DNA from: Candidatus Moraniibacteriota bacterium | Lineage (GTDB): Bacteria > Patescibacteriota > Minisyncoccia > Moranbacterales > UBA1568 | Reading direction: 5' to 3' | NCBI GenBank assembly: GCA_018062205.1 | Contig: JAGOSP010000007.1 | Span: 1-44,161 of the forward strand | DNA length: 44,161 nucleotides | Shown: one piece after another, positions 1 to 44,161 of the stretch | Layout: every line of letters begins with the position of its first letter | Numbering within the stretch: position 1 is the first letter of the stretch | Notes under the pieces: generated by a model | Databases searched by the model: none | What the model saw: only the letters and a program-made list of their open reading frames with translations | What the model was told of the DNA's origin: nothing | Made by a program: the position numbers and the translations under genes

Positions 1-172
1 CCCGTTCGATGGCAACCTTGAGCTCGTCGCCGCGCACGATGACCAACTGGGCACCGTCCTTGTCGAGAAAGTCTGCTTGAGCGACTGCCGTTTTGGCGGC
101 AGCTTCGGCGGCATCCGCGACGAAACGTACGATTTGCTTGTCTTGACCTGACGTGATTGGCTGAGCCATCAT
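1..172 (-). CDS. Partial GC-rich small protein (C-terminus beyond left edge)
   Basis: The gene runs off the left edge; about 57 residues are visible, beginning M(M)AQPITSGQDKQIVRFVADA and continuing Ala-rich and soluble-looking. I do not recognise the family. Two adjacent ATG codons (172 and 169) follow the SD GAAAGGAGACG; the second has the better spacing. Third codon positions are clearly richer in G/C than in most neighbouring genes. A perfect consensus promoter lies at 247-275, giving a leader of about 65-70 nt. No signal peptide or membrane segment is visible in the part shown. The strong promoter and SD argue for a well-expressed real gene; the different base use could mean expression-driven codon choice or acquisition from elsewhere. 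Confidence 0.7.
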   Translation of the reverse strand, partial: MMAQPITSGQDKQIVRFVADAAEAAAKTAVAQADFLDKDGAQLVIVRGDELKVAIER

Positions 173-246
173 CGTCTCCTTTCAATGAACTTTTCCCTTG
201 GGCGCCGGGAAATGAGGCGTTCGCAAGTTTTTACCTACGAATTATA

Positions 247-275
247 ATTATACACCTTTTTAGTCTTGGTGTCAA
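247..275 (-). promoter_or_regulatory. Perfect consensus sigma70 promoter for the left-edge gene
   Basis: Read on the reverse strand, -35 TTGACA (270-275) and -10 TATAAT (247-252) are separated by exactly 17 nt. All twelve core positions match the bacterial housekeeping consensus. It starts just after the T-tract of the tRNA-Ala terminator, so the two transcription units abut. Confidence 0.85.
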
Positions 276-278
276 TAC

Positions 279-302
279 AAAAAAGAGGCTCTAAAAAGCC
301 TC
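279..302 (-). terminator. Rho-independent terminator of tRNA-Ala
   Basis: On the reverse strand a GAGGCT/AGCCTC hairpin (285-302) is followed by a run of six T. It lies directly 3' of tRNA-Ala. Confidence 0.85.
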
Positions 303-315
303 AATTTGTGTTTTG

Positions 316-386
316 TGGACCTGAGGAGAATCGAACTCCTGACTCAGCAATGCGAATGCTGCGTAATACCACTTTACTACAGGCCC
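316..386 (-). tRNA. tRNA-Ala(CGC)
   Basis: Full cloverleaf on the reverse strand. The acceptor GGGCCTG pairs with CAGGTCC and contains the G3:U70 pair that identifies alanine tRNAs. The D stem is GTAA/TTAC. The anticodon stem CAGCA/TGCTG closes loop TTCGCAT with anticodon CGC (codon GCG). The T arm is AGGAG-TTCGATT-CTCCT. Discriminator is A73; CCA is not encoded, since ACAA follows. It has its own promoter (442-469) and terminator (279-302), so it is a single-gene unit. Confidence 0.95.
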
Positions 387-441
387 TTCTGCCAACAATG
401 CGTCTGTATCGCTCCGAACTCACGAAATCCAAAACACCAGA

Positions 442-469
442 ATTCTAGCACAGCTAGACGTCGAGTCAA
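442..469 (-). promoter_or_regulatory. Promoter of tRNA-Ala
   Basis: Reverse strand: -35 TTGACT (464-469), 16-nt spacer, -10 TAGAAT (442-447). The predicted start is about 50 nt upstream of the mature tRNA 5' end. Confidence 0.7.
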
Positions 470-505
470 TCTGATGGATCAAAAACTCTCCTTTCTCTCA
501 AAAAA

Positions 506-1411
506 TTAATGTACTATGACCGACGTCCCTTCGGATGTCCAATCATAGACCGTTTTTGCAGCTCCGACACCCAAACGAACGCACCCATGCGACACGGGTC
601 TCCCAAGATGATTTGCCCCTTCCTTGTAGCCATTTGGCCATTCGGGAAGCTCGTGAATACCGTATTTCCCATCTGGTGTAATCGCCATCCAAAATGGCAT
701 ATAGAGCAAATAGCGTTTTGACCATGGACGCAGCGCCTTATTGTGAATGGTATATGTTCCCTTCGGAGTATCCATGCCCGGTAGACCCGACGAAATAAGA
801 AAAGCATCCAGCAATTTCCCGTCTTCAAATATCGCCATTACCTGACTTTTCAAGTTGATATCAATATATTTCCCCGTCGCCATCAGAGGTCTCGTAAAAC
901 GCTTCGCCTCAGCCAGGCGAGTTTCCAAATCCGCACTCCATATTCCAGGCAGAGAAGGGAGAGTCGTAAATGTTGAGTGAAAGATTTCCGTCTTTTTTTC
1001 TTCTTTGTTCTCACGTGGACGGTATGCAACTGTCAACGTATAGGTGGTTCCGTCCTGAAGCGCTGTTTTAGGAAGCAAGCGAAACTCTGTCTTATCCGCG
1101 TTATTTTCAAACACCAAATCAACTGACGGTTCCAAGGTGAAATCAAGGAAAAAACGATTCACCGAAGACGAAAAACGTACTACCAAAGGATCTTCAATAC
1201 CGACTACCACATCCATTGTTGTGTCGGCAGGAGAAACTGCTATCACTTCCGGCGGAACAAAATCCCGCCAACTTTCACTCTGCGTCAAAGATTGTCGGGC
1301 TGGTGTTTCCTTCTGAAGAATATGCCTGTCTTGCGACTGACGTGTTTGCCACGAAAGCAGCAAACTCAAGACAAGAGCAAAACAAAAGAGGAAGAGAAAA
1401 AATCGTCGCAT
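506..1411 (-). CDS. L,D-transpeptidase (YkuD domain), membrane-anchored
   Basis: 301 residues. An N-terminal hydrophobic segment (about residues 3-20, FFLFLFCFALVLSLLLSW) is a signal anchor. Residues about 50-150 resemble an Ig-like 'SbsA' beta domain (PPEVIAVSPADTTMDVVVGIEDP start). Residues about 170-301 form the YkuD catalytic domain with the signature SHGCVRLG; the nucleophile is Cys277, next to His275. The family forms 3-3 cross-links or attaches proteins in peptidoglycan outside the membrane. It is the last gene of a reverse operon after the MazG-like and Nudix genes, 15 nt behind the latter. The ATG start at 1411 has no SD. No hairpin terminator is seen after the stop. The YkuD assignment is firm; the substrate is unknown. 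Confidence 0.92.
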   Translation of the reverse strand: MRRFFLFLFCFALVLSLLLSWQTRQSQDRHILQKETPARQSLTQSESWRDFVPPEVIAVSPADTTMDVVVGIEDPLVVRFSSSVNRFFLDFTLEPSVDLVFENNADKTEFRLLPKTALQDGTTYTLTVAYRPRENKEEKKTEIFHSTFTTLPSLPGIWSADLETRLAEAKRFTRPLMATGKYIDINLKSQVMAIFEDGKLLDAFLISSGLPGMDTPKGTYTIHNKALRPWSKRYLLYMPFWMAITPDGKYGIHELPEWPNGYKEGANHLGRPVSHGCVRLGVGAAKTVYDWTSEGTSVIVH

Positions 1412-1426
1412 GACAAATTGTATTAT

Positions 1427-1912
1427 TTACTCAAGATAATCTCCTCTTTCTTCTACTGACCACTCAAGAACCGTGTCATTTTCACCAAAGAGGAATTTTG
1501 TCTGAAATTTTTTCCCTTCAAGCAGCAGGGGGAGCCAATAGATGTCATCTGGCCACATCGTTGTATATGGGATATCTTCATAACGAAACCAACAGGGCTT
1601 CATTTCTTCTGTTTCGGTGATTTCTCCAGAATACGTTGTGGAACAAAAAACATGGACTTCAAGAATCACCCCAGGGTTATCCAAAAACTCAAATTCGTGT
1701 TTCCCAACTCTTTCCAGGTTATACACTTTTATTCCGGATTCTTCCTCTGTTTCACGTTTCGCTGCTTCTTCGATACTTTCTTCTGGATTCAATTTTCCCC
1801 CGAAACCATTCCATCGGCCAGCTCCGAAACCGCGTTTTTTCAAACCGAGCAAAACTTTCCCTTCTTGAAGAAGAAAGCAAAGGGTAAAGAGTTTTTTCTT
1901 TATATTCACCAT
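1427..1912 (-). CDS. Nudix hydrolase, MTH1/8-oxo-dGTPase-like
   Basis: 161 residues. A complete Nudix box (G-x5-E-x7-REUxEExGU) runs from about residue 37 to 60: GGKLNPEES through RETEEESGI. The preceding GFGGK motif and the spacing of RFEYLDNP-like strands resemble eukaryotic MTH1 and bacterial 8-oxo-dGTP diphosphatases, which clean oxidised nucleotides from the pool. The ATG start overlaps the end of the upstream MazG-like gene by 7 bp (ATGGTGA), implying translational coupling. Pairing a Nudix enzyme with a MazG-like pyrophosphohydrolase makes a nucleotide house-cleaning role likely. The exact substrate cannot be read from sequence. Confidence 0.9.
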   Translation of the reverse strand: MVNIKKKLFTLCFLLQEGKVLLGLKKRGFGAGRWNGFGGKLNPEESIEEAAKRETEEESGIKVYNLERVGKHEFEFLDNPGVILEVHVFCSTTYSGEITETEEMKPCWFRYEDIPYTTMWPDDIYWLPLLLEGKKFQTKFLFGENDTVLEWSVEERGDYLE

Positions 1913-2211
1913 GTCTCTTCAAGAATAATTTTTCGATCAAAACCACCTCGTTCTTTACGCTTCTGTTTTTGGAGTGCAACTATATCCTCCAATGCCCATC
2001 CTTGTTCAGCAAGAAGCGCTGTTATCACTTCAAAAATATCTGACATTTCTTCTGGCGAACAAGCTTCGGTAAACTCCCGTACCTCTTCATCTAGTTTGGC
2101 AAGTAATCGCTCATGATATTCTTCATCAGTTGCTGTATGCCAGATAGCTCTCTCCCCTTTAGCCTCAATCCGTTCGATGATACGATCCCGAACTAGTTTA
2201 TGATAGTGCAT
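1906..2211 (-). CDS. MazG-like / phosphoribosyl-ATP pyrophosphohydrolase-like protein
   Basis: 101 residues, starting MHYHKLVRDRIIERIEAKG. The KLVRDRI start, the helical EEVREFTEA segment and the EEMSDIFEV segment (acidic EExxE...D metal-binding pattern) match the small all-alpha NTP pyrophosphohydrolase family (MazG-like, 'phosphoribosyl-ATP pyrophosphohydrolase'-annotated house-cleaning proteins). These hydrolyse non-canonical NTPs to NMP and pyrophosphate. No his operon is present, so a histidine role is unlikely. It is the first gene of the reverse operon with Nudix and L,D-transpeptidase; the stop overlaps the Nudix start. A candidate promoter is -10 TATACT (2249-2254) with a weak TTGGCG -35. 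Confidence 0.8.
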   Translation of the reverse strand: MHYHKLVRDRIIERIEAKGERAIWHTATDEEYHERLLAKLDEEVREFTEACSPEEMSDIFEVITALLAEQGWALEDIVALQKQKRKERGGFDRKIILEETW

Positions 2212-2292
2212 AAGTCAACAACAATATAAATCCTATTTTCTCTCCTCCAGTATACTTGAAATTAACATCTCGCCAAAGAATTTGTTTTTTGA

Positions 2293-2298
2293 TATAAT
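2293..2298 (+). promoter_or_regulatory. -10 box upstream of the GH130 pair
   Basis: A perfect TATAAT lies 26 nt before the ATG at 2325. No convincing -35 is seen at the right distance. The transcript leader would be about 20 nt and carries no SD. Confidence 0.5.
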
Positions 2299-2324
2299 AG
2301 AAAAAAAGAAAAAAAACTTCTCTT

Positions 2325-4226
2325 ATGCAAAATCGTCGAGCCACACGAAGGGATATTTTTGTTTTCGATTCTGGAAAAAATACCTATTTGGCAAGTAGTA
2401 TTCCCGGAATGACCGAGACTGTTTTTTCTCTCCTTGTTTCACGAAATAGCGAGCATTCTCTCTTCAAAGAACATCACTCTGGTGCAAGCATTGAGCTCGC
2501 CGATAAGAAAAAAATCCCTCTCGATACCAGCTCTCTGTTCCGCACTAGCACCATACAGGAGCATACTTTTCTTACCTTTGTTCATCGAGCTGCAGACAAA
2601 AAGACCATCGAGCTTGTCGGAACCAGCGACCTCAAACACTGGAAATCCCATCAAACACTCGATCATTTTTCGCAACCACCTGTTTTTGTTGATTTACCAG
2701 TAGCAAAAAGGCGGCGGCGTATTGGGGCTTTCGTGAGTATTGGCCGCAAACATATCGGTGGCTTCATCGGAAATAAAGATTTTGCTGATTGGGAGGACCA
2801 AGGAACGATCCTTGAGGGACGGACGTCCTCTTTTGACGCCACACATCTTGAACCAATTGCAGTGACCGAGCTCCCTTCGGGCATTCTCCTTCTCTACTCA
2901 ACAAAAAATAGCGAAAATCAACTCTCCATAGGGGCAGCTATCTTTGATCCAAACAATCTCACTCTCACGCGCTGGCGGGCACCCGCACCACTCTGGAAAG
3001 CACCTCATGACTGGTACGCTGAACCAGTTACTTTTCTTGGCGCAAGCTTTCATGGGAAATATGGCACTATTTTTCTCCAAAGATCGGGGCATACCGCGGA
3101 AAGCTTCCCGCTTCCCAAGCTTTGGGAAATGTATCACCTTCCCAAGCGGCTGGTTGCTGTCAGAACAAAAGACTTAAAACAAAAAGCAGAAAAAAAAGTT
3201 GTCACCGCTCTCCAACTTGTCCGTTTTCATTCCAATCCTATTATCGAGCCTAAAGAAACCAATGCCTGGGAAGCGATGGCAACATTCAACGCGGCAGCCG
3301 TTACCCTTGATGATCGAGTTCACCTGCTCTATCGAGCGCAAGGTCACGATGGACATTCTGTCCTCGGCTATGCCACAAGCACCGATGGTATTCACATCGA
3401 TGAGCGGCTGGATTATCCAGTCTATGATCCCTCTCAGATAACCAAAACACCAAAAACTCAAGATCAAAAATTTATCCGTCATCCGTACATGTCTGGCGGC
3501 GGAACTGGTGGATGCGAAGATCCACGCCTGACTCGTATTGATGATACTCTCTATCTCACCTATACCGCATTTAACGGCATCCAGCCACCCGGAGTAGCGT
3601 TGACTTCTATTTCGATACAGGACTTTCTCGCCAAACGATTTGACCGATGGAAAAAACCACGTCTTATCTCACGCTTTGGACATATCCAAAAAAACTGGGT
3701 TATTTTTCCGGAGAAAATCGGTGGAAAAATTGCCATTCTTCATAATGTTTCCCCACGCATCATGATGGAGCTGGTAGATGAAATCGATGCACCAACACTT
3801 GTTATTGATAGCTGTCCGCCGCGCCAGGCTGATAATGCTCACCGATGGGATAATATCGTTCGTGGAGCCGGCGCGCCCCCCTTGCGTACTGAATACGGTT
3901 GGCTCGTGTTGTACCATGCCATGGATGCCAATGATCCAAACAAATACAAGGTCGGAGCAATGCTTCTTGACCTCCATAACCCAGAAGTCATTATCGCTCG
4001 TTCTCCAGCACCAGTACTTGAACCAGAAGAGCACTATGAAAATAATGGCTACAAATGGGGTGTTGTTTTCGTCTGTGGTGCTCTCATAAAAGATGGAACA
4101 CTTTTTGTCTACTATGGAGCTTCTGACAAAACACTTGCTGTTGCCACTGCCTCTTTGCCGAGCTTCCTCAACGATCTCCTCGGAAACAGAACACCACAAA
4201 TTAAAGCTGTAACCATACAAAGTTAG
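2325..4226 (+). CDS. GH130-type glycosidase/phosphorylase with divergent N-terminal propeller
   Basis: 633 residues, cytoplasmic, no signal peptide. The C-terminal half (about 285-625) is a GH130 five-bladed propeller: NPIIEPKETNAWEA start, LLYRAQG, GCEDPR at about residues 396-401 (its acidic residue is catalytic in the family), and a late EEHYENNGYKWGVVF blade. GH130 enzymes phosphorolyse or hydrolyse beta-mannosides. The N-terminal half (about 1-280) has propeller-like blades (FADWEDQG, HLEPIAV, GILLLYS) but no GCEDPR, so it may be a non-catalytic or binding propeller. It is 5 nt upstream of a second GH130 gene and surely co-transcribed with it. The precise glycan is unknown; about twice the usual family length. 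Confidence 0.85.
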   Translation: MQNRRATRRDIFVFDSGKNTYLASSIPGMTETVFSLLVSRNSEHSLFKEHHSGASIELADKKKIPLDTSSLFRTSTIQEHTFLTFVHRAADKKTIELVGTSDLKHWKSHQTLDHFSQPPVFVDLPVAKRRRRIGAFVSIGRKHIGGFIGNKDFADWEDQGTILEGRTSSFDATHLEPIAVTELPSGILLLYSTKNSENQLSIGAAIFDPNNLTLTRWRAPAPLWKAPHDWYAEPVTFLGASFHGKYGTIFLQRSGHTAESFPLPKLWEMYHLPKRLVAVRTKDLKQKAEKKVVTALQLVRFHSNPIIEPKETNAWEAMATFNAAAVTLDDRVHLLYRAQGHDGHSVLGYATSTDGIHIDERLDYPVYDPSQITKTPKTQDQKFIRHPYMSGGGTGGCEDPRLTRIDDTLYLTYTAFNGIQPPGVALTSISIQDFLAKRFDRWKKPRLISRFGHIQKNWVIFPEKIGGKIAILHNVSPRIMMELVDEIDAPTLVIDSCPPRQADNAHRWDNIVRGAGAPPLRTEYGWLVLYHAMDANDPNKYKVGAMLLDLHNPEVIIARSPAPVLEPEEHYENNGYKWGVVFVCGALIKDGTLFVYYGASDKTLAVATASLPSFLNDLLGNRTPQIKAVTIQS

Positions 4227-4231
4227 AAATT

Positions 4232-6145
4232 ATGTCATTCTTTCACCGCTCCTACGAAAATCCGATTGTTGTCCCACAAAGCGATCTTGCTTGGCAAGCT
4301 GAAGGCGCATTCAACGGATCGGTTTGGCGAGAAAAAGGAAAGACTCATATCGTCTATCGTGCCCAATCACTCCCCTTGCTCCATGATGAGGGGCCATGGC
4401 TTTCCATGTCTTCTATTGGCTACTCACACAGTACTGATGGTATCCATTTTCAAAAACACACACCGCTTATTGTTCCCGAAGAGAAATGGGAGCGCTTCGG
4501 TTGTGAAGATCCTCGTATCACCAAAATCGATGATACCTATTTCATTTTTTACACAGCACTTTCGGTATTTCCTTTTTGTGCCGACGGAATTCGTGTGGGC
4601 GTTGCGCTTACCAAAGACTTGAAGCATATCGATGAGCGACATCCAGTCACGCCCTTCAATGCCAAAGCTATGGCACTTTTTCCCGAGAAAATCAACGGAA
4701 AATACTATGCACTTCTGACACCAGACACCGATATACCTCCCGCTAAAATTGCAATAGCCTCCTTCTCGAAGGTTGAGGATATCTGGAATCCAACCCGCTG
4801 GAAACGCTGGCATGATTCACTCGACAAACACACTCTCAAACTCTCTCGTCATGATGATGACCAGGTTGAATTTGGTGCTCCGCCTATCAAAACCAAAGAA
4901 GGTTGGCTTATTCTTTATTCTTATATCCGAAACTACCGAAGTGGAACGCCGCTCTTCACTGTTGAAGCAGCCCTTCTTGATCTCAAAAATCCTGCTCGCA
5001 TCATTGGACGCACCACTGCCCCGCTTTTTGTTCCCGAAGAAGAGTATGAACTCTACGGCAAAGTACCTGACGTTGTTTTTCCCACTGGTGCAACTATCGA
5101 TCGTGACACACTTATGTTTTACTATGGCGCAGCCGATACGACTACTTGTGTTGCTACAGCAAGTCTCTCAAAACTCCTCAAAGAACTCACAACACCCGCC
5201 AGCAAGCGCCCTCTTTTTCAGCGTTCCGAAAAAAATCCTGTACTCGAGCCAATTACCGAACATTCCTGGGAAGCCAAAGCTGTTTTTAATCCCGCGGTCA
5301 TCGCACATGATGAAAAAATTCACCTTCTCTATCGTGCTACAGCTCCAGATGATACCTCCACGCTTGGGTATGCAACATTTTCTGATATAGATACGCTGGA
5401 GTCACGTTTGCCTGATCCCGTCTACACGCCACGCCTACCCTTCGAACAAAAATCCACCCCAGGGAACTCTGGCTGCGAAGATCCGCGCCTGACACTTCTC
5501 GATGGTACCGTCTACCTCTTCTATACTGCCGTTGATCCAGCTAAACCACCCCGAGTTGCTCTCTCAACCATCAGTGAAGATGATTTCTTTGCAAGACGTT
5601 TCAATCAGTTCTCTCTTCCGGTTCTCATCTCACCTCCCGGTATCGACGACAAGGACGCTTGTCTCTTTCCTGAAAAAATCAATGGGAAATACTATATCCT
5701 TCATCGCATCCAGCCTTCCATTGATATCAATGCAGTTTCTTCGCTTGATTTTAATGGAAGCACTCCATTCCTGGCACATCGACCGTTTCTTTTCCCGCGG
5801 CGTGGTATGTGGGATAGCAAAAAAATTGGCATCAATACTGTCCCCATCAAAACCCCTGCTGGTTGGCTGATTATTTATCATGGTGTATCCGATAGCGGTG
5901 TTTACAGCCTTGGTGCGTTTCTCCTTGATCTCAAAAATCCCGAAAAGCTTCTTGGTCGAAGTCGATACCCTCTCTTTACTCCAGATGAACCCTATGAACG
6001 CGTTGGAGTGGTTCCTAACGTCGTCTTTCCCTGCGGAGCCTGTGTCATCGGTCAAAAACTGGTCATTTACTACGGCGGAGCCGATCGCGTGATTGGGGTA
6101 GCCTCTCTGCGTCTCACTTCACTTATCGCTTCTCTTAAAGACTAA
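4232..6145 (+). CDS. Tandem double-domain GH130 glycosidase/phosphorylase
   Basis: 637 residues made of two complete GH130 propellers. Domain 1 (about 1-315) begins RSYENPIVVP and has GCEDPR at 90-95. Domain 2 (about 325-637) begins RSEKNPVLEP and has GCEDPR at 414-419. Both repeat the LFPEKINGKYY strand and end with a YYGAAD/YYGGAD blade. Known GH130 members act on beta-1,4- or beta-1,2-mannosides using phosphate or water. No signal peptide, so it works in the cytoplasm. It follows the first GH130 gene after 5 nt. No good forward terminator follows directly; a hairpin plus T-tract at 6590-6615 is the nearest. Confidence 0.88.
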   Translation: MSFFHRSYENPIVVPQSDLAWQAEGAFNGSVWREKGKTHIVYRAQSLPLLHDEGPWLSMSSIGYSHSTDGIHFQKHTPLIVPEEKWERFGCEDPRITKIDDTYFIFYTALSVFPFCADGIRVGVALTKDLKHIDERHPVTPFNAKAMALFPEKINGKYYALLTPDTDIPPAKIAIASFSKVEDIWNPTRWKRWHDSLDKHTLKLSRHDDDQVEFGAPPIKTKEGWLILYSYIRNYRSGTPLFTVEAALLDLKNPARIIGRTTAPLFVPEEEYELYGKVPDVVFPTGATIDRDTLMFYYGAADTTTCVATASLSKLLKELTTPASKRPLFQRSEKNPVLEPITEHSWEAKAVFNPAVIAHDEKIHLLYRATAPDDTSTLGYATFSDIDTLESRLPDPVYTPRLPFEQKSTPGNSGCEDPRLTLLDGTVYLFYTAVDPAKPPRVALSTISEDDFFARRFNQFSLPVLISPPGIDDKDACLFPEKINGKYYILHRIQPSIDINAVSSLDFNGSTPFLAHRPFLFPRRGMWDSKKIGINTVPIKTPAGWLIIYHGVSDSGVYSLGAFLLDLKNPEKLLGRSRYPLFTPDEPYERVGVVPNVVFPCGACVIGQKLVIYYGGADRVIGVASLRLTSLIASLKD

Positions 6146-6155
6146 ATCACGGCAA

Positions 6156-6184
6156 AAAAATACCGGCATGAGAGTTCATGTCGG
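6156..6184 (-). terminator. Hairpin with T-tract, reverse orientation
   Basis: Reverse strand: CCGACATGA/TCATGCCGG stem with a 4-nt loop, followed by TATTTTTTT. It lies downstream of the small GC-rich gene and a stronger terminator, so it may be a backup terminator; the same stem could weakly serve the forward GH130 transcript. Confidence 0.6.
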
Positions 6185-6249
6185 AGTTATTGATATTGTC
6201 TTCTCATTGATGAGAACGATGAGTGAAATTCTTCTCGAGAGATCTCGGA

Positions 6250-6286
6250 AAAAAGGGGGTCGGCCAGGTGCAAGTCCCTGGCCGAT
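6250..6286 (-). terminator. Strong rho-independent terminator of the small GC-rich gene
   Basis: Reverse strand: perfect 9-bp stem TCGGCCAGG/CCTGGCCGA with an 8-nt loop, then CCCCC and TTTTTT. It sits about 35 nt after the frame-shifted stop at 6320. Confidence 0.85.
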
Positions 6287-6319
6287 TTGATACGCGCATG
6301 CTGGGCTGAGAAAAACCAC

Positions 6320-6450
6320 TTACTGCCCTGCTGCCCCCCTCAGTTTACGCCAGATCCGCGCCCCACCACCCTGGACCAAGCGGATGTCGAGGAACAGGCG
6401 GCCGGACCAGCCCGCGATGCCGGTCGGCCGATGACTTTGTTGGCTTTCAT
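6320..6450 (-). CDS. Small GC-rich gene of about 44 codons with an apparent frameshift
   Basis: The ATG at 6450 follows a good SD (ACAGGAGAATCTC). As it stands the frame reads MKANKVIGRPASRAG and stops at 6340 (36 residues). After the first 7-8 codons, however, the strong C/G bias at third positions moves to the -1 frame, which reads TGIAGWSGRLFLDIRLVQ and ends at a TAA at 6320. A single missing base near 6423 would give a continuous basic protein of about 44 residues. The gene has its own terminator at 6250-6286 and a roughly 200-nt structured upstream region. I do not recognise the family. It may be a sequencing indel, a young pseudogene or, less likely, programmed frameshifting. Confidence 0.55.
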
Positions 6451-6669
6451 GAGATTCTCCTGTGCCAAACAAAAAACAATCGTCTCCATAAGCGAAGACG
6501 AACCCTCATACGCGTATATTCTGCGAATGATCGCTGAATCCTGTTTCCTTTTCCTAAAGAAACGATGCTCGGCGACTACTCGCAGAACCATGAGAGTAAT
6601 TTTCTCTCATTTTTTCAAAAAAACGCCTTTTTTAAAAAACCAAATCGGTCTGTTTTCTTTTTCATTCTG
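6451..6669. other. Structured non-coding stretch between tRNA-Thr and the small GC-rich gene
   Basis: No credible gene is seen. It holds a forward hairpin with T-tract (6590-6615), a 10-bp perfect palindrome ATACGCGTAT near 6512, and short reverse-strand hairpins (GCGATCATTCGC; CGTCT/AGACG). It would be the 5' untranslated region of the small reverse gene if transcription starts upstream or runs through from the tRNAs. Confidence 0.4.
6590..6615 (+). terminator. Forward terminator hairpin
   Basis: ATGAGAG/CTCTCAT stem (6590-6596 with 6604-6610), 7-nt AT-rich loop, followed by TTTTTC. It is the only good forward terminator after the GH130 pair, protecting the reverse tRNA cluster from read-through. 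Confidence 0.65.
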
Positions 6670-6742
6670 AGCCGTTGACCAGGATTGAACTGGTGACCTC
6701 GTCCTTACCAAGGACGTGCTCTACCAACTGAGCTACAACGGC
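6670..6742 (-). tRNA. tRNA-Thr(GGT)
   Basis: Reverse strand: acceptor GCCGTTG/CAACGGC, D arm with AGCTCAGTTGGTAGAGC, anticodon stem CGTCC/GGACG around TTGGTAA (anticodon GGT, codons ACC/ACU), T arm CCAG-TTCAATC-CTGG. Discriminator is U73; CCA is not encoded. It is third in transcription order of the tRNA cluster. Confidence 0.95.
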
Positions 6743-6793
6743 CTTTACTTTCTTCTCTTTTCCTGTGGCGATACACTCTCTTCGTCATCGCTG

Positions 6794-6877
6794 TGGGTAG
6801 GGAGGGATTCGAACCCCCGTAGCCCGTAGGGCGTCAGATTTACAGTCTGATGCATTTGACCGCTCTGCTACCTACCC
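6794..6877 (-). tRNA. tRNA-Tyr(GTA)
   Basis: Reverse strand class II tRNA: acceptor GGGTAGG/CCTACCC, anticodon loop CTGTAAA with anticodon GTA, long variable arm (CGCCCTACGGGCTACG region), T arm GGGGG-TTCGAAT-CCCTC. A73; CCA not encoded. It lies between two threonine tRNAs. Confidence 0.95.
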
Positions 6878-6938
6878 ATTTTTGGTCATCTTCTTTTTCT
6901 CTCACTCACACTACAATGAATATTCTCTTTTCTTTCCC

Positions 6939-7014
6939 TGGAGCCAGGAGCGAGACTTGAACTCGCGACCCACGGTTTACAAAACCGTTGCTCTACCAAC
7001 TGAGCTATCCTGGC
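6939..7014 (-). tRNA. tRNA-Thr(TGT)
   Basis: Reverse strand: acceptor GCCAGGA/TCCTGGC, D arm AGCTCAGTTGGTAGAGC, anticodon stem ACGGT/ACCGT around TTTGTAA (anticodon TGT, codons ACA/ACG), T arm GCGAG-TTCAAGT-CTCGC. U73 followed by an encoded CCA. First gene of the cluster, about 50 nt after the promoter start. Confidence 0.95.
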
Positions 7015-7067
7015 AGATTCCCTCTTCTTTGTCGAGCCTACCGGGACAATACCCGAACAACCTCTTC

Positions 7068-7096
7068 ATCATACCTGAAGAATGATTGTTGCTCAA
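7068..7096 (-). promoter_or_regulatory. Promoter of the tRNA-Thr/Tyr/Thr cluster
   Basis: Reverse strand: -35 TTGAGC (7091-7096), 17-nt spacer, -10 TATGAT (7068-7073). Confidence 0.7.
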
Positions 7097-7106
7097 CCCC
7101 TCCTCT

Positions 7107-7946
7107 CTATTTTTGCGATAGGAGCCTTTCGAGTCTCCGTATCTTGATTTTCACCAACCGCTGCACAGGAGAAAGTTTCAAAACCTGCTTATAACACTCC
7201 TTCGCATCCTGTATGCTTCCTCTTTCCATATAAAAATCACCCAGAGACTCATACGCTGTATAATCTTTTGGATTCCTTGCAATGCGAGCGATGAGCTCCT
7301 CTTCTGCTGGGCGATCGAGTGTCTTTCGCTTTGGTTTTTCTGATTGTACCACTCGCTCAATCGGCGCTGGTTTTGCTGAAATAAAAACGGGAGTATCAAC
7401 AATATCAGCCTCTTCTTTCTCTTCTTTTTGACGGCGGCGAAGTGGAACCGCGACATTAAAACTTGGTGATTCTTTTTCAGAAGGAAGAGTACCTTCGGGA
7501 ATATATTCCAAACGAGCATTATCTTCCGACACATCAATCGACTGAGCATTCGTTGCACTCTTTTTGTCCCCTCCAAAATTTTTCTGATACGAATCATCCG
7601 ATTGATTCTGATCGCCATCTTCTGAAAACGAAATTTTTTCTTGGGCTGCGATCTCTATTTCCTGCTGTCGTATATCAGATAATTTTCTCTTTTCCTTTAC
7701 GGACTGCAAAAACACATGAATTCCATTGTACACACGAAGAGAAAGTAATTTAAACCGCTGTGCTAATTTTTCGACCACACGTAAAGAAAAGATTTTCACG
7801 CGAAGACGCAAAGCACTTTCCTGAGTATCGTTCATTGCATCAACCTGATCTGCCACTCCTGGATCAGCACCACGACGAGACAAATACCACACAATAAAAA
7901 CGAAACAGGCGACAACAACTATCGGTGGAGCAATAAGATGCCACAT
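7107..7946 (-). CDS. Membrane-anchored TPR protein
   Basis: 279 residues. One N-terminal transmembrane helix (about 3-23, LIAPPIVVVACFVFIVWYL) is followed by a long charged, probably flexible region (about 25-205) rich in Glu/Lys/Gln. The C-terminus (about 212-279) holds tetratricopeptide-like helices: PKDYTAYESLGDFYMERG and IQDAKECYKQVLKLSP. TPRs bind partner proteins, so a membrane-tethered scaffold is the best guess. It is the third gene of the reverse rpsB-tsf unit, 49 nt after tsf. No SD or terminator is evident. No enzymatic motif is seen. Confidence 0.75.
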   Translation of the reverse strand: MWHLIAPPIVVVACFVFIVWYLSRRGADPGVADQVDAMNDTQESALRLRVKIFSLRVVEKLAQRFKLLSLRVYNGIHVFLQSVKEKRKLSDIRQQEIEIAAQEKISFSEDGDQNQSDDSYQKNFGGDKKSATNAQSIDVSEDNARLEYIPEGTLPSEKESPSFNVAVPLRRRQKEEKEEADIVDTPVFISAKPAPIERVVQSEKPKRKTLDRPAEEELIARIARNPKDYTAYESLGDFYMERGSIQDAKECYKQVLKLSPVQRLVKIKIRRLERLLSQK

Positions 7947-7995
7947 GAGATCAAACAGAAACAGTTACAAAATAAATACTTTTTTAGAACAACCC

Positions 7996-8580
7996 CTAGA
8001 TTTCATACCGGACAAAACCTCCAACCTGAATATTCTCACCTATCTTATGGATTTTTTCTGTAATCAAATCTCCTACGGTTTTCTCTTGGTCCTTCACAAA
8101 ACTCTGAGAGATAAGGGCTGATTCTTCACGGAATTTTTTCTCTTTCCCGGCCAAAATCTTCGCGACGAGCTCCTCTGGCTTTCCTTCGGTTTTCAGTTGT
8201 TCTCGCCAAATTTCATGCTCATGAGCGACGACATCATCTCCGACTTCTTCAGGTTTAATACATGTTGGAGCAAGCGCTGCAATATGCATAGCCAAATCAT
8301 GAGCAAGCGACTGAAATTCATCGTTTCGCGCGACAAAATCCGTCTCACAATACATCTTTAAGAGCACACCGACACGTCCATTTCCGTGCACATACGACAC
8401 AACTGTTCCTTCGTGCGTTTCTCGTTCACCCTTTTTGAGAGCTTTATCCTGACCACGCTTCCGGAGAATATCGATTGCCTTGGCTTCGTCACCTTTTGCT
8501 TCGTCAAGTGCTTTTTTGACATCTACAATACCAGCACCAGTTCGTTCCCGTAAACCCTTAATAAGTTCAATTTGGCTCAT
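7996..8580 (-). CDS. tsf: Elongation factor Ts
   Basis: 194 residues from the chosen start MSQIELIKGL. It has the N-terminal UBA-like EF-Tu binding module (RERTGAGIVDVKKALDEAKGD), the TDFVARN signature at about residues 79-85 that inserts into EF-Tu, and the core dimerisation subdomain, ending ENIQVGGFVRYEI. EF-Ts regenerates EF-Tu-GTP. It is shorter than the E. coli protein (283), as in many lineages with only one core repeat. An ATG two codons upstream (MYM) is possible; the same ATGTATATGA start context occurs in rpsB. It follows rpsB by about 50 nt, the classic rpsB-tsf order. Confidence 0.96.
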   Translation of the reverse strand: MSQIELIKGLRERTGAGIVDVKKALDEAKGDEAKAIDILRKRGQDKALKKGERETHEGTVVSYVHGNGRVGVLLKMYCETDFVARNDEFQSLAHDLAMHIAALAPTCIKPEEVGDDVVAHEHEIWREQLKTEGKPEELVAKILAGKEKKFREESALISQSFVKDQEKTVGDLITEKIHKIGENIQVGGFVRYEI

Positions 8581-8632
8581 ATACATTCTTTTTTGATATT
8601 TTAACACTACAGACTACAGACAAAACAGCTGA

Positions 8633-9442
8633 CTACTTTCCCCCTTTTGCCTGCAAGACTCCCTTCCCTATGGCGCCAAGGAGTACGCGGAGCGATGAAA
8701 CAGCGTCATCATTCCCCGGAATAGGATAATCAACAAAAGATGGATCTGCATTTGAATCAACAATGCCGACAATCGGTACTTGCAGCTTGCGAGCTTCATG
8801 CAATACAATATCTGCTTCGCGCGTATCTGCAATCACAATCGCTCCTGGAATCATTTCCATGCGCTTGATCCCACCCATGCGTTTTTCAAGTCGTTCTACT
8901 TCTTCTGATTTCTTTGCTTGTTCAAATTTCGTGTACTTCTTAAACTCACCACGTGCCATTTTTTCTTCTGTTTCGTACAAATATTTCGCACGGCCCTTAA
9001 TGTGGGAGAAATTCGTCAAAGTACCGCCAAGCCAACGATCGATAACGTATGGCATACCAATACGCTCAGCCAAAGACCGCACGGTGTCGTGTGTTTGCTT
9101 TTTAATACCAACAAACAATACTGGCTTGCCACTTTTCACAACATCCGCAAGGAACGAAGAAGCAGCACTTAATTTTGTGACCGTTTGTTCAAGATCAAGA
9201 ATGTTAATATTCTTTCGAGTTGTAAAAATATACTCGTCCATTTTTGGATGACGACGCGACTTCAGGTGACCAAAATGTACCCCTGCCTTCAACAAGCCTT
9301 CGAGAGTGCTGTCGAGTGTATCAAAATCAAAATCAGCGAAATAAGCGACCTCATGAGCTGCTTTGCCCTGAGGAATTACTGCTGCTGATGCTGCGTCTAC
9401 TCCTGCCGTTTCCGGCACGATAGCGGTTTCTGTCATATACAT
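8633..9442 (-). CDS. rpsB: Ribosomal protein uS2
   Basis: 269 residues. The S2 core runs from about residue 45: GLLKAGVHFGHLKSRRHPKM, then RKNINILDLEQT, PVLFVGIKKQ, YVIDRWLGGTLTNFSHI, and PGAIVIADTREADIVLHEA with the final GNDDAVSSLRVLLGAI. An N-terminal extension of about 40 residues precedes the core, unlike E. coli S2. uS2 binds the 30S head-body junction. The start is MYMTETAIVP with upstream AAGGAAAC as SD; the second ATG (9436) is an alternative. A promoter lies at 9598-9625, leaving a leader of about 150 nt. Confidence 0.97.
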   Translation of the reverse strand: MYMTETAIVPETAGVDAASAAVIPQGKAAHEVAYFADFDFDTLDSTLEGLLKAGVHFGHLKSRRHPKMDEYIFTTRKNINILDLEQTVTKLSAASSFLADVVKSGKPVLFVGIKKQTHDTVRSLAERIGMPYVIDRWLGGTLTNFSHIKGRAKYLYETEEKMARGEFKKYTKFEQAKKSEEVERLEKRMGGIKRMEMIPGAIVIADTREADIVLHEARKLQVPIVGIVDSNADPSFVDYPIPGNDDAVSSLRVLLGAIGKGVLQAKGGK

Positions 9443-9597
9443 GTTTCCTTATTAATTACTTCCGTTTCTCTTTAAAAAACGACTGGCTAGCGCCCGACGC
9501 ATTCTCTCTGGAATACGAATAATAAGCGAGGAATAAGCCTTGAGTCTCGAAAAACGTGCTGATATTACCGTTTATTTCACGGAAAAACATCGCTCGA

Positions 9598-9625
9598 AGT
9601 ATAGCAAATCCGCGCCTCTTGTCAA
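9598..9625 (-). promoter_or_regulatory. Promoter of rpsB-tsf
   Basis: Reverse strand: -35 TTGACA (9620-9625), 16-nt spacer, -10 TATACT (9598-9603). It yields a leader of roughly 150 nt (9443-9590) with CCGT...ACGG pairing, long enough for S2-dependent feedback control as known for rpsB in other bacteria. Confidence 0.8.
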
Positions 9626-9701
9626 TTCTTCTTCCTTCTGCTAGGATGTTTGCACGCTCCTCTGAGCTCATGTTTTTTGTTACTCACCATACAATGATGC
9701 T

Positions 9702-9980
9702 ATGAAAACTGGTATTCACCCAACTTACAACGAAAAAGCAACCATTACTTGTGCCTGCGGCGCTGTTTTGACAACCGGATCGGTACTCGATGCTACTTCC
9801 ATTGATATTTGCTCGCAATGCCACCCTTTTTACACCGGTAAGAAGAAATTTATTGATGCCACTGGTCGTGTTGAACGCTTCAAAAAACTGGCTGTGCTTT
9901 CCCAGGCCAAAGCAGGAGCTCTTCAGCCCAAAAAAACTCGTGCCTCAAAAAAAGATGGCGTAGATGACAACAAGGCATAG
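9702..9980 (+). CDS. rpmE: Ribosomal protein bL31, zinc-binding type
   Basis: 92 residues: [20 protein letters not shown] start, then [24 protein letters not shown]. Four cysteines (CAC pair region and CxxC at about 35-38) form the zinc ribbon of the C+ type, usually the non-stress paralogue. It sits in the large-subunit central protuberance. A basic tail of about 20 residues ([10 protein letters not shown]) extends beyond the usual length. A TACAAT -10-like box at 9690-9695 would place the transcript start on the ATG, i.e. a leaderless mRNA; there is no SD. Confidence 0.96.
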
Positions 9981-10078
9981 GTACCGCAAAACGACTCAGG
10001 ATTCACTATGATATATACACTCTATTTCATTTCCTGAAAATTCCTTTTTCTTCGGGATTTCGAAATACAAGATATCCG

Positions 10079-10100
10079 AAACCCCGCTCTGGGGTTTTTG
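10079..10100 (+). terminator. Terminator of rpmE
   Basis: AAACCCC-GCTCT-GGGGTTT hairpin followed by TTTTTG, about 100 nt after the rpmE stop. Confidence 0.85.
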
Positions 10101-10114
10101 CTTTTTCCAAGCCA

Positions 10115-10123
10115 TGCTATAGT
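10115..10123 (+). promoter_or_regulatory. Extended -10 promoter of prfA-prmC
   Basis: TGCTATAGT: an extended -10 (TG at 10115-10116, TATAGT at 10118-10123) without a clear -35. The start would be about 10130, 20 nt before the ATG. The same TGCTATA(C/G)T form occurs upstream of the gene at 17528. Confidence 0.55.
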
Positions 10124-10151
10124 CATTTGAGAGAATGTTAGCAGAACTGTT

Positions 10152-11255
10152 ATGAATATTCATATTCTCATTACCGATATCGAAACCGAGTACGCCTCAC
10201 TTGAGACTAGTTTAAATACGCCTGAAATTACCGCAGATCCAAAACAACTCATGGCACTTGGACGTCGAAAAGCAGAACTTGATATGCTTATGACACCGAT
10301 CAATGAGCTTAAAGTTCTCGAGAAAAATATGCGGGGAAATGCAGAGATTACCCAAGATACCGATTCCGACCCCGAACTGAAAGATCTGGCTTTCGAAGAA
10401 AATGCCCTTCTTGCTCAAAGAAAAGATGCTCTCGAAAAACACCTTCATCATCTTCTTCTCCCAAAAGATCCCAGTGACGAGAAAGATATCATCGTAGAAA
10501 TACGGGCTGGCGCAGGCGGAGACGAATCAAGTCTTTTTGCAACAGAGCTGTTTCGTATGTATGCACGCTATGCAGAACGACTCGGATGGAAAACAACTCT
10601 TCTCCATTCCAATCAAACCGAAGTTGGCGGCTTTAAAGAAGCAGTTTTTGAAATAACCAGGGGCCAAAGCGAGTATCCTGTTTATTCTAAACTCAAATAT
10701 GAATCTGGCGTTCATCGCGTTCAACGCGTCCCGGAAACTGAAAAAGTTGGCCGAATCCATACTTCGACTGCTACCGTCGCCGTTCTTCCGCAAGTTGAAG
10801 AAGTGGATATTAGCATTAATCTTAGCGATGTTCGCGTAGATACATTTTGTTCCTCTGGCCCAGGCGGGCAATCCGTCAATACTACCTACAGTGCTGTCCG
10901 TCTTACTCATATCCCAACGGGACTGGTTGTTTCCTGCCAAGATGAAAAATCCCAAATAAAAAACAAAGATAAGGCCATGAAGGTTCTCCGCTCGCGTCTT
11001 TTCCAGCTCGAAGAAGACAAGCGCAACAAAGAACTTGGTGATGCAAGAAGAAGTCAGATTGGAACAGGCGATCGTAGCGAAAAAATTCGTACCTATAATT
11101 ATCCACAAGATCGGATTACGGATCATCGGATTAAACTTTCTCTAAGTAATGTTCCGTCAATTCTTGCGGGAAATATAGATCCTATTATCAAAGCGCTTGA
11201 GGAAGAAGATATGCGACTCAAACTTGAAGCTGCCGAAAAACGCGCCCTCTCATGA
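10152..11255 (+). CDS. prfA: Peptide chain release factor 1
   Basis: 367 residues, usual RF1 length. Domain 1 is helical. The tripeptide anticodon is PET in [14 protein letters not shown] (PxT type, so UAA/UAG-specific RF1). The GGQ motif is in [17 protein letters not shown] and triggers peptidyl-tRNA hydrolysis; its Gln is the methylation target of PrmC, whose gene follows with a 4-bp ATGA overlap. The C-terminus has the [16 protein letters not shown]-type signature. No SD precedes the ATG. The TGA stop of this very gene shows that UGA terminates here, so an RF2 gene is expected elsewhere. Confidence 0.97.
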
Positions 11256-12157
11256 AACATTCAAAAAAAAGCATCCTCACGCTTCGCCCATCCTCAGTTT
11301 CACCAGAGGATTTTTTCTTACTTCTTTCTTTTGTTTCCAAAAAATCAAAAGAATATCTCATCGCTCATCCCGAACATCTTTTTTCAGAAATGATTCATCG
11401 CAAACTCGCTGCTCTTGTACAGAGAAGAAAAAATCATGAACCAATTGCATTCATCACTGGGCAAAAAGAATTTTACGGTTTCAATTTCTCAGTAAACTCA
11501 ACAACGCTCATTCCTCGACCGGAAACAGAATTAATTGTAGAATCTGTACTCGAAAATATCTCTCATCAAATAATACCTTCTTCCTACCAGACTGAGAAAA
11601 AATTTCTCACACTTATCGATATTGGAACTGGGAGTGGGAATATTCTTCTTGCTCTTCTCAAAACGCTCGAAAAAAAAATGCCCCTTCTTTCACTCTCTTG
11701 TTTCGGTCTTGATATTTCAAGTGGAGCCATAACGCTTGCACGAAAAAACGCTCGGGCACTTCAGCTTCATACACCTGTACGTTTTTTGCAGAGCGATCTT
11801 CTTCAATCTCTCCCCGCTCAAACGATAGAGCAATCTACTCATTTGTATATTCTTGCCAATCTTCCCTATCTTTCTGAAAAAATTTATGAAAAATGCCCTC
11901 CAGATGTAAAAAACTACGAACCATTTTCCGCTCTCGTGAGCGATACAAGAGGATGCGCTCATATAGAAAGACTCCTTCAAAAAATAGCATCCTTCCATTC
12001 TGCGTCCCCCCATCTTTCATGGGATATATGGCTTGAAATAAGCCCAGAACAAAAGACATTTCTTACAAAAAAAATACGAGACATCCTCCCTACAGCACGA
12101 TTTGAATTTCAAAAAGATCTCGCTAAAAAGTATCGGTTCATACACATTGCGATTTGA
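11252..12157 (+). CDS. prmC: Release factor glutamine methyltransferase (PrmC/HemK)
   Basis: 301 residues. An N-terminal helical domain (about 1-85) includes the [13 protein letters not shown] linker and the LIPRPETE motif. The Rossmann methyltransferase has the SAM-binding motif [15 protein letters not shown] at about residues 125-139. The catalytic NPPY motif reads NLPY ([10 protein letters not shown]); NLPY still supplies the Asn and Tyr used for the Gln side chain. Ends with a TGA. It N5-methylates the GGQ glutamine of RF1/RF2, consistent with the overlap with prfA. Terminator at 12220-12258. Confidence 0.95.
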
Positions 12158-12219
12158 ACAAAATATCTCATACGCAAAAAATTTTAGATTATTCTTTCTC
12201 TCAATTCTTTCCCTAAACG

Positions 12220-12258
12220 ACAAAATCCCCTCGTCGAAACGATGGGATTTTGTTTTTC
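12220..12258 (+). terminator. Terminator of prfA-prmC
   Basis: Stem ACAAAATCCC/GGGATTTTGT with an inner TCGT-CGAA-ACGA hairpin, followed by TTTTTC. On the opposite strand a weaker T-rich tail could also stop the convergent small gene. Confidence 0.85.
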
Positions 12259-12281
12259 TTTTGGTATTGAATACAGAAAGA

Positions 12282-12389
12282 CTACTGTCGCTTCTTTGCG
12301 GTCTTCTTTACTGCCTTCTTTACCGCCTTCTTTACCGCCTTCTTCACGGTCTTCTTTACGGCCTTCTTTGCTGTTTTCTTGGCTGCCAT
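12282..12389 (-). CDS. 35-residue lysine-repeat histone H1-like DNA-binding protein
   Basis: The short reverse frame begins MAAKKTAKKAVKKTVKKAV and continues as KKAV/KKTV repeats to KKTAKKRQ, with TAG at 12282. Nearly every third and fourth residue is lysine. This matches the tail-like (S/T/A)-K-K-A repeats of bacterial H1-like proteins (Hc1, AlgP C-terminus), which bind DNA without sequence preference. A textbook SD (GGAGGTGAAC) lies 8 nt before the ATG, and a promoter at 12513-12540. It is convergent with prmC. Frames on the other strand here (Leu/Tyr/Gly repeats) are shadows of this repeat. A role in nucleoid packing is inferred from composition. Confidence 0.85.
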   Translation of the reverse strand: MAAKKTAKKAVKKTVKKAVKKAVKKAVKKTAKKRQ

Positions 12390-12512
12390 AATGTTCACCT
12401 CCTTCCATATATCACTGTGCCACATGATTGAACCATGACACAGAAACTGGTTAGGCACACAACACTTTTTTTATTGTTGTTTGTGCAAGCACGAAATCCT
12501 TCATGCAAATTC
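12390..12512 (-). other. Long leader of the lysine-repeat gene
   Basis: About 117 nt between the predicted start and the ATG. It can form ACAACA...TGTTGT and TGTG-CATG...CATG-CACA hairpins before the SD. No ORF of note. Confidence 0.4.
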
Positions 12513-12540
12513 ATTATAATATTAATTCACAAAAAAACAA
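12513..12540 (-). promoter_or_regulatory. Promoter of the lysine-repeat gene
   Basis: Reverse strand: -10 TATAAT (12513-12518), 16-nt spacer, -35 TTGTTT (12535-12540). Confidence 0.6.
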
Positions 12541-12872
12541 AGTATTTTTTATCTCTGTCAAGAATAATTCGTATATAAAAAATATATTTACACGCTTAAA
12601 AAAATATATACAAACTTACATAAAAAATTTCTTCATTTCATTACAATGAATATCACTTTTTTACATCACAAAAATTCAGTAGAAAATCTTTTTAAATATT
12701 CTCTCCAAAAAAAATGGATCAAAAGAAATAAATGGTATACCAAAAAATATCTTCTGAAAAACTTCTCACCGAAACCAGCACAGATCTTCTCTTGTGTATC
12801 AATTCTCTATTATTTCAAAGAAAAATAGCAAAAAAACCTTCGTGTTAGCCATAAAGATGCTATTTTGTCCAG
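12541..12872. other. Very AT-rich intergenic region
   Basis: Runs of A/T without a supported gene. An open frame from 12646 (60 codons, Lys/Asn/Phe-rich) lacks SD and codon signal and is probably chance. The stretch separates the divergent promoters of the lysine-repeat gene and the gene at 13023. Confidence 0.5.
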
Positions 12873-12901
12873 TTGACATCCCCGGGACAGAAATCTACTA
12901 T
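12873..12901 (+). promoter_or_regulatory. Promoter of the gene at 13023
   Basis: -35 TTGACA (12873-12878), 17-nt spacer, -10 TACTAT (12896-12901); start near 12909. Confidence 0.7.
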
Positions 12902-12908
12902 ACAAGGA

Positions 12909-13022
12909 AGGGGGGTCGATTGGCTCCTATCCAGACTATCTGGATTCCCAGAGCCGCCAGTCGCTTCAACGCAAGCAGTCACTTAAAAAAGATAATACTA
13001 GAAAGAGAGGTGAACAATCATT
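12909..13022 (+). promoter_or_regulatory. Structured 5' leader with nested hairpin
   Basis: Roughly 114 nt. Positions 12922-12955 form a nested hairpin: outer GGCTC/GAGCC and inner perfect ATCCAGA/TCTGGAT with a 3-nt loop. An AGAGAGGTGAAC SD precedes the ATG. No known riboswitch class is recognised. Confidence 0.5.
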
Positions 13023-13622
13023 ATGAACGAATCACCAAACAGAGATGAGGATGATCCGCTTTTTGAGGAAACGTCTTCCAATGAAGTCGGTACCTGGCTT
13101 CAAGAAAATCTTCGCGTTATCGTTAGTGTATTTATCGTTGGAGCAATCGCTCTTGGTATCTATTCTTACTCACAGCGCACGGAAACAGTTTCCACAGATG
13201 ATGTTGATTCAGAAATATCCGAAACAACCACTGACAGCACCGACACATCCGCATCGGATGATACCGATGCTTCCATGGAAGAGAAAAAGACTACTCCTGA
13301 AGTCCCAACCGAAATGTCACGTGAAACTGAAGATTCTTTCGTTGAAACAGCTGTTGCTGGAGAAGGATCTACCCATCTTGCACGTCGAGCGCTTGCGAAT
13401 TCTCTCGAAAAAGATCCAGATTCATCACTCACATCAGAACATAAGATTTACATCGAAGACTATCTCCGAAAACACGTCGAACAGAAACAGATTCACGCCG
13501 GTACATCCATTGAGTTTTCAAAAAGTTTGATTAATGAGGCTATCTCAAAATCAAAAACACTCAACGGTCACCAATTAGACAATCTGAAGAAATATTCCGC
13601 TCGTGTCACAGCTTATCGTTAA
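13023..13622 (+). CDS. Membrane-anchored protein with C-terminal LysM-like module
   Basis: 199 residues. A cytoplasmic acidic N-terminus (1-28) precedes one transmembrane helix (about 32-48, VIVSVFIVGAIALGIYSY). A Ser/Thr/Asp-rich linker (50-105) precedes a C-terminal module (about 108-195): GEGSTHLARRAL, then LTSEHKIYIEDYLRKH, then IHAGTSIEFSKSLI and a final helix. This has the LysM-like logic of a G-[ED]-x-[STW] start and an 'I-x-x-G' loop, but with an inserted helical pair; a related module is in the 1184-residue protein at 23377. It probably binds peptidoglycan or a partner outside the membrane. Own promoter, leader and terminator. Confidence 0.75.
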   Translation: MNESPNRDEDDPLFEETSSNEVGTWLQENLRVIVSVFIVGAIALGIYSYSQRTETVSTDDVDSEISETTTDSTDTSASDDTDASMEEKKTTPEVPTEMSRETEDSFVETAVAGEGSTHLARRALANSLEKDPDSSLTSEHKIYIEDYLRKHVEQKQIHAGTSIEFSKSLINEAISKSKTLNGHQLDNLKKYSARVTAYR

Positions 13623-13665
13623 ACATCTGTTTTTCAGTTCTTTCTTGTCCTTTCTGTTTTTTTAA

Positions 13666-13699
13666 GCAAAACCCCGGGAAATCCCGGGGTTTTGCTTTT
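13666..13699. terminator. Bidirectional terminator
   Basis: 13-bp perfect stem GCAAAACCCCGGG/CCCGGGGTTTTGC (13666-13678 with 13683-13695), 4-nt loop, with CTTTT after it on the forward strand and a TTTTGCTTAAA tail on the reverse strand. It separates two convergent genes. Confidence 0.9.
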
Positions 13700-13733
13700 A
13701 CCAAAGTACACTAGGCACGCTCAATCTAAAAAA

Positions 13734-14201
13734 TTAGTACTCATATCGAACTACTTCTCCTATACGGAAAATATTTATATCATCAGCGTTGACTTCGAGT
13801 ACTCGATTTGACTCTTCTTTCGATCGAAAAACTCTTTCTGATAAAGGAAGGAGGTTTTGCTCAACGCCAACAATAACATCATTTTTGAGCCAAATAATAT
13901 CAATTGGAAAACGAACATCTTTCATCCAAAAAGCCCAATACCTTTCTTCGGGAAAGATAAACAGTAAAGCGCAACGATGACAAAAGGATTTACGGCCACC
14001 GAGTCCCCTAGTCTGCTCTTCTTCTGTATCTGCCACCTCAAGAGAATAGCGCGTATTTCCAATAAGGACACTCCGGGGATACAACGCCAGATGAGTAAAT
14101 TTTACCCACAAAAAGAAAAGGCCCAAAACAAAAACGAATCCTATTAATAACAATACCAATTTCCATTTTTTAAAAAATACATTTCTCCTGCTTTTATCCA
14201 T
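13734..14201 (-). CDS. DUF192 family protein, membrane-anchored
   Basis: 155 residues. A transmembrane helix at about 14-33 (LVLLLIGFVFVLGLFFLWV) precedes a DUF192 domain (about 45-155): ADTEEEQTRGLGGRKSF, LLFIFPEERYWAFWMKDVRFPIDIIWL, then GVEQN. The FWMK and P(I/L)DI(I/V)(F/W) motifs define the family. Its function is unknown; it is usually exported and often lies near envelope genes. Two extra cysteines (HRC region, residues about 79-83) are unusual. Last gene of the reverse operon, 10 nt after the WecA-like gene. Confidence 0.85.
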   Translation of the reverse strand: MDKSRRNVFFKKWKLVLLLIGFVFVLGLFFLWVKFTHLALYPRSVLIGNTRYSLEVADTEEEQTRGLGGRKSFCHRCALLFIFPEERYWAFWMKDVRFPIDIIWLKNDVIVGVEQNLLPLSERVFRSKEESNRVLEVNADDINIFRIGEVVRYEY

Positions 14202-14211
14202 AAAAAATATC

Positions 14212-15225
14212 CTAACCGAAAGACTGCTCTTTTTTTCGCGCCCTTCTTGTCACAAGAAGAGAAAAGAGTATCACAACGATAAATGAGAAGATTAGGACAA
14301 AAAGTTTTCCTCCAGCACTCGTTTTCAATGCTAAATGAGCCACAATAGCAGTAAATAACAAAAGAATAAGAGTGATGCGACTTCGAGACCACCCGAGAGA
14401 AGAAAGCTTGTGGTGAAGATGGCGCCTATCTTTTTCAAAAATTGAGACGCCCGACAAAAATCGCTCCGAAATGACCAAAAATGCATCCGCTACCGGAAGC
14501 ATAAGAATCAAAAGAGCTGTGGCAATTTTAGTTCCCGCGGCTGTTGATAAGAATACAAGTAAAAACCCAAGAAACATTGCGCCATTCGTTCCCGCAAAAA
14601 TACGCGCGGGTGGTAAATTAAACAAAAGGAATCCAAGTGTAGCCCCGGCACCACATGCTGCAATAATAGCAAAGGCCGGCTGATATACCTCTGGTTTCAA
14701 TGAAAGGAAAAAGATAGTAATAAGGGCGATAAAAGAAACACCGCCGCATAAACCGTCTGATCCATCGAGCCAGTTCAGAGCATTCATTACAAGCATTAAC
14801 CATCCTAAACCAACGATAAACACGGGCAAAAGTGATAATTCTGGGGCCAATGACCATACCCCACCAAAAGGATTTGTAATAAAAAGAATTCTCGCTTCAA
14901 AAAGAAAAAGGAGTAATCCGAGTACAACTTGAAAGAAAATTTGCGCCCGCCAAGAAAGACTAAATAAATCATCCCAAATACTGAATACAAAAACAAGACC
15001 TGTTCCAAAAACAAACCCCCACAAAGGAGTAGTCATGACTACTCGCCCGTCCACAAGCAATGAAAAAATGAATCCACAAAGCAAGGCAATCCCACCAAAC
15101 CGAAACCAGAGCTTTTCCTGATTGCGCAACCATTTTGATTTGCGAGCAATAGAAAGGAAGAGAAACAATATAGTTGTTGTCACACCAAAAGCGACAAGAA
15201 ACGGCTCTAGGAAGAATTCAAGCAT
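14212..15225 (-). CDS. MraY/WecA-type sugar-1-phosphate transferase with altered active site
   Basis: 337 residues, about ten transmembrane segments. Motifs of the polyprenyl-phosphate N-acetylhexosamine-1-phosphate transferase family are present: WDDLFSLSWRAQ (Asp pair), NALNWLDGSDGL, and RRHLHHKL. The expected F-x-G-D-x-G-S-x-x-L-G-F motif reads FAGTNGAMFLGF (about residues 207-218), so the third conserved Asp is Thr. Members transfer a sugar-1-phosphate from a UDP-sugar to undecaprenyl phosphate, starting glycan synthesis. The overall pattern is closer to WecA/TagO than MraY (HLHH box). Middle of a reverse operon with rmuC. Activity needs testing because of the missing Asp. Confidence 0.85.
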   Translation of the reverse strand: MLEFFLEPFLVAFGVTTTILFLFLSIARKSKWLRNQEKLWFRFGGIALLCGFIFSLLVDGRVVMTTPLWGFVFGTGLVFVFSIWDDLFSLSWRAQIFFQVVLGLLLFLFEARILFITNPFGGVWSLAPELSLLPVFIVGLGWLMLVMNALNWLDGSDGLCGGVSFIALITIFFLSLKPEVYQPAFAIIAACGAGATLGFLLFNLPPARIFAGTNGAMFLGFLLVFLSTAAGTKIATALLILMLPVADAFLVISERFLSGVSIFEKDRRHLHHKLSSLGWSRSRITLILLLFTAIVAHLALKTSAGGKLFVLIFSFIVVILFSLLVTRRARKKEQSFG

Positions 15226-15264
15226 AAATCTCTTACATAAATCCGCCCTCCCAGGAATACAATT

Positions 15265-15678
15265 TTAATAATTAATATACACAACCGAGAGACACCCGAG
15301 AGCAACGCTAAAGAGCAACATCACCGACCCAAGAAGGAGCAGATAAGCTGCGATACGCTCATGTTGGGTTGTATAGAATCGATATGCCAGAACAAGGTTG
15401 ACCAGCACGAATACAAAGGAAACGCCTGGCAAAATAAGCGTCTGCCACCAGGCACCCAAAAGATCCACACCGAAATAAACATTGTAATGCAAGACGGTCA
15501 GCGATTTTGATGGACGAAGAAAAAAAGAAAACAAGCCAACAAGAGCCACGAAGGAAATCGTCTGCATCAAAAGTAAAGAACGAACAATACTGTTCTCAAA
15601 GAAAGTTTTCCCTTTCCCAATACGTAATAGCGGTTCTTCAACCTCTATTTGCAATTGCCCGCGTAACCATGTATTCAT
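15265..15678 (-). CDS. Small three-helix membrane protein, unknown
   Basis: 137 residues. Hydrophobic segments at about 32-52 (LLLMQTISFVALVGLFSFFL), 74-96 and 111-133. The N-terminus is short and cytoplasmic. No family recognised. The ATG at 15678 starts 3 nt after the rmuC stop, so it is translationally coupled to rmuC; the WecA-like gene follows 39 nt later. Its operon position suggests a membrane role shared with one of these. Confidence 0.65.
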   Translation of the reverse strand: MNTWLRGQLQIEVEEPLLRIGKGKTFFENSIVRSLLLMQTISFVALVGLFSFFLRPSKSLTVLHYNVYFGVDLLGAWWQTLILPGVSFVFVLVNLVLAYRFYTTQHERIAAYLLLLGSVMLLFSVALGCLSVVYINY

Positions 15679-15681
15679 ACT

Positions 15682-16764
15682 CTATTTTGCTCGTAAATTT
15701 TCTTCCTCAGCTGCAGGAATCAAAAGCTCTTCCTGTCCACCATGCACCCGAATAAGTTCATCCTCAAAACGACCAAGTATCCGCTCTGCATCTTCATATT
15801 TCTTGCGTGCATTTCCAAGATGTCCCCCAAGTACCTCAAACTCCTTCGCAAAACGATCATGGCTCTGCATAAGTTTTCCTAATTGTCCCATAATCTCCTG
15901 AGCCTGTTTCTCAATTCTCATGCCCTGAAGACCAAAAAGAATGATTTTCAGATATGCATAGAATGAATTTGGTGACACCGGGATTACTCGTCTTTCGGTC
16001 AAATATGAAAGCAAACCCTGCTCCTCCTCATCTTTAATGATCATCTCATAATACACGTTCTCAGCTGGAATATACATAAGCGCAATATCGAGCGTCCCTT
16101 CGCTTGGCACAATGTATTTCGTCGTGATGGCATCAATATGTTTTTTAACATCGCTCAAAAACTGTCGGCGGGCAACTCGACGTTCATCATCGGTAGCAGC
16201 AACAAGAAGACGCTTGAAATTTTCAAGTGGAAACTTTGAATCAACACTAATATCACCCCCCTTCAATCGGATAAGCGCATCAACAGTATCACCACTTTTA
16301 AAAGTATGTTGCGTGACATAATACTCTTTAGGGAGCATCTTTTCGAGCAAATCATACAACATCATTTCTCCAAATCCCCCTCGAATTTTGGGGGCAGTCA
16401 AGATCTCCTGTAGAGAAGCAACGTCCCTGCTTACTTCGAGAATCTGCCGATTCACCTGGTCCACCTGCGCCAATCGCTCTCGTACTTCAATAAACGATTT
16501 TGCTGCTGTATCAAGCCGTTTATCAAGATGAACAGCGTTATTAGATAATCGGCTATCCAGTAAATTCTGGAATCCATGCAATTGATGATTAATCACTTGC
16601 GCCATACGATCCAAACGCTCATCGAAGCGCCGATCAAGCGACTCTATACGCCGGGTCACTTCCTGTTGTCCATCGCCTTGCGCGTTGCTCTTTTGTCGAA
16701 GCATCAAGAAAAAGAGCGTCCCACCAATGAGTATCCCGATCAGAAGTGCTCCTAAAAATTCCAT
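15682..16764 (-). CDS. rmuC: RmuC family DNA recombination protein
   Basis: 360 residues. An N-terminal transmembrane helix (4-22, LGALLIGILIGGTLFFLML) is followed by a coiled coil (about 30-125; RRIESLDRRFDERL) and the RmuC nuclease-like domain (about 130-335): KIRGGFGEMMLYDLLEKMLP, VDALIRLKGGDISVDSKFPLENF, and YIPAENVYYEMI. The D...DSK pattern fits the PD-(D/E)xK-like core. RmuC limits inversions at short repeats in E. coli. It follows the wHTH gene after about 20 nt; SD AGGAAAAGG precedes the start. Confidence 0.92.
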   Translation of the reverse strand: MEFLGALLIGILIGGTLFFLMLRQKSNAQGDGQQEVTRRIESLDRRFDERLDRMAQVINHQLHGFQNLLDSRLSNNAVHLDKRLDTAAKSFIEVRERLAQVDQVNRQILEVSRDVASLQEILTAPKIRGGFGEMMLYDLLEKMLPKEYYVTQHTFKSGDTVDALIRLKGGDISVDSKFPLENFKRLLVAATDDERRVARRQFLSDVKKHIDAITTKYIVPSEGTLDIALMYIPAENVYYEMIIKDEEEQGLLSYLTERRVIPVSPNSFYAYLKIILFGLQGMRIEKQAQEIMGQLGKLMQSHDRFAKEFEVLGGHLGNARKKYEDAERILGRFEDELIRVHGGQEELLIPAAEEENLRAK

Positions 16765-16786
16765 AGCCTTTTCCTACCAGAGAAAA

Positions 16787-17392
16787 TTATTTGTGTATCC
16801 CGGCGATAAAACGCTTTAGTTCGGGAACCTTGTTAATAACTTCTTCATAGGGTCCTTCAAGAAATTCTACGAAAAATCTATCCAACATATTCAACCGATA
16901 GTGTAGTTCCTCGGAATTCATTAAAACAAACTGTATCTCTTTCCCCACTTCAGCCTCAAGATACTGCATTGCATGACGCAACTTTGTCCGATTGACATTA
17001 TTAACTACCAATATCATGTCTACCTTGCTTTTCGAATAATTCAAAAAAAGACCACTAATAAGAATCAGTTTTACCTCACCAATTCCTCGTAATTTTTTAA
17101 AAACCTGCGATTGCGCGTGTACATTGAGCTTTGAAGCTAAACTTTTCAATTCAGTATAAAATGGGAACTCTATGTTGGTTATATATACTTTTTTTCCTTT
17201 TCGTACCTTTTCGACAATCATACGAAGCTTAATGAGCTTGTTTACCTCGCGAGCGACATCTGCTCGTGGCAACATAATTTTTGCAGTGACATCAAGTACT
17301 GCATATTCACCCTCAGTATTTAAAAGAAAAAAACGAATCACCCGGGCACGAGCTTTCGATCCAAACATTGCGTCAAATAAAGCCAAGGACAT
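16787..17392 (-). CDS. Winged-helix regulator with NTase-like domain
   Basis: 201 residues. Residues 8-80 form a winged HTH: GSKARARVIRFFLLN, then MLPRADVAREVNKLIKL as recognition helix and a basic wing (KVRKGKKVYI). Residues about 95-190 resemble a minimal nucleotidyltransferase fold (VKLILISGLFLNYSKSKVDMILVV), where the usual GS...DxD catalytic triad is incomplete (only SKVDMILV). So it may bind, not transfer, nucleotides. First gene of the reverse operon with rmuC; likely an autoregulator. A promoter with TTGACT and TATACT lies just upstream (17433-17462). Confidence 0.7.
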   Translation of the reverse strand: MSLALFDAMFGSKARARVIRFFLLNTEGEYAVLDVTAKIMLPRADVAREVNKLIKLRMIVEKVRKGKKVYITNIEFPFYTELKSLASKLNVHAQSQVFKKLRGIGEVKLILISGLFLNYSKSKVDMILVVNNVNRTKLRHAMQYLEAEVGKEIQFVLMNSEELHYRLNMLDRFFVEFLEGPYEEVINKVPELKRFIAGIHK

Positions 17393-17432
17393 ACTTCCAG
17401 TAAGTAAAGGAATTACGGTATACTATCTTTGA

Positions 17433-17462
17433 AGTATACGGCAGAGTTTAGAGAAAAGTCAA
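17433..17462 (-). promoter_or_regulatory. Promoter of the wHTH-rmuC operon
   Basis: Reverse strand: -35 TTGACT (17457-17462), 18-nt spacer, -10 TATACT (17433-17438). A second GTATAC lies at about 17417, giving an inverted pair GTATAC-N-GTATAC that could be an operator for the wHTH protein. Confidence 0.6.
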
Positions 17463-17504
17463 CGAAAAATACCTTCTTTAAGCCCAGATACAAGCCGTAT
17501 TTTA

Positions 17505-17513
17505 TGCTATACT
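17505..17513 (+). promoter_or_regulatory. Extended -10 promoter of the gene at 17528
   Basis: TGCTATACT (TG at 17505-17506, TATACT at 17508-17513) without a clear -35. The start would be about 17520, on or next to an ATG. Confidence 0.5.
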
Positions 17514-17527
17514 GGACAGATGAAGCT

Positions 17528-19918
17528 ATGAGAGAGAAAAAAGAAGAAAAATCTCATGATTTTCGGGAGAATATCCGTGTTATATCCCAGATTCAAGCAA
17601 CCCGCGGACGTGATGCCGAACATTTTATAAAAATTTTTCGTCATGAAGGCGATAATGTTGCAAGCGCTACGCTTGGAACACTACTTGGCGTATTCGAGAT
17701 TGATGATTCGAGCGAAGATTCGAAATATATCGTCAACTTTCTTTTTTCTGTTGCCAAAAATGAATACTTTTGTAACCCAAAACGAGAAGCAACGGAAAGT
17801 TTTGAAGCAGCACTTCACAAGATTAATGTTGCGCTTGCCGAGATTGTTAAACACGGAAACATTCATTGGCTTGGAAAATTTCACGGAACTATAGCGATAC
17901 TTGAGAAAAATTCAATTCACCTCTCTGCGGCCGGCGACGGAAGAATCTATCTTTGTCGCAACAACTCGCTTTCACACATTAGCGAAGGACTCGCCTTTCC
18001 TGATGCTGCCGAACACCCCATTAAAACTTTTATTGAAATATCTAGCGGGCAACTCGTGCCAGGTGATCGCATATTATTTCTTCTTCCTCAGGCAGTTAAC
18101 ATTATCAGTGAGCCTATTCTTGCGCGTCATGCAGGACAAATGAATCAAGACAGGCTCAATCAATTCCTTCGAACCGCTATGATTAACAAGCTTGATCGTG
18201 GCGGAGCTATTGTGGTTGATATTGAAGAAGCTCCCTTGCAACCAACCGTTCCCGCTCAAACACACAAGAAAACTACCGAACAAAAACTTCCCTCCAAAAA
18301 TTATTTTTCCGAGACCGCTTTTGAGAAGAGGTCTAACGAAAGCATTGCAACCGCACTGTCCGAAGAACACTCATCCCGCGATATACCACTTATTGATCCA
18401 GAATATACCGACACGAAAACTGGTCATATTTATATCCAAGGTGACAAAAAAGAAACTCCTATCGAATCATCACGTGTTGCCCAATATTCTGAATTATTCT
18501 TTTATTTCAGCCAAAAAATAGGGAATGAAGGCTGGAAAAAGTCTTCTCGATTATTTCGAAATATTTCTCTGAAAACAAAATTTCTTTGGCTAGAAACTAC
18601 CAACCGAGCGCAAGGAACTTTTACAATTCTTGCAGAGTCATCATCTCGATATCGTGCCCGAAAAACAATCTCCGCAACAAAAAAATCTCAAGTCATCAAA
18701 GAATCTATCAAGGTTTCACCTCAAGATACGCATCCTCGATTAATACAGTACCCGAAATCTGTCACCGAAGAATCCTCTAATCAGGAATTCCCAAGTGCCT
18801 CCTCACAAGAGCCACTCCTCAGACAAGCTCATAAAATATTCCTCCGAACTACTCCATTCTTTTTATTTATACAAAGAGTGCTTCGGTCTTGGATTATTCT
18901 TCTTGTTCGTTTCCTTCGAGCCTATTCCCCTTTCGTTCTCAAAAAAATACGGAAGGCTCTCTCTTTTCTCGCAATCTCTCTCCGGGCGATATTCCTCCGG
19001 CTTTCTCCTCGACAACGACTCGTGTTTATCTCCATCTGTCTCGGTATTATAGGGCTCATATCTTGGAATTTCTTTCATTCAAAAACAGAGTCAATCACTC
19101 CTCTGATGGAAGATTCTTCTCTATCAGAATCAACGCGCTCTCCGATCAATTCTCTACGAAGCCAGGAAACAATAGTCCAGGATTTCCCCTCTTCTCAAAT
19201 ACTTTTCCAGCATCAAGAAATAATCGCTGCAACCTATATCAAAGATACGCCAATCATCATTACCAAAACCACTCTCGAAATACCTTCCAAACAATTCTCC
19301 ATTCCTCTTCCTGATGGAAACGGTACGCCAAAGATGATTATATCCATGCAAGATCTTGATCTCCTTTTTCTTCTCACTGATACCGGCGCACTGATAACAT
19401 TTAGCCCAATAAGCAGAACTTTTGCGTTCAACACACTTCCTGCTAACCCCTCCGTTATTGCACACATGGGCGCTTATCTCACCTATCTCTACACAATCAA
19501 CACTGATGGAACAACCCTCATCCGTTATCCTCGAGTGTCAGGAGGATTTGGCGAGGGAACCCCGTGGCTCAAACAAGATTTACATTCAGATAAAAATGCT
19601 TCTTTCGCCCTAAATGAAAACGTCTTCATCTTCTCAAACTCAGTGCTCACCCAGTACTCCCGCGGAAAAGCCCTTCTTGTTTTTGAATCACCAAAAATCA
19701 CACCTCAGAAACTTGCGCTCGCAACCGAACCCGAAAATCCGCTCCTTGCAGGACTCGATAGCGAAAACGGACGTCTTATTGTTTGGAATGCCGATGGACA
19801 CATCAAGGGGCAGTATTTTTCAGATACACTAAAAGATGCAACTAGCATCTCACTACATAATCAAACCGTCCTTGTTTCTACCCCGACTGAAACATTCGAG
19901 AGCACTTTACTACCATAA
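17528..19918 (+). CDS. Degenerate PP2C-like membrane protein with C-terminal propeller-like region
   Basis: 796 residues from ATG 17528; a TTG 33 codons upstream keeps the frame open, but the promoter at 17505-17513 favours this start. Residues about 1-230 have the PP2C/PPM outline (LLGVFEIDDSS, FHGTIAILEKNSIHLSAAGDGRIYLCRN, SGQLVPGDRILFLLP), yet the metal-binding DG pairs are lost (LLPQ where SDGL is expected). A linker of about 200 residues is followed by a basic amphipathic/hydrophobic region (about 440-520) with a transmembrane helix FISICLGIIGLISWNFF. The outer part (about 545-796) is beta-rich, propeller-like (GALITFSP, GRLIVWNADG). Probably a sensor or scaffold across the membrane. Convergent with the VirD4-like cluster. 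Confidence 0.6.
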   Translation: MREKKEEKSHDFRENIRVISQIQATRGRDAEHFIKIFRHEGDNVASATLGTLLGVFEIDDSSEDSKYIVNFLFSVAKNEYFCNPKREATESFEAALHKINVALAEIVKHGNIHWLGKFHGTIAILEKNSIHLSAAGDGRIYLCRNNSLSHISEGLAFPDAAEHPIKTFIEISSGQLVPGDRILFLLPQAVNIISEPILARHAGQMNQDRLNQFLRTAMINKLDRGGAIVVDIEEAPLQPTVPAQTHKKTTEQKLPSKNYFSETAFEKRSNESIATALSEEHSSRDIPLIDPEYTDTKTGHIYIQGDKKETPIESSRVAQYSELFFYFSQKIGNEGWKKSSRLFRNISLKTKFLWLETTNRAQGTFTILAESSSRYRARKTISATKKSQVIKESIKVSPQDTHPRLIQYPKSVTEESSNQEFPSASSQEPLLRQAHKIFLRTTPFFLFIQRVLRSWIILLVRFLRAYSPFVLKKIRKALSFLAISLRAIFLRLSPRQRLVFISICLGIIGLISWNFFHSKTESITPLMEDSSLSESTRSPINSLRSQETIVQDFPSSQILFQHQEIIAATYIKDTPIIITKTTLEIPSKQFSIPLPDGNGTPKMIISMQDLDLLFLLTDTGALITFSPISRTFAFNTLPANPSVIAHMGAYLTYLYTINTDGTTLIRYPRVSGGFGEGTPWLKQDLHSDKNASFALNENVFIFSNSVLTQYSRGKALLVFESPKITPQKLALATEPENPLLAGLDSENGRLIVWNADGHIKGQYFSDTLKDATSISLHNQTVLVSTPTETFESTLLP

Positions 19919-20051
19919 GGTATTTTCTGTGCCTCTCTCTATTTCAATTTTTTATATTCTCTCTCGTAACGAGTGTTTTCTTCTCATCAAAAAATACACC
20001 AAAGCACAAAAAAAATACGCAGAAATCTTCTCAAGAAATACCACTCAAACT

Positions 20052-22547
20052 TTAGGCACCCTCAGCAAGTTTGACTCGATTCATAATTTCACGATTCACA
20101 GTAGCAGCATCGCGCCCAAAACGAATCCTTGAGAGCTCTTTCAGGGCATTAGCAACCTCCTGACTCCCTTTTGTTGGAGCATATGTTTTCATATTGAAAG
20201 GTTTGGTCAATTCCCCGTTCATCAAAATACGTGAAAAACAATTATAGTTATCAACGTTCATTAAATCATTGGCGCTAAAAATTGGTGAAAATTGTTTCTC
20301 AAGAAATTCGCCATCCTCCGGACCGACGCGAAAAGCCACCATACTCCCGACATTTCCGAAAACTGCCTTAGAAATATCTTCTTTAAGTTGAGCAATAAAT
20401 TGATGTGCCAAAATGAGACATAGGCGATATTTTCGAGCCTCTGAGAGAATCTGTGCAACAGAATTTGTGGTTACATTTTGAAACTCATCTAAATATAAAT
20501 AAAAATCTTTCCGTTCATTCTCTGGCATGTCAACTCTCGAAAGAGCTGACATTAGCAAGCGCCCTACGATAACCATACCGAGTAATCGCGCATTAATTTC
20601 GCCAATCTTCCCTTTGGAAAGATTGATAAGTAAAATTTTTCCACTATCCATGATCTCACGAAAATTGAGAGCGCTTGTCTGCTGCGCGATAATTGGGCGC
20701 ATAATATCATTGGAAATGAAGGCTGTTAGCTTGGAAGTGATGTAGGGTACCATGTTAGCAAGAGCTGCCTCGCCACCAGCCTTTTCAGCTTCCTTTAGCC
20801 AGAAATCTCGAACAATCGGATTTGCGCAATGATCGAGCTTAAACCGTCGAAAATCCTCGTCCGACAAGACTTTCGATATCTCCATCAACGTTGAGCCACT
20901 TTCTGGATGTTCCATAATCAACAGCATGGCATTGCGCATGTATTGTTCAAACATCGGACCGCCAGTTGCTTTCAAATCATACAGTTGATCAAAAATCCCA
21001 ATCATTTCATTGATGATAAAGGTCTTTTGCTCAGGATGAGCCGGATCAAATTCCAACATATTGATACCAATTGGACGCTCAACGTCTGCTGGATCAAAAA
21101 TAATGACATCCTCAGCTCGCTCTTTCGGTATAGCTGTCAAGATATCTTCAATAGCATCACCATGGGGATCGATAAAGCAGAATCCCTTCCCGTTCGCAGC
21201 ATCCTTTTTGGCCATTTCCTGAAGAAAATTTGATTTCCCGGCACCAGTTTGACCAATAGTATAAAGATGCCGCCTTCGGTCATTATCCGTAATACGAATT
21301 TCCGTTTTTGTACCGCGATAATCATTGTAGCCCAACAAAAGTCCTTCTGTAGGAATATTGATCGGTGGCGGAGCAGCGCCTGCTTTCAGCCACTTAATTT
21401 TTGGTGTTTCAGTTGTCGAAATAGGAAAATGAAAAATACTCGATACTTCCTCAACTCCGAGCACACACGAATCCTCTTCATCAAAAGTACGAAAAATATA
21501 TTCGAATACTGCCTGTTTCTCTTTCACTCGACGAAGCACTCGAAATAAATTCACTTCTGGATTTTCAAACTGACTGAAAGCATTTTCTACGTGTGATAGT
21601 ATTTCTGCTGCCCGCTCATGCGTCTCAGCAGTAGCAATCAATCTGATATTAACCGAAAATGCTGCCTTATTCGCCTTGCTATCAATTGCCTTCACTAAAT
21701 CCTGCTCTTCTGGAGTCAAGGAAACCTGCTTCTCCGATGGATCAACATGGGAAGGGGTTGATACATTGCCTCCTGAAAGAACATCCATCATGCCCTTTCC
21801 AATTTCTTTGCCAGCGCCTTTCATAAGAGAATCCCCTTGCGCATCCCTGAGTCGCTTTCCTCCCTGCATTTTTTGTGCAATTTCATGTCCAGAAGACCGC
21901 CACCCACTTGGTGCCGGAGCAAGCACTACTTGAATCGCTGCTCCTTCTGCTTCAGTGTTTAATCGACTTAAAGCATTTGAAATTTCATTCAAAGGATCCG
22001 TTCCAATGCTCCGATAGGTACGCAACGGAAGAGCATGATTCTTTGAAAGACCAATCACCGCTACCGCTGTCGCACTATGCGGAGAAAATACGGTATAATC
22101 AGAAACTTTTTCAATAACAGCCGCAGGAAAAAAACTGTGTAACTGTTTTTCAATATTTTCCCGGAATCGCTTCGGCATGGATAAATAGAAAAAAATCTCT
22201 TCGCTATTTGATGGGTTGGCAATTTCAAATACAATGTTTGGCATTTGATAAAACCACTGCTTCCAAGAACTCGCTTTCCATTTCAGAGACGAAATAGAAA
22301 TCAAGAATTGTTCCATCGCAATGATTTCTTCTCGCCAAGCATCTGCACTTTGATTCTGTTGTGCCTCTTGACTCCGCTTGATGCGAGACACTTTAACCAC
22401 TTCCAAATCCATCTGCATCGATTGACTCACAGCAATACGAAAACGCAATATACTACGAATAATCAAAAAGCCACCTGAGAATATTGCTAAAATACCAAAT
22501 ATACCCAAAAGTGGTACCAAAACAACATTGAAATCAAAACCAGACAT
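20052..22547 (-). CDS. VirD4/TraG-like membrane ATPase
   Basis: 831 residues. An N-terminal transmembrane helix (about 10-28, LLGIFGILAIFSGGFLII) is followed by a large domain (30-400) and a RecA-like ATPase: Walker A GQTGAGKSN at about 428-436, FIDPHGD after it, Walker B YLYLDEFQN at about 683-691 and a Q-rich sensor AHQFIAQL. The FIDPHGD and LDEFQN motifs are typical of the VirD4/TraD/TraG coupling family with HerA-like relatives; such proteins pump DNA or proteins. No relaxase, VirB4 or pilus genes are nearby. Last of a five-gene reverse cluster. CPR genomes commonly carry this type. Confidence 0.85.
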   Translation of the reverse strand: MSGFDFNVVLVPLLGIFGILAIFSGGFLIIRSILRFRIAVSQSMQMDLEVVKVSRIKRSQEAQQNQSADAWREEIIAMEQFLISISSLKWKASSWKQWFYQMPNIVFEIANPSNSEEIFFYLSMPKRFRENIEKQLHSFFPAAVIEKVSDYTVFSPHSATAVAVIGLSKNHALPLRTYRSIGTDPLNEISNALSRLNTEAEGAAIQVVLAPAPSGWRSSGHEIAQKMQGGKRLRDAQGDSLMKGAGKEIGKGMMDVLSGGNVSTPSHVDPSEKQVSLTPEEQDLVKAIDSKANKAAFSVNIRLIATAETHERAAEILSHVENAFSQFENPEVNLFRVLRRVKEKQAVFEYIFRTFDEEDSCVLGVEEVSSIFHFPISTTETPKIKWLKAGAAPPPINIPTEGLLLGYNDYRGTKTEIRITDNDRRRHLYTIGQTGAGKSNFLQEMAKKDAANGKGFCFIDPHGDAIEDILTAIPKERAEDVIIFDPADVERPIGINMLEFDPAHPEQKTFIINEMIGIFDQLYDLKATGGPMFEQYMRNAMLLIMEHPESGSTLMEISKVLSDEDFRRFKLDHCANPIVRDFWLKEAEKAGGEAALANMVPYITSKLTAFISNDIMRPIIAQQTSALNFREIMDSGKILLINLSKGKIGEINARLLGMVIVGRLLMSALSRVDMPENERKDFYLYLDEFQNVTTNSVAQILSEARKYRLCLILAHQFIAQLKEDISKAVFGNVGSMVAFRVGPEDGEFLEKQFSPIFSANDLMNVDNYNCFSRILMNGELTKPFNMKTYAPTKGSQEVANALKELSRIRFGRDAATVNREIMNRVKLAEGA

Positions 22548-22592
22548 AATTATATTTTGTGTGTTTGTTTGAATATTCTCTTTGCGGGAGTT

Positions 22593-22988
22593 CTACGGGG
22601 CTTTTTCTACTAATCCCTTTTCAATCAGACCTTGGTAAAATTTATCTACCATTTCGTCATGCATCCGATCAAGCAAATAGTAATTTTTCATTTTTTGTGC
22701 CACATGTACTGCGTGCGGGATACCTTTTTGCGTCGCCAAATCCATCAATCTGGTAACCTGGCTTTCTATGTCGGCCAACAGAGAAAGATTTCGGGCATCA
22801 TCCGTTGCGCTACCCGTAGATCCAGCCGTGCCGAGCACCGGAGCAGTCTTACTGAGAATCTCGGCTAATTGGTTCGCTTCTGTTTCCTGTTTTTTTTCTG
22901 GAGTACCCTCTCTCTCTACATTTTCAACAACTAAATCCCCCTGCTCTTGCGAAGCGGATATACCTTCTCCATTTTCATTTGAATCCAT
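22593..22988 (-). CDS. Small conserved hypothetical of the VirD4-like cluster
   Basis: 131 residues from ATG 22988, preceded by AGGGATAAC; an upstream ATG at 23021 in frame lacks an SD. An acidic, Gln/Glu-rich N-terminus (1-50) precedes a helical C-terminus (about 65-131: LSLLADIESQVTRLMDLATQKGI, HAVHVAQKMKNYYLLDRMHD). No membrane segment. Unknown function. It lies between the DUF5663-like gene and the ATPase, 45 nt upstream of the latter. Its helical C-terminus would suit binding to the ATPase; that is inference. Confidence 0.65.
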   Translation of the reverse strand: MDSNENGEGISASQEQGDLVVENVEREGTPEKKQETEANQLAEILSKTAPVLGTAGSTGSATDDARNLSLLADIESQVTRLMDLATQKGIPHAVHVAQKMKNYYLLDRMHDEMVDKFYQGLIEKGLVEKAP

Positions 22989-23037
22989 GTTATCCCTAAT
23001 CGACCGCAATTCCTCTGGCATACGTATTCAAAAGACA

Positions 23038-23337
23038 TTAAACGAATTCCTGTTTCATTTGCTCCTTAAATTCTGCGACTACTTTCACAATCATATCCTC
23101 ATAATCCGGAATTCTTCTCTTCAAAAAAGCAGTGATTTCCTCCTGAGAGCCATTCCGATCAATCAACTCATCATATTCTTTAGTACCAGACTCTCCGAGA
23201 CGGTCGAAAGTTTCGAGGAGAATGCGCTTTAAAAGCGCCTCGCCCATCTTGGCAATTAATTCGGTTTTCCGTGTTTCATCGAGTTTTCCAAAACCAAGTT
23301 CATCGGCTAATTGATTCAGTATCGCTGTGTAGTCCAT
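23038..23337 (-). CDS. DUF5663-like small helical protein
   Basis: 99 residues, all alpha by composition: MDYTAILNQLADELGFGKLD, then KTELIAKMGEALLKRILLETFDRL and PDYEDMIVKVVAEFKEQM. The pattern L-x-[KE]-M-G-E-x-L-L-K-R fits DUF5663 as I remember it, a family largely from CPR bacteria; this is not verified here. Positioned between the 1184-residue protein and the hypothetical gene in the VirD4-like cluster. No catalytic residues stand out. Confidence 0.65.
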   Translation of the reverse strand: MDYTAILNQLADELGFGKLDETRKTELIAKMGEALLKRILLETFDRLGESGTKEYDELIDRNGSQEEITAFLKRRIPDYEDMIVKVVAEFKEQMKQEFV

Positions 23338-23376
23338 ATGTATTTTTTCACAAGATTATTTATAACGAAGCTATGT

Positions 23377-26300
23377 TTATACGACTGTTTTTGGAGAGAG
23401 AGCGGAAGTTCTGACAACTTTCAAAAAATCAGCGACGGTGGCGTCTGGATTTGCCCTAAAAAAATCCATGCTCACCTTTCCTCCGTACTGAGCAGATACT
23501 ACCATTATTTTCTTCGCCTCACTCAACGGAATTTGACCCTGAGCAAGCATTGGATTTACATTTGAAACGCTCGTTGTCCCATTCGCTCTCGAATAGTCTT
23601 GCAAAAAATCTCTCAAGCGAGTGCCCGACGGGAGATGAGTCACAACCTCTTCTGCATCTACCATAAGCACTCTCGCTGTCATTAATTCTGCACCCGACAA
23701 TGAAGAAGGGAGGGGTGTTTCCCCCGAACCACCAGCTACGGACTCAGGCTCAACCATAACACTAGAAGTCCTCACAGAATCTAGGGCTCGTTCACGTGTC
23801 TCCTCATCAATGTAGCCTCTTCCTCCTTCAGATGGAGCGGCTTCTGCTGCGGATCCCTGAATATTTGATAAAATAGACTGCTCTTGAGCAGGAGTTATAC
23901 TTTTTGCAGCTGCCAACGCTGTATCGACATCATTCGCCGTCAAATGTTCTGACAAATTGAAAGTTTTCCCGGCGAATATCTTGTCTGTCCCGCCAGCTGC
24001 CAAATATCGATTCTTCAAGGCATCGATAAAGTAGGTTTTTTGTGCTGGATTCAAATCAGTTTGAGATGCAAGCTGTGTATCGATAATTTTCCAGACAGAA
24101 TCTCCTCTTACTAGAGTCACTTCTTTCCCGAGAAGAAGAGAGTCTTTTCCTACTGGGCCAGGAGCTTCTTTCATAACTGCTTCTGGCGTAACCACATTAG
24201 CTTCTTTTGCCTCTGGTATAGCATCAGCTGGTACCGCTGGTGGTGCTGCATCAACCGAAGCAGGGGCCTCTCCACCCACACCTACTGGACCACTCGCCGG
24301 AGAATAGTCATTACCAAATACTGTTTCACCAGCCAATGATGCAGCCTGACCTGCTTTCGTAGCAATAGCCTGTGTGAATTCATGTCCTGCCTCCGATGAG
24401 AAAAAGGCTGGGAGTCCGAAACCAACACCCACACCAGCCGCCAAGGCACTCAGTCGCCTCCGATCCTGCCCGCGCACTCGACTCTCTAGTGTTTGATCAA
24501 GAGAGCCAATAATATGATCATCCATGAAAGCTTTCATGCGATCAAGCTTGTCATGAAGAGATTCGGGATTTGCTTCGGGAGATACTACTTCAGCTTCATC
24601 TGCTGCTGCTTCTGCTTCAGCAGTATCATTCTGCGTGAAAAAGTCAGAAGAGGTCATTTCTTGTTGCCCCTGGGCCACTATTTTTTCTGCCATTTTCTGT
24701 GCTCGACTCTCTGCAAGTTTCTGCAAACCTCCATCGGCCGTAGCAAACATACCCGCTGCTGCTATCCCTCGTCGAGCTAAAACAGCTGCAATAGCCGCTG
24801 AAGCCATTGCAGTTCCCAAAAGACCCACTCCAGATGCAACCGCCAAACCAGCTACTGGAATACCAATAAGCAACTTTTTCTTCCAAGAAATCTTATTATA
24901 CGATTCTCCAAATTGTTTCAATTTCCCAAGAACACCCTTTTGTTCAGACTTCAACTCCGTCCAGGCATTATACAAACCAATATTCACCTCGTGACTAAAA
25001 TGGAGTAGTTCTGCTTCAAGATCCTTCGCCAAATCCTCCTGCAGCGCCTCGGCTCTATCTACTTCGTTTCCCTCATTTCCTTCTGAAACAGCCTGCGCTA
25101 TCTCTCGAGTCCCCTGATGCTTCAGGGTTACCATTTCCAAACGAAGATCACGGAGTTCACGCAATTTAGACTGATAAGCTTCTTTTTTTTGTGCAACGGT
25201 CTCATTTTGGATACCTTTCCCAGAAATTCCGAGTACTCCCTTCAGGCGACTCATTACCGTGCGACTTTCATTATCCACTGTGACGTAGTCTACACGTGCC
25301 TGATCACAAACGAGGGTAATAGCGTTGATTTTTTGTTGTAATTTTTCTTCTGAAGTTGCGTCTTCGTTTTCAATACCTGATTCTCCGCCTCCTAATTCAT
25401 CTGAATGAGATCGCCCTACCGGTTGCCAGTTTTGACGTAATCCAAAGCTTGCTAACACCTCCGCTTCCTCTCTTGATTCTGCGGGTGCTTCAAGATCGCT
25501 CTCCTCTGATTCATTGGATTCTTTTTCCTCTGTTAATCCATCAGACTCTTTGCTACCTTCTTGTTGCAGTATATTTCTCGTATGCATCGGATGATTTCGC
25601 ATTCTCACAATAGCAGGCGTAGGTTCACTCTGAGTAGACGCTACTGTACCGGTCTGCTGGTCAGCTTCCTTCAAGTACTCCTCCACCCAAACACTTCCGT
25701 CTGCATACTGACTATTCTTTGATTCAGTATCCACTGGTGTTTTATCAATCGGTGTTTTTGTTGCCGGCTCCTCATACGTTCTGCCAAAACCAACTAATTC
25801 TTCATCAAAATGAATTTGGGATTTCTTTGCCGGATCCTCGTATGTTTGGCCAAAACCAACTAATGCTTCGGAATCCAATTGCTGTTCCTCGGGTTTCTTT
25901 GAAGCTGCTGATTGTGATGTTTGTTCAAAAGACATAGGATTGGTCTGGTTTTTTTCTCTTGGTGATACTACTGCTTCGGCTACGACTCGAGCTAGCTCGG
26001 GTATCTGAGAGGATACTGTCGTCTGAGGAGGGTCATTGGTCTCACTTACCGTCTGTTCTCTTCCTCTTCTCCTTCGACCTCTACCAGGCCGTTGACTGTC
26101 AATCGCTTCCGTATCTTCATTCCCTGCTGTTGCGCTACCGCTCTCTCCTTGACCTAAAGATTCCTCTTGTGATAAAGCTTCAACACCGAGTGCAGCAGAG
26201 ACACGATCGTTCCCTTGGTCTACTGCAGCCATCTCCGGTGTACTACCACCAAATTGTCTCCCTCGCACAGTTCCGCGCTGAGGGGGAGTCACATCGACTA

Positions 26301-26931
26301 GCACAGTTTCACCAACCTCTTCTGGAGCGACTATTTGCTGTGTGGGCGCCGCAGCTTCAATCATTGGAATAACTACTCTGTCATCCTCACCGCCAATAGC
26401 TATTGGTTCTCCGCTTTCTTCCTCCGAGGAAGCCTGCGCTCCACTCACCTCATCAAGAAGTTGCTTCATTTCCTCTAGTTCTTCTTCGGTAAGTGGAAGG
26501 ACAAATCTCCTTGTATTGCGCAACACATCTTGCTCGGCAATGTGTGTCAATCCAGCCGCTGTAAACATTCGTTCTAGTGAATAATTCCCACCATCATCAC
26601 CTGGAATTTGCCTCACTACAATATTCCCATTTGGAAGTATTTGTACAATCTCAAATTCATTATCCTGCTGTTCGGCATCCGCAAAACGCATTCCAACCAC
26701 TGGCTCGATATCTCCTCCTAACAATTCTTGAAGCACATCTACTGCACGATTTGCAGATGTATGTTCGCGACCTTCTCGCCTTGACCGCCCTTTTGGTTTT
26801 CTCGAAAAATCCTCAGAGTCGTTCGAGGGTGTGGGTTTCGGGCCATGGAGCTCCGCTGCTCGCTGTCTACTCTGTCTCGATGGCTTCTCTCCTTCATCAG
26901 ATGATTTTTGAATAAATGGTTTTTCTGCCAT
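23377..26931 (-). CDS. 1184-residue membrane protein with beta-barrel-like, coiled-coil and LysM-like modules
   Basis: Order: basic disordered N-terminus (1-65); small beta-rich module (about 78-125, VVGMRFADAEQQDNEFEIVQ); long acidic, Gln/Ser-rich linker (125-540) with a tandem repeat LVGFG(Q/R)TYE(D/E)PA at about 355-390; coiled coil (about 560-680); Gly/Ala-rich hydrophobic segment (about 685-725, LLIGIPVAGLAVASGVGLLG); second hydrophobic segment (about 828-845); Pro/Ala linker; a LysM-like module (about 938-1020: VRGDSVWKII, LNPAQKTYFIDAL, IFAGKTFNLSEHL); and a C-terminal domain (about 1080-1184). It probably spans the membrane and binds the wall. Second gene of the VirD4-like cluster, likely a structural component. 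Confidence 0.7.
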   Translation of the reverse strand: MAEKPFIQKSSDEGEKPSRQSRQRAAELHGPKPTPSNDSEDFSRKPKGRSRREGREHTSANRAVDVLQELLGGDIEPVVGMRFADAEQQDNEFEIVQILPNGNIVVRQIPGDDGGNYSLERMFTAAGLTHIAEQDVLRNTRRFVLPLTEEELEEMKQLLDEVSGAQASSEEESGEPIAIGGEDDRVVIPMIEAAAPTQQIVAPEEVGETVLVDVTPPQRGTVRGRQFGGSTPEMAAVDQGNDRVSAALGVEALSQEESLGQGESGSATAGNEDTEAIDSQRPGRGRRRRGREQTVSETNDPPQTTVSSQIPELARVVAEAVVSPREKNQTNPMSFEQTSQSAASKKPEEQQLDSEALVGFGQTYEDPAKKSQIHFDEELVGFGRTYEEPATKTPIDKTPVDTESKNSQYADGSVWVEEYLKEADQQTGTVASTQSEPTPAIVRMRNHPMHTRNILQQEGSKESDGLTEEKESNESEESDLEAPAESREEAEVLASFGLRQNWQPVGRSHSDELGGGESGIENEDATSEEKLQQKINAITLVCDQARVDYVTVDNESRTVMSRLKGVLGISGKGIQNETVAQKKEAYQSKLRELRDLRLEMVTLKHQGTREIAQAVSEGNEGNEVDRAEALQEDLAKDLEAELLHFSHEVNIGLYNAWTELKSEQKGVLGKLKQFGESYNKISWKKKLLIGIPVAGLAVASGVGLLGTAMASAAIAAVLARRGIAAAGMFATADGGLQKLAESRAQKMAEKIVAQGQQEMTSSDFFTQNDTAEAEAAADEAEVVSPEANPESLHDKLDRMKAFMDDHIIGSLDQTLESRVRGQDRRRLSALAAGVGVGFGLPAFFSSEAGHEFTQAIATKAGQAASLAGETVFGNDYSPASGPVGVGGEAPASVDAAPPAVPADAIPEAKEANVVTPEAVMKEAPGPVGKDSLLLGKEVTLVRGDSVWKIIDTQLASQTDLNPAQKTYFIDALKNRYLAAGGTDKIFAGKTFNLSEHLTANDVDTALAAAKSITPAQEQSILSNIQGSAAEAAPSEGGRGYIDEETRERALDSVRTSSVMVEPESVAGGSGETPLPSSLSGAELMTARVLMVDAEEVVTHLPSGTRLRDFLQDYSRANGTTSVSNVNPMLAQGQIPLSEAKKIMVVSAQYGGKVSMDFFRANPDATVADFLKVVRTSALSPKTVV

Positions 26932-26945
26932 ACAAAAAATGTCTT

Positions 26946-27452
26946 TTATACTATTGTTTTTTGATCTTTATTTTCATTTTCCTCTTTCCTCTTCTCAAGC
27001 TGATAGGCATTTTGTTCAATAAATTGCCGCATCTCTTCTCCAGAACCGAAAAACCACTCTCCGTGTGGAGGATTTTCTTTCTTTCCAAACAAAGCCCGAG
27101 CTTTTCGAATAAAAGATGAGCTCGAACCCTCCAGCATATCCTTAGTCCGAAAACGAATACTCACTCCTCCAACAGAAGTAATGCTATCAACCCGAAATGA
27201 AGACTCCTTATTTGACCATATGTCCCCAATTGAAACCCCGCCGGAAGACGCGACAACCAGGACCGGCTCGACTACCTGCGGAGGAGTAATCCGCACTTCC
27301 TCTTCGGGTACTGAGACCAAAGCAGCAATTGGTTCTGCACCCACCTCCAAAGAAGGTGCGGTAGGTGAGGCAACAACTGCGGCGGGAGTCGCACCCATGT
27401 CAATTATTGATACTCCGCTTGGTTCCAGAGGCACCGTCTGTTCTTCATTCAT
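26946..27452 (-). CDS. Small protein with beta-barrel-like module, first gene of the VirD4-like cluster
   Basis: 168 residues. A Pro/Val/Ala-rich low-complexity N-terminus (1-68) precedes a beta-rich module (about 72-112: VSIGDIWSNKESSFRVDSIT, then GGVSIRFRT) and a charged helical tail (about 140-168, GEEMRQFIEQNAYQLEKRK). The module has the same strand pattern as residues 78-110 of the downstream 1184-residue protein. No membrane segment; no SD. Separated by 14 nt from the next gene. Function unknown. Confidence 0.65.
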   Translation of the reverse strand: MNEEQTVPLEPSGVSIIDMGATPAAVVASPTAPSLEVGAEPIAALVSVPEEEVRITPPQVVEPVLVVASSGGVSIGDIWSNKESSFRVDSITSVGGVSIRFRTKDMLEGSSSSFIRKARALFGKKENPPHGEWFFGSGEEMRQFIEQNAYQLEKRKEENENKDQKTIV

Positions 27453-27499
27453 ACACGAAAATAGATATCATCTTTAAAAATGCTTCATCTTTTATGATG

Positions 27500-27519
27500 A
27501 CTTTAGTATAATACTACCA
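27500..27519. promoter_or_regulatory. Symmetric -10 region between divergent genes
   Basis: TAGTATAATACTA contains TATAAT forward (27507-27512) and TATTAT/TATACT on the reverse strand. It lies between the VirD4-like cluster (reverse) and the GT-C genes (forward). -35 boxes are weak both ways. Confidence 0.5.
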
Positions 27520-27527
27520 TAATCAAG

Positions 27528-29210
27528 TTGAAAAATAAAAAAGAAAGTGATTTTCTGAAAGGTTCAGATATTTTTTTCGACACCTCTCTTATGTGGAAAT
27601 CTCTTCGATTACATCTCCCCCTCATTCTTATTGTTACCGCTCTCCTTCTCCTTGCTTTCTTCCTCCGCATATATCGACTCGAGTCCCTTCCGATTGGTCT
27701 CTACCCTGATGAAGCAGCCAACGGTGTTGATGCGCTGCACGCTATTGAAACTCATCACTTCGAACTTTTCTATCCAGCTAATTTTGGGCGCGAAGGCCTA
27801 TTTATTAATCTACAAGCGCTTTCTCTTTGGCTTTTTGGAAACACCATGGTTGCTCTCAAGTTGTGTTCCGTCCTTTTTGGAACTTTTACGGTGCTAGGTC
27901 TCTTCCTTCTTGGGAGAGAGCTTTTTCACCGTACCAGCGCTGGTCTCAGCGCAGCGTTCATGATTGCGACTTCTTATTGGGCTATCAATTTCTCCCGTAT
28001 CGGCTTCCGAGCTATTATGACTTCCTTTCTCCTTGCCTTCGCCTTTTTCTTTTTCTTTCGTGGTCTCAGAACTCAAAAGAAAACCGATTTTCTCATTTCG
28101 GGACTTATTTTCGGACTCGGGCTTCATACCTACATTGCCTTCCGCGTTGCACCGCTCATCCTCATTCTTCTTCTCCCAGCGCTCATGCTTTCATATGAAC
28201 ATTTTCTCCGTCGTTTTTGGAAGCACGGTCTCACCTTTATTCTCGGTGCATTCATTGCAGCCGCACCCATGCTCTATCATTTTTTTGTCTCACACCCCGA
28301 AGATTTTGAGTCCCGCTCATTGCACATCTCAGTCTTCTCCCCCGACGTGAATCATGGAAATCTCCCAGAAACACTCACTCGAACTTTCGCTACCTCTCTC
28401 ATTAAGTATAATTTTCTTGGCGACCAAAATTGGCGACACAATTACCCTCCATATCCCATACTTGATCCAATTGTTGGAACACTCTTCCTTACCGGATTCT
28501 TCATACTCTTTTTTCAGCTTTTTCAGCTCCTTTATCGTCGATTTCGTCACAATGATCGAGATTTTCGTCTTGTTATTAATGTCTTCTTGTTTGGATCATT
28601 CTTTTCCATGCTCGTTCCAGAATTTCTGACTGATGAAGGCCTTCCGCACGCTCTCCGTTCCATCGGTACTCAAATGCCTGTCTTTCTGTTTGCTACCGTT
28701 CCGGTACTCTGGATTCTTAAAAAAGCCAAGAATAGCGCTGCTGGTCTCCGCATTGCCCTCTTTTCTCTGCTTCTTATCACCTTCTCAGCTTCTGCCTGTT
28801 TTAATATCGCAAAATATTTCGTCCTCTTTGCTCAAGATCCAAAATCTGGAGAATCATTCAACGAAAACTACACCAACATGGCAAGATATTTTCTCTCTTT
28901 ACCAGATCAAGTTCATAAGTACTATCTAATTGATAGCAATGGGAACAAAGATCGCTTCAATCTACCGGTGGCCGGCATGCCTGTTTATTTTTTTACCTAT
29001 CATCGAGTGAAAAATTTTGAAATTATCTCTTCTCTCGAAACCGCTCTTCTTCGGCCTGGCGTCTATGTCATGACTCACTTTGACCAAGAATTTGCCAAAA
29101 AAATAGAACAACAATACCCCGGGTCCTCTACGGAACACATCGATATGAATGGCCCAGAACGAAGCGGCGGAGATTTTAACGTGATTATCATCCCAGATAC
29201 TAAATATTAA
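27528..29210 (+). CDS. PMT/ArnT-like GT-C glycosyltransferase
   Basis: 560 residues with TTG start; an in-frame ATG at 27594 (residue 23) is an alternative and neither has an SD. About ten or more transmembrane helices. The first loop has LPIGLYPDEAANGVDAL, the acidic GT-C motif of dolichyl/undecaprenyl-phosphate-sugar transferases, followed by a GREGLF element. A C-terminal soluble part (about 470-560) ends GGDFNVIIIPDTKY. The family moves sugars from a polyprenyl-phosphate donor to proteins or lipids outside the membrane. Co-directional with a second GT-C gene 49 nt downstream. Donor and acceptor are not readable. Confidence 0.85.
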   Translation: MKNKKESDFLKGSDIFFDTSLMWKSLRLHLPLILIVTALLLLAFFLRIYRLESLPIGLYPDEAANGVDALHAIETHHFELFYPANFGREGLFINLQALSLWLFGNTMVALKLCSVLFGTFTVLGLFLLGRELFHRTSAGLSAAFMIATSYWAINFSRIGFRAIMTSFLLAFAFFFFFRGLRTQKKTDFLISGLIFGLGLHTYIAFRVAPLILILLLPALMLSYEHFLRRFWKHGLTFILGAFIAAAPMLYHFFVSHPEDFESRSLHISVFSPDVNHGNLPETLTRTFATSLIKYNFLGDQNWRHNYPPYPILDPIVGTLFLTGFFILFFQLFQLLYRRFRHNDRDFRLVINVFLFGSFFSMLVPEFLTDEGLPHALRSIGTQMPVFLFATVPVLWILKKAKNSAAGLRIALFSLLLITFSASACFNIAKYFVLFAQDPKSGESFNENYTNMARYFLSLPDQVHKYYLIDSNGNKDRFNLPVAGMPVYFFTYHRVKNFEIISSLETALLRPGVYVMTHFDQEFAKKIEQQYPGSSTEHIDMNGPERSGGDFNVIIIPDTKY

Positions 29211-29259
29211 AATTCTTTCTTCTCCTCAAAAATCTCTAATTCTTTCTAGCCCCCCCTCT

Positions 29260-31143
29260 ATGTACCAACTCAAAAAACATGCTCCCTGGATAGTTGTCGG
29301 CCTCCTCACTTTCTATGGGGTCCTTTCGCTTCTTATTTCGAGCCAAGAATCAGCAATTTTCGATGAAAGAGCCCATATTCCAGCAGCCTACAGTTATGTT
29401 CGCTATGGTGATATGCGCATCAATCCCGAGCACCCCCCCCTCCTCAAAAACCTCGTCGGACTTCCGCTTCTCCTCCTGAATGTGAAATTTCCTGTTGACA
29501 CTCCTGAGTGGCAAACCGGAACTAATGAACAATGGGTGCTCGGTGATCTTTTTATGAACTGCACCCAACCAGATATCGCCTGCAACGATAGTGATACTCT
29601 TCTTTTTCTTGCCCGCCTCCCTATCATTTGCATTGCACTTCTCTTGGGATTTTTTCTCTTCCTCTGGGGACGAGAACTTGGGGGGACACTCGCTGGTCTC
29701 TTCGCCACCACGCTCTTCGTCTTTGACCCCAATATCATTGCCCACGGACACTACGTAACCACAGACATTGGTATAGCTGCCTTTATGTTCTTTTCTTTCT
29801 ATACCTTCATTCGCTTTCTTAAAAAACCAACCTGGAAAAATGTCCTCCTCGCTGGACTATTTCTCGGTCTCGTAGAACTCACCAAATTTTCTGCCGTACT
29901 TCTTTTTCCTATCTTTGGTCTCTTTGCTCTGGTATACGCTCTTACCAAACAAAAATCCTCTCTTCAAAATTCCATCTCACATTTTCGTCTCCGCCAAGTT
30001 GGCGAATATTTAGGGAAATACGCAGCTATCATTGTTGTTTGTTTTGCTCTTATCGCTCTCTTCTACGCATTCAATACCTGGAATATGCCTGAGGAAAAAA
30101 CTCTCGACACTTCTAACTATATGTTCTCTCCTTATACTGGTGTCGGTGAAAATATTGGCAAGCGTTTTGCTCGTACCACACTCGATGCGATGGTCAAAAT
30201 CCCAGGACTTGACCCAATGGCTCATTATCTCCTTGGTGTCTTTATGGTATTTTCTCGAGTAGCTGGTGGTAACACTTTTTATTTTCTTGGTACCGTTAGC
30301 GAAAACGCCTCGCCCAATTACTTCCCTATACTCTTTTTCTCCAAAGAAAGCCTCCCCTTTCTTTTCCTTCTCTTCATGACACTCATTTATACCGTCTTTC
30401 GTTCTTTTAAAGTAATCTACAAAAAACCAGTTTCTACCTACCCTTCTCTCTTCGCCCGCTCCTTCCAGGAACGTATCGCTCAGTATATCACTGTATTTTT
30501 TATATTATTCTATACCGTTATAAGTATCACCGGAAATCTCAATATCGGTTTCCGTCATCTCTTCCCAATTCTTCCGTTTCTGTATCTTTTGATAGCAAAA
30601 ACAGCTGCGGATTTTTACTACCGAAACAAAGAAAAATTTGGCTACATACTTCGCCCGCTTGCTGCTATTTTCTTTGTTCTCCTTTTTAGTATTCCGCTTG
30701 CCGCCTATCCTAGCTACCTTTCCTATTACAATATGCTTGCAGGTGGGAACAAGAATGGTTATATGATTGCAACCGATTCCAATTATGACTGGGGTCAGGA
30801 CTTAAAGTATCTACAAAAATTTATTGAGGATCACAACCGCCGTTGTCCTTATTTAGACATGGCTTCACCTACTCAGTGTCCAATCTCTACTATTCATCTT
30901 GACTATTTCGGTGGCTCAAACCCATCTCTTTACCTTGGAGATCGCTTCACCAACTGGCATGCGTCCAAAACCCCCGAACCAGGCTGGTTTGCTATTTCAG
31001 CCGTCTTTTTCCAAGAAGGACTCTACAAAACCAAAGCTCCAGGGCAACAAGGCTACGAATGGCTCCGAGATCATGGGTCAATTGCTCGCGCTGGTGATTC
31101 TATTTTTATCTTCTTTATTCGCCCAGAAGACTTACGGCAATAA
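29260..31143 (+). CDS. GT39-like GT-C glycosyltransferase (PMT superfamily)
   Basis: 627 residues, about eleven transmembrane helices. The first extracellular loop has FDERAHIPAAYSYVRYGD and NPEHPPLLKNL, the DE and HPP motifs of bacterial PMT-like O-mannosyltransferases. After helix five a soluble loop with NTWNMPEE follows; the C-terminal domain holds DSNYDWGQDLKYL and ends PGWFAISA. Likely transfers mannose or another hexose from a lipid carrier to surface proteins. No SD. Follows the first GT-C gene by 49 nt; converges on ftsQ without a clear terminator. Confidence 0.87.
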   Translation: MYQLKKHAPWIVVGLLTFYGVLSLLISSQESAIFDERAHIPAAYSYVRYGDMRINPEHPPLLKNLVGLPLLLLNVKFPVDTPEWQTGTNEQWVLGDLFMNCTQPDIACNDSDTLLFLARLPIICIALLLGFFLFLWGRELGGTLAGLFATTLFVFDPNIIAHGHYVTTDIGIAAFMFFSFYTFIRFLKKPTWKNVLLAGLFLGLVELTKFSAVLLFPIFGLFALVYALTKQKSSLQNSISHFRLRQVGEYLGKYAAIIVVCFALIALFYAFNTWNMPEEKTLDTSNYMFSPYTGVGENIGKRFARTTLDAMVKIPGLDPMAHYLLGVFMVFSRVAGGNTFYFLGTVSENASPNYFPILFFSKESLPFLFLLFMTLIYTVFRSFKVIYKKPVSTYPSLFARSFQERIAQYITVFFILFYTVISITGNLNIGFRHLFPILPFLYLLIAKTAADFYYRNKEKFGYILRPLAAIFFVLLFSIPLAAYPSYLSYYNMLAGGNKNGYMIATDSNYDWGQDLKYLQKFIEDHNRRCPYLDMASPTQCPISTIHLDYFGGSNPSLYLGDRFTNWHASKTPEPGWFAISAVFFQEGLYKTKAPGQQGYEWLRDHGSIARAGDSIFIFFIRPEDLRQ

Positions 31144-31180
31144 TCTTTTCTGTCTCCCGTAAAATACTACCAGCTAACAT

Positions 31181-32140
31181 CTAATTCTCATCTAGATCTG
31201 TTCCGTCATCCGGAGAGATTTCTGTTTCTTGCGGGACTTCATTTCGCAACTGGTAAAAGGCCTTTCCTGGAATTCGAAGATCAACTGATATAAGATCGGC
31301 TCTTCTTTCCTCTGGAATTGCTTTCTCGCGTACAATACGCAGCGTATTCAGCGTCCGTTCAATTGGAATTCCTGTATTGATTTGCAGAGAAAAACCCTCA
31401 TTCGTTTCCAAGCGAAGCTCATCAGTATACCGCGAAGGAACAAACATCCTCTCTCGGATCGTTATACCTGATTGTTCAGTAAATGCTTGAGATAAACCAT
31501 TTATAAATAAAAGGAATTGTCTTGTGACAACTCGATCGCCAACTTTTGCTGGTTTTTTCGCCTCATCATCTAAAAATATATGTGCTACCCGATGTTCTTC
31601 TTGCGCTTTGGGCCAATCTTGAAGCACTCCCTCTTCGTCTATCAGAAAACAAGACTCTTCTCCTGAACACCAGAACAAAAAGTTTCCTCTCTCTAAAAGC
31701 GAGACTATTACTGTGCTCGGAAAGAGTTTTTTGACTGACACCTGACGAATAAGCGGCGAGGAAGCGAGCAGTCGCTCTTCTACGCGGAGCATCGAAAGCA
31801 CAAGAAAGTTGTTCTGCGGAAATACTGTCCAAATATGTTCGGAAAGAGCTTCTTGCACTGTTTGTTCGACTTCACCGGAAGTCAATAATCCGGCTCCTTC
31901 AATTGTCACTCTTTCTATCATAAGCATTCCAGAAAAGAACACCTGGTATCCAGCAACCAAAAAAAATAACAACCAAAGAAACATGACTTGCCACATATGC
32001 GTACGGGATACATAATTCCGTTCCTGCTGTTCTGATGTATGCACTACTCCACGAACAAAATGACGCTCCTGCTTCTTTGAGAAGAGAGCCGATGACTGTT
32101 TTTTTGGTACTGTTTTTTGAATATCAGGAATACGCCGCAT
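31181..32140 (-). CDS. ftsQ: Cell division protein FtsQ/DivIB
   Basis: 319 residues. A basic cytoplasmic N-terminus (1-48) precedes one transmembrane helix (about 50-70, VMFLWLLFFLVAGYQVFF). The POTRA domain follows (about 75-145: MIERVTIEGAGLLTSGEVEQ, then RVEERLLASSPLIRQVSVKKLFPSTVIVSLLER), and the beta domain contains FLIDEEGVLQ. FtsQ links early and late divisome proteins (FtsB/FtsL). The start lies 1 nt after the holB stop (TGAGATG), so the two are coupled. The C-terminal tail is acidic. Confidence 0.9.
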   Translation of the reverse strand: MRRIPDIQKTVPKKQSSALFSKKQERHFVRGVVHTSEQQERNYVSRTHMWQVMFLWLLFFLVAGYQVFFSGMLMIERVTIEGAGLLTSGEVEQTVQEALSEHIWTVFPQNNFLVLSMLRVEERLLASSPLIRQVSVKKLFPSTVIVSLLERGNFLFWCSGEESCFLIDEEGVLQDWPKAQEEHRVAHIFLDDEAKKPAKVGDRVVTRQFLLFINGLSQAFTEQSGITIRERMFVPSRYTDELRLETNEGFSLQINTGIPIERTLNTLRIVREKAIPEERRADLISVDLRIPGKAFYQLRNEVPQETEISPDDGTDLDEN

Positions 32141-32141
32141 C

Positions 32142-33032
32142 TCACAAGAATTTCAAAAATAACTTTTCCAATTGCAATCGAGTATTCGCCTGTGTATTAC
32201 TTAAGGTACGCTGTGTCTTCTGTATATGTTCCAAAAAGAAATACGCTGTCCGAATTTGATCCAAAGTACCACGCTGTGCAGTCTGACGGACAGTCGATGT
32301 CAACCACTCAAGCAATCGAACAACAAAGGCACTTTCTTTAGCTAACTCCTCAGCCAATCGAAGTCGACGAACAAGAGAAAGCTGGCTCAAATTCGACAAT
32401 TGCTCCAAAAAAACTTTCATTGCTAGAAACTCTTCTGTATTCTGTAGTGCCATTTTGATAATCCCGGGTCGACCAAAAGAGAAGAGAAATTGATTTTCTT
32501 GACTCAATACTCCGATTTCGCGCATCTCCTCATGATTTACGAGAGAAAAGTGGACGTGTTGTAACCGCGAATGGACTGTATCAAACAAAGCTGCCGCATC
32601 ATGTGTCACCAAAATGAGTATTGAGGTGTTATTTGGTTCTTCGAGTGTCTTGAGAAGTGCGTTTTGCGCACCATGAGAAAGCCGATAGGCGTCATTGATA
32701 ATAAGAATACGTTTTTTTCCAACCAACGGGTAACGAGAAAGAAATACAATGCCTTCTCGTATTGCTTCTACTGGAATATTTTTCTCACGTGTTTTTCCTT
32801 TTTCTGTCACTCGCTCTGGTTCCAAGAAAGAGATATCTGGGTGCAAAAGTTCATTTTCCTCACGAAGATCAAAAGCATCACTTTGACCCAAGAGCATCCA
32901 AGCAAACCGCAAAGCCACAAGTTTTTTGCCTACACTTTCAGGACCGACAAACAGAAACGACTGCGGATGTTCCGGAAGCGCCGCGAGTGTGTTTAGTCGA
33001 GTTTGCACTCCCTGATGGCCAATGATTTGCAT
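32142..33032 (-). CDS. holB: DNA polymerase III delta' subunit-like protein
   Basis: 296 residues from ATG 33032 (an upstream GTG at 33065 is possible). It has the AAA+ clamp-loader layout: SFLFVGPESVGKKLVALRFA (Walker A-like GPESVGKK), a missing zinc-finger cysteine set, ILIINDAYRLSHGAQNALLKTLEEP (Walker B region with the SRC-loop-like NALLKTLEEP) and LVTHDAAALFDTVHSRLQHV with the TVHSRLQ form of the SRC motif. Delta' helps open the sliding clamp. Upstream of ftsQ with 1 nt between. Confidence 0.85.
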   Translation of the reverse strand: MQIIGHQGVQTRLNTLAALPEHPQSFLFVGPESVGKKLVALRFAWMLLGQSDAFDLREENELLHPDISFLEPERVTEKGKTREKNIPVEAIREGIVFLSRYPLVGKKRILIINDAYRLSHGAQNALLKTLEEPNNTSILILVTHDAAALFDTVHSRLQHVHFSLVNHEEMREIGVLSQENQFLFSFGRPGIIKMALQNTEEFLAMKVFLEQLSNLSQLSLVRRLRLAEELAKESAFVVRLLEWLTSTVRQTAQRGTLDQIRTAYFFLEHIQKTQRTLSNTQANTRLQLEKLFLKFL

Positions 33033-33125
33033 GCTGTTCTTTGATTTATAACTTCCGAAAAACACATCTGGATATTAAATAAACACTCACAATCCACCAC
33101 ACAGTAGACTCCAATAAGAGAAAAA

Positions 33126-34277
33126 TTATCTCTTCTCGTCATGAGTACCATCAACAATTTTTTGAATACCCTTTTCAAACGCCTCAGATGAGAATTGACT
33201 TACTGATCGCTGAAGGCTCTCAATTGGATACCCGGTCATCTCTTTTTCCAGAAAACGCTTTATTGCTTCCGCAATTACTTCCGGTGTTTGTGAATGAAAA
33301 ACTTCTCCTGTTTCACCAATTCGAAGAATTTCTCGAATCCCACCATACTCGTAGGCAATAACAGGTGTTCCTGCAGCTAATGCTTCAACCGCTACCATCC
33401 CAAAATCCTCCTCTGAGGGGAAAATTAACGCGCGCGCACCGCGATAATATTCCCGCAAACGCTTATCGCTCACTTTCCCAACAAAAGTAATATTTTTGCC
33501 AGCAATACGCTCAAGGTTTTGCTTTTCACGACCGCTACCAACCACTATCAAGGGAAACTCTAATTTGGTAAAGGCTTCAATAACTGGTTCGATTTTCTTC
33601 GAACGTGTCAATCGGGAAACCACAAGAAAATGTTTCCGCTCATCTTTCGGAAGAGCTTTTTCTGTTTTTGATTCTGCGAGGAAGAGTGCTGGTGGATAAA
33701 GAACGGAAGATATTTGCCGATAATATTTAGCAATACGATCACGTGTATATCCTGAATTAGCAATCAGAACATCAGGACGATCAGCTGTTTCCAAATCCCA
33801 CAGGCGTATATAGGACAACCAAAGACGAGCACAGAGCCGTGGGACAAACCACGGAAGAGACTCATCCAGATACATTTCTCTCCCTTCCCATGCATATCGC
33901 ATCGGAGAATGAACATACGCAATATGCCGGGTATGAAGTCGTGTAATAATACCCTTTGACCATGCGCCCGAAGAAGAAATCACCATATCAAATTCCCGCA
34001 AATCAAGCGTCTCAATCGCAATCGGATAGAGTGGTACAAGCGAGCGATACCGCTCTCGAAGCCACAAAGGGAAAGTCTGCAAAAACGACGAGCGAATATC
34101 CCGTCCGGGGAAAAATCGCTTCACGACGCTATCGTCTTTGAGCAGTGTGTAGATAGGTGCCTCTGGGTACATCGAAGCCAGTGCCTGAAGCACCCGCTCT
34201 GCTCCGCCATAGGTCACAAGAAAATCATGTACCAAAGCGACTTTTTTCGGTTGTGCTTCGTATTGATGTATATTCAT
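33126..34277 (-). CDS. GT4-family glycosyltransferase
   Basis: 383 residues, GT-B fold. Start VALVHDFLVTYGGAERVLQAL carries the GGAE acceptor-site loop. The donor site has KNITFVGKVSD, then ALIFPSEEDFGMVAVEALAAGTPVIAYEYGG (E-x7-E motif EDFGMVAVE). Resembles WbaZ/mannosyltransferases. Works on the inner face of the membrane in surface glycan synthesis. The end of the gene holds the promoter of the opposite-strand small gene at 34335 (its -35 lies within the first codons). Confidence 0.88.
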   Translation of the reverse strand: MNIHQYEAQPKKVALVHDFLVTYGGAERVLQALASMYPEAPIYTLLKDDSVVKRFFPGRDIRSSFLQTFPLWLRERYRSLVPLYPIAIETLDLREFDMVISSSGAWSKGIITRLHTRHIAYVHSPMRYAWEGREMYLDESLPWFVPRLCARLWLSYIRLWDLETADRPDVLIANSGYTRDRIAKYYRQISSVLYPPALFLAESKTEKALPKDERKHFLVVSRLTRSKKIEPVIEAFTKLEFPLIVVGSGREKQNLERIAGKNITFVGKVSDKRLREYYRGARALIFPSEEDFGMVAVEALAAGTPVIAYEYGGIREILRIGETGEVFHSQTPEVIAEAIKRFLEKEMTGYPIESLQRSVSQFSSEAFEKGIQKIVDGTHDEKR

Positions 34278-34291
34278 CTCTGTGATATAAT
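34263..34291 (+). promoter_or_regulatory. Promoter of the 61-residue membrane protein
   Basis: -35 TTGATG (34263-34268), 17-nt spacer, -10 TATAAT (34286-34291). The -35 overlaps the first codons of the opposite-strand GT4 gene. A palindrome GTTCAATCTTGAAC (34297-34310) begins at the predicted transcript start. Confidence 0.75.
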
Positions 34292-34334
34292 GTAAAGTTC
34301 AATCTTGAACGCTCTCTGAAAGGAAGGAATTTCG

Positions 34335-34520
34335 ATGGAAGAAAAACAATTCTGCGCAGTTCTTATTTCTGGGCTCCTGAGTGCATTTCTCATTTTTTCA
34401 GAGACAGACTCCTGGAAACTCGCGGTGGTGGCCTGTATTCTTCTCCTCTCAATTGGAATACTGGTCATACTCGTTTTTAGTATCGCCGTCAAACTCAAAG
34501 CCATTAACCCCGACGAGTAA
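34335..34520 (+). CDS. 61-residue two-helix membrane protein
   Basis: MEEKQFCAVLISGLLSAFLI start; two hydrophobic segments (about 6-22 and 28-54, LAVVACILLLSIGILVILVF) separated by the polar SETDSWK; ends KLKAINPDE. Strong SD AAGGAAGGAATTTCG, consensus-like promoter and terminator (34554-34585) support it as a real gene. It lies opposite, and overlaps by 72 bp, the 3' end of a GT4 gene. Family unknown. Confidence 0.8.
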   Translation: MEEKQFCAVLISGLLSAFLIFSETDSWKLAVVACILLLSIGILVILVFSIAVKLKAINPDE

Positions 34521-35615
34521 GGCGGCAATCCCCCTGGCGCATCGCGCCCATCCAAAGCGACTCACATTGTGGGTCGCTTTCTCTATTATACCACTCCGCA
34601 GTACCGGATCAGCGAGTAAGCTCTGTATTCCCGCTGTGATACTTTCAACAGCGTATGGATCAACCAGCACCGCTCCCGCTCCCGCCACTTCGGGAAGTGA
34701 GGAAATATTAGACGTCACAACAGGCACGCCGACCGACTGTGCCTCGAGTACCGGGATACCAAACCCCTCATACAAAGTCGGGAATAAAAAGACATCCGCC
34801 CCCTGAAGCAAACGCCATTTTTCTTCCTCAGCCGCATACCCCACTTCTCGAATACTGTTTTTAAATTTCTGATTTTTCACCTTGGGTTGTATGGTTTCAT
34901 ATCCGTATCCCGGTTTACCAACTAATACCAATGCATGAGGTATCTGATATTTCTCTTTCAAAATTTCAAAGGCTTCAATTATCCGTACGATATTCTTCCG
35001 CTCTTCTAATCTTCCGATGAATAGAAGGTACGGCGGTACAGAATTCTTGATGTTTGAAGTGTGAAGTGTGATTTCTCGATTATACCCCTCGTACACCACG
35101 CGAATTTTCTTTGCCGATATCCGATACAGATGCATCACATCGCGCTTGGTATTTTCTGACACACATACCACTGTTTGGGCCCATTGGCAGGAACACCAAA
35201 TAGACACCCGCATATACCACCGTTCATACCACGAGTACGCTTCGGGACAAAATTCATATTCCAGTCCATGAATAGTCACGATCGTTTGCTTGGGATGAAT
35301 AATTGGCACAGTATGAGCAGGGACAAAAAGCACTTCCGGCGGATGAAGCCACATCTCCAGCGATAAACGGAGCTGCGTCCAAAATCGTGGCGCCCACAAT
35401 CCTCTCACTTGCCACTTTTCTGGTAAAGCAAAATCGATACCTGGTAATTCAAAAACCAAGTGTCCATCTTGCCATATCAACTTTTTCCGCACATACAAAA
35501 AAACCGTTTGCTTAGAAAGCTCCGTCCGTAAATGCTTGATCACCTGATAGCTGTACTCTTCAATCCCCGTCCGTTTTTTCAAAAATGCCCGCGAAGCATC
35601 AATGCCGATTATCAT
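34449..35615 (-). CDS. GT4-family glycosyltransferase
   Basis: 388 residues from ATG 35615, 4 nt after the mreB stop; the frame stays open further upstream inside mreB. GT-B enzyme: MIIGIDASRAFLKKRTGIEEYSYQ start with the TGIE acceptor loop, YLLFIGRLEERKNI, and the donor motif FPTLYEGFGIPVLEAQSVGVPVV (E-x7-E). The last about 24 residues overlap the opposite-strand gene at 34335, and the terminator hairpin of that gene is within this coding sequence. Likely works with the GT4 at 33126. Confidence 0.88.
   Translation of the reverse strand: MIIGIDASRAFLKKRTGIEEYSYQVIKHLRTELSKQTVFLYVRKKLIWQDGHLVFELPGIDFALPEKWQVRGLWAPRFWTQLRLSLEMWLHPPEVLFVPAHTVPIIHPKQTIVTIHGLEYEFCPEAYSWYERWYMRVSIWCSCQWAQTVVCVSENTKRDVMHLYRISAKKIRVVYEGYNREITLHTSNIKNSVPPYLLFIGRLEERKNIVRIIEAFEILKEKYQIPHALVLVGKPGYGYETIQPKVKNQKFKNSIREVGYAAEEEKWRLLQGADVFLFPTLYEGFGIPVLEAQSVGVPVVTSNISSLPEVAGAGAVLVDPYAVESITAGIQSLLADPVLRSGIIEKATHNVSRFGWARCARGIAALLVGVNGFEFDGDTKNEYDQYSN
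34554..34585 (+). terminator. Terminator of the 61-residue protein gene
   Basis: Stem AAAGCGAC/GTCGCTTT (34554-34561 with 34573-34580), then TTTCTCTATT. It is embedded in the coding region of the opposite-strand GT4 gene. Confidence 0.75.
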
Positions 35616-35619
35616 ACGC

Positions 35620-36630
35620 CTATTTCGCCAAAACAATACTTCGTTTGTATACTTCAAGATTCTCCAACACGATACCAGTTCCTTTGACGACGCAGAAAGC
35701 TGGGTTGTCAGCCACATAGCACGGCACACCAATCGTTTTGGCAATCAGCTGATCGAGATAACGCAACTGCGCTGTCCCACCAGACAAGACCATTCCCTTA
35801 TCCATAACATCGGCCGCTAATTCTGGTGGTGTCTCCTGAAGCACTTGTTTAATAACATTAATAATTTCACGCAGCTCGTCTTGAATGGCTTCTGTTACTT
35901 CATTCGAAGAGATATTCACTGTTTTTGGAAGACCACCCATAAGGTCGCGCCCACGTACCTCCATAAAGTCTTCCTTTACCTGAGCAATAGCTGCGCCAAT
36001 CTTCATTTTCACCTCCTCAGCTGTCCGGTCACCGATAGCGAGTGAATACTTGCGCTTGATATAATCAGAAATTGCTTGGTCAATACGATTTCCACCTACT
36101 CGAGCGCTGTGTGCGGCAACCACTCCACCAAGCGAAATAATGGCAATCTCAGATGTTCCGCCTCCGATGTTAATAATCATATTCCCCTGCGCAGTATGAA
36201 TAGGAATACCTGCCCCGATAGCAGCCAAAATAGGCTCTTTCACAACATAGGCCGCTTTAGCACCTGCTTTTAATGCTGCATCCACGACTGCGCGCCGCTC
36301 TGTTGATGTCACTCCGGCTGGAATCGAGAGTACAATTTCTGGTCGAAACAGACGGAAACGCCCGGTGACTTTATTAATAAAATAGCGCAGCATCGCCTCG
36401 GTCACCCGATAATCAGCAATTGCTCCATCACGAAGCGGTTGCGATGCCACAATGGTGTCTGGGGTTCGTCCAAGCATTTCCTTGGCTTCATTTCCTACAG
36501 CTAATACTTTATTTTCTGCCAATGAAATAGCCACTACTGATGGCTCATTAATCACGATTCCTTTCCCTGGTACGAATACCAAGGTATTCGCTGTCCCAAG
36601 GTCTATACCAATTTTTCGAATAAAAGACAT
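35620..36630 (-). CDS. mreB: Rod-shape protein MreB
   Basis: 336 residues, usual length. Actin fold: IGIDLGTANTLVFVPGKGIV (phosphate 1), VVAISLAENKVLAVGNEAKEM, MIINIGGGTSEIAIISLGGV (phosphate 2), and the adenosine motif VLSGGTAQLRYLDQLI. MreB polymers position elongation-mode peptidoglycan synthesis. Upstream murA and downstream GT4 genes are in the same direction; no mreC/mreD follow. SD not obvious. Confidence 0.96.
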   Translation of the reverse strand: MSFIRKIGIDLGTANTLVFVPGKGIVINEPSVVAISLAENKVLAVGNEAKEMLGRTPDTIVASQPLRDGAIADYRVTEAMLRYFINKVTGRFRLFRPEIVLSIPAGVTSTERRAVVDAALKAGAKAAYVVKEPILAAIGAGIPIHTAQGNMIINIGGGTSEIAIISLGGVVAAHSARVGGNRIDQAISDYIKRKYSLAIGDRTAEEVKMKIGAAIAQVKEDFMEVRGRDLMGGLPKTVNISSNEVTEAIQDELREIINVIKQVLQETPPELAADVMDKGMVLSGGTAQLRYLDQLIAKTIGVPCYVADNPAFCVVKGTGIVLENLEVYKRSIVLAK

Positions 36631-36686
36631 ACGCTCTATACGGTATCAAACAAATCAACTCCCAAAAAAATATTTCCTTTTTTTCT

Positions 36687-37949
36687 CTATCGACTCATGC
36701 GGTTTATCTGAGCCCCCAGCTTTTGCAACCGCTCTTCAATGCGTTCATAGCCACGATCTACTTGATAGATATTTTCAATAACCGTTTTTCCTTCAGCGCA
36801 GAGAGCTGCAATGATAAGAGCAACACCCGCACGTAAATCATAGCTCTTAATCATTGTCCCACGCAGAAGGGTTTTCCCTTGGATAATGACTTGATGCGGA
36901 TTCAGCACTATCGCTCGTGCGCCCATTTTTTCAAGCTCTGGGACATAATTAAATCGTCCCTCAAAAATGGTATCAAAAATCAGCGTCTCTCCCTGCGCTT
37001 GTGTTGCAAGGACGCCAAAGGGTGCTTGCACATCACTTGGTAAGCCCGGATAAGTACGTGTATCCAGTTTTGAAATAGCACAGAGTGTCTTTGATGGTAT
37101 CACCGTGATTATATCCGGTTCAATATGAAAATCTGCTCCAAATTCACGTAATTTTTCCAAGACAATATCAAGATGTTCCTCGCGAGCATGGCGAACAGTC
37201 AATGCGCTCCCGGTTACCACGCCCAAGATAAGAAAAGTAGCTGCTTCATTTGCATCAGGAATAATGGCATGCTCAGCACCAGAGAGTAATTTTGTGCCCG
37301 TAATCTCTAGTGTGTGTGTCCCAAGCCCTTGAATATTTGCTCCCATCGCCACCAGAAAACGTCCGAGGTCTTCCACATGAGGCTCGGCCGCTGCAAGCTT
37401 AATCGTTGTCTTCCCTGGCATACCAGCGGCAAGCATCATGGCATTTTCCGTTGCCGTCACTGACATTTCTCGCAAAACCACTTTTCCAGCTTGGCGGCCA
37501 CTCGCATCCACCTGGTAGCTTTTTTCCTGTTGCACAATCTGCACTCCCAGTTTCTCCAGTGCATCAAAATGAGTCCCCACCGGACGTGCGCCAATCACAC
37601 ATCCTCCTGGATGATATAGCGAAAAAGAATCAAAACGAGCTGCCAGCGAACCAAACAAAAGGATAGAAGAACGAATTTTCTTCACCTTTTCCATATCCAT
37701 CTTCCCCGGATCAATATTACAATTAGTAATAGCAAGCGTTCGTTTCTCTCGCCACTCTATTTCCGATCCCATACTCTCCAAAATCTCGATCATACGAAAA
37801 ACATCCTCAATAAGAGGGAGATTGGAAAGCACACAGGTTTGTGTCGTTAGAAGCGTGGCTGCCAGTATCGGGGTTGTCGCATTTTTTGAACCAGAAACAA
37901 TAATTTCCCCAGATAAAGGCTTCCCACCTTCAATTTCAAATACATCCAT
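36687..37949 (-). CDS. murA: UDP-N-acetylglucosamine 1-carboxyvinyltransferase
   Basis: 420 residues from ATG 37949; the frame extends 19 codons upstream but the MDVFEIEGGKPLSGEIIVSG start fits the family. SGSKNATTPILAA is the EPT signature with its Lys-Asn pair; the active-site loop HPGGCVIGARPVG holds the catalytic Cys (fosfomycin target). Joins PEP to UDP-GlcNAc, first committed step of peptidoglycan. 56 nt upstream of mreB. Confidence 0.96.
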   Translation of the reverse strand: MDVFEIEGGKPLSGEIIVSGSKNATTPILAATLLTTQTCVLSNLPLIEDVFRMIEILESMGSEIEWREKRTLAITNCNIDPGKMDMEKVKKIRSSILLFGSLAARFDSFSLYHPGGCVIGARPVGTHFDALEKLGVQIVQQEKSYQVDASGRQAGKVVLREMSVTATENAMMLAAGMPGKTTIKLAAAEPHVEDLGRFLVAMGANIQGLGTHTLEITGTKLLSGAEHAIIPDANEAATFLILGVVTGSALTVRHAREEHLDIVLEKLREFGADFHIEPDIITVIPSKTLCAISKLDTRTYPGLPSDVQAPFGVLATQAQGETLIFDTIFEGRFNYVPELEKMGARAIVLNPHQVIIQGKTLLRGTMIKSYDLRAGVALIIAALCAEGKTVIENIYQVDRGYERIEERLQKLGAQINRMSR

Positions 37950-38022
37950 ACTTGGGAGTATAACGGAAAAACATCCGGCATTCAAGCAGGAAGTTCCCAC
38001 GAACAAGCCCCAGTCAGAAGAT

Positions 38023-38670
38023 TTACCCGCAGACTTGAAGTGGACGATTCTTCTCCCAATGAGTCTTCACCCAAACCATTTTTCCCCGAATAATAATATT
38101 GAGCTGCATATCTTCATCCGCATGAAATACCCCCAAAGGATTCTGTATTACCATTTCCCCCTCACCGAAAAACTGACAAGGGAAATGGGATTTTGAATTT
38201 GAAACAGAAAAATCAAAATCACAGAGCCGAACGCTCATATGCGCATCTGGACCAGTACCGCTTGTATCTTTTTTGATGGCTACATTTTTCCCTGATCGAA
38301 AAAGAGTCTGTCCTTCTCCAAAAATCGAGGCGGTAAAATCACTCCCTTCATATTTGAAAGTAATTTCGGTTGTTAATCCATCCCAGGGAGCGCATCCCAA
38401 ACGGATAGTGGCGGGTATCATTTCCACACAATTCTCTGTTGGGCCGCACGGCGTATGAATCATTGGCGATCCTGGTAATGTTGGTACATTTGAAATAGGC
38501 GTAATTGGTGTCTTCATTGGAGCTTCAGACGGATCAAGATTCAATGCAAAAGAAAACATCCAATTATTCGGGGACATTCGCAGAGAGAACCAACCAAAAA
38601 TTACCGCTGTCCCCACAACCAATCCGCCTATCCCCAATCCAACCAATACATTTTTATGAGAAATGCCCAT
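38023..38670 (-). CDS. Membrane-anchored cysteine-rich protein, unknown
   Basis: 215 residues. Transmembrane helix at about 8-30 (VLVGLGIGGLVVGTAVIFGWF), Pro/Thr-rich linker (45-70), beta-rich outer domain with six cysteines (HTPCGP, TENCVE, RLGCAPW, RLCDFDF, HFPCQFF, final QVCG), likely disulfide-bonded outside the cell. Repeated FGEG motifs (SIFGEGQT and QFFGEGEM). No family recognised. First of the reverse run to murA; gap of 73 nt. Confidence 0.65.
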   Translation of the reverse strand: MGISHKNVLVGLGIGGLVVGTAVIFGWFSLRMSPNNWMFSFALNLDPSEAPMKTPITPISNVPTLPGSPMIHTPCGPTENCVEMIPATIRLGCAPWDGLTTEITFKYEGSDFTASIFGEGQTLFRSGKNVAIKKDTSGTGPDAHMSVRLCDFDFSVSNSKSHFPCQFFGEGEMVIQNPLGVFHADEDMQLNIIIRGKMVWVKTHWEKNRPLQVCG

Positions 38671-38805
38671 TATACGTTTTTTTTATTTTGATTATATTGA
38701 AAGACTTGCTTGCTCTCTCCGAAAAAAATGTTCTTCTTTCGCCATTCTACCATAACTACTTTTTTTTGAGCGTATATTTTCAAACAGTATTTTTCTCGCG
38801 CATCC

Positions 38806-38834
38806 TTGCTCTTCATTGTCTTACTCCTTATAAT
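38806..38834 (+). promoter_or_regulatory. Promoter of manC
   Basis: -10 TATAAT (38829-38834), 17-nt spacer, partial -35 TTGCTC (38806-38811). Predicted leader of about 12 nt without SD. Confidence 0.6.
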
Positions 38835-38852
38835 AAAGCCACAAAACCTTAA

Positions 38853-39971
38853 ATGAAAATTATGTCACGTACTTCTTCTGTAAACACTGCTCATCACTAC
38901 GCTGTTATCATGGCTGGCGGTACAGGTACGCGCCTTTGGCCGCTCTCGCGCATCGCAAAACCCAAACAATTTCAATCTTTTCTTTCAGAGAAGACCCTCA
39001 TTCAGGAAACATTCGAGCGCTCACAAACTATTGCTTCACCACAACACATCCTTATTTCCACCGGGCAGAGATATACTACGCTTGCTCAAGAGCAACTGCC
39101 ATTTATTACCGACAAGCAGCTCATTGTTGAACCACTGGCAAAAAATACTGCTCCGTCTATCATCTATATCGCCGCCCTACTTGCTCACCGTGATCCAGAG
39201 GCAATCGTCGCAACGCTTGCCTCTGATCATGCTATTGAAAATCCTCAAGAATTCACCCGCGCTGTCAATCTTGCTTTTGAAACAGTCGCTCTTTATCCTG
39301 ATTCTTTGGTGACTATCGGTATTAATCCAACCAAGCCTGACACAAATTATGGCTATATCCGTATGGGAGAAGAAATCTCTCTCACCGAACAAAATCGTGT
39401 TTTTCGCGTTGATAATTTTAAAGAGAAGCCTGACCGAGCAACTGCTGAACAATACCTTTCTTCATGGGAATACCTCTGGAATGCTGGGTATTTTGTCTTT
39501 CGAGCCGCATCAGTTCGAACATGGGTCTCAAAATACGCGCCAGAATTTCTTTCCTTTGCCGATGCTTTATCTGATGCATTAAAAAATGATACCCTCTCCG
39601 ATGAACGCTTACTCGAACTCTTTACTGCCGTCCAAGCTGCTCCCGTAGACACTATACTCGCTGAACGCCTCCCTGTAGAAAAACGATTTGTCATTCCAAC
39701 AACACTCGAATGGAATGATATTGGCGGCTGGCATACGCTATACACCTTTCTCGCTGAACGTCATCGAAAAGATCAAATCGTCAGAGGCCCGCATATTGAT
39801 CTCGGAAGTAAAAATTGTTTCATCCACGGAGAAAAACGTCTTATTGTAACAGCTGGCCTCCGTAATATCGTCATTGTTGACACAGATGACGCGATTCTTA
39901 TTGCTGATCGAGAAACTCTCTCTCAAAACATGAAAGAGCTCATTTTAAAATTACCAGATGACAAACGTTAG
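38853..39971 (+). CDS. manC: Mannose-1-phosphate guanylyltransferase
   Basis: 372 residues; ATG at 38862 (MSRTSS) is an alternative. Nucleotidyltransferase signature AVIMAGGTGTRLWPLSRIAKPKQFQ, then EPLAKNTAPSI, ATLASDHAI and the GYIRMG/FKEKPD motifs of type II ManC, and WNAGYFVFRA. Makes GDP-mannose from GTP and mannose-1-P. The C-terminal isomerase domain of bifunctional ManC/AlgA is absent. Single gene, ending at a bidirectional terminator (40008-40054). Supplies mannosyl donors for the nearby glycosyltransferases. Confidence 0.93.
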   Translation: MKIMSRTSSVNTAHHYAVIMAGGTGTRLWPLSRIAKPKQFQSFLSEKTLIQETFERSQTIASPQHILISTGQRYTTLAQEQLPFITDKQLIVEPLAKNTAPSIIYIAALLAHRDPEAIVATLASDHAIENPQEFTRAVNLAFETVALYPDSLVTIGINPTKPDTNYGYIRMGEEISLTEQNRVFRVDNFKEKPDRATAEQYLSSWEYLWNAGYFVFRAASVRTWVSKYAPEFLSFADALSDALKNDTLSDERLLELFTAVQAAPVDTILAERLPVEKRFVIPTTLEWNDIGGWHTLYTFLAERHRKDQIVRGPHIDLGSKNCFIHGEKRLIVTAGLRNIVIVDTDDAILIADRETLSQNMKELILKLPDDKR

Positions 39972-40007
39972 TAATGAACTCAAGACACATCTCGTCTTTT
40001 CCATCTT

Positions 40008-40054
40008 TTGCATAAGAAAAAATCTCCTAACCAGAGAATTTTTTTCTTATGCAA
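40008..40054. terminator. Bidirectional terminator between manC and parB
   Basis: Long stem TTGCATAAGAAAAA...TTTTTTCTTATGCAA with inner TCTC/GAGA and loop CTAACCA; A/T tracts on both sides serve both strands. Confidence 0.9.
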
Positions 40055-40064
40055 CTATTTTTAA

Positions 40065-41204
40065 CTACAACCCAAATCGCTGAAAAAGTCCTTGTAATTC
40101 TTCGGCTGAATAGTATTCAATAACAATTTTCCCCCCCTGACCAACCGGGGAAAGTTTCACTCGTGTCCCTAATTTTTCACGTAATTTTTCAAGACGCTCC
40201 GAAAACTCAGCCGGTACAACCACTTCGCTTCGTACGTGCGGACGAACTGATACTGCCCGGGCTTCCATTTCTGCTTCACGAACAGTTAATCCGGACTTCA
40301 AAATCATTTCAAAAAGTGCTCGTTGTTTTTCTGGATTTTCAATACCCAAAAGCGCCTTCGCGTGTCCTTCAGAAATTTTCCCTTCAATAAGGGCCCTCTG
40401 AATCTCAACAGGGAGATGCAACAAACGGACAGTGTTGGCAACCAGACTCCGACTTTTCCCCATTTTCTTCGCAACCTCTTCCTGATGCAATCCGTATTCT
40501 TCCATGAGTCGTAGATATGCCTTGGCCTCTTCGATTGGATTCAAATTGTGCCGTTGGGTATTTTCGATAATAGCAAGCTCAAGTTTTGTCCGTTCATCCG
40601 CACTTCGAATAATCACCGGCACTTCAGTCAATCCAGCAAGTTTTGAGGCTTGTAATCGACGTTCGCCAGCAATGAGTTCATATCCATCTCCACTTTTTGT
40701 TACCACAAGCGGTTGCAGTATACCGTGTTCTCGTATGGACTGGGCCAATTCAGCAAGTTTTTCCTTATCAAATTGAACTCGAGGTTGTTCAGGGTTTGGG
40801 GCAATCTTCTGCAGTGGCGCATTCACAATACTTGCCTGATCAAAACTCGTGCGAGGAGAAAATATTGGTTTTTGCGATACGACTGGCGGTTGCGCTCCCT
40901 GTGTTGCTATCGGACGAGGTGGCTCTACCGCTGCTTCAGAAGAGACCTTTGGAACAATTACTGTTGGCGCTCCTGATTCAGAGACTTTCGACGAAATCGT
41001 CTCTGACATACCTGGACGCTGAACTGGATTAATGACAAAAGGTGATGTTGCGACTGGCTGCTTTGCAATGGGCTGAGGCACAACAAAAGGACTCGTACCT
41101 GAATTCTGAGTCGAATTCTGAGCGCTATTGTTCCCTGTCGAATCTGATTTTTTTGGTGGGATAAGCGAGGAGAGTCCACGCCCTAACCCATATTGCTGTG
41201 CCAT
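40065..41204 (-). CDS. parB: Chromosome partitioning protein ParB
   Basis: 379 residues. Start MAQQYGLGRGLSSLIPPKK is the ParA-stimulating tail. A long Pro/Ser/Val-rich linker (20-125) precedes the CTPase domain: IAPNPEQPR, then LIAGERRLQASKLAG (GERR box) and AIIENTQRHNLNPIEEAKAY. HTH follows (LHQEEVAKKMGKSRSLVANTVRLL), then the C-terminal dimer domain ending EELQGLFQRFGL. Binds parS and spreads; partner of ParA encoded 98 nt upstream. No parS is seen here. Confidence 0.96.
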   Translation of the reverse strand: MAQQYGLGRGLSSLIPPKKSDSTGNNSAQNSTQNSGTSPFVVPQPIAKQPVATSPFVINPVQRPGMSETISSKVSESGAPTVIVPKVSSEAAVEPPRPIATQGAQPPVVSQKPIFSPRTSFDQASIVNAPLQKIAPNPEQPRVQFDKEKLAELAQSIREHGILQPLVVTKSGDGYELIAGERRLQASKLAGLTEVPVIIRSADERTKLELAIIENTQRHNLNPIEEAKAYLRLMEEYGLHQEEVAKKMGKSRSLVANTVRLLHLPVEIQRALIEGKISEGHAKALLGIENPEKQRALFEMILKSGLTVREAEMEARAVSVRPHVRSEVVVPAEFSERLEKLREKLGTRVKLSPVGQGGKIVIEYYSAEELQGLFQRFGL

Positions 41205-41302
41205 ATTTTTTTTACACCCCCCCCTAATTACTTTTAATCTTAAATCGGAATACCTAAATCATCAAATTATTTCTTTTTTTCTTTCAAAAACCAAACTCTG
41301 TT

Positions 41303-42088
41303 TTATACCTCTTCTTCCTCCGCAATAGGCTCTCTGGCAATAATTTCCCGAGCTACTCCTTTATAAGCACGGGCTCCCTTGGAAAAAGCATCAAAATCAA
41401 GTATCGACTTCCCGAATGAAGGAGCCTCAGCAAGACGCACGGAACGCGGAATAACATTTTCAAATACTGGCCCAGGAAAATGTGCTCGTACCTCGTTGAC
41501 TACTTGGCGTGCCAAGCGATTCCGTCGATCATACAAAGTAAGTAATGCTCCAAAAATCTTCAATTCTGGTTGCAAGCGCTCTCGCACCAAATCAATAGTT
41601 CCGAGTAATTGCGACAATCCTTCAAGTGCATAGTATTCAGTCTGAACAGGAACAATAACCCCGTCACTCGCGACCAAGCCATTAATCGTCAAAAGTCCGA
41701 GTGATGGTGGACTGTCAATCAGAATATAATCGTAATGTGGACGAAGTACTCGTAGTACATTGTGCAAGCGAAACTCACGTCCATCAAGATGAATCATTTC
41801 AATTTCTGCGCCTGCTAAGTCCTGAGCAGCAGGAATAATATGAAGACCTTCCGTATCAGTAGCATAAATAATCTCCTGAGGAGGAGCGCCCATAATCATC
41901 GCATGGTACAGATTTTTTTCGATGCCTTCTTTTTCGATTCCAAGTCCCGAAGAAGCATTTCCTTGCGGATCAAGATCAACCAAAAGCACACGCTTACCAA
42001 ATTCAGCAAGATAGCGCGCAACATTAATTGTCGATGTGGTTTTCCCTACGCCGCCCTTTTGATTGACAAAACCCAAAATTTGAGACAT
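41303..42088 (-). CDS. parA: Chromosome partitioning ATPase ParA
   Basis: 261 residues from ATG 42088 (MSQILGFVNQKGGVGKTTST); the frame extends 20 codons further but the promoter at 42128-42156 and the deviant Walker A KGGVGKTT favour this start. Walker A' LVDLDPQGNASSGLG, Walker B ILIDSPPSLGLLTING. Soj-type without an N-terminal HTH, so probably not an autorepressor. First gene of parA-parB. Confidence 0.96.
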   Translation of the reverse strand: MSQILGFVNQKGGVGKTTSTINVARYLAEFGKRVLLVDLDPQGNASSGLGIEKEGIEKNLYHAMIMGAPPQEIIYATDTEGLHIIPAAQDLAGAEIEMIHLDGREFRLHNVLRVLRPHYDYILIDSPPSLGLLTINGLVASDGVIVPVQTEYYALEGLSQLLGTIDLVRERLQPELKIFGALLTLYDRRNRLARQVVNEVRAHFPGPVFENVIPRSVRLAEAPSFGKSILDFDAFSKGARAYKGVAREIIAREPIAEEEEV

Positions 42089-42127
42089 ATTCTTAGAAGC
42101 TCTTTCAAAAACTCTTGATACCTCCCT

Positions 42128-42156
42128 AGTATATCTGATTGACAGCAACAGTTCAA
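42128..42156 (-). promoter_or_regulatory. Promoter of parA-parB
   Basis: Reverse strand: -35 TTGAAC (42151-42156), 17-nt spacer, -10 TATACT (42128-42133). Interleaved with the forward tRNA-Leu promoter. Confidence 0.7.
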
Positions 42157-42167
42157 TTTTCTATGCT
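42139..42167 (+). promoter_or_regulatory. Promoter of tRNA-Leu
   Basis: -35 TTGACA (42139-42144), 17-nt spacer, -10 TATGCT (42162-42167); start about 20 nt before the tRNA. Its -35 lies between the -10 and -35 of the parA promoter. Confidence 0.7.
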
Positions 42168-42193
42168 AAGTGAGTTCATTCAAGCGCATAATT

Positions 42194-42279
42194 GCCGCGG
42201 TGATGGAATGGTAGACATACGGGACTCAAAATCCCGCGATAGCGATATCATGAGAGTTCGAGTCTCTCCCGCGGCACCA
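42194..42279 (+). tRNA. tRNA-Leu(CAA)
   Basis: Class II tRNA. Acceptor GCCGCGG/CCGCGGC, anticodon stem CGGGA/TCCCG around CTCAAAA (anticodon CAA, codon UUG), long variable arm GATAGCGATATC, T arm GAGAG-TTCGAGT-CTCTC. A73 and encoded CCA. Confidence 0.95.
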
Positions 42280-42320
42280 AATGATAACTTGTTCGAAATG
42301 TAAGAATGCGGATGCTTGTA

Positions 42321-42356
42321 ATGTCCCTCCTCGTAGAGGCTTGGGACATATTTTTT
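42321..42356 (+). terminator. Terminator of tRNA-Leu
   Basis: ATGTCCC/GGGACAT stem with inner CCTC/GAGG, followed by A and TTTTTT (42351-42356). Confidence 0.88.
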
Positions 42357-42488
42357 AGACAATAAATTGATACTTCCAAAGGCCACACTATCACTCTTAC
42401 TCCGCTCTGAAATAGCTTTCTTTATTATTTTAACCAAGGAAATACAAAAATTCTTTTCCCAAAAGAAGAAAATAAATACTCCACAAAT

Positions 42489-43454
42489 ATGATTCTCACT
42501 TATCTTTTATTACCCGTTGGTTTTGTTTTTCTCATCAAGGGAGCTGATTTTTTAGTTGATGGTGCTTCTTCTGTTGCCAAAAGACTCGGCGTTTCAGCGT
42601 TAGCTATCGGACTCACGATTGTAGCCTTCGGCACTTCCGCGCCGGAACTTATTGTGAATATTTTTGCAAGCATCCATGGGAATACGGATATCGCCATCGG
42701 CAACATTTTAGGGAGCAATATTGCCAACATCCTGCTTATCTTAGGAATCTCAGCCATCATTTTTCCTTTGGCGGTTAAAAAAGGAACTGTCTGGAAAGAA
42801 ATACCCTTTAGTTTACTGGCAGTAGTGGTAATGGCCTTAATGGCTAGTGATGCATTTATTGATGGCGGGATTTTTTCAGGTCTCACGCGCGTTGACGGAC
42901 TTGTTCTTATTGCATTTTTTATTATTTTTCTCTACTACACATTTGGTATAAGCCGGATACAGGCAGCTGATGCTGTCGAAGCTCCAATAATTCATCATTA
43001 TTCCCTGTCACGCTCCTGCATTATGATCGTTTTTGGACTTGTGGGATTAACCGTAGGAGGAAAATGGATCGTTGATGCAGCTGTGGCATTAACCTCAACA
43101 CTCGGTGTCAGCGAGGCTCTTATCGGACTCACGGTTGTGGCGATAGGGACATCGTTGCCAGAACTAGCAACTTCAGCAATGGCAGCCTACAAAAAAGATG
43201 TTGACATTGCCGTGGGTAATATTGTAGGATCAAACATTTTTAATATTTTTTGGATTTTAGGGATCAGTTCGATTATTAATCCTCTCCCTTTTTCTTCCGT
43301 ACTCACAAGTGATGTTTTGGTAGCTATCCTTGCTACACTTCTCTTGTTCGCAGCCTTGTTTATTGGCAAACGGCACACGCTAGAACGATGGCAAGGGGCT
43401 TGCTTTGTTATGCTCTATGTCAGCTACCTTGTTTATTTAGTTCTTCGCGGCTAA
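42489..43454 (+). CDS. Calcium/sodium antiporter (CaCA family, YrbG-like)
   Basis: 321 residues, ten transmembrane helices. Two alpha-repeats: GLTIVAFGTSAPELIVNIFA with AIGNILGSNIANILLILG (N-half), and GLTVVAIGTSLPELATSAMA with AVGNIVGSNIFNIFWILG (C-half). The paired Glu (APEL/LPEL) and Asn (GNI, GSN) residues bind Ca2+ and Na+. Extrudes Ca2+ using a cation gradient. No SD. Co-directional with the DedA-like gene 33 nt downstream. Confidence 0.93.
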   Translation: MILTYLLLPVGFVFLIKGADFLVDGASSVAKRLGVSALAIGLTIVAFGTSAPELIVNIFASIHGNTDIAIGNILGSNIANILLILGISAIIFPLAVKKGTVWKEIPFSLLAVVVMALMASDAFIDGGIFSGLTRVDGLVLIAFFIIFLYYTFGISRIQAADAVEAPIIHHYSLSRSCIMIVFGLVGLTVGGKWIVDAAVALTSTLGVSEALIGLTVVAIGTSLPELATSAMAAYKKDVDIAVGNIVGSNIFNIFWILGISSIINPLPFSSVLTSDVLVAILATLLLFAALFIGKRHTLERWQGACFVMLYVSYLVYLVLRG

Positions 43455-43487
43455 AGATAAAGTACCCTCGCAACATAAATTATATCC

Positions 43488-44144
43488 ATGCTGGAAAAAC
43501 TCATCCAAATTACGCAATCGATAGTTTCTGCTGGCGGACCTGCTGGCGTTTTTGCAGCTGCAATTCTTGAAGAAATACTCTTTCTCATACCCTCCCCTAT
43601 TGTACCGATGGCAGCTGGTTTTTTCTTACTCTCACCTCAAGCTGACTTTACCGAAGTTGCAAGTCGAGCTATTTTTTACATTGCGATTCCTGTCAGCCTG
43701 GGTCTAACTATCGGCTCAATTGTCCCTTATTCTATTTGTTATTTTGGCGGACGCCCAGCGATTAAAAAATGGGGACGTTTCATCAGCTTAAACTGGGAAA
43801 CCATTGAAAAAACTGAGAAGAAATTCATTCGAGGATATCGTGATGAATTTATTTTACTTGGATTGCGTATCTTGCCTGTAGTTCCCAGTGTGGCTATTTC
43901 TGGATTTTGCGGTCTTATTCGATACCCCGTTTTCCGCTTTCTGACAGTTACTGCTTTTGGTGCGGCAATCCGAGGATTCTTATTGGGACTCCTCGGATGG
44001 TATGTAGGAACAGCCTATTTAAAATACGCTCAAATGATCTCGCAAATAGAAAAATATTTATTTGTTCTCGCTGGCATTGTAGGCATAATAATAATCATCT
44101 GGTTTATGCGTAAAAAAAGTATCGAAATTCCTGAAATTATATAA
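43488..44144 (+). CDS. DedA family (VTT domain) membrane protein
   Basis: 218 residues, about five membrane segments. GPAGVFAAAILEEILFLIPS (acidic EE near the re-entrant loop), YSICYFGGRPAIKKWG and LLGLRILPVVPSVAISGFCG carry the DedA/VTT hallmarks (E..., F/YxxGRxxG-like, R...P). DedA proteins move undecaprenyl phosphate or other lipids between leaflets. It ends 17 nt before the window edge. No SD. Confidence 0.88.
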   Translation: MLEKLIQITQSIVSAGGPAGVFAAAILEEILFLIPSPIVPMAAGFFLLSPQADFTEVASRAIFYIAIPVSLGLTIGSIVPYSICYFGGRPAIKKWGRFISLNWETIEKTEKKFIRGYRDEFILLGLRILPVVPSVAISGFCGLIRYPVFRFLTVTAFGAAIRGFLLGLLGWYVGTAYLKYAQMISQIEKYLFVLAGIVGIIIIIWFMRKKSIEIPEII

Positions 44145-44161
44145 AAAAATAGATGTGTTTC

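Follow-up and report, generated by a model that had tools for sequence, protein, structure and literature searches.

A chromosomal VirD4/TrwB-type coupling ATPase encoded with two small acidic proteins and a large membrane/wall-type protein in Moranbacteria

Does a coupling ATPase that lies alone among housekeeping genes serve a type IV secretion system (T4SS) encoded elsewhere, or does it belong to a machine of its own? The question is raised by five genes in a 44,161-nt stretch of DNA (hereafter the window; contig JAGOSP010000007.1) from a Candidatus Moraniibacteriota bacterium. It bears on how Patescibacteria, which are tiny, probably host-dependent bacteria, deliver substrates to their T4SS, or on other uses to which they put coupling ATPases, and makes the operon a concrete target for how they move molecules across the envelope. 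A sequence-only reading of the window had described the genes as a VirD4-like cluster without a T4SS and had suggested a chromosomal transport system special to this group, possibly for uptake of DNA or protein.

The operon and its surroundings

The operon comprises five minus-strand open reading frames (ORFs) separated by gaps of 14, 39, 16, and 45 bp, matching the compact same-direction arrangement first described. In order of transcription, they encode a 168-residue protein (26946-27452); a protein of 1184 residues, here called BIG (23377-26931); an acidic DUF5663 protein of 99 residues (23038-23337); an acidic protein of 142 residues, HEL (22593-23021); and T4CP-A, a coupling ATPase of 831 residues (20052-22547). 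A candidate operon promoter, TTTTCA-18-TATACT (27505..27534, minus strand), lies in the gap between divergent genes; it is a consensus match, of which the scan yields about an equal number by chance. Downstream and outside the operon lies a convergent plus-strand gene (17429..19918), whose product has a PP2C-like N-terminal domain, a hydrophobic segment, and a propeller-like C-terminal part; in a few relatives, members of its family match SpoIIE and NHL weakly. The other neighbors identified by Pfam in the window are housekeeping and envelope genes: those for S2, release factor RF1, PrmC, a WecA-type GT4, RmuC, FtsQ, DNA polymerase III delta', MreB, a MurA-type protein, ParA, and ParB. Among the Pfam-scanned genes of the window there was no relaxase, VirB4, pilin, or mobile-element gene, so the core setting that had been proposed holds for these genes.

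T4CP-A is a true relative of VirD4/TrwB-type coupling proteins, by Pfam and by fold. It exceeds the Pfam cutoffs for TrwB_AAD_bind (4e-9; 36.3 bits against 20.5), TraG-D_C (2e-6; 28.3 bits against 22), and DUF87 (7e-6), and both hydropathy and the AF2 model place a hydrophobic helix, its N-terminal membrane anchor, at residues 6-24; the initial call of a membrane ATPase of this type was thus correct. An N-terminal domain (about 60-400) precedes the motor (about 400-820), whose Walker A (GQTGAGKS, 432-439) and Walker B (DFYLYLDEFQN, ending at 691, with DEFQN at 687-691) are nearly invariant in 60 sequences. In Foldseek searches with the AF2 model (60 sequences; pLDDT 80, pTM 0.56), the motor matched TrwB (1e9s; E about 6e-12, TMt 0.63, ~420 columns), HerA (4d2i; E 2e-11, TMt 0.53), and Cagbeta complexed with CagZ (8dol). 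Together, N-terminal domain and motor gave long alignments to VirB4/TrwK at low TM-score; any resemblance of the N-terminal domain to VirB4 would rest only on this alignment, and profile-profile comparison with the N-domain of the organism's own VirB4 found no similarity. T4CP-A is not itself a VirB4: the P-loop_TraG domain present in the organism's VirB4 is absent from T4CP-A. Pfam found no FtsK_SpoIIIE domain (PF01580) in T4CP-A. A role as FtsK substitute was likewise rejected, since FtsK is encoded separately (C4:29461-30081, and in 36 of 38 relatives).

Although the window lacks a T4SS, as had been noted, the genome does not. VirB4, VirB3, and VirB6 are absent from the operon and present instead at C3:16464-24228, where VirB4 (C3:22378-24228; P-loop_TraG, 6e-29) follows genes for a TrsD-like protein, PrgI, a 420-residue product, a polytopic VirB6-like protein, and a CHAP/LysM protein; the TrsD-like and VirB6-like calls are based on position, size, hydrophobicity, and the published gene repertoire, with no Pfam match. 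T4SS pilins are also present in the genome. No T4CP gene was seen beside virB4 in the stretch of the C3 locus examined. A second coupling protein, T4CP-B, is encoded on contig C2 in two separate parts, the N-terminal one and the motor, the latter with a C-terminal zinc finger in the copy scanned. Contig C2 also has an element-like region. Given a VirB4-type T4SS and T4CP-B in the same genome, the cluster is an unlinked T4CP operon rather than the system of a T4SS-free cell. The sequence-only reading had named, as grounds against itself, T4SS genes in another place that make use of the ATPase; half of this applies, in that a T4SS is there, and it may be served by T4CP-A, as proposed below.

Distribution of the ATPase and of its upstream genes

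A matching ATPase was found in 56 of 57 relatives, representing all 33 genera (33/33), and in 285 of 286 sampled Patescibacteria genomes, in keeping with the suggestion of a chromosomal, group-wide system; these counts take any T4CP passing E 0.001, so that weak scorers (G306, for example) may be paralogue B. Most close relatives of the ATPase come from organisms carrying the name Ca. Moranbacteria or Moraniibacteriota. VirB4 was found in 274 of the same 286 genomes, and the ATPase was retained in genomes where VirB4 was not found, also on a repeat search. Two of these are well assembled: G081, a single contig (G060, of the same genus, has VirB4), and G142, in two contigs. Several others are fragmented, and assembly gaps can contribute there. 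In a tree of motor domains, 28 A-type motors from this order and other classes formed a single clade (support 100/100) apart from paralogue B; plasmid sequences and some of those of B drew long-branch warnings, which limit what the tree says about the kinship of A and B to plasmid forms. The paralogues can now be told apart: A is unsplit and preceded by HEL or a different small protein, and B is split.

A synteny survey found the order BIG, DUF5663, HEL, ATPase kept across Moranbacteria, so the arrangement is not due to chance. Among 81 Moranbacteria-type sequences, counting for each measure the loci with enough flank, HEL was found upstream of the ATPase, at a distance of no more than 300 bp, in 73 of 80, DUF5663 upstream of it in 53 of 73, an ORF of at least 600 residues in the BIG slot in 54 of 65, and the convergent PP2C-like gene beside it in 30 of 59.

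HEL has a variable N-terminal tail and a conserved, helical-looking C-terminal motif (I..L..LA..KG..HAV.VA....D.Y.LD..HD.L...L...L..KG.I); its Pfam matches are scattered, at chance level, and confined to single members. Searched with its profile, the 286-genome sample yields matches in 20 genomes; in no fewer than 19 of these the match is immediately upstream of, or within, the ATPase frame (for the remaining one, G061, no ATPase position is listed). In families f23, f25, and f30 the match falls inside the frame, and in sequences of f19, f23, f25, and f28 the motif is joined to the ATPase N terminus, where no hydrophobic helix is predicted. The two fused members sampled in the motor tree form one clade, so the fusion may date to a single event. 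Other lineages have a different small protein family directly upstream of the ATPase, with the motif LEQEAKIKTDRI. It shows no profile similarity to HEL; different families thus occupy the same slot, and in a few further lineages an unrelated ORF is found there.

The 99-residue protein belongs to DUF5663 (PF18908; 33.8 bits, cutoff 23.7), as had been suspected; the family was detected in 39 of 57 relatives, in most cases directly ahead of the ATPase gene, and we found no mention of it in the literature searched. Mean net charge is about -11 for both HEL and DUF5663. BIG has a long, acidic, variable N-terminal part and a helical middle and C-terminal part. Hydropathy analysis revealed a hydrophobic hairpin (687-719) and a further hydrophobic segment (827-845); basic residues before each suggest that the N terminus is inside and the C terminus outside. 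A LysM-like domain (about 937-993) has a GDSVW motif conserved in relatives and is modeled as strand-helix-helix-strand (pLDDT about 90 in an AF2 model of residues 490-1184); Pfam LysM does not match BIG of the window and matches one relative at 0.007. These features agree with its original description as a membrane/wall protein. A search of the PDB with the whole BIG model gave no significant match, and its profile detected no BIG in far lineages outside the order: BIG evolves very fast and is unrecognizable beyond its order. The first gene fared differently from the other four. Described as a small beta-barrel-like member of the cluster, it does exist as an ORF of 168 codons, but it is lineage-specific and not conserved, with one clear homologue (E 3e-23), at the same-genus locus L052, in the roughly 100 loci compared within the order. 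Comparison gave no support to its being a duplicated BIG domain.

What the complex might do

The reading we favor, at somewhat less than even confidence, is that the products of the cluster form a dedicated coupling-ATPase complex that feeds the resident T4SS where one is present. T4CP-A would be a ring ATPase anchored at the cytoplasmic membrane through its N-terminal helix. HEL would be its constant partner at the N-terminal, membrane-proximal side of the motor, acting as adaptor or regulator, and DUF5663 a second small acidic adaptor. BIG would be the envelope-side element, its N terminus lying inside and its LysM-like C-terminal domain facing the wall on the outside. Protein is a likelier substrate than conjugative DNA, because PF03432, the main MOBP/Q/V-type relaxase family and the one covered by our search, is absent from the genome and present in only 1 of 38 relatives. 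Where a chromosomal T4SS of the VirB4/VirB6-like kind is present, T4CP-A would most likely feed its channel. Three observations point to such coupling: the setting of its plasmid relatives (see below), the lack of a T4CP seen beside the organism's own virB4, and the near-universal co-occurrence of VirB4 and the ATPase. That HEL adjoins or is fused to the ATPase argues for its being the partner, as does Cagbeta-CagZ, a precedent for a small protein that regulates a T4CP. Nothing we found favors the uptake role suggested earlier.

Against T4SS coupling stand the lack of a physical link to virB4 and the retention of the ATPase in G081 and G142, where VirB4 was not detected. T4CP-B could equally be the coupling protein of the T4SS. 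In Southlakia epibionticum, moreover, the T4SS is essential and the t4cp gene is not, according to PMC12102498, and the original study recognized no coupling protein in that T4SS (PMC10633639). The missing linkage, the ATPase kept where VirB4 was not found, and the reported dispensability of t4cp fit instead a VirB4-independent translocase built of T4CP-A, HEL, DUF5663, and BIG, with the T4SS a separate machine. The conserved operon has its own large membrane/wall-type protein, and BIG would give passage through membrane and wall. We consider this doubtful: BIG has no fold match and evolves so fast that a common channel is not established, and the ATPase of another lineage has no predicted membrane helix. 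The wider form of the idea, a second near-universal, VirB4-free envelope translocase of Patescibacteria that is vertically inherited and combines a T4CP motor, an obligate small acidic partner at the motor's N terminus, and a membrane/wall protein that differs by lineage, we regard as unlikely.

It is quite unlikely that T4CP-A moves DNA, whether by Ced-like import or by cryptic conjugation with an unknown relaxase. Its motor is related to DNA-pumping T4CPs and to HerA, its plasmid relatives lie within conjugation modules, and it has weak NCBIfam matches to CedB (15.9 bits) and CedD (22.5 bits), but these fall below the cutoffs of 700 and 600, and the operon has no CedA-like polytopic gene. 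The relaxase counts given above also speak against it, and relaxases are rare across the phylum according to PMC12102498. Highly unlikely is an intracellular, FtsK- or HerA-like translocase for segregation or repair, with the small proteins as regulators: the HerA fold match, a core chromosomal location in a window that also encodes ParA/ParB, MreB, and FtsQ, and the helix-less form of the ATPase are in its favor, but the genome and most relatives encode a separate FtsK, the same operon contains the large membrane/wall-type protein, and TrwB is a better structural match than HerA. That the cluster is a remnant of an integrated conjugative element has a next to negligible probability, even though T4CP genes are usually found in mobile elements and the element-like region on C2 could be cited for it; phylum-wide conservation and core surroundings rule it out at the T4CP-A locus, and the single A clade, conserved gene order, and intact frames contradict it as well.

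Comparison with known coupling proteins

Orphan T4CPs of Patescibacteria were already known in aggregate. Quinonero-Coronel et al. 2025 (PMC12102498) counted 5,713 VirD4 homologues in 2,918 Patescibacteria genomes, 148 of them near virB4, reported about two orphan T4CPs per genome, and suggested that those away from virB4 may be exapted. T4CP-A is presumably among these homologues. In the sections of that paper covered here we found no separation of two T4CP paralogues, no BIG-DUF5663-HEL-T4CP operon or partner protein, and no HEL fusion. New here are the near-universal ATPase with its 28 A-type motors in one clade, the Moranbacteria operon in which BIG, DUF5663, and HEL precede the ATPase, the adjoining or fused position of HEL, and the persistence of the ATPase in well-assembled genomes without a detected VirB4. 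A near-universal T4CP with an adjoining or fused partner provides a specific protein pair for testing.

T4CP-A shares with the VirD4/TrwB/TraG proteins the Walker A and B motifs, the TrwB AAD-binding and TraG-D_C domains, the N-terminal membrane helix, and the TrwB motor fold. It differs in its larger N-terminal domain, in having neither relaxase nor VirB4 adjoining, and in its constant small acidic partner, which in one lineage is fused and replaces the membrane helix. Known systems also include unlinked T4CPs, so the missing linkage does not exclude T4CP-A from the class. The motor weakly matches the profile of Legionella DotL (IcmO; 3e-4). Pfam found no DotM-, DotN-, IcmS-, or IcmW-like protein in the operon; the DotL adaptor complex may offer an analogy for the operon's small proteins. 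In Helicobacter, Cagbeta has the motor fold of T4CP-A and carries CagZ, a small partner like HEL, a likeness that is one of analogy only, as HEL was compared by sequence via Pfam.

The best full-length plasmid relatives are DUF87 proteins of Bacillus and Peribacillus plasmids, homologous to T4CP-A in the N-terminal domain as well as in the motor, as are split forms on haloarchaeal plasmids. The Bacillus gene adjoins genes for Replic_Relax, TcpC, TcpE, a VirB4-type AAA_10 protein, and NlpC/P60, as we checked, and the neighbors of the Peribacillus gene are annotated alike. T4CP-A is chromosomal and stands alone, whereas these relatives reside on plasmids or in plasmid conjugation modules; the known setting of the family is thus coupling to a transfer channel.

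The convergent PP2C-like neighbor

The VirD4/TrwB-type coupling ATPase (T4CP) converges on a gene encoding an 829-aa PP2C-like protein (window 17429-19918, + strand), which adjoins T4CP in 30 of the 59 loci with enough flank. Its PP2C-like domain is N-terminal and its C-terminal part is propeller-like, with a hydrophobic segment between them; from inspection of the sequence by eye, the usual PP2C metal-binding residues may be missing.

Small proteins upstream of or fused to T4CP

HEL is the small acidic helical protein encoded just upstream of T4CP. At six loci (L116, L122, L094, L095, L103, and L108), T4CP itself carries a HEL-like domain at its N terminus, and no membrane helix was predicted in these six T4CPs. 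At six others (L112, L113, L114, L124, L125, and L127), T4CP is directly preceded by a second small protein family, which ends in a LEQEAKIKTDRI-type motif; profile comparison revealed no similarity between this family and HEL.

A contig titled Micavibrio sp. (DYDB01000003.1; L181) also carries a Moranbacteria-type ATPase, at 60% identity; this contig probably represents a mislabeled bin.

A second, split T4CP paralogue

The source genome encodes a second T4CP paralogue, T4CP-B, as two adjacent genes on another stretch (L003 10816-14262; contig C2). On the same stretch, an element-like region (775-5729) was recognized from sequence reading only, with putative genes for a serine recombinase, a rolling-circle-type replication protein, and a TIR-domain-like protein. 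The T4CP-B motor gene encodes a treble-clef zinc finger at its C-terminal end, and the split form was found in all relatives retrieved for T4CP-B (10/10). In genome G036 (contig C7; L237), an additional T4CP motor gene (512 aa) lies a short distance downstream of split T4CP-B.
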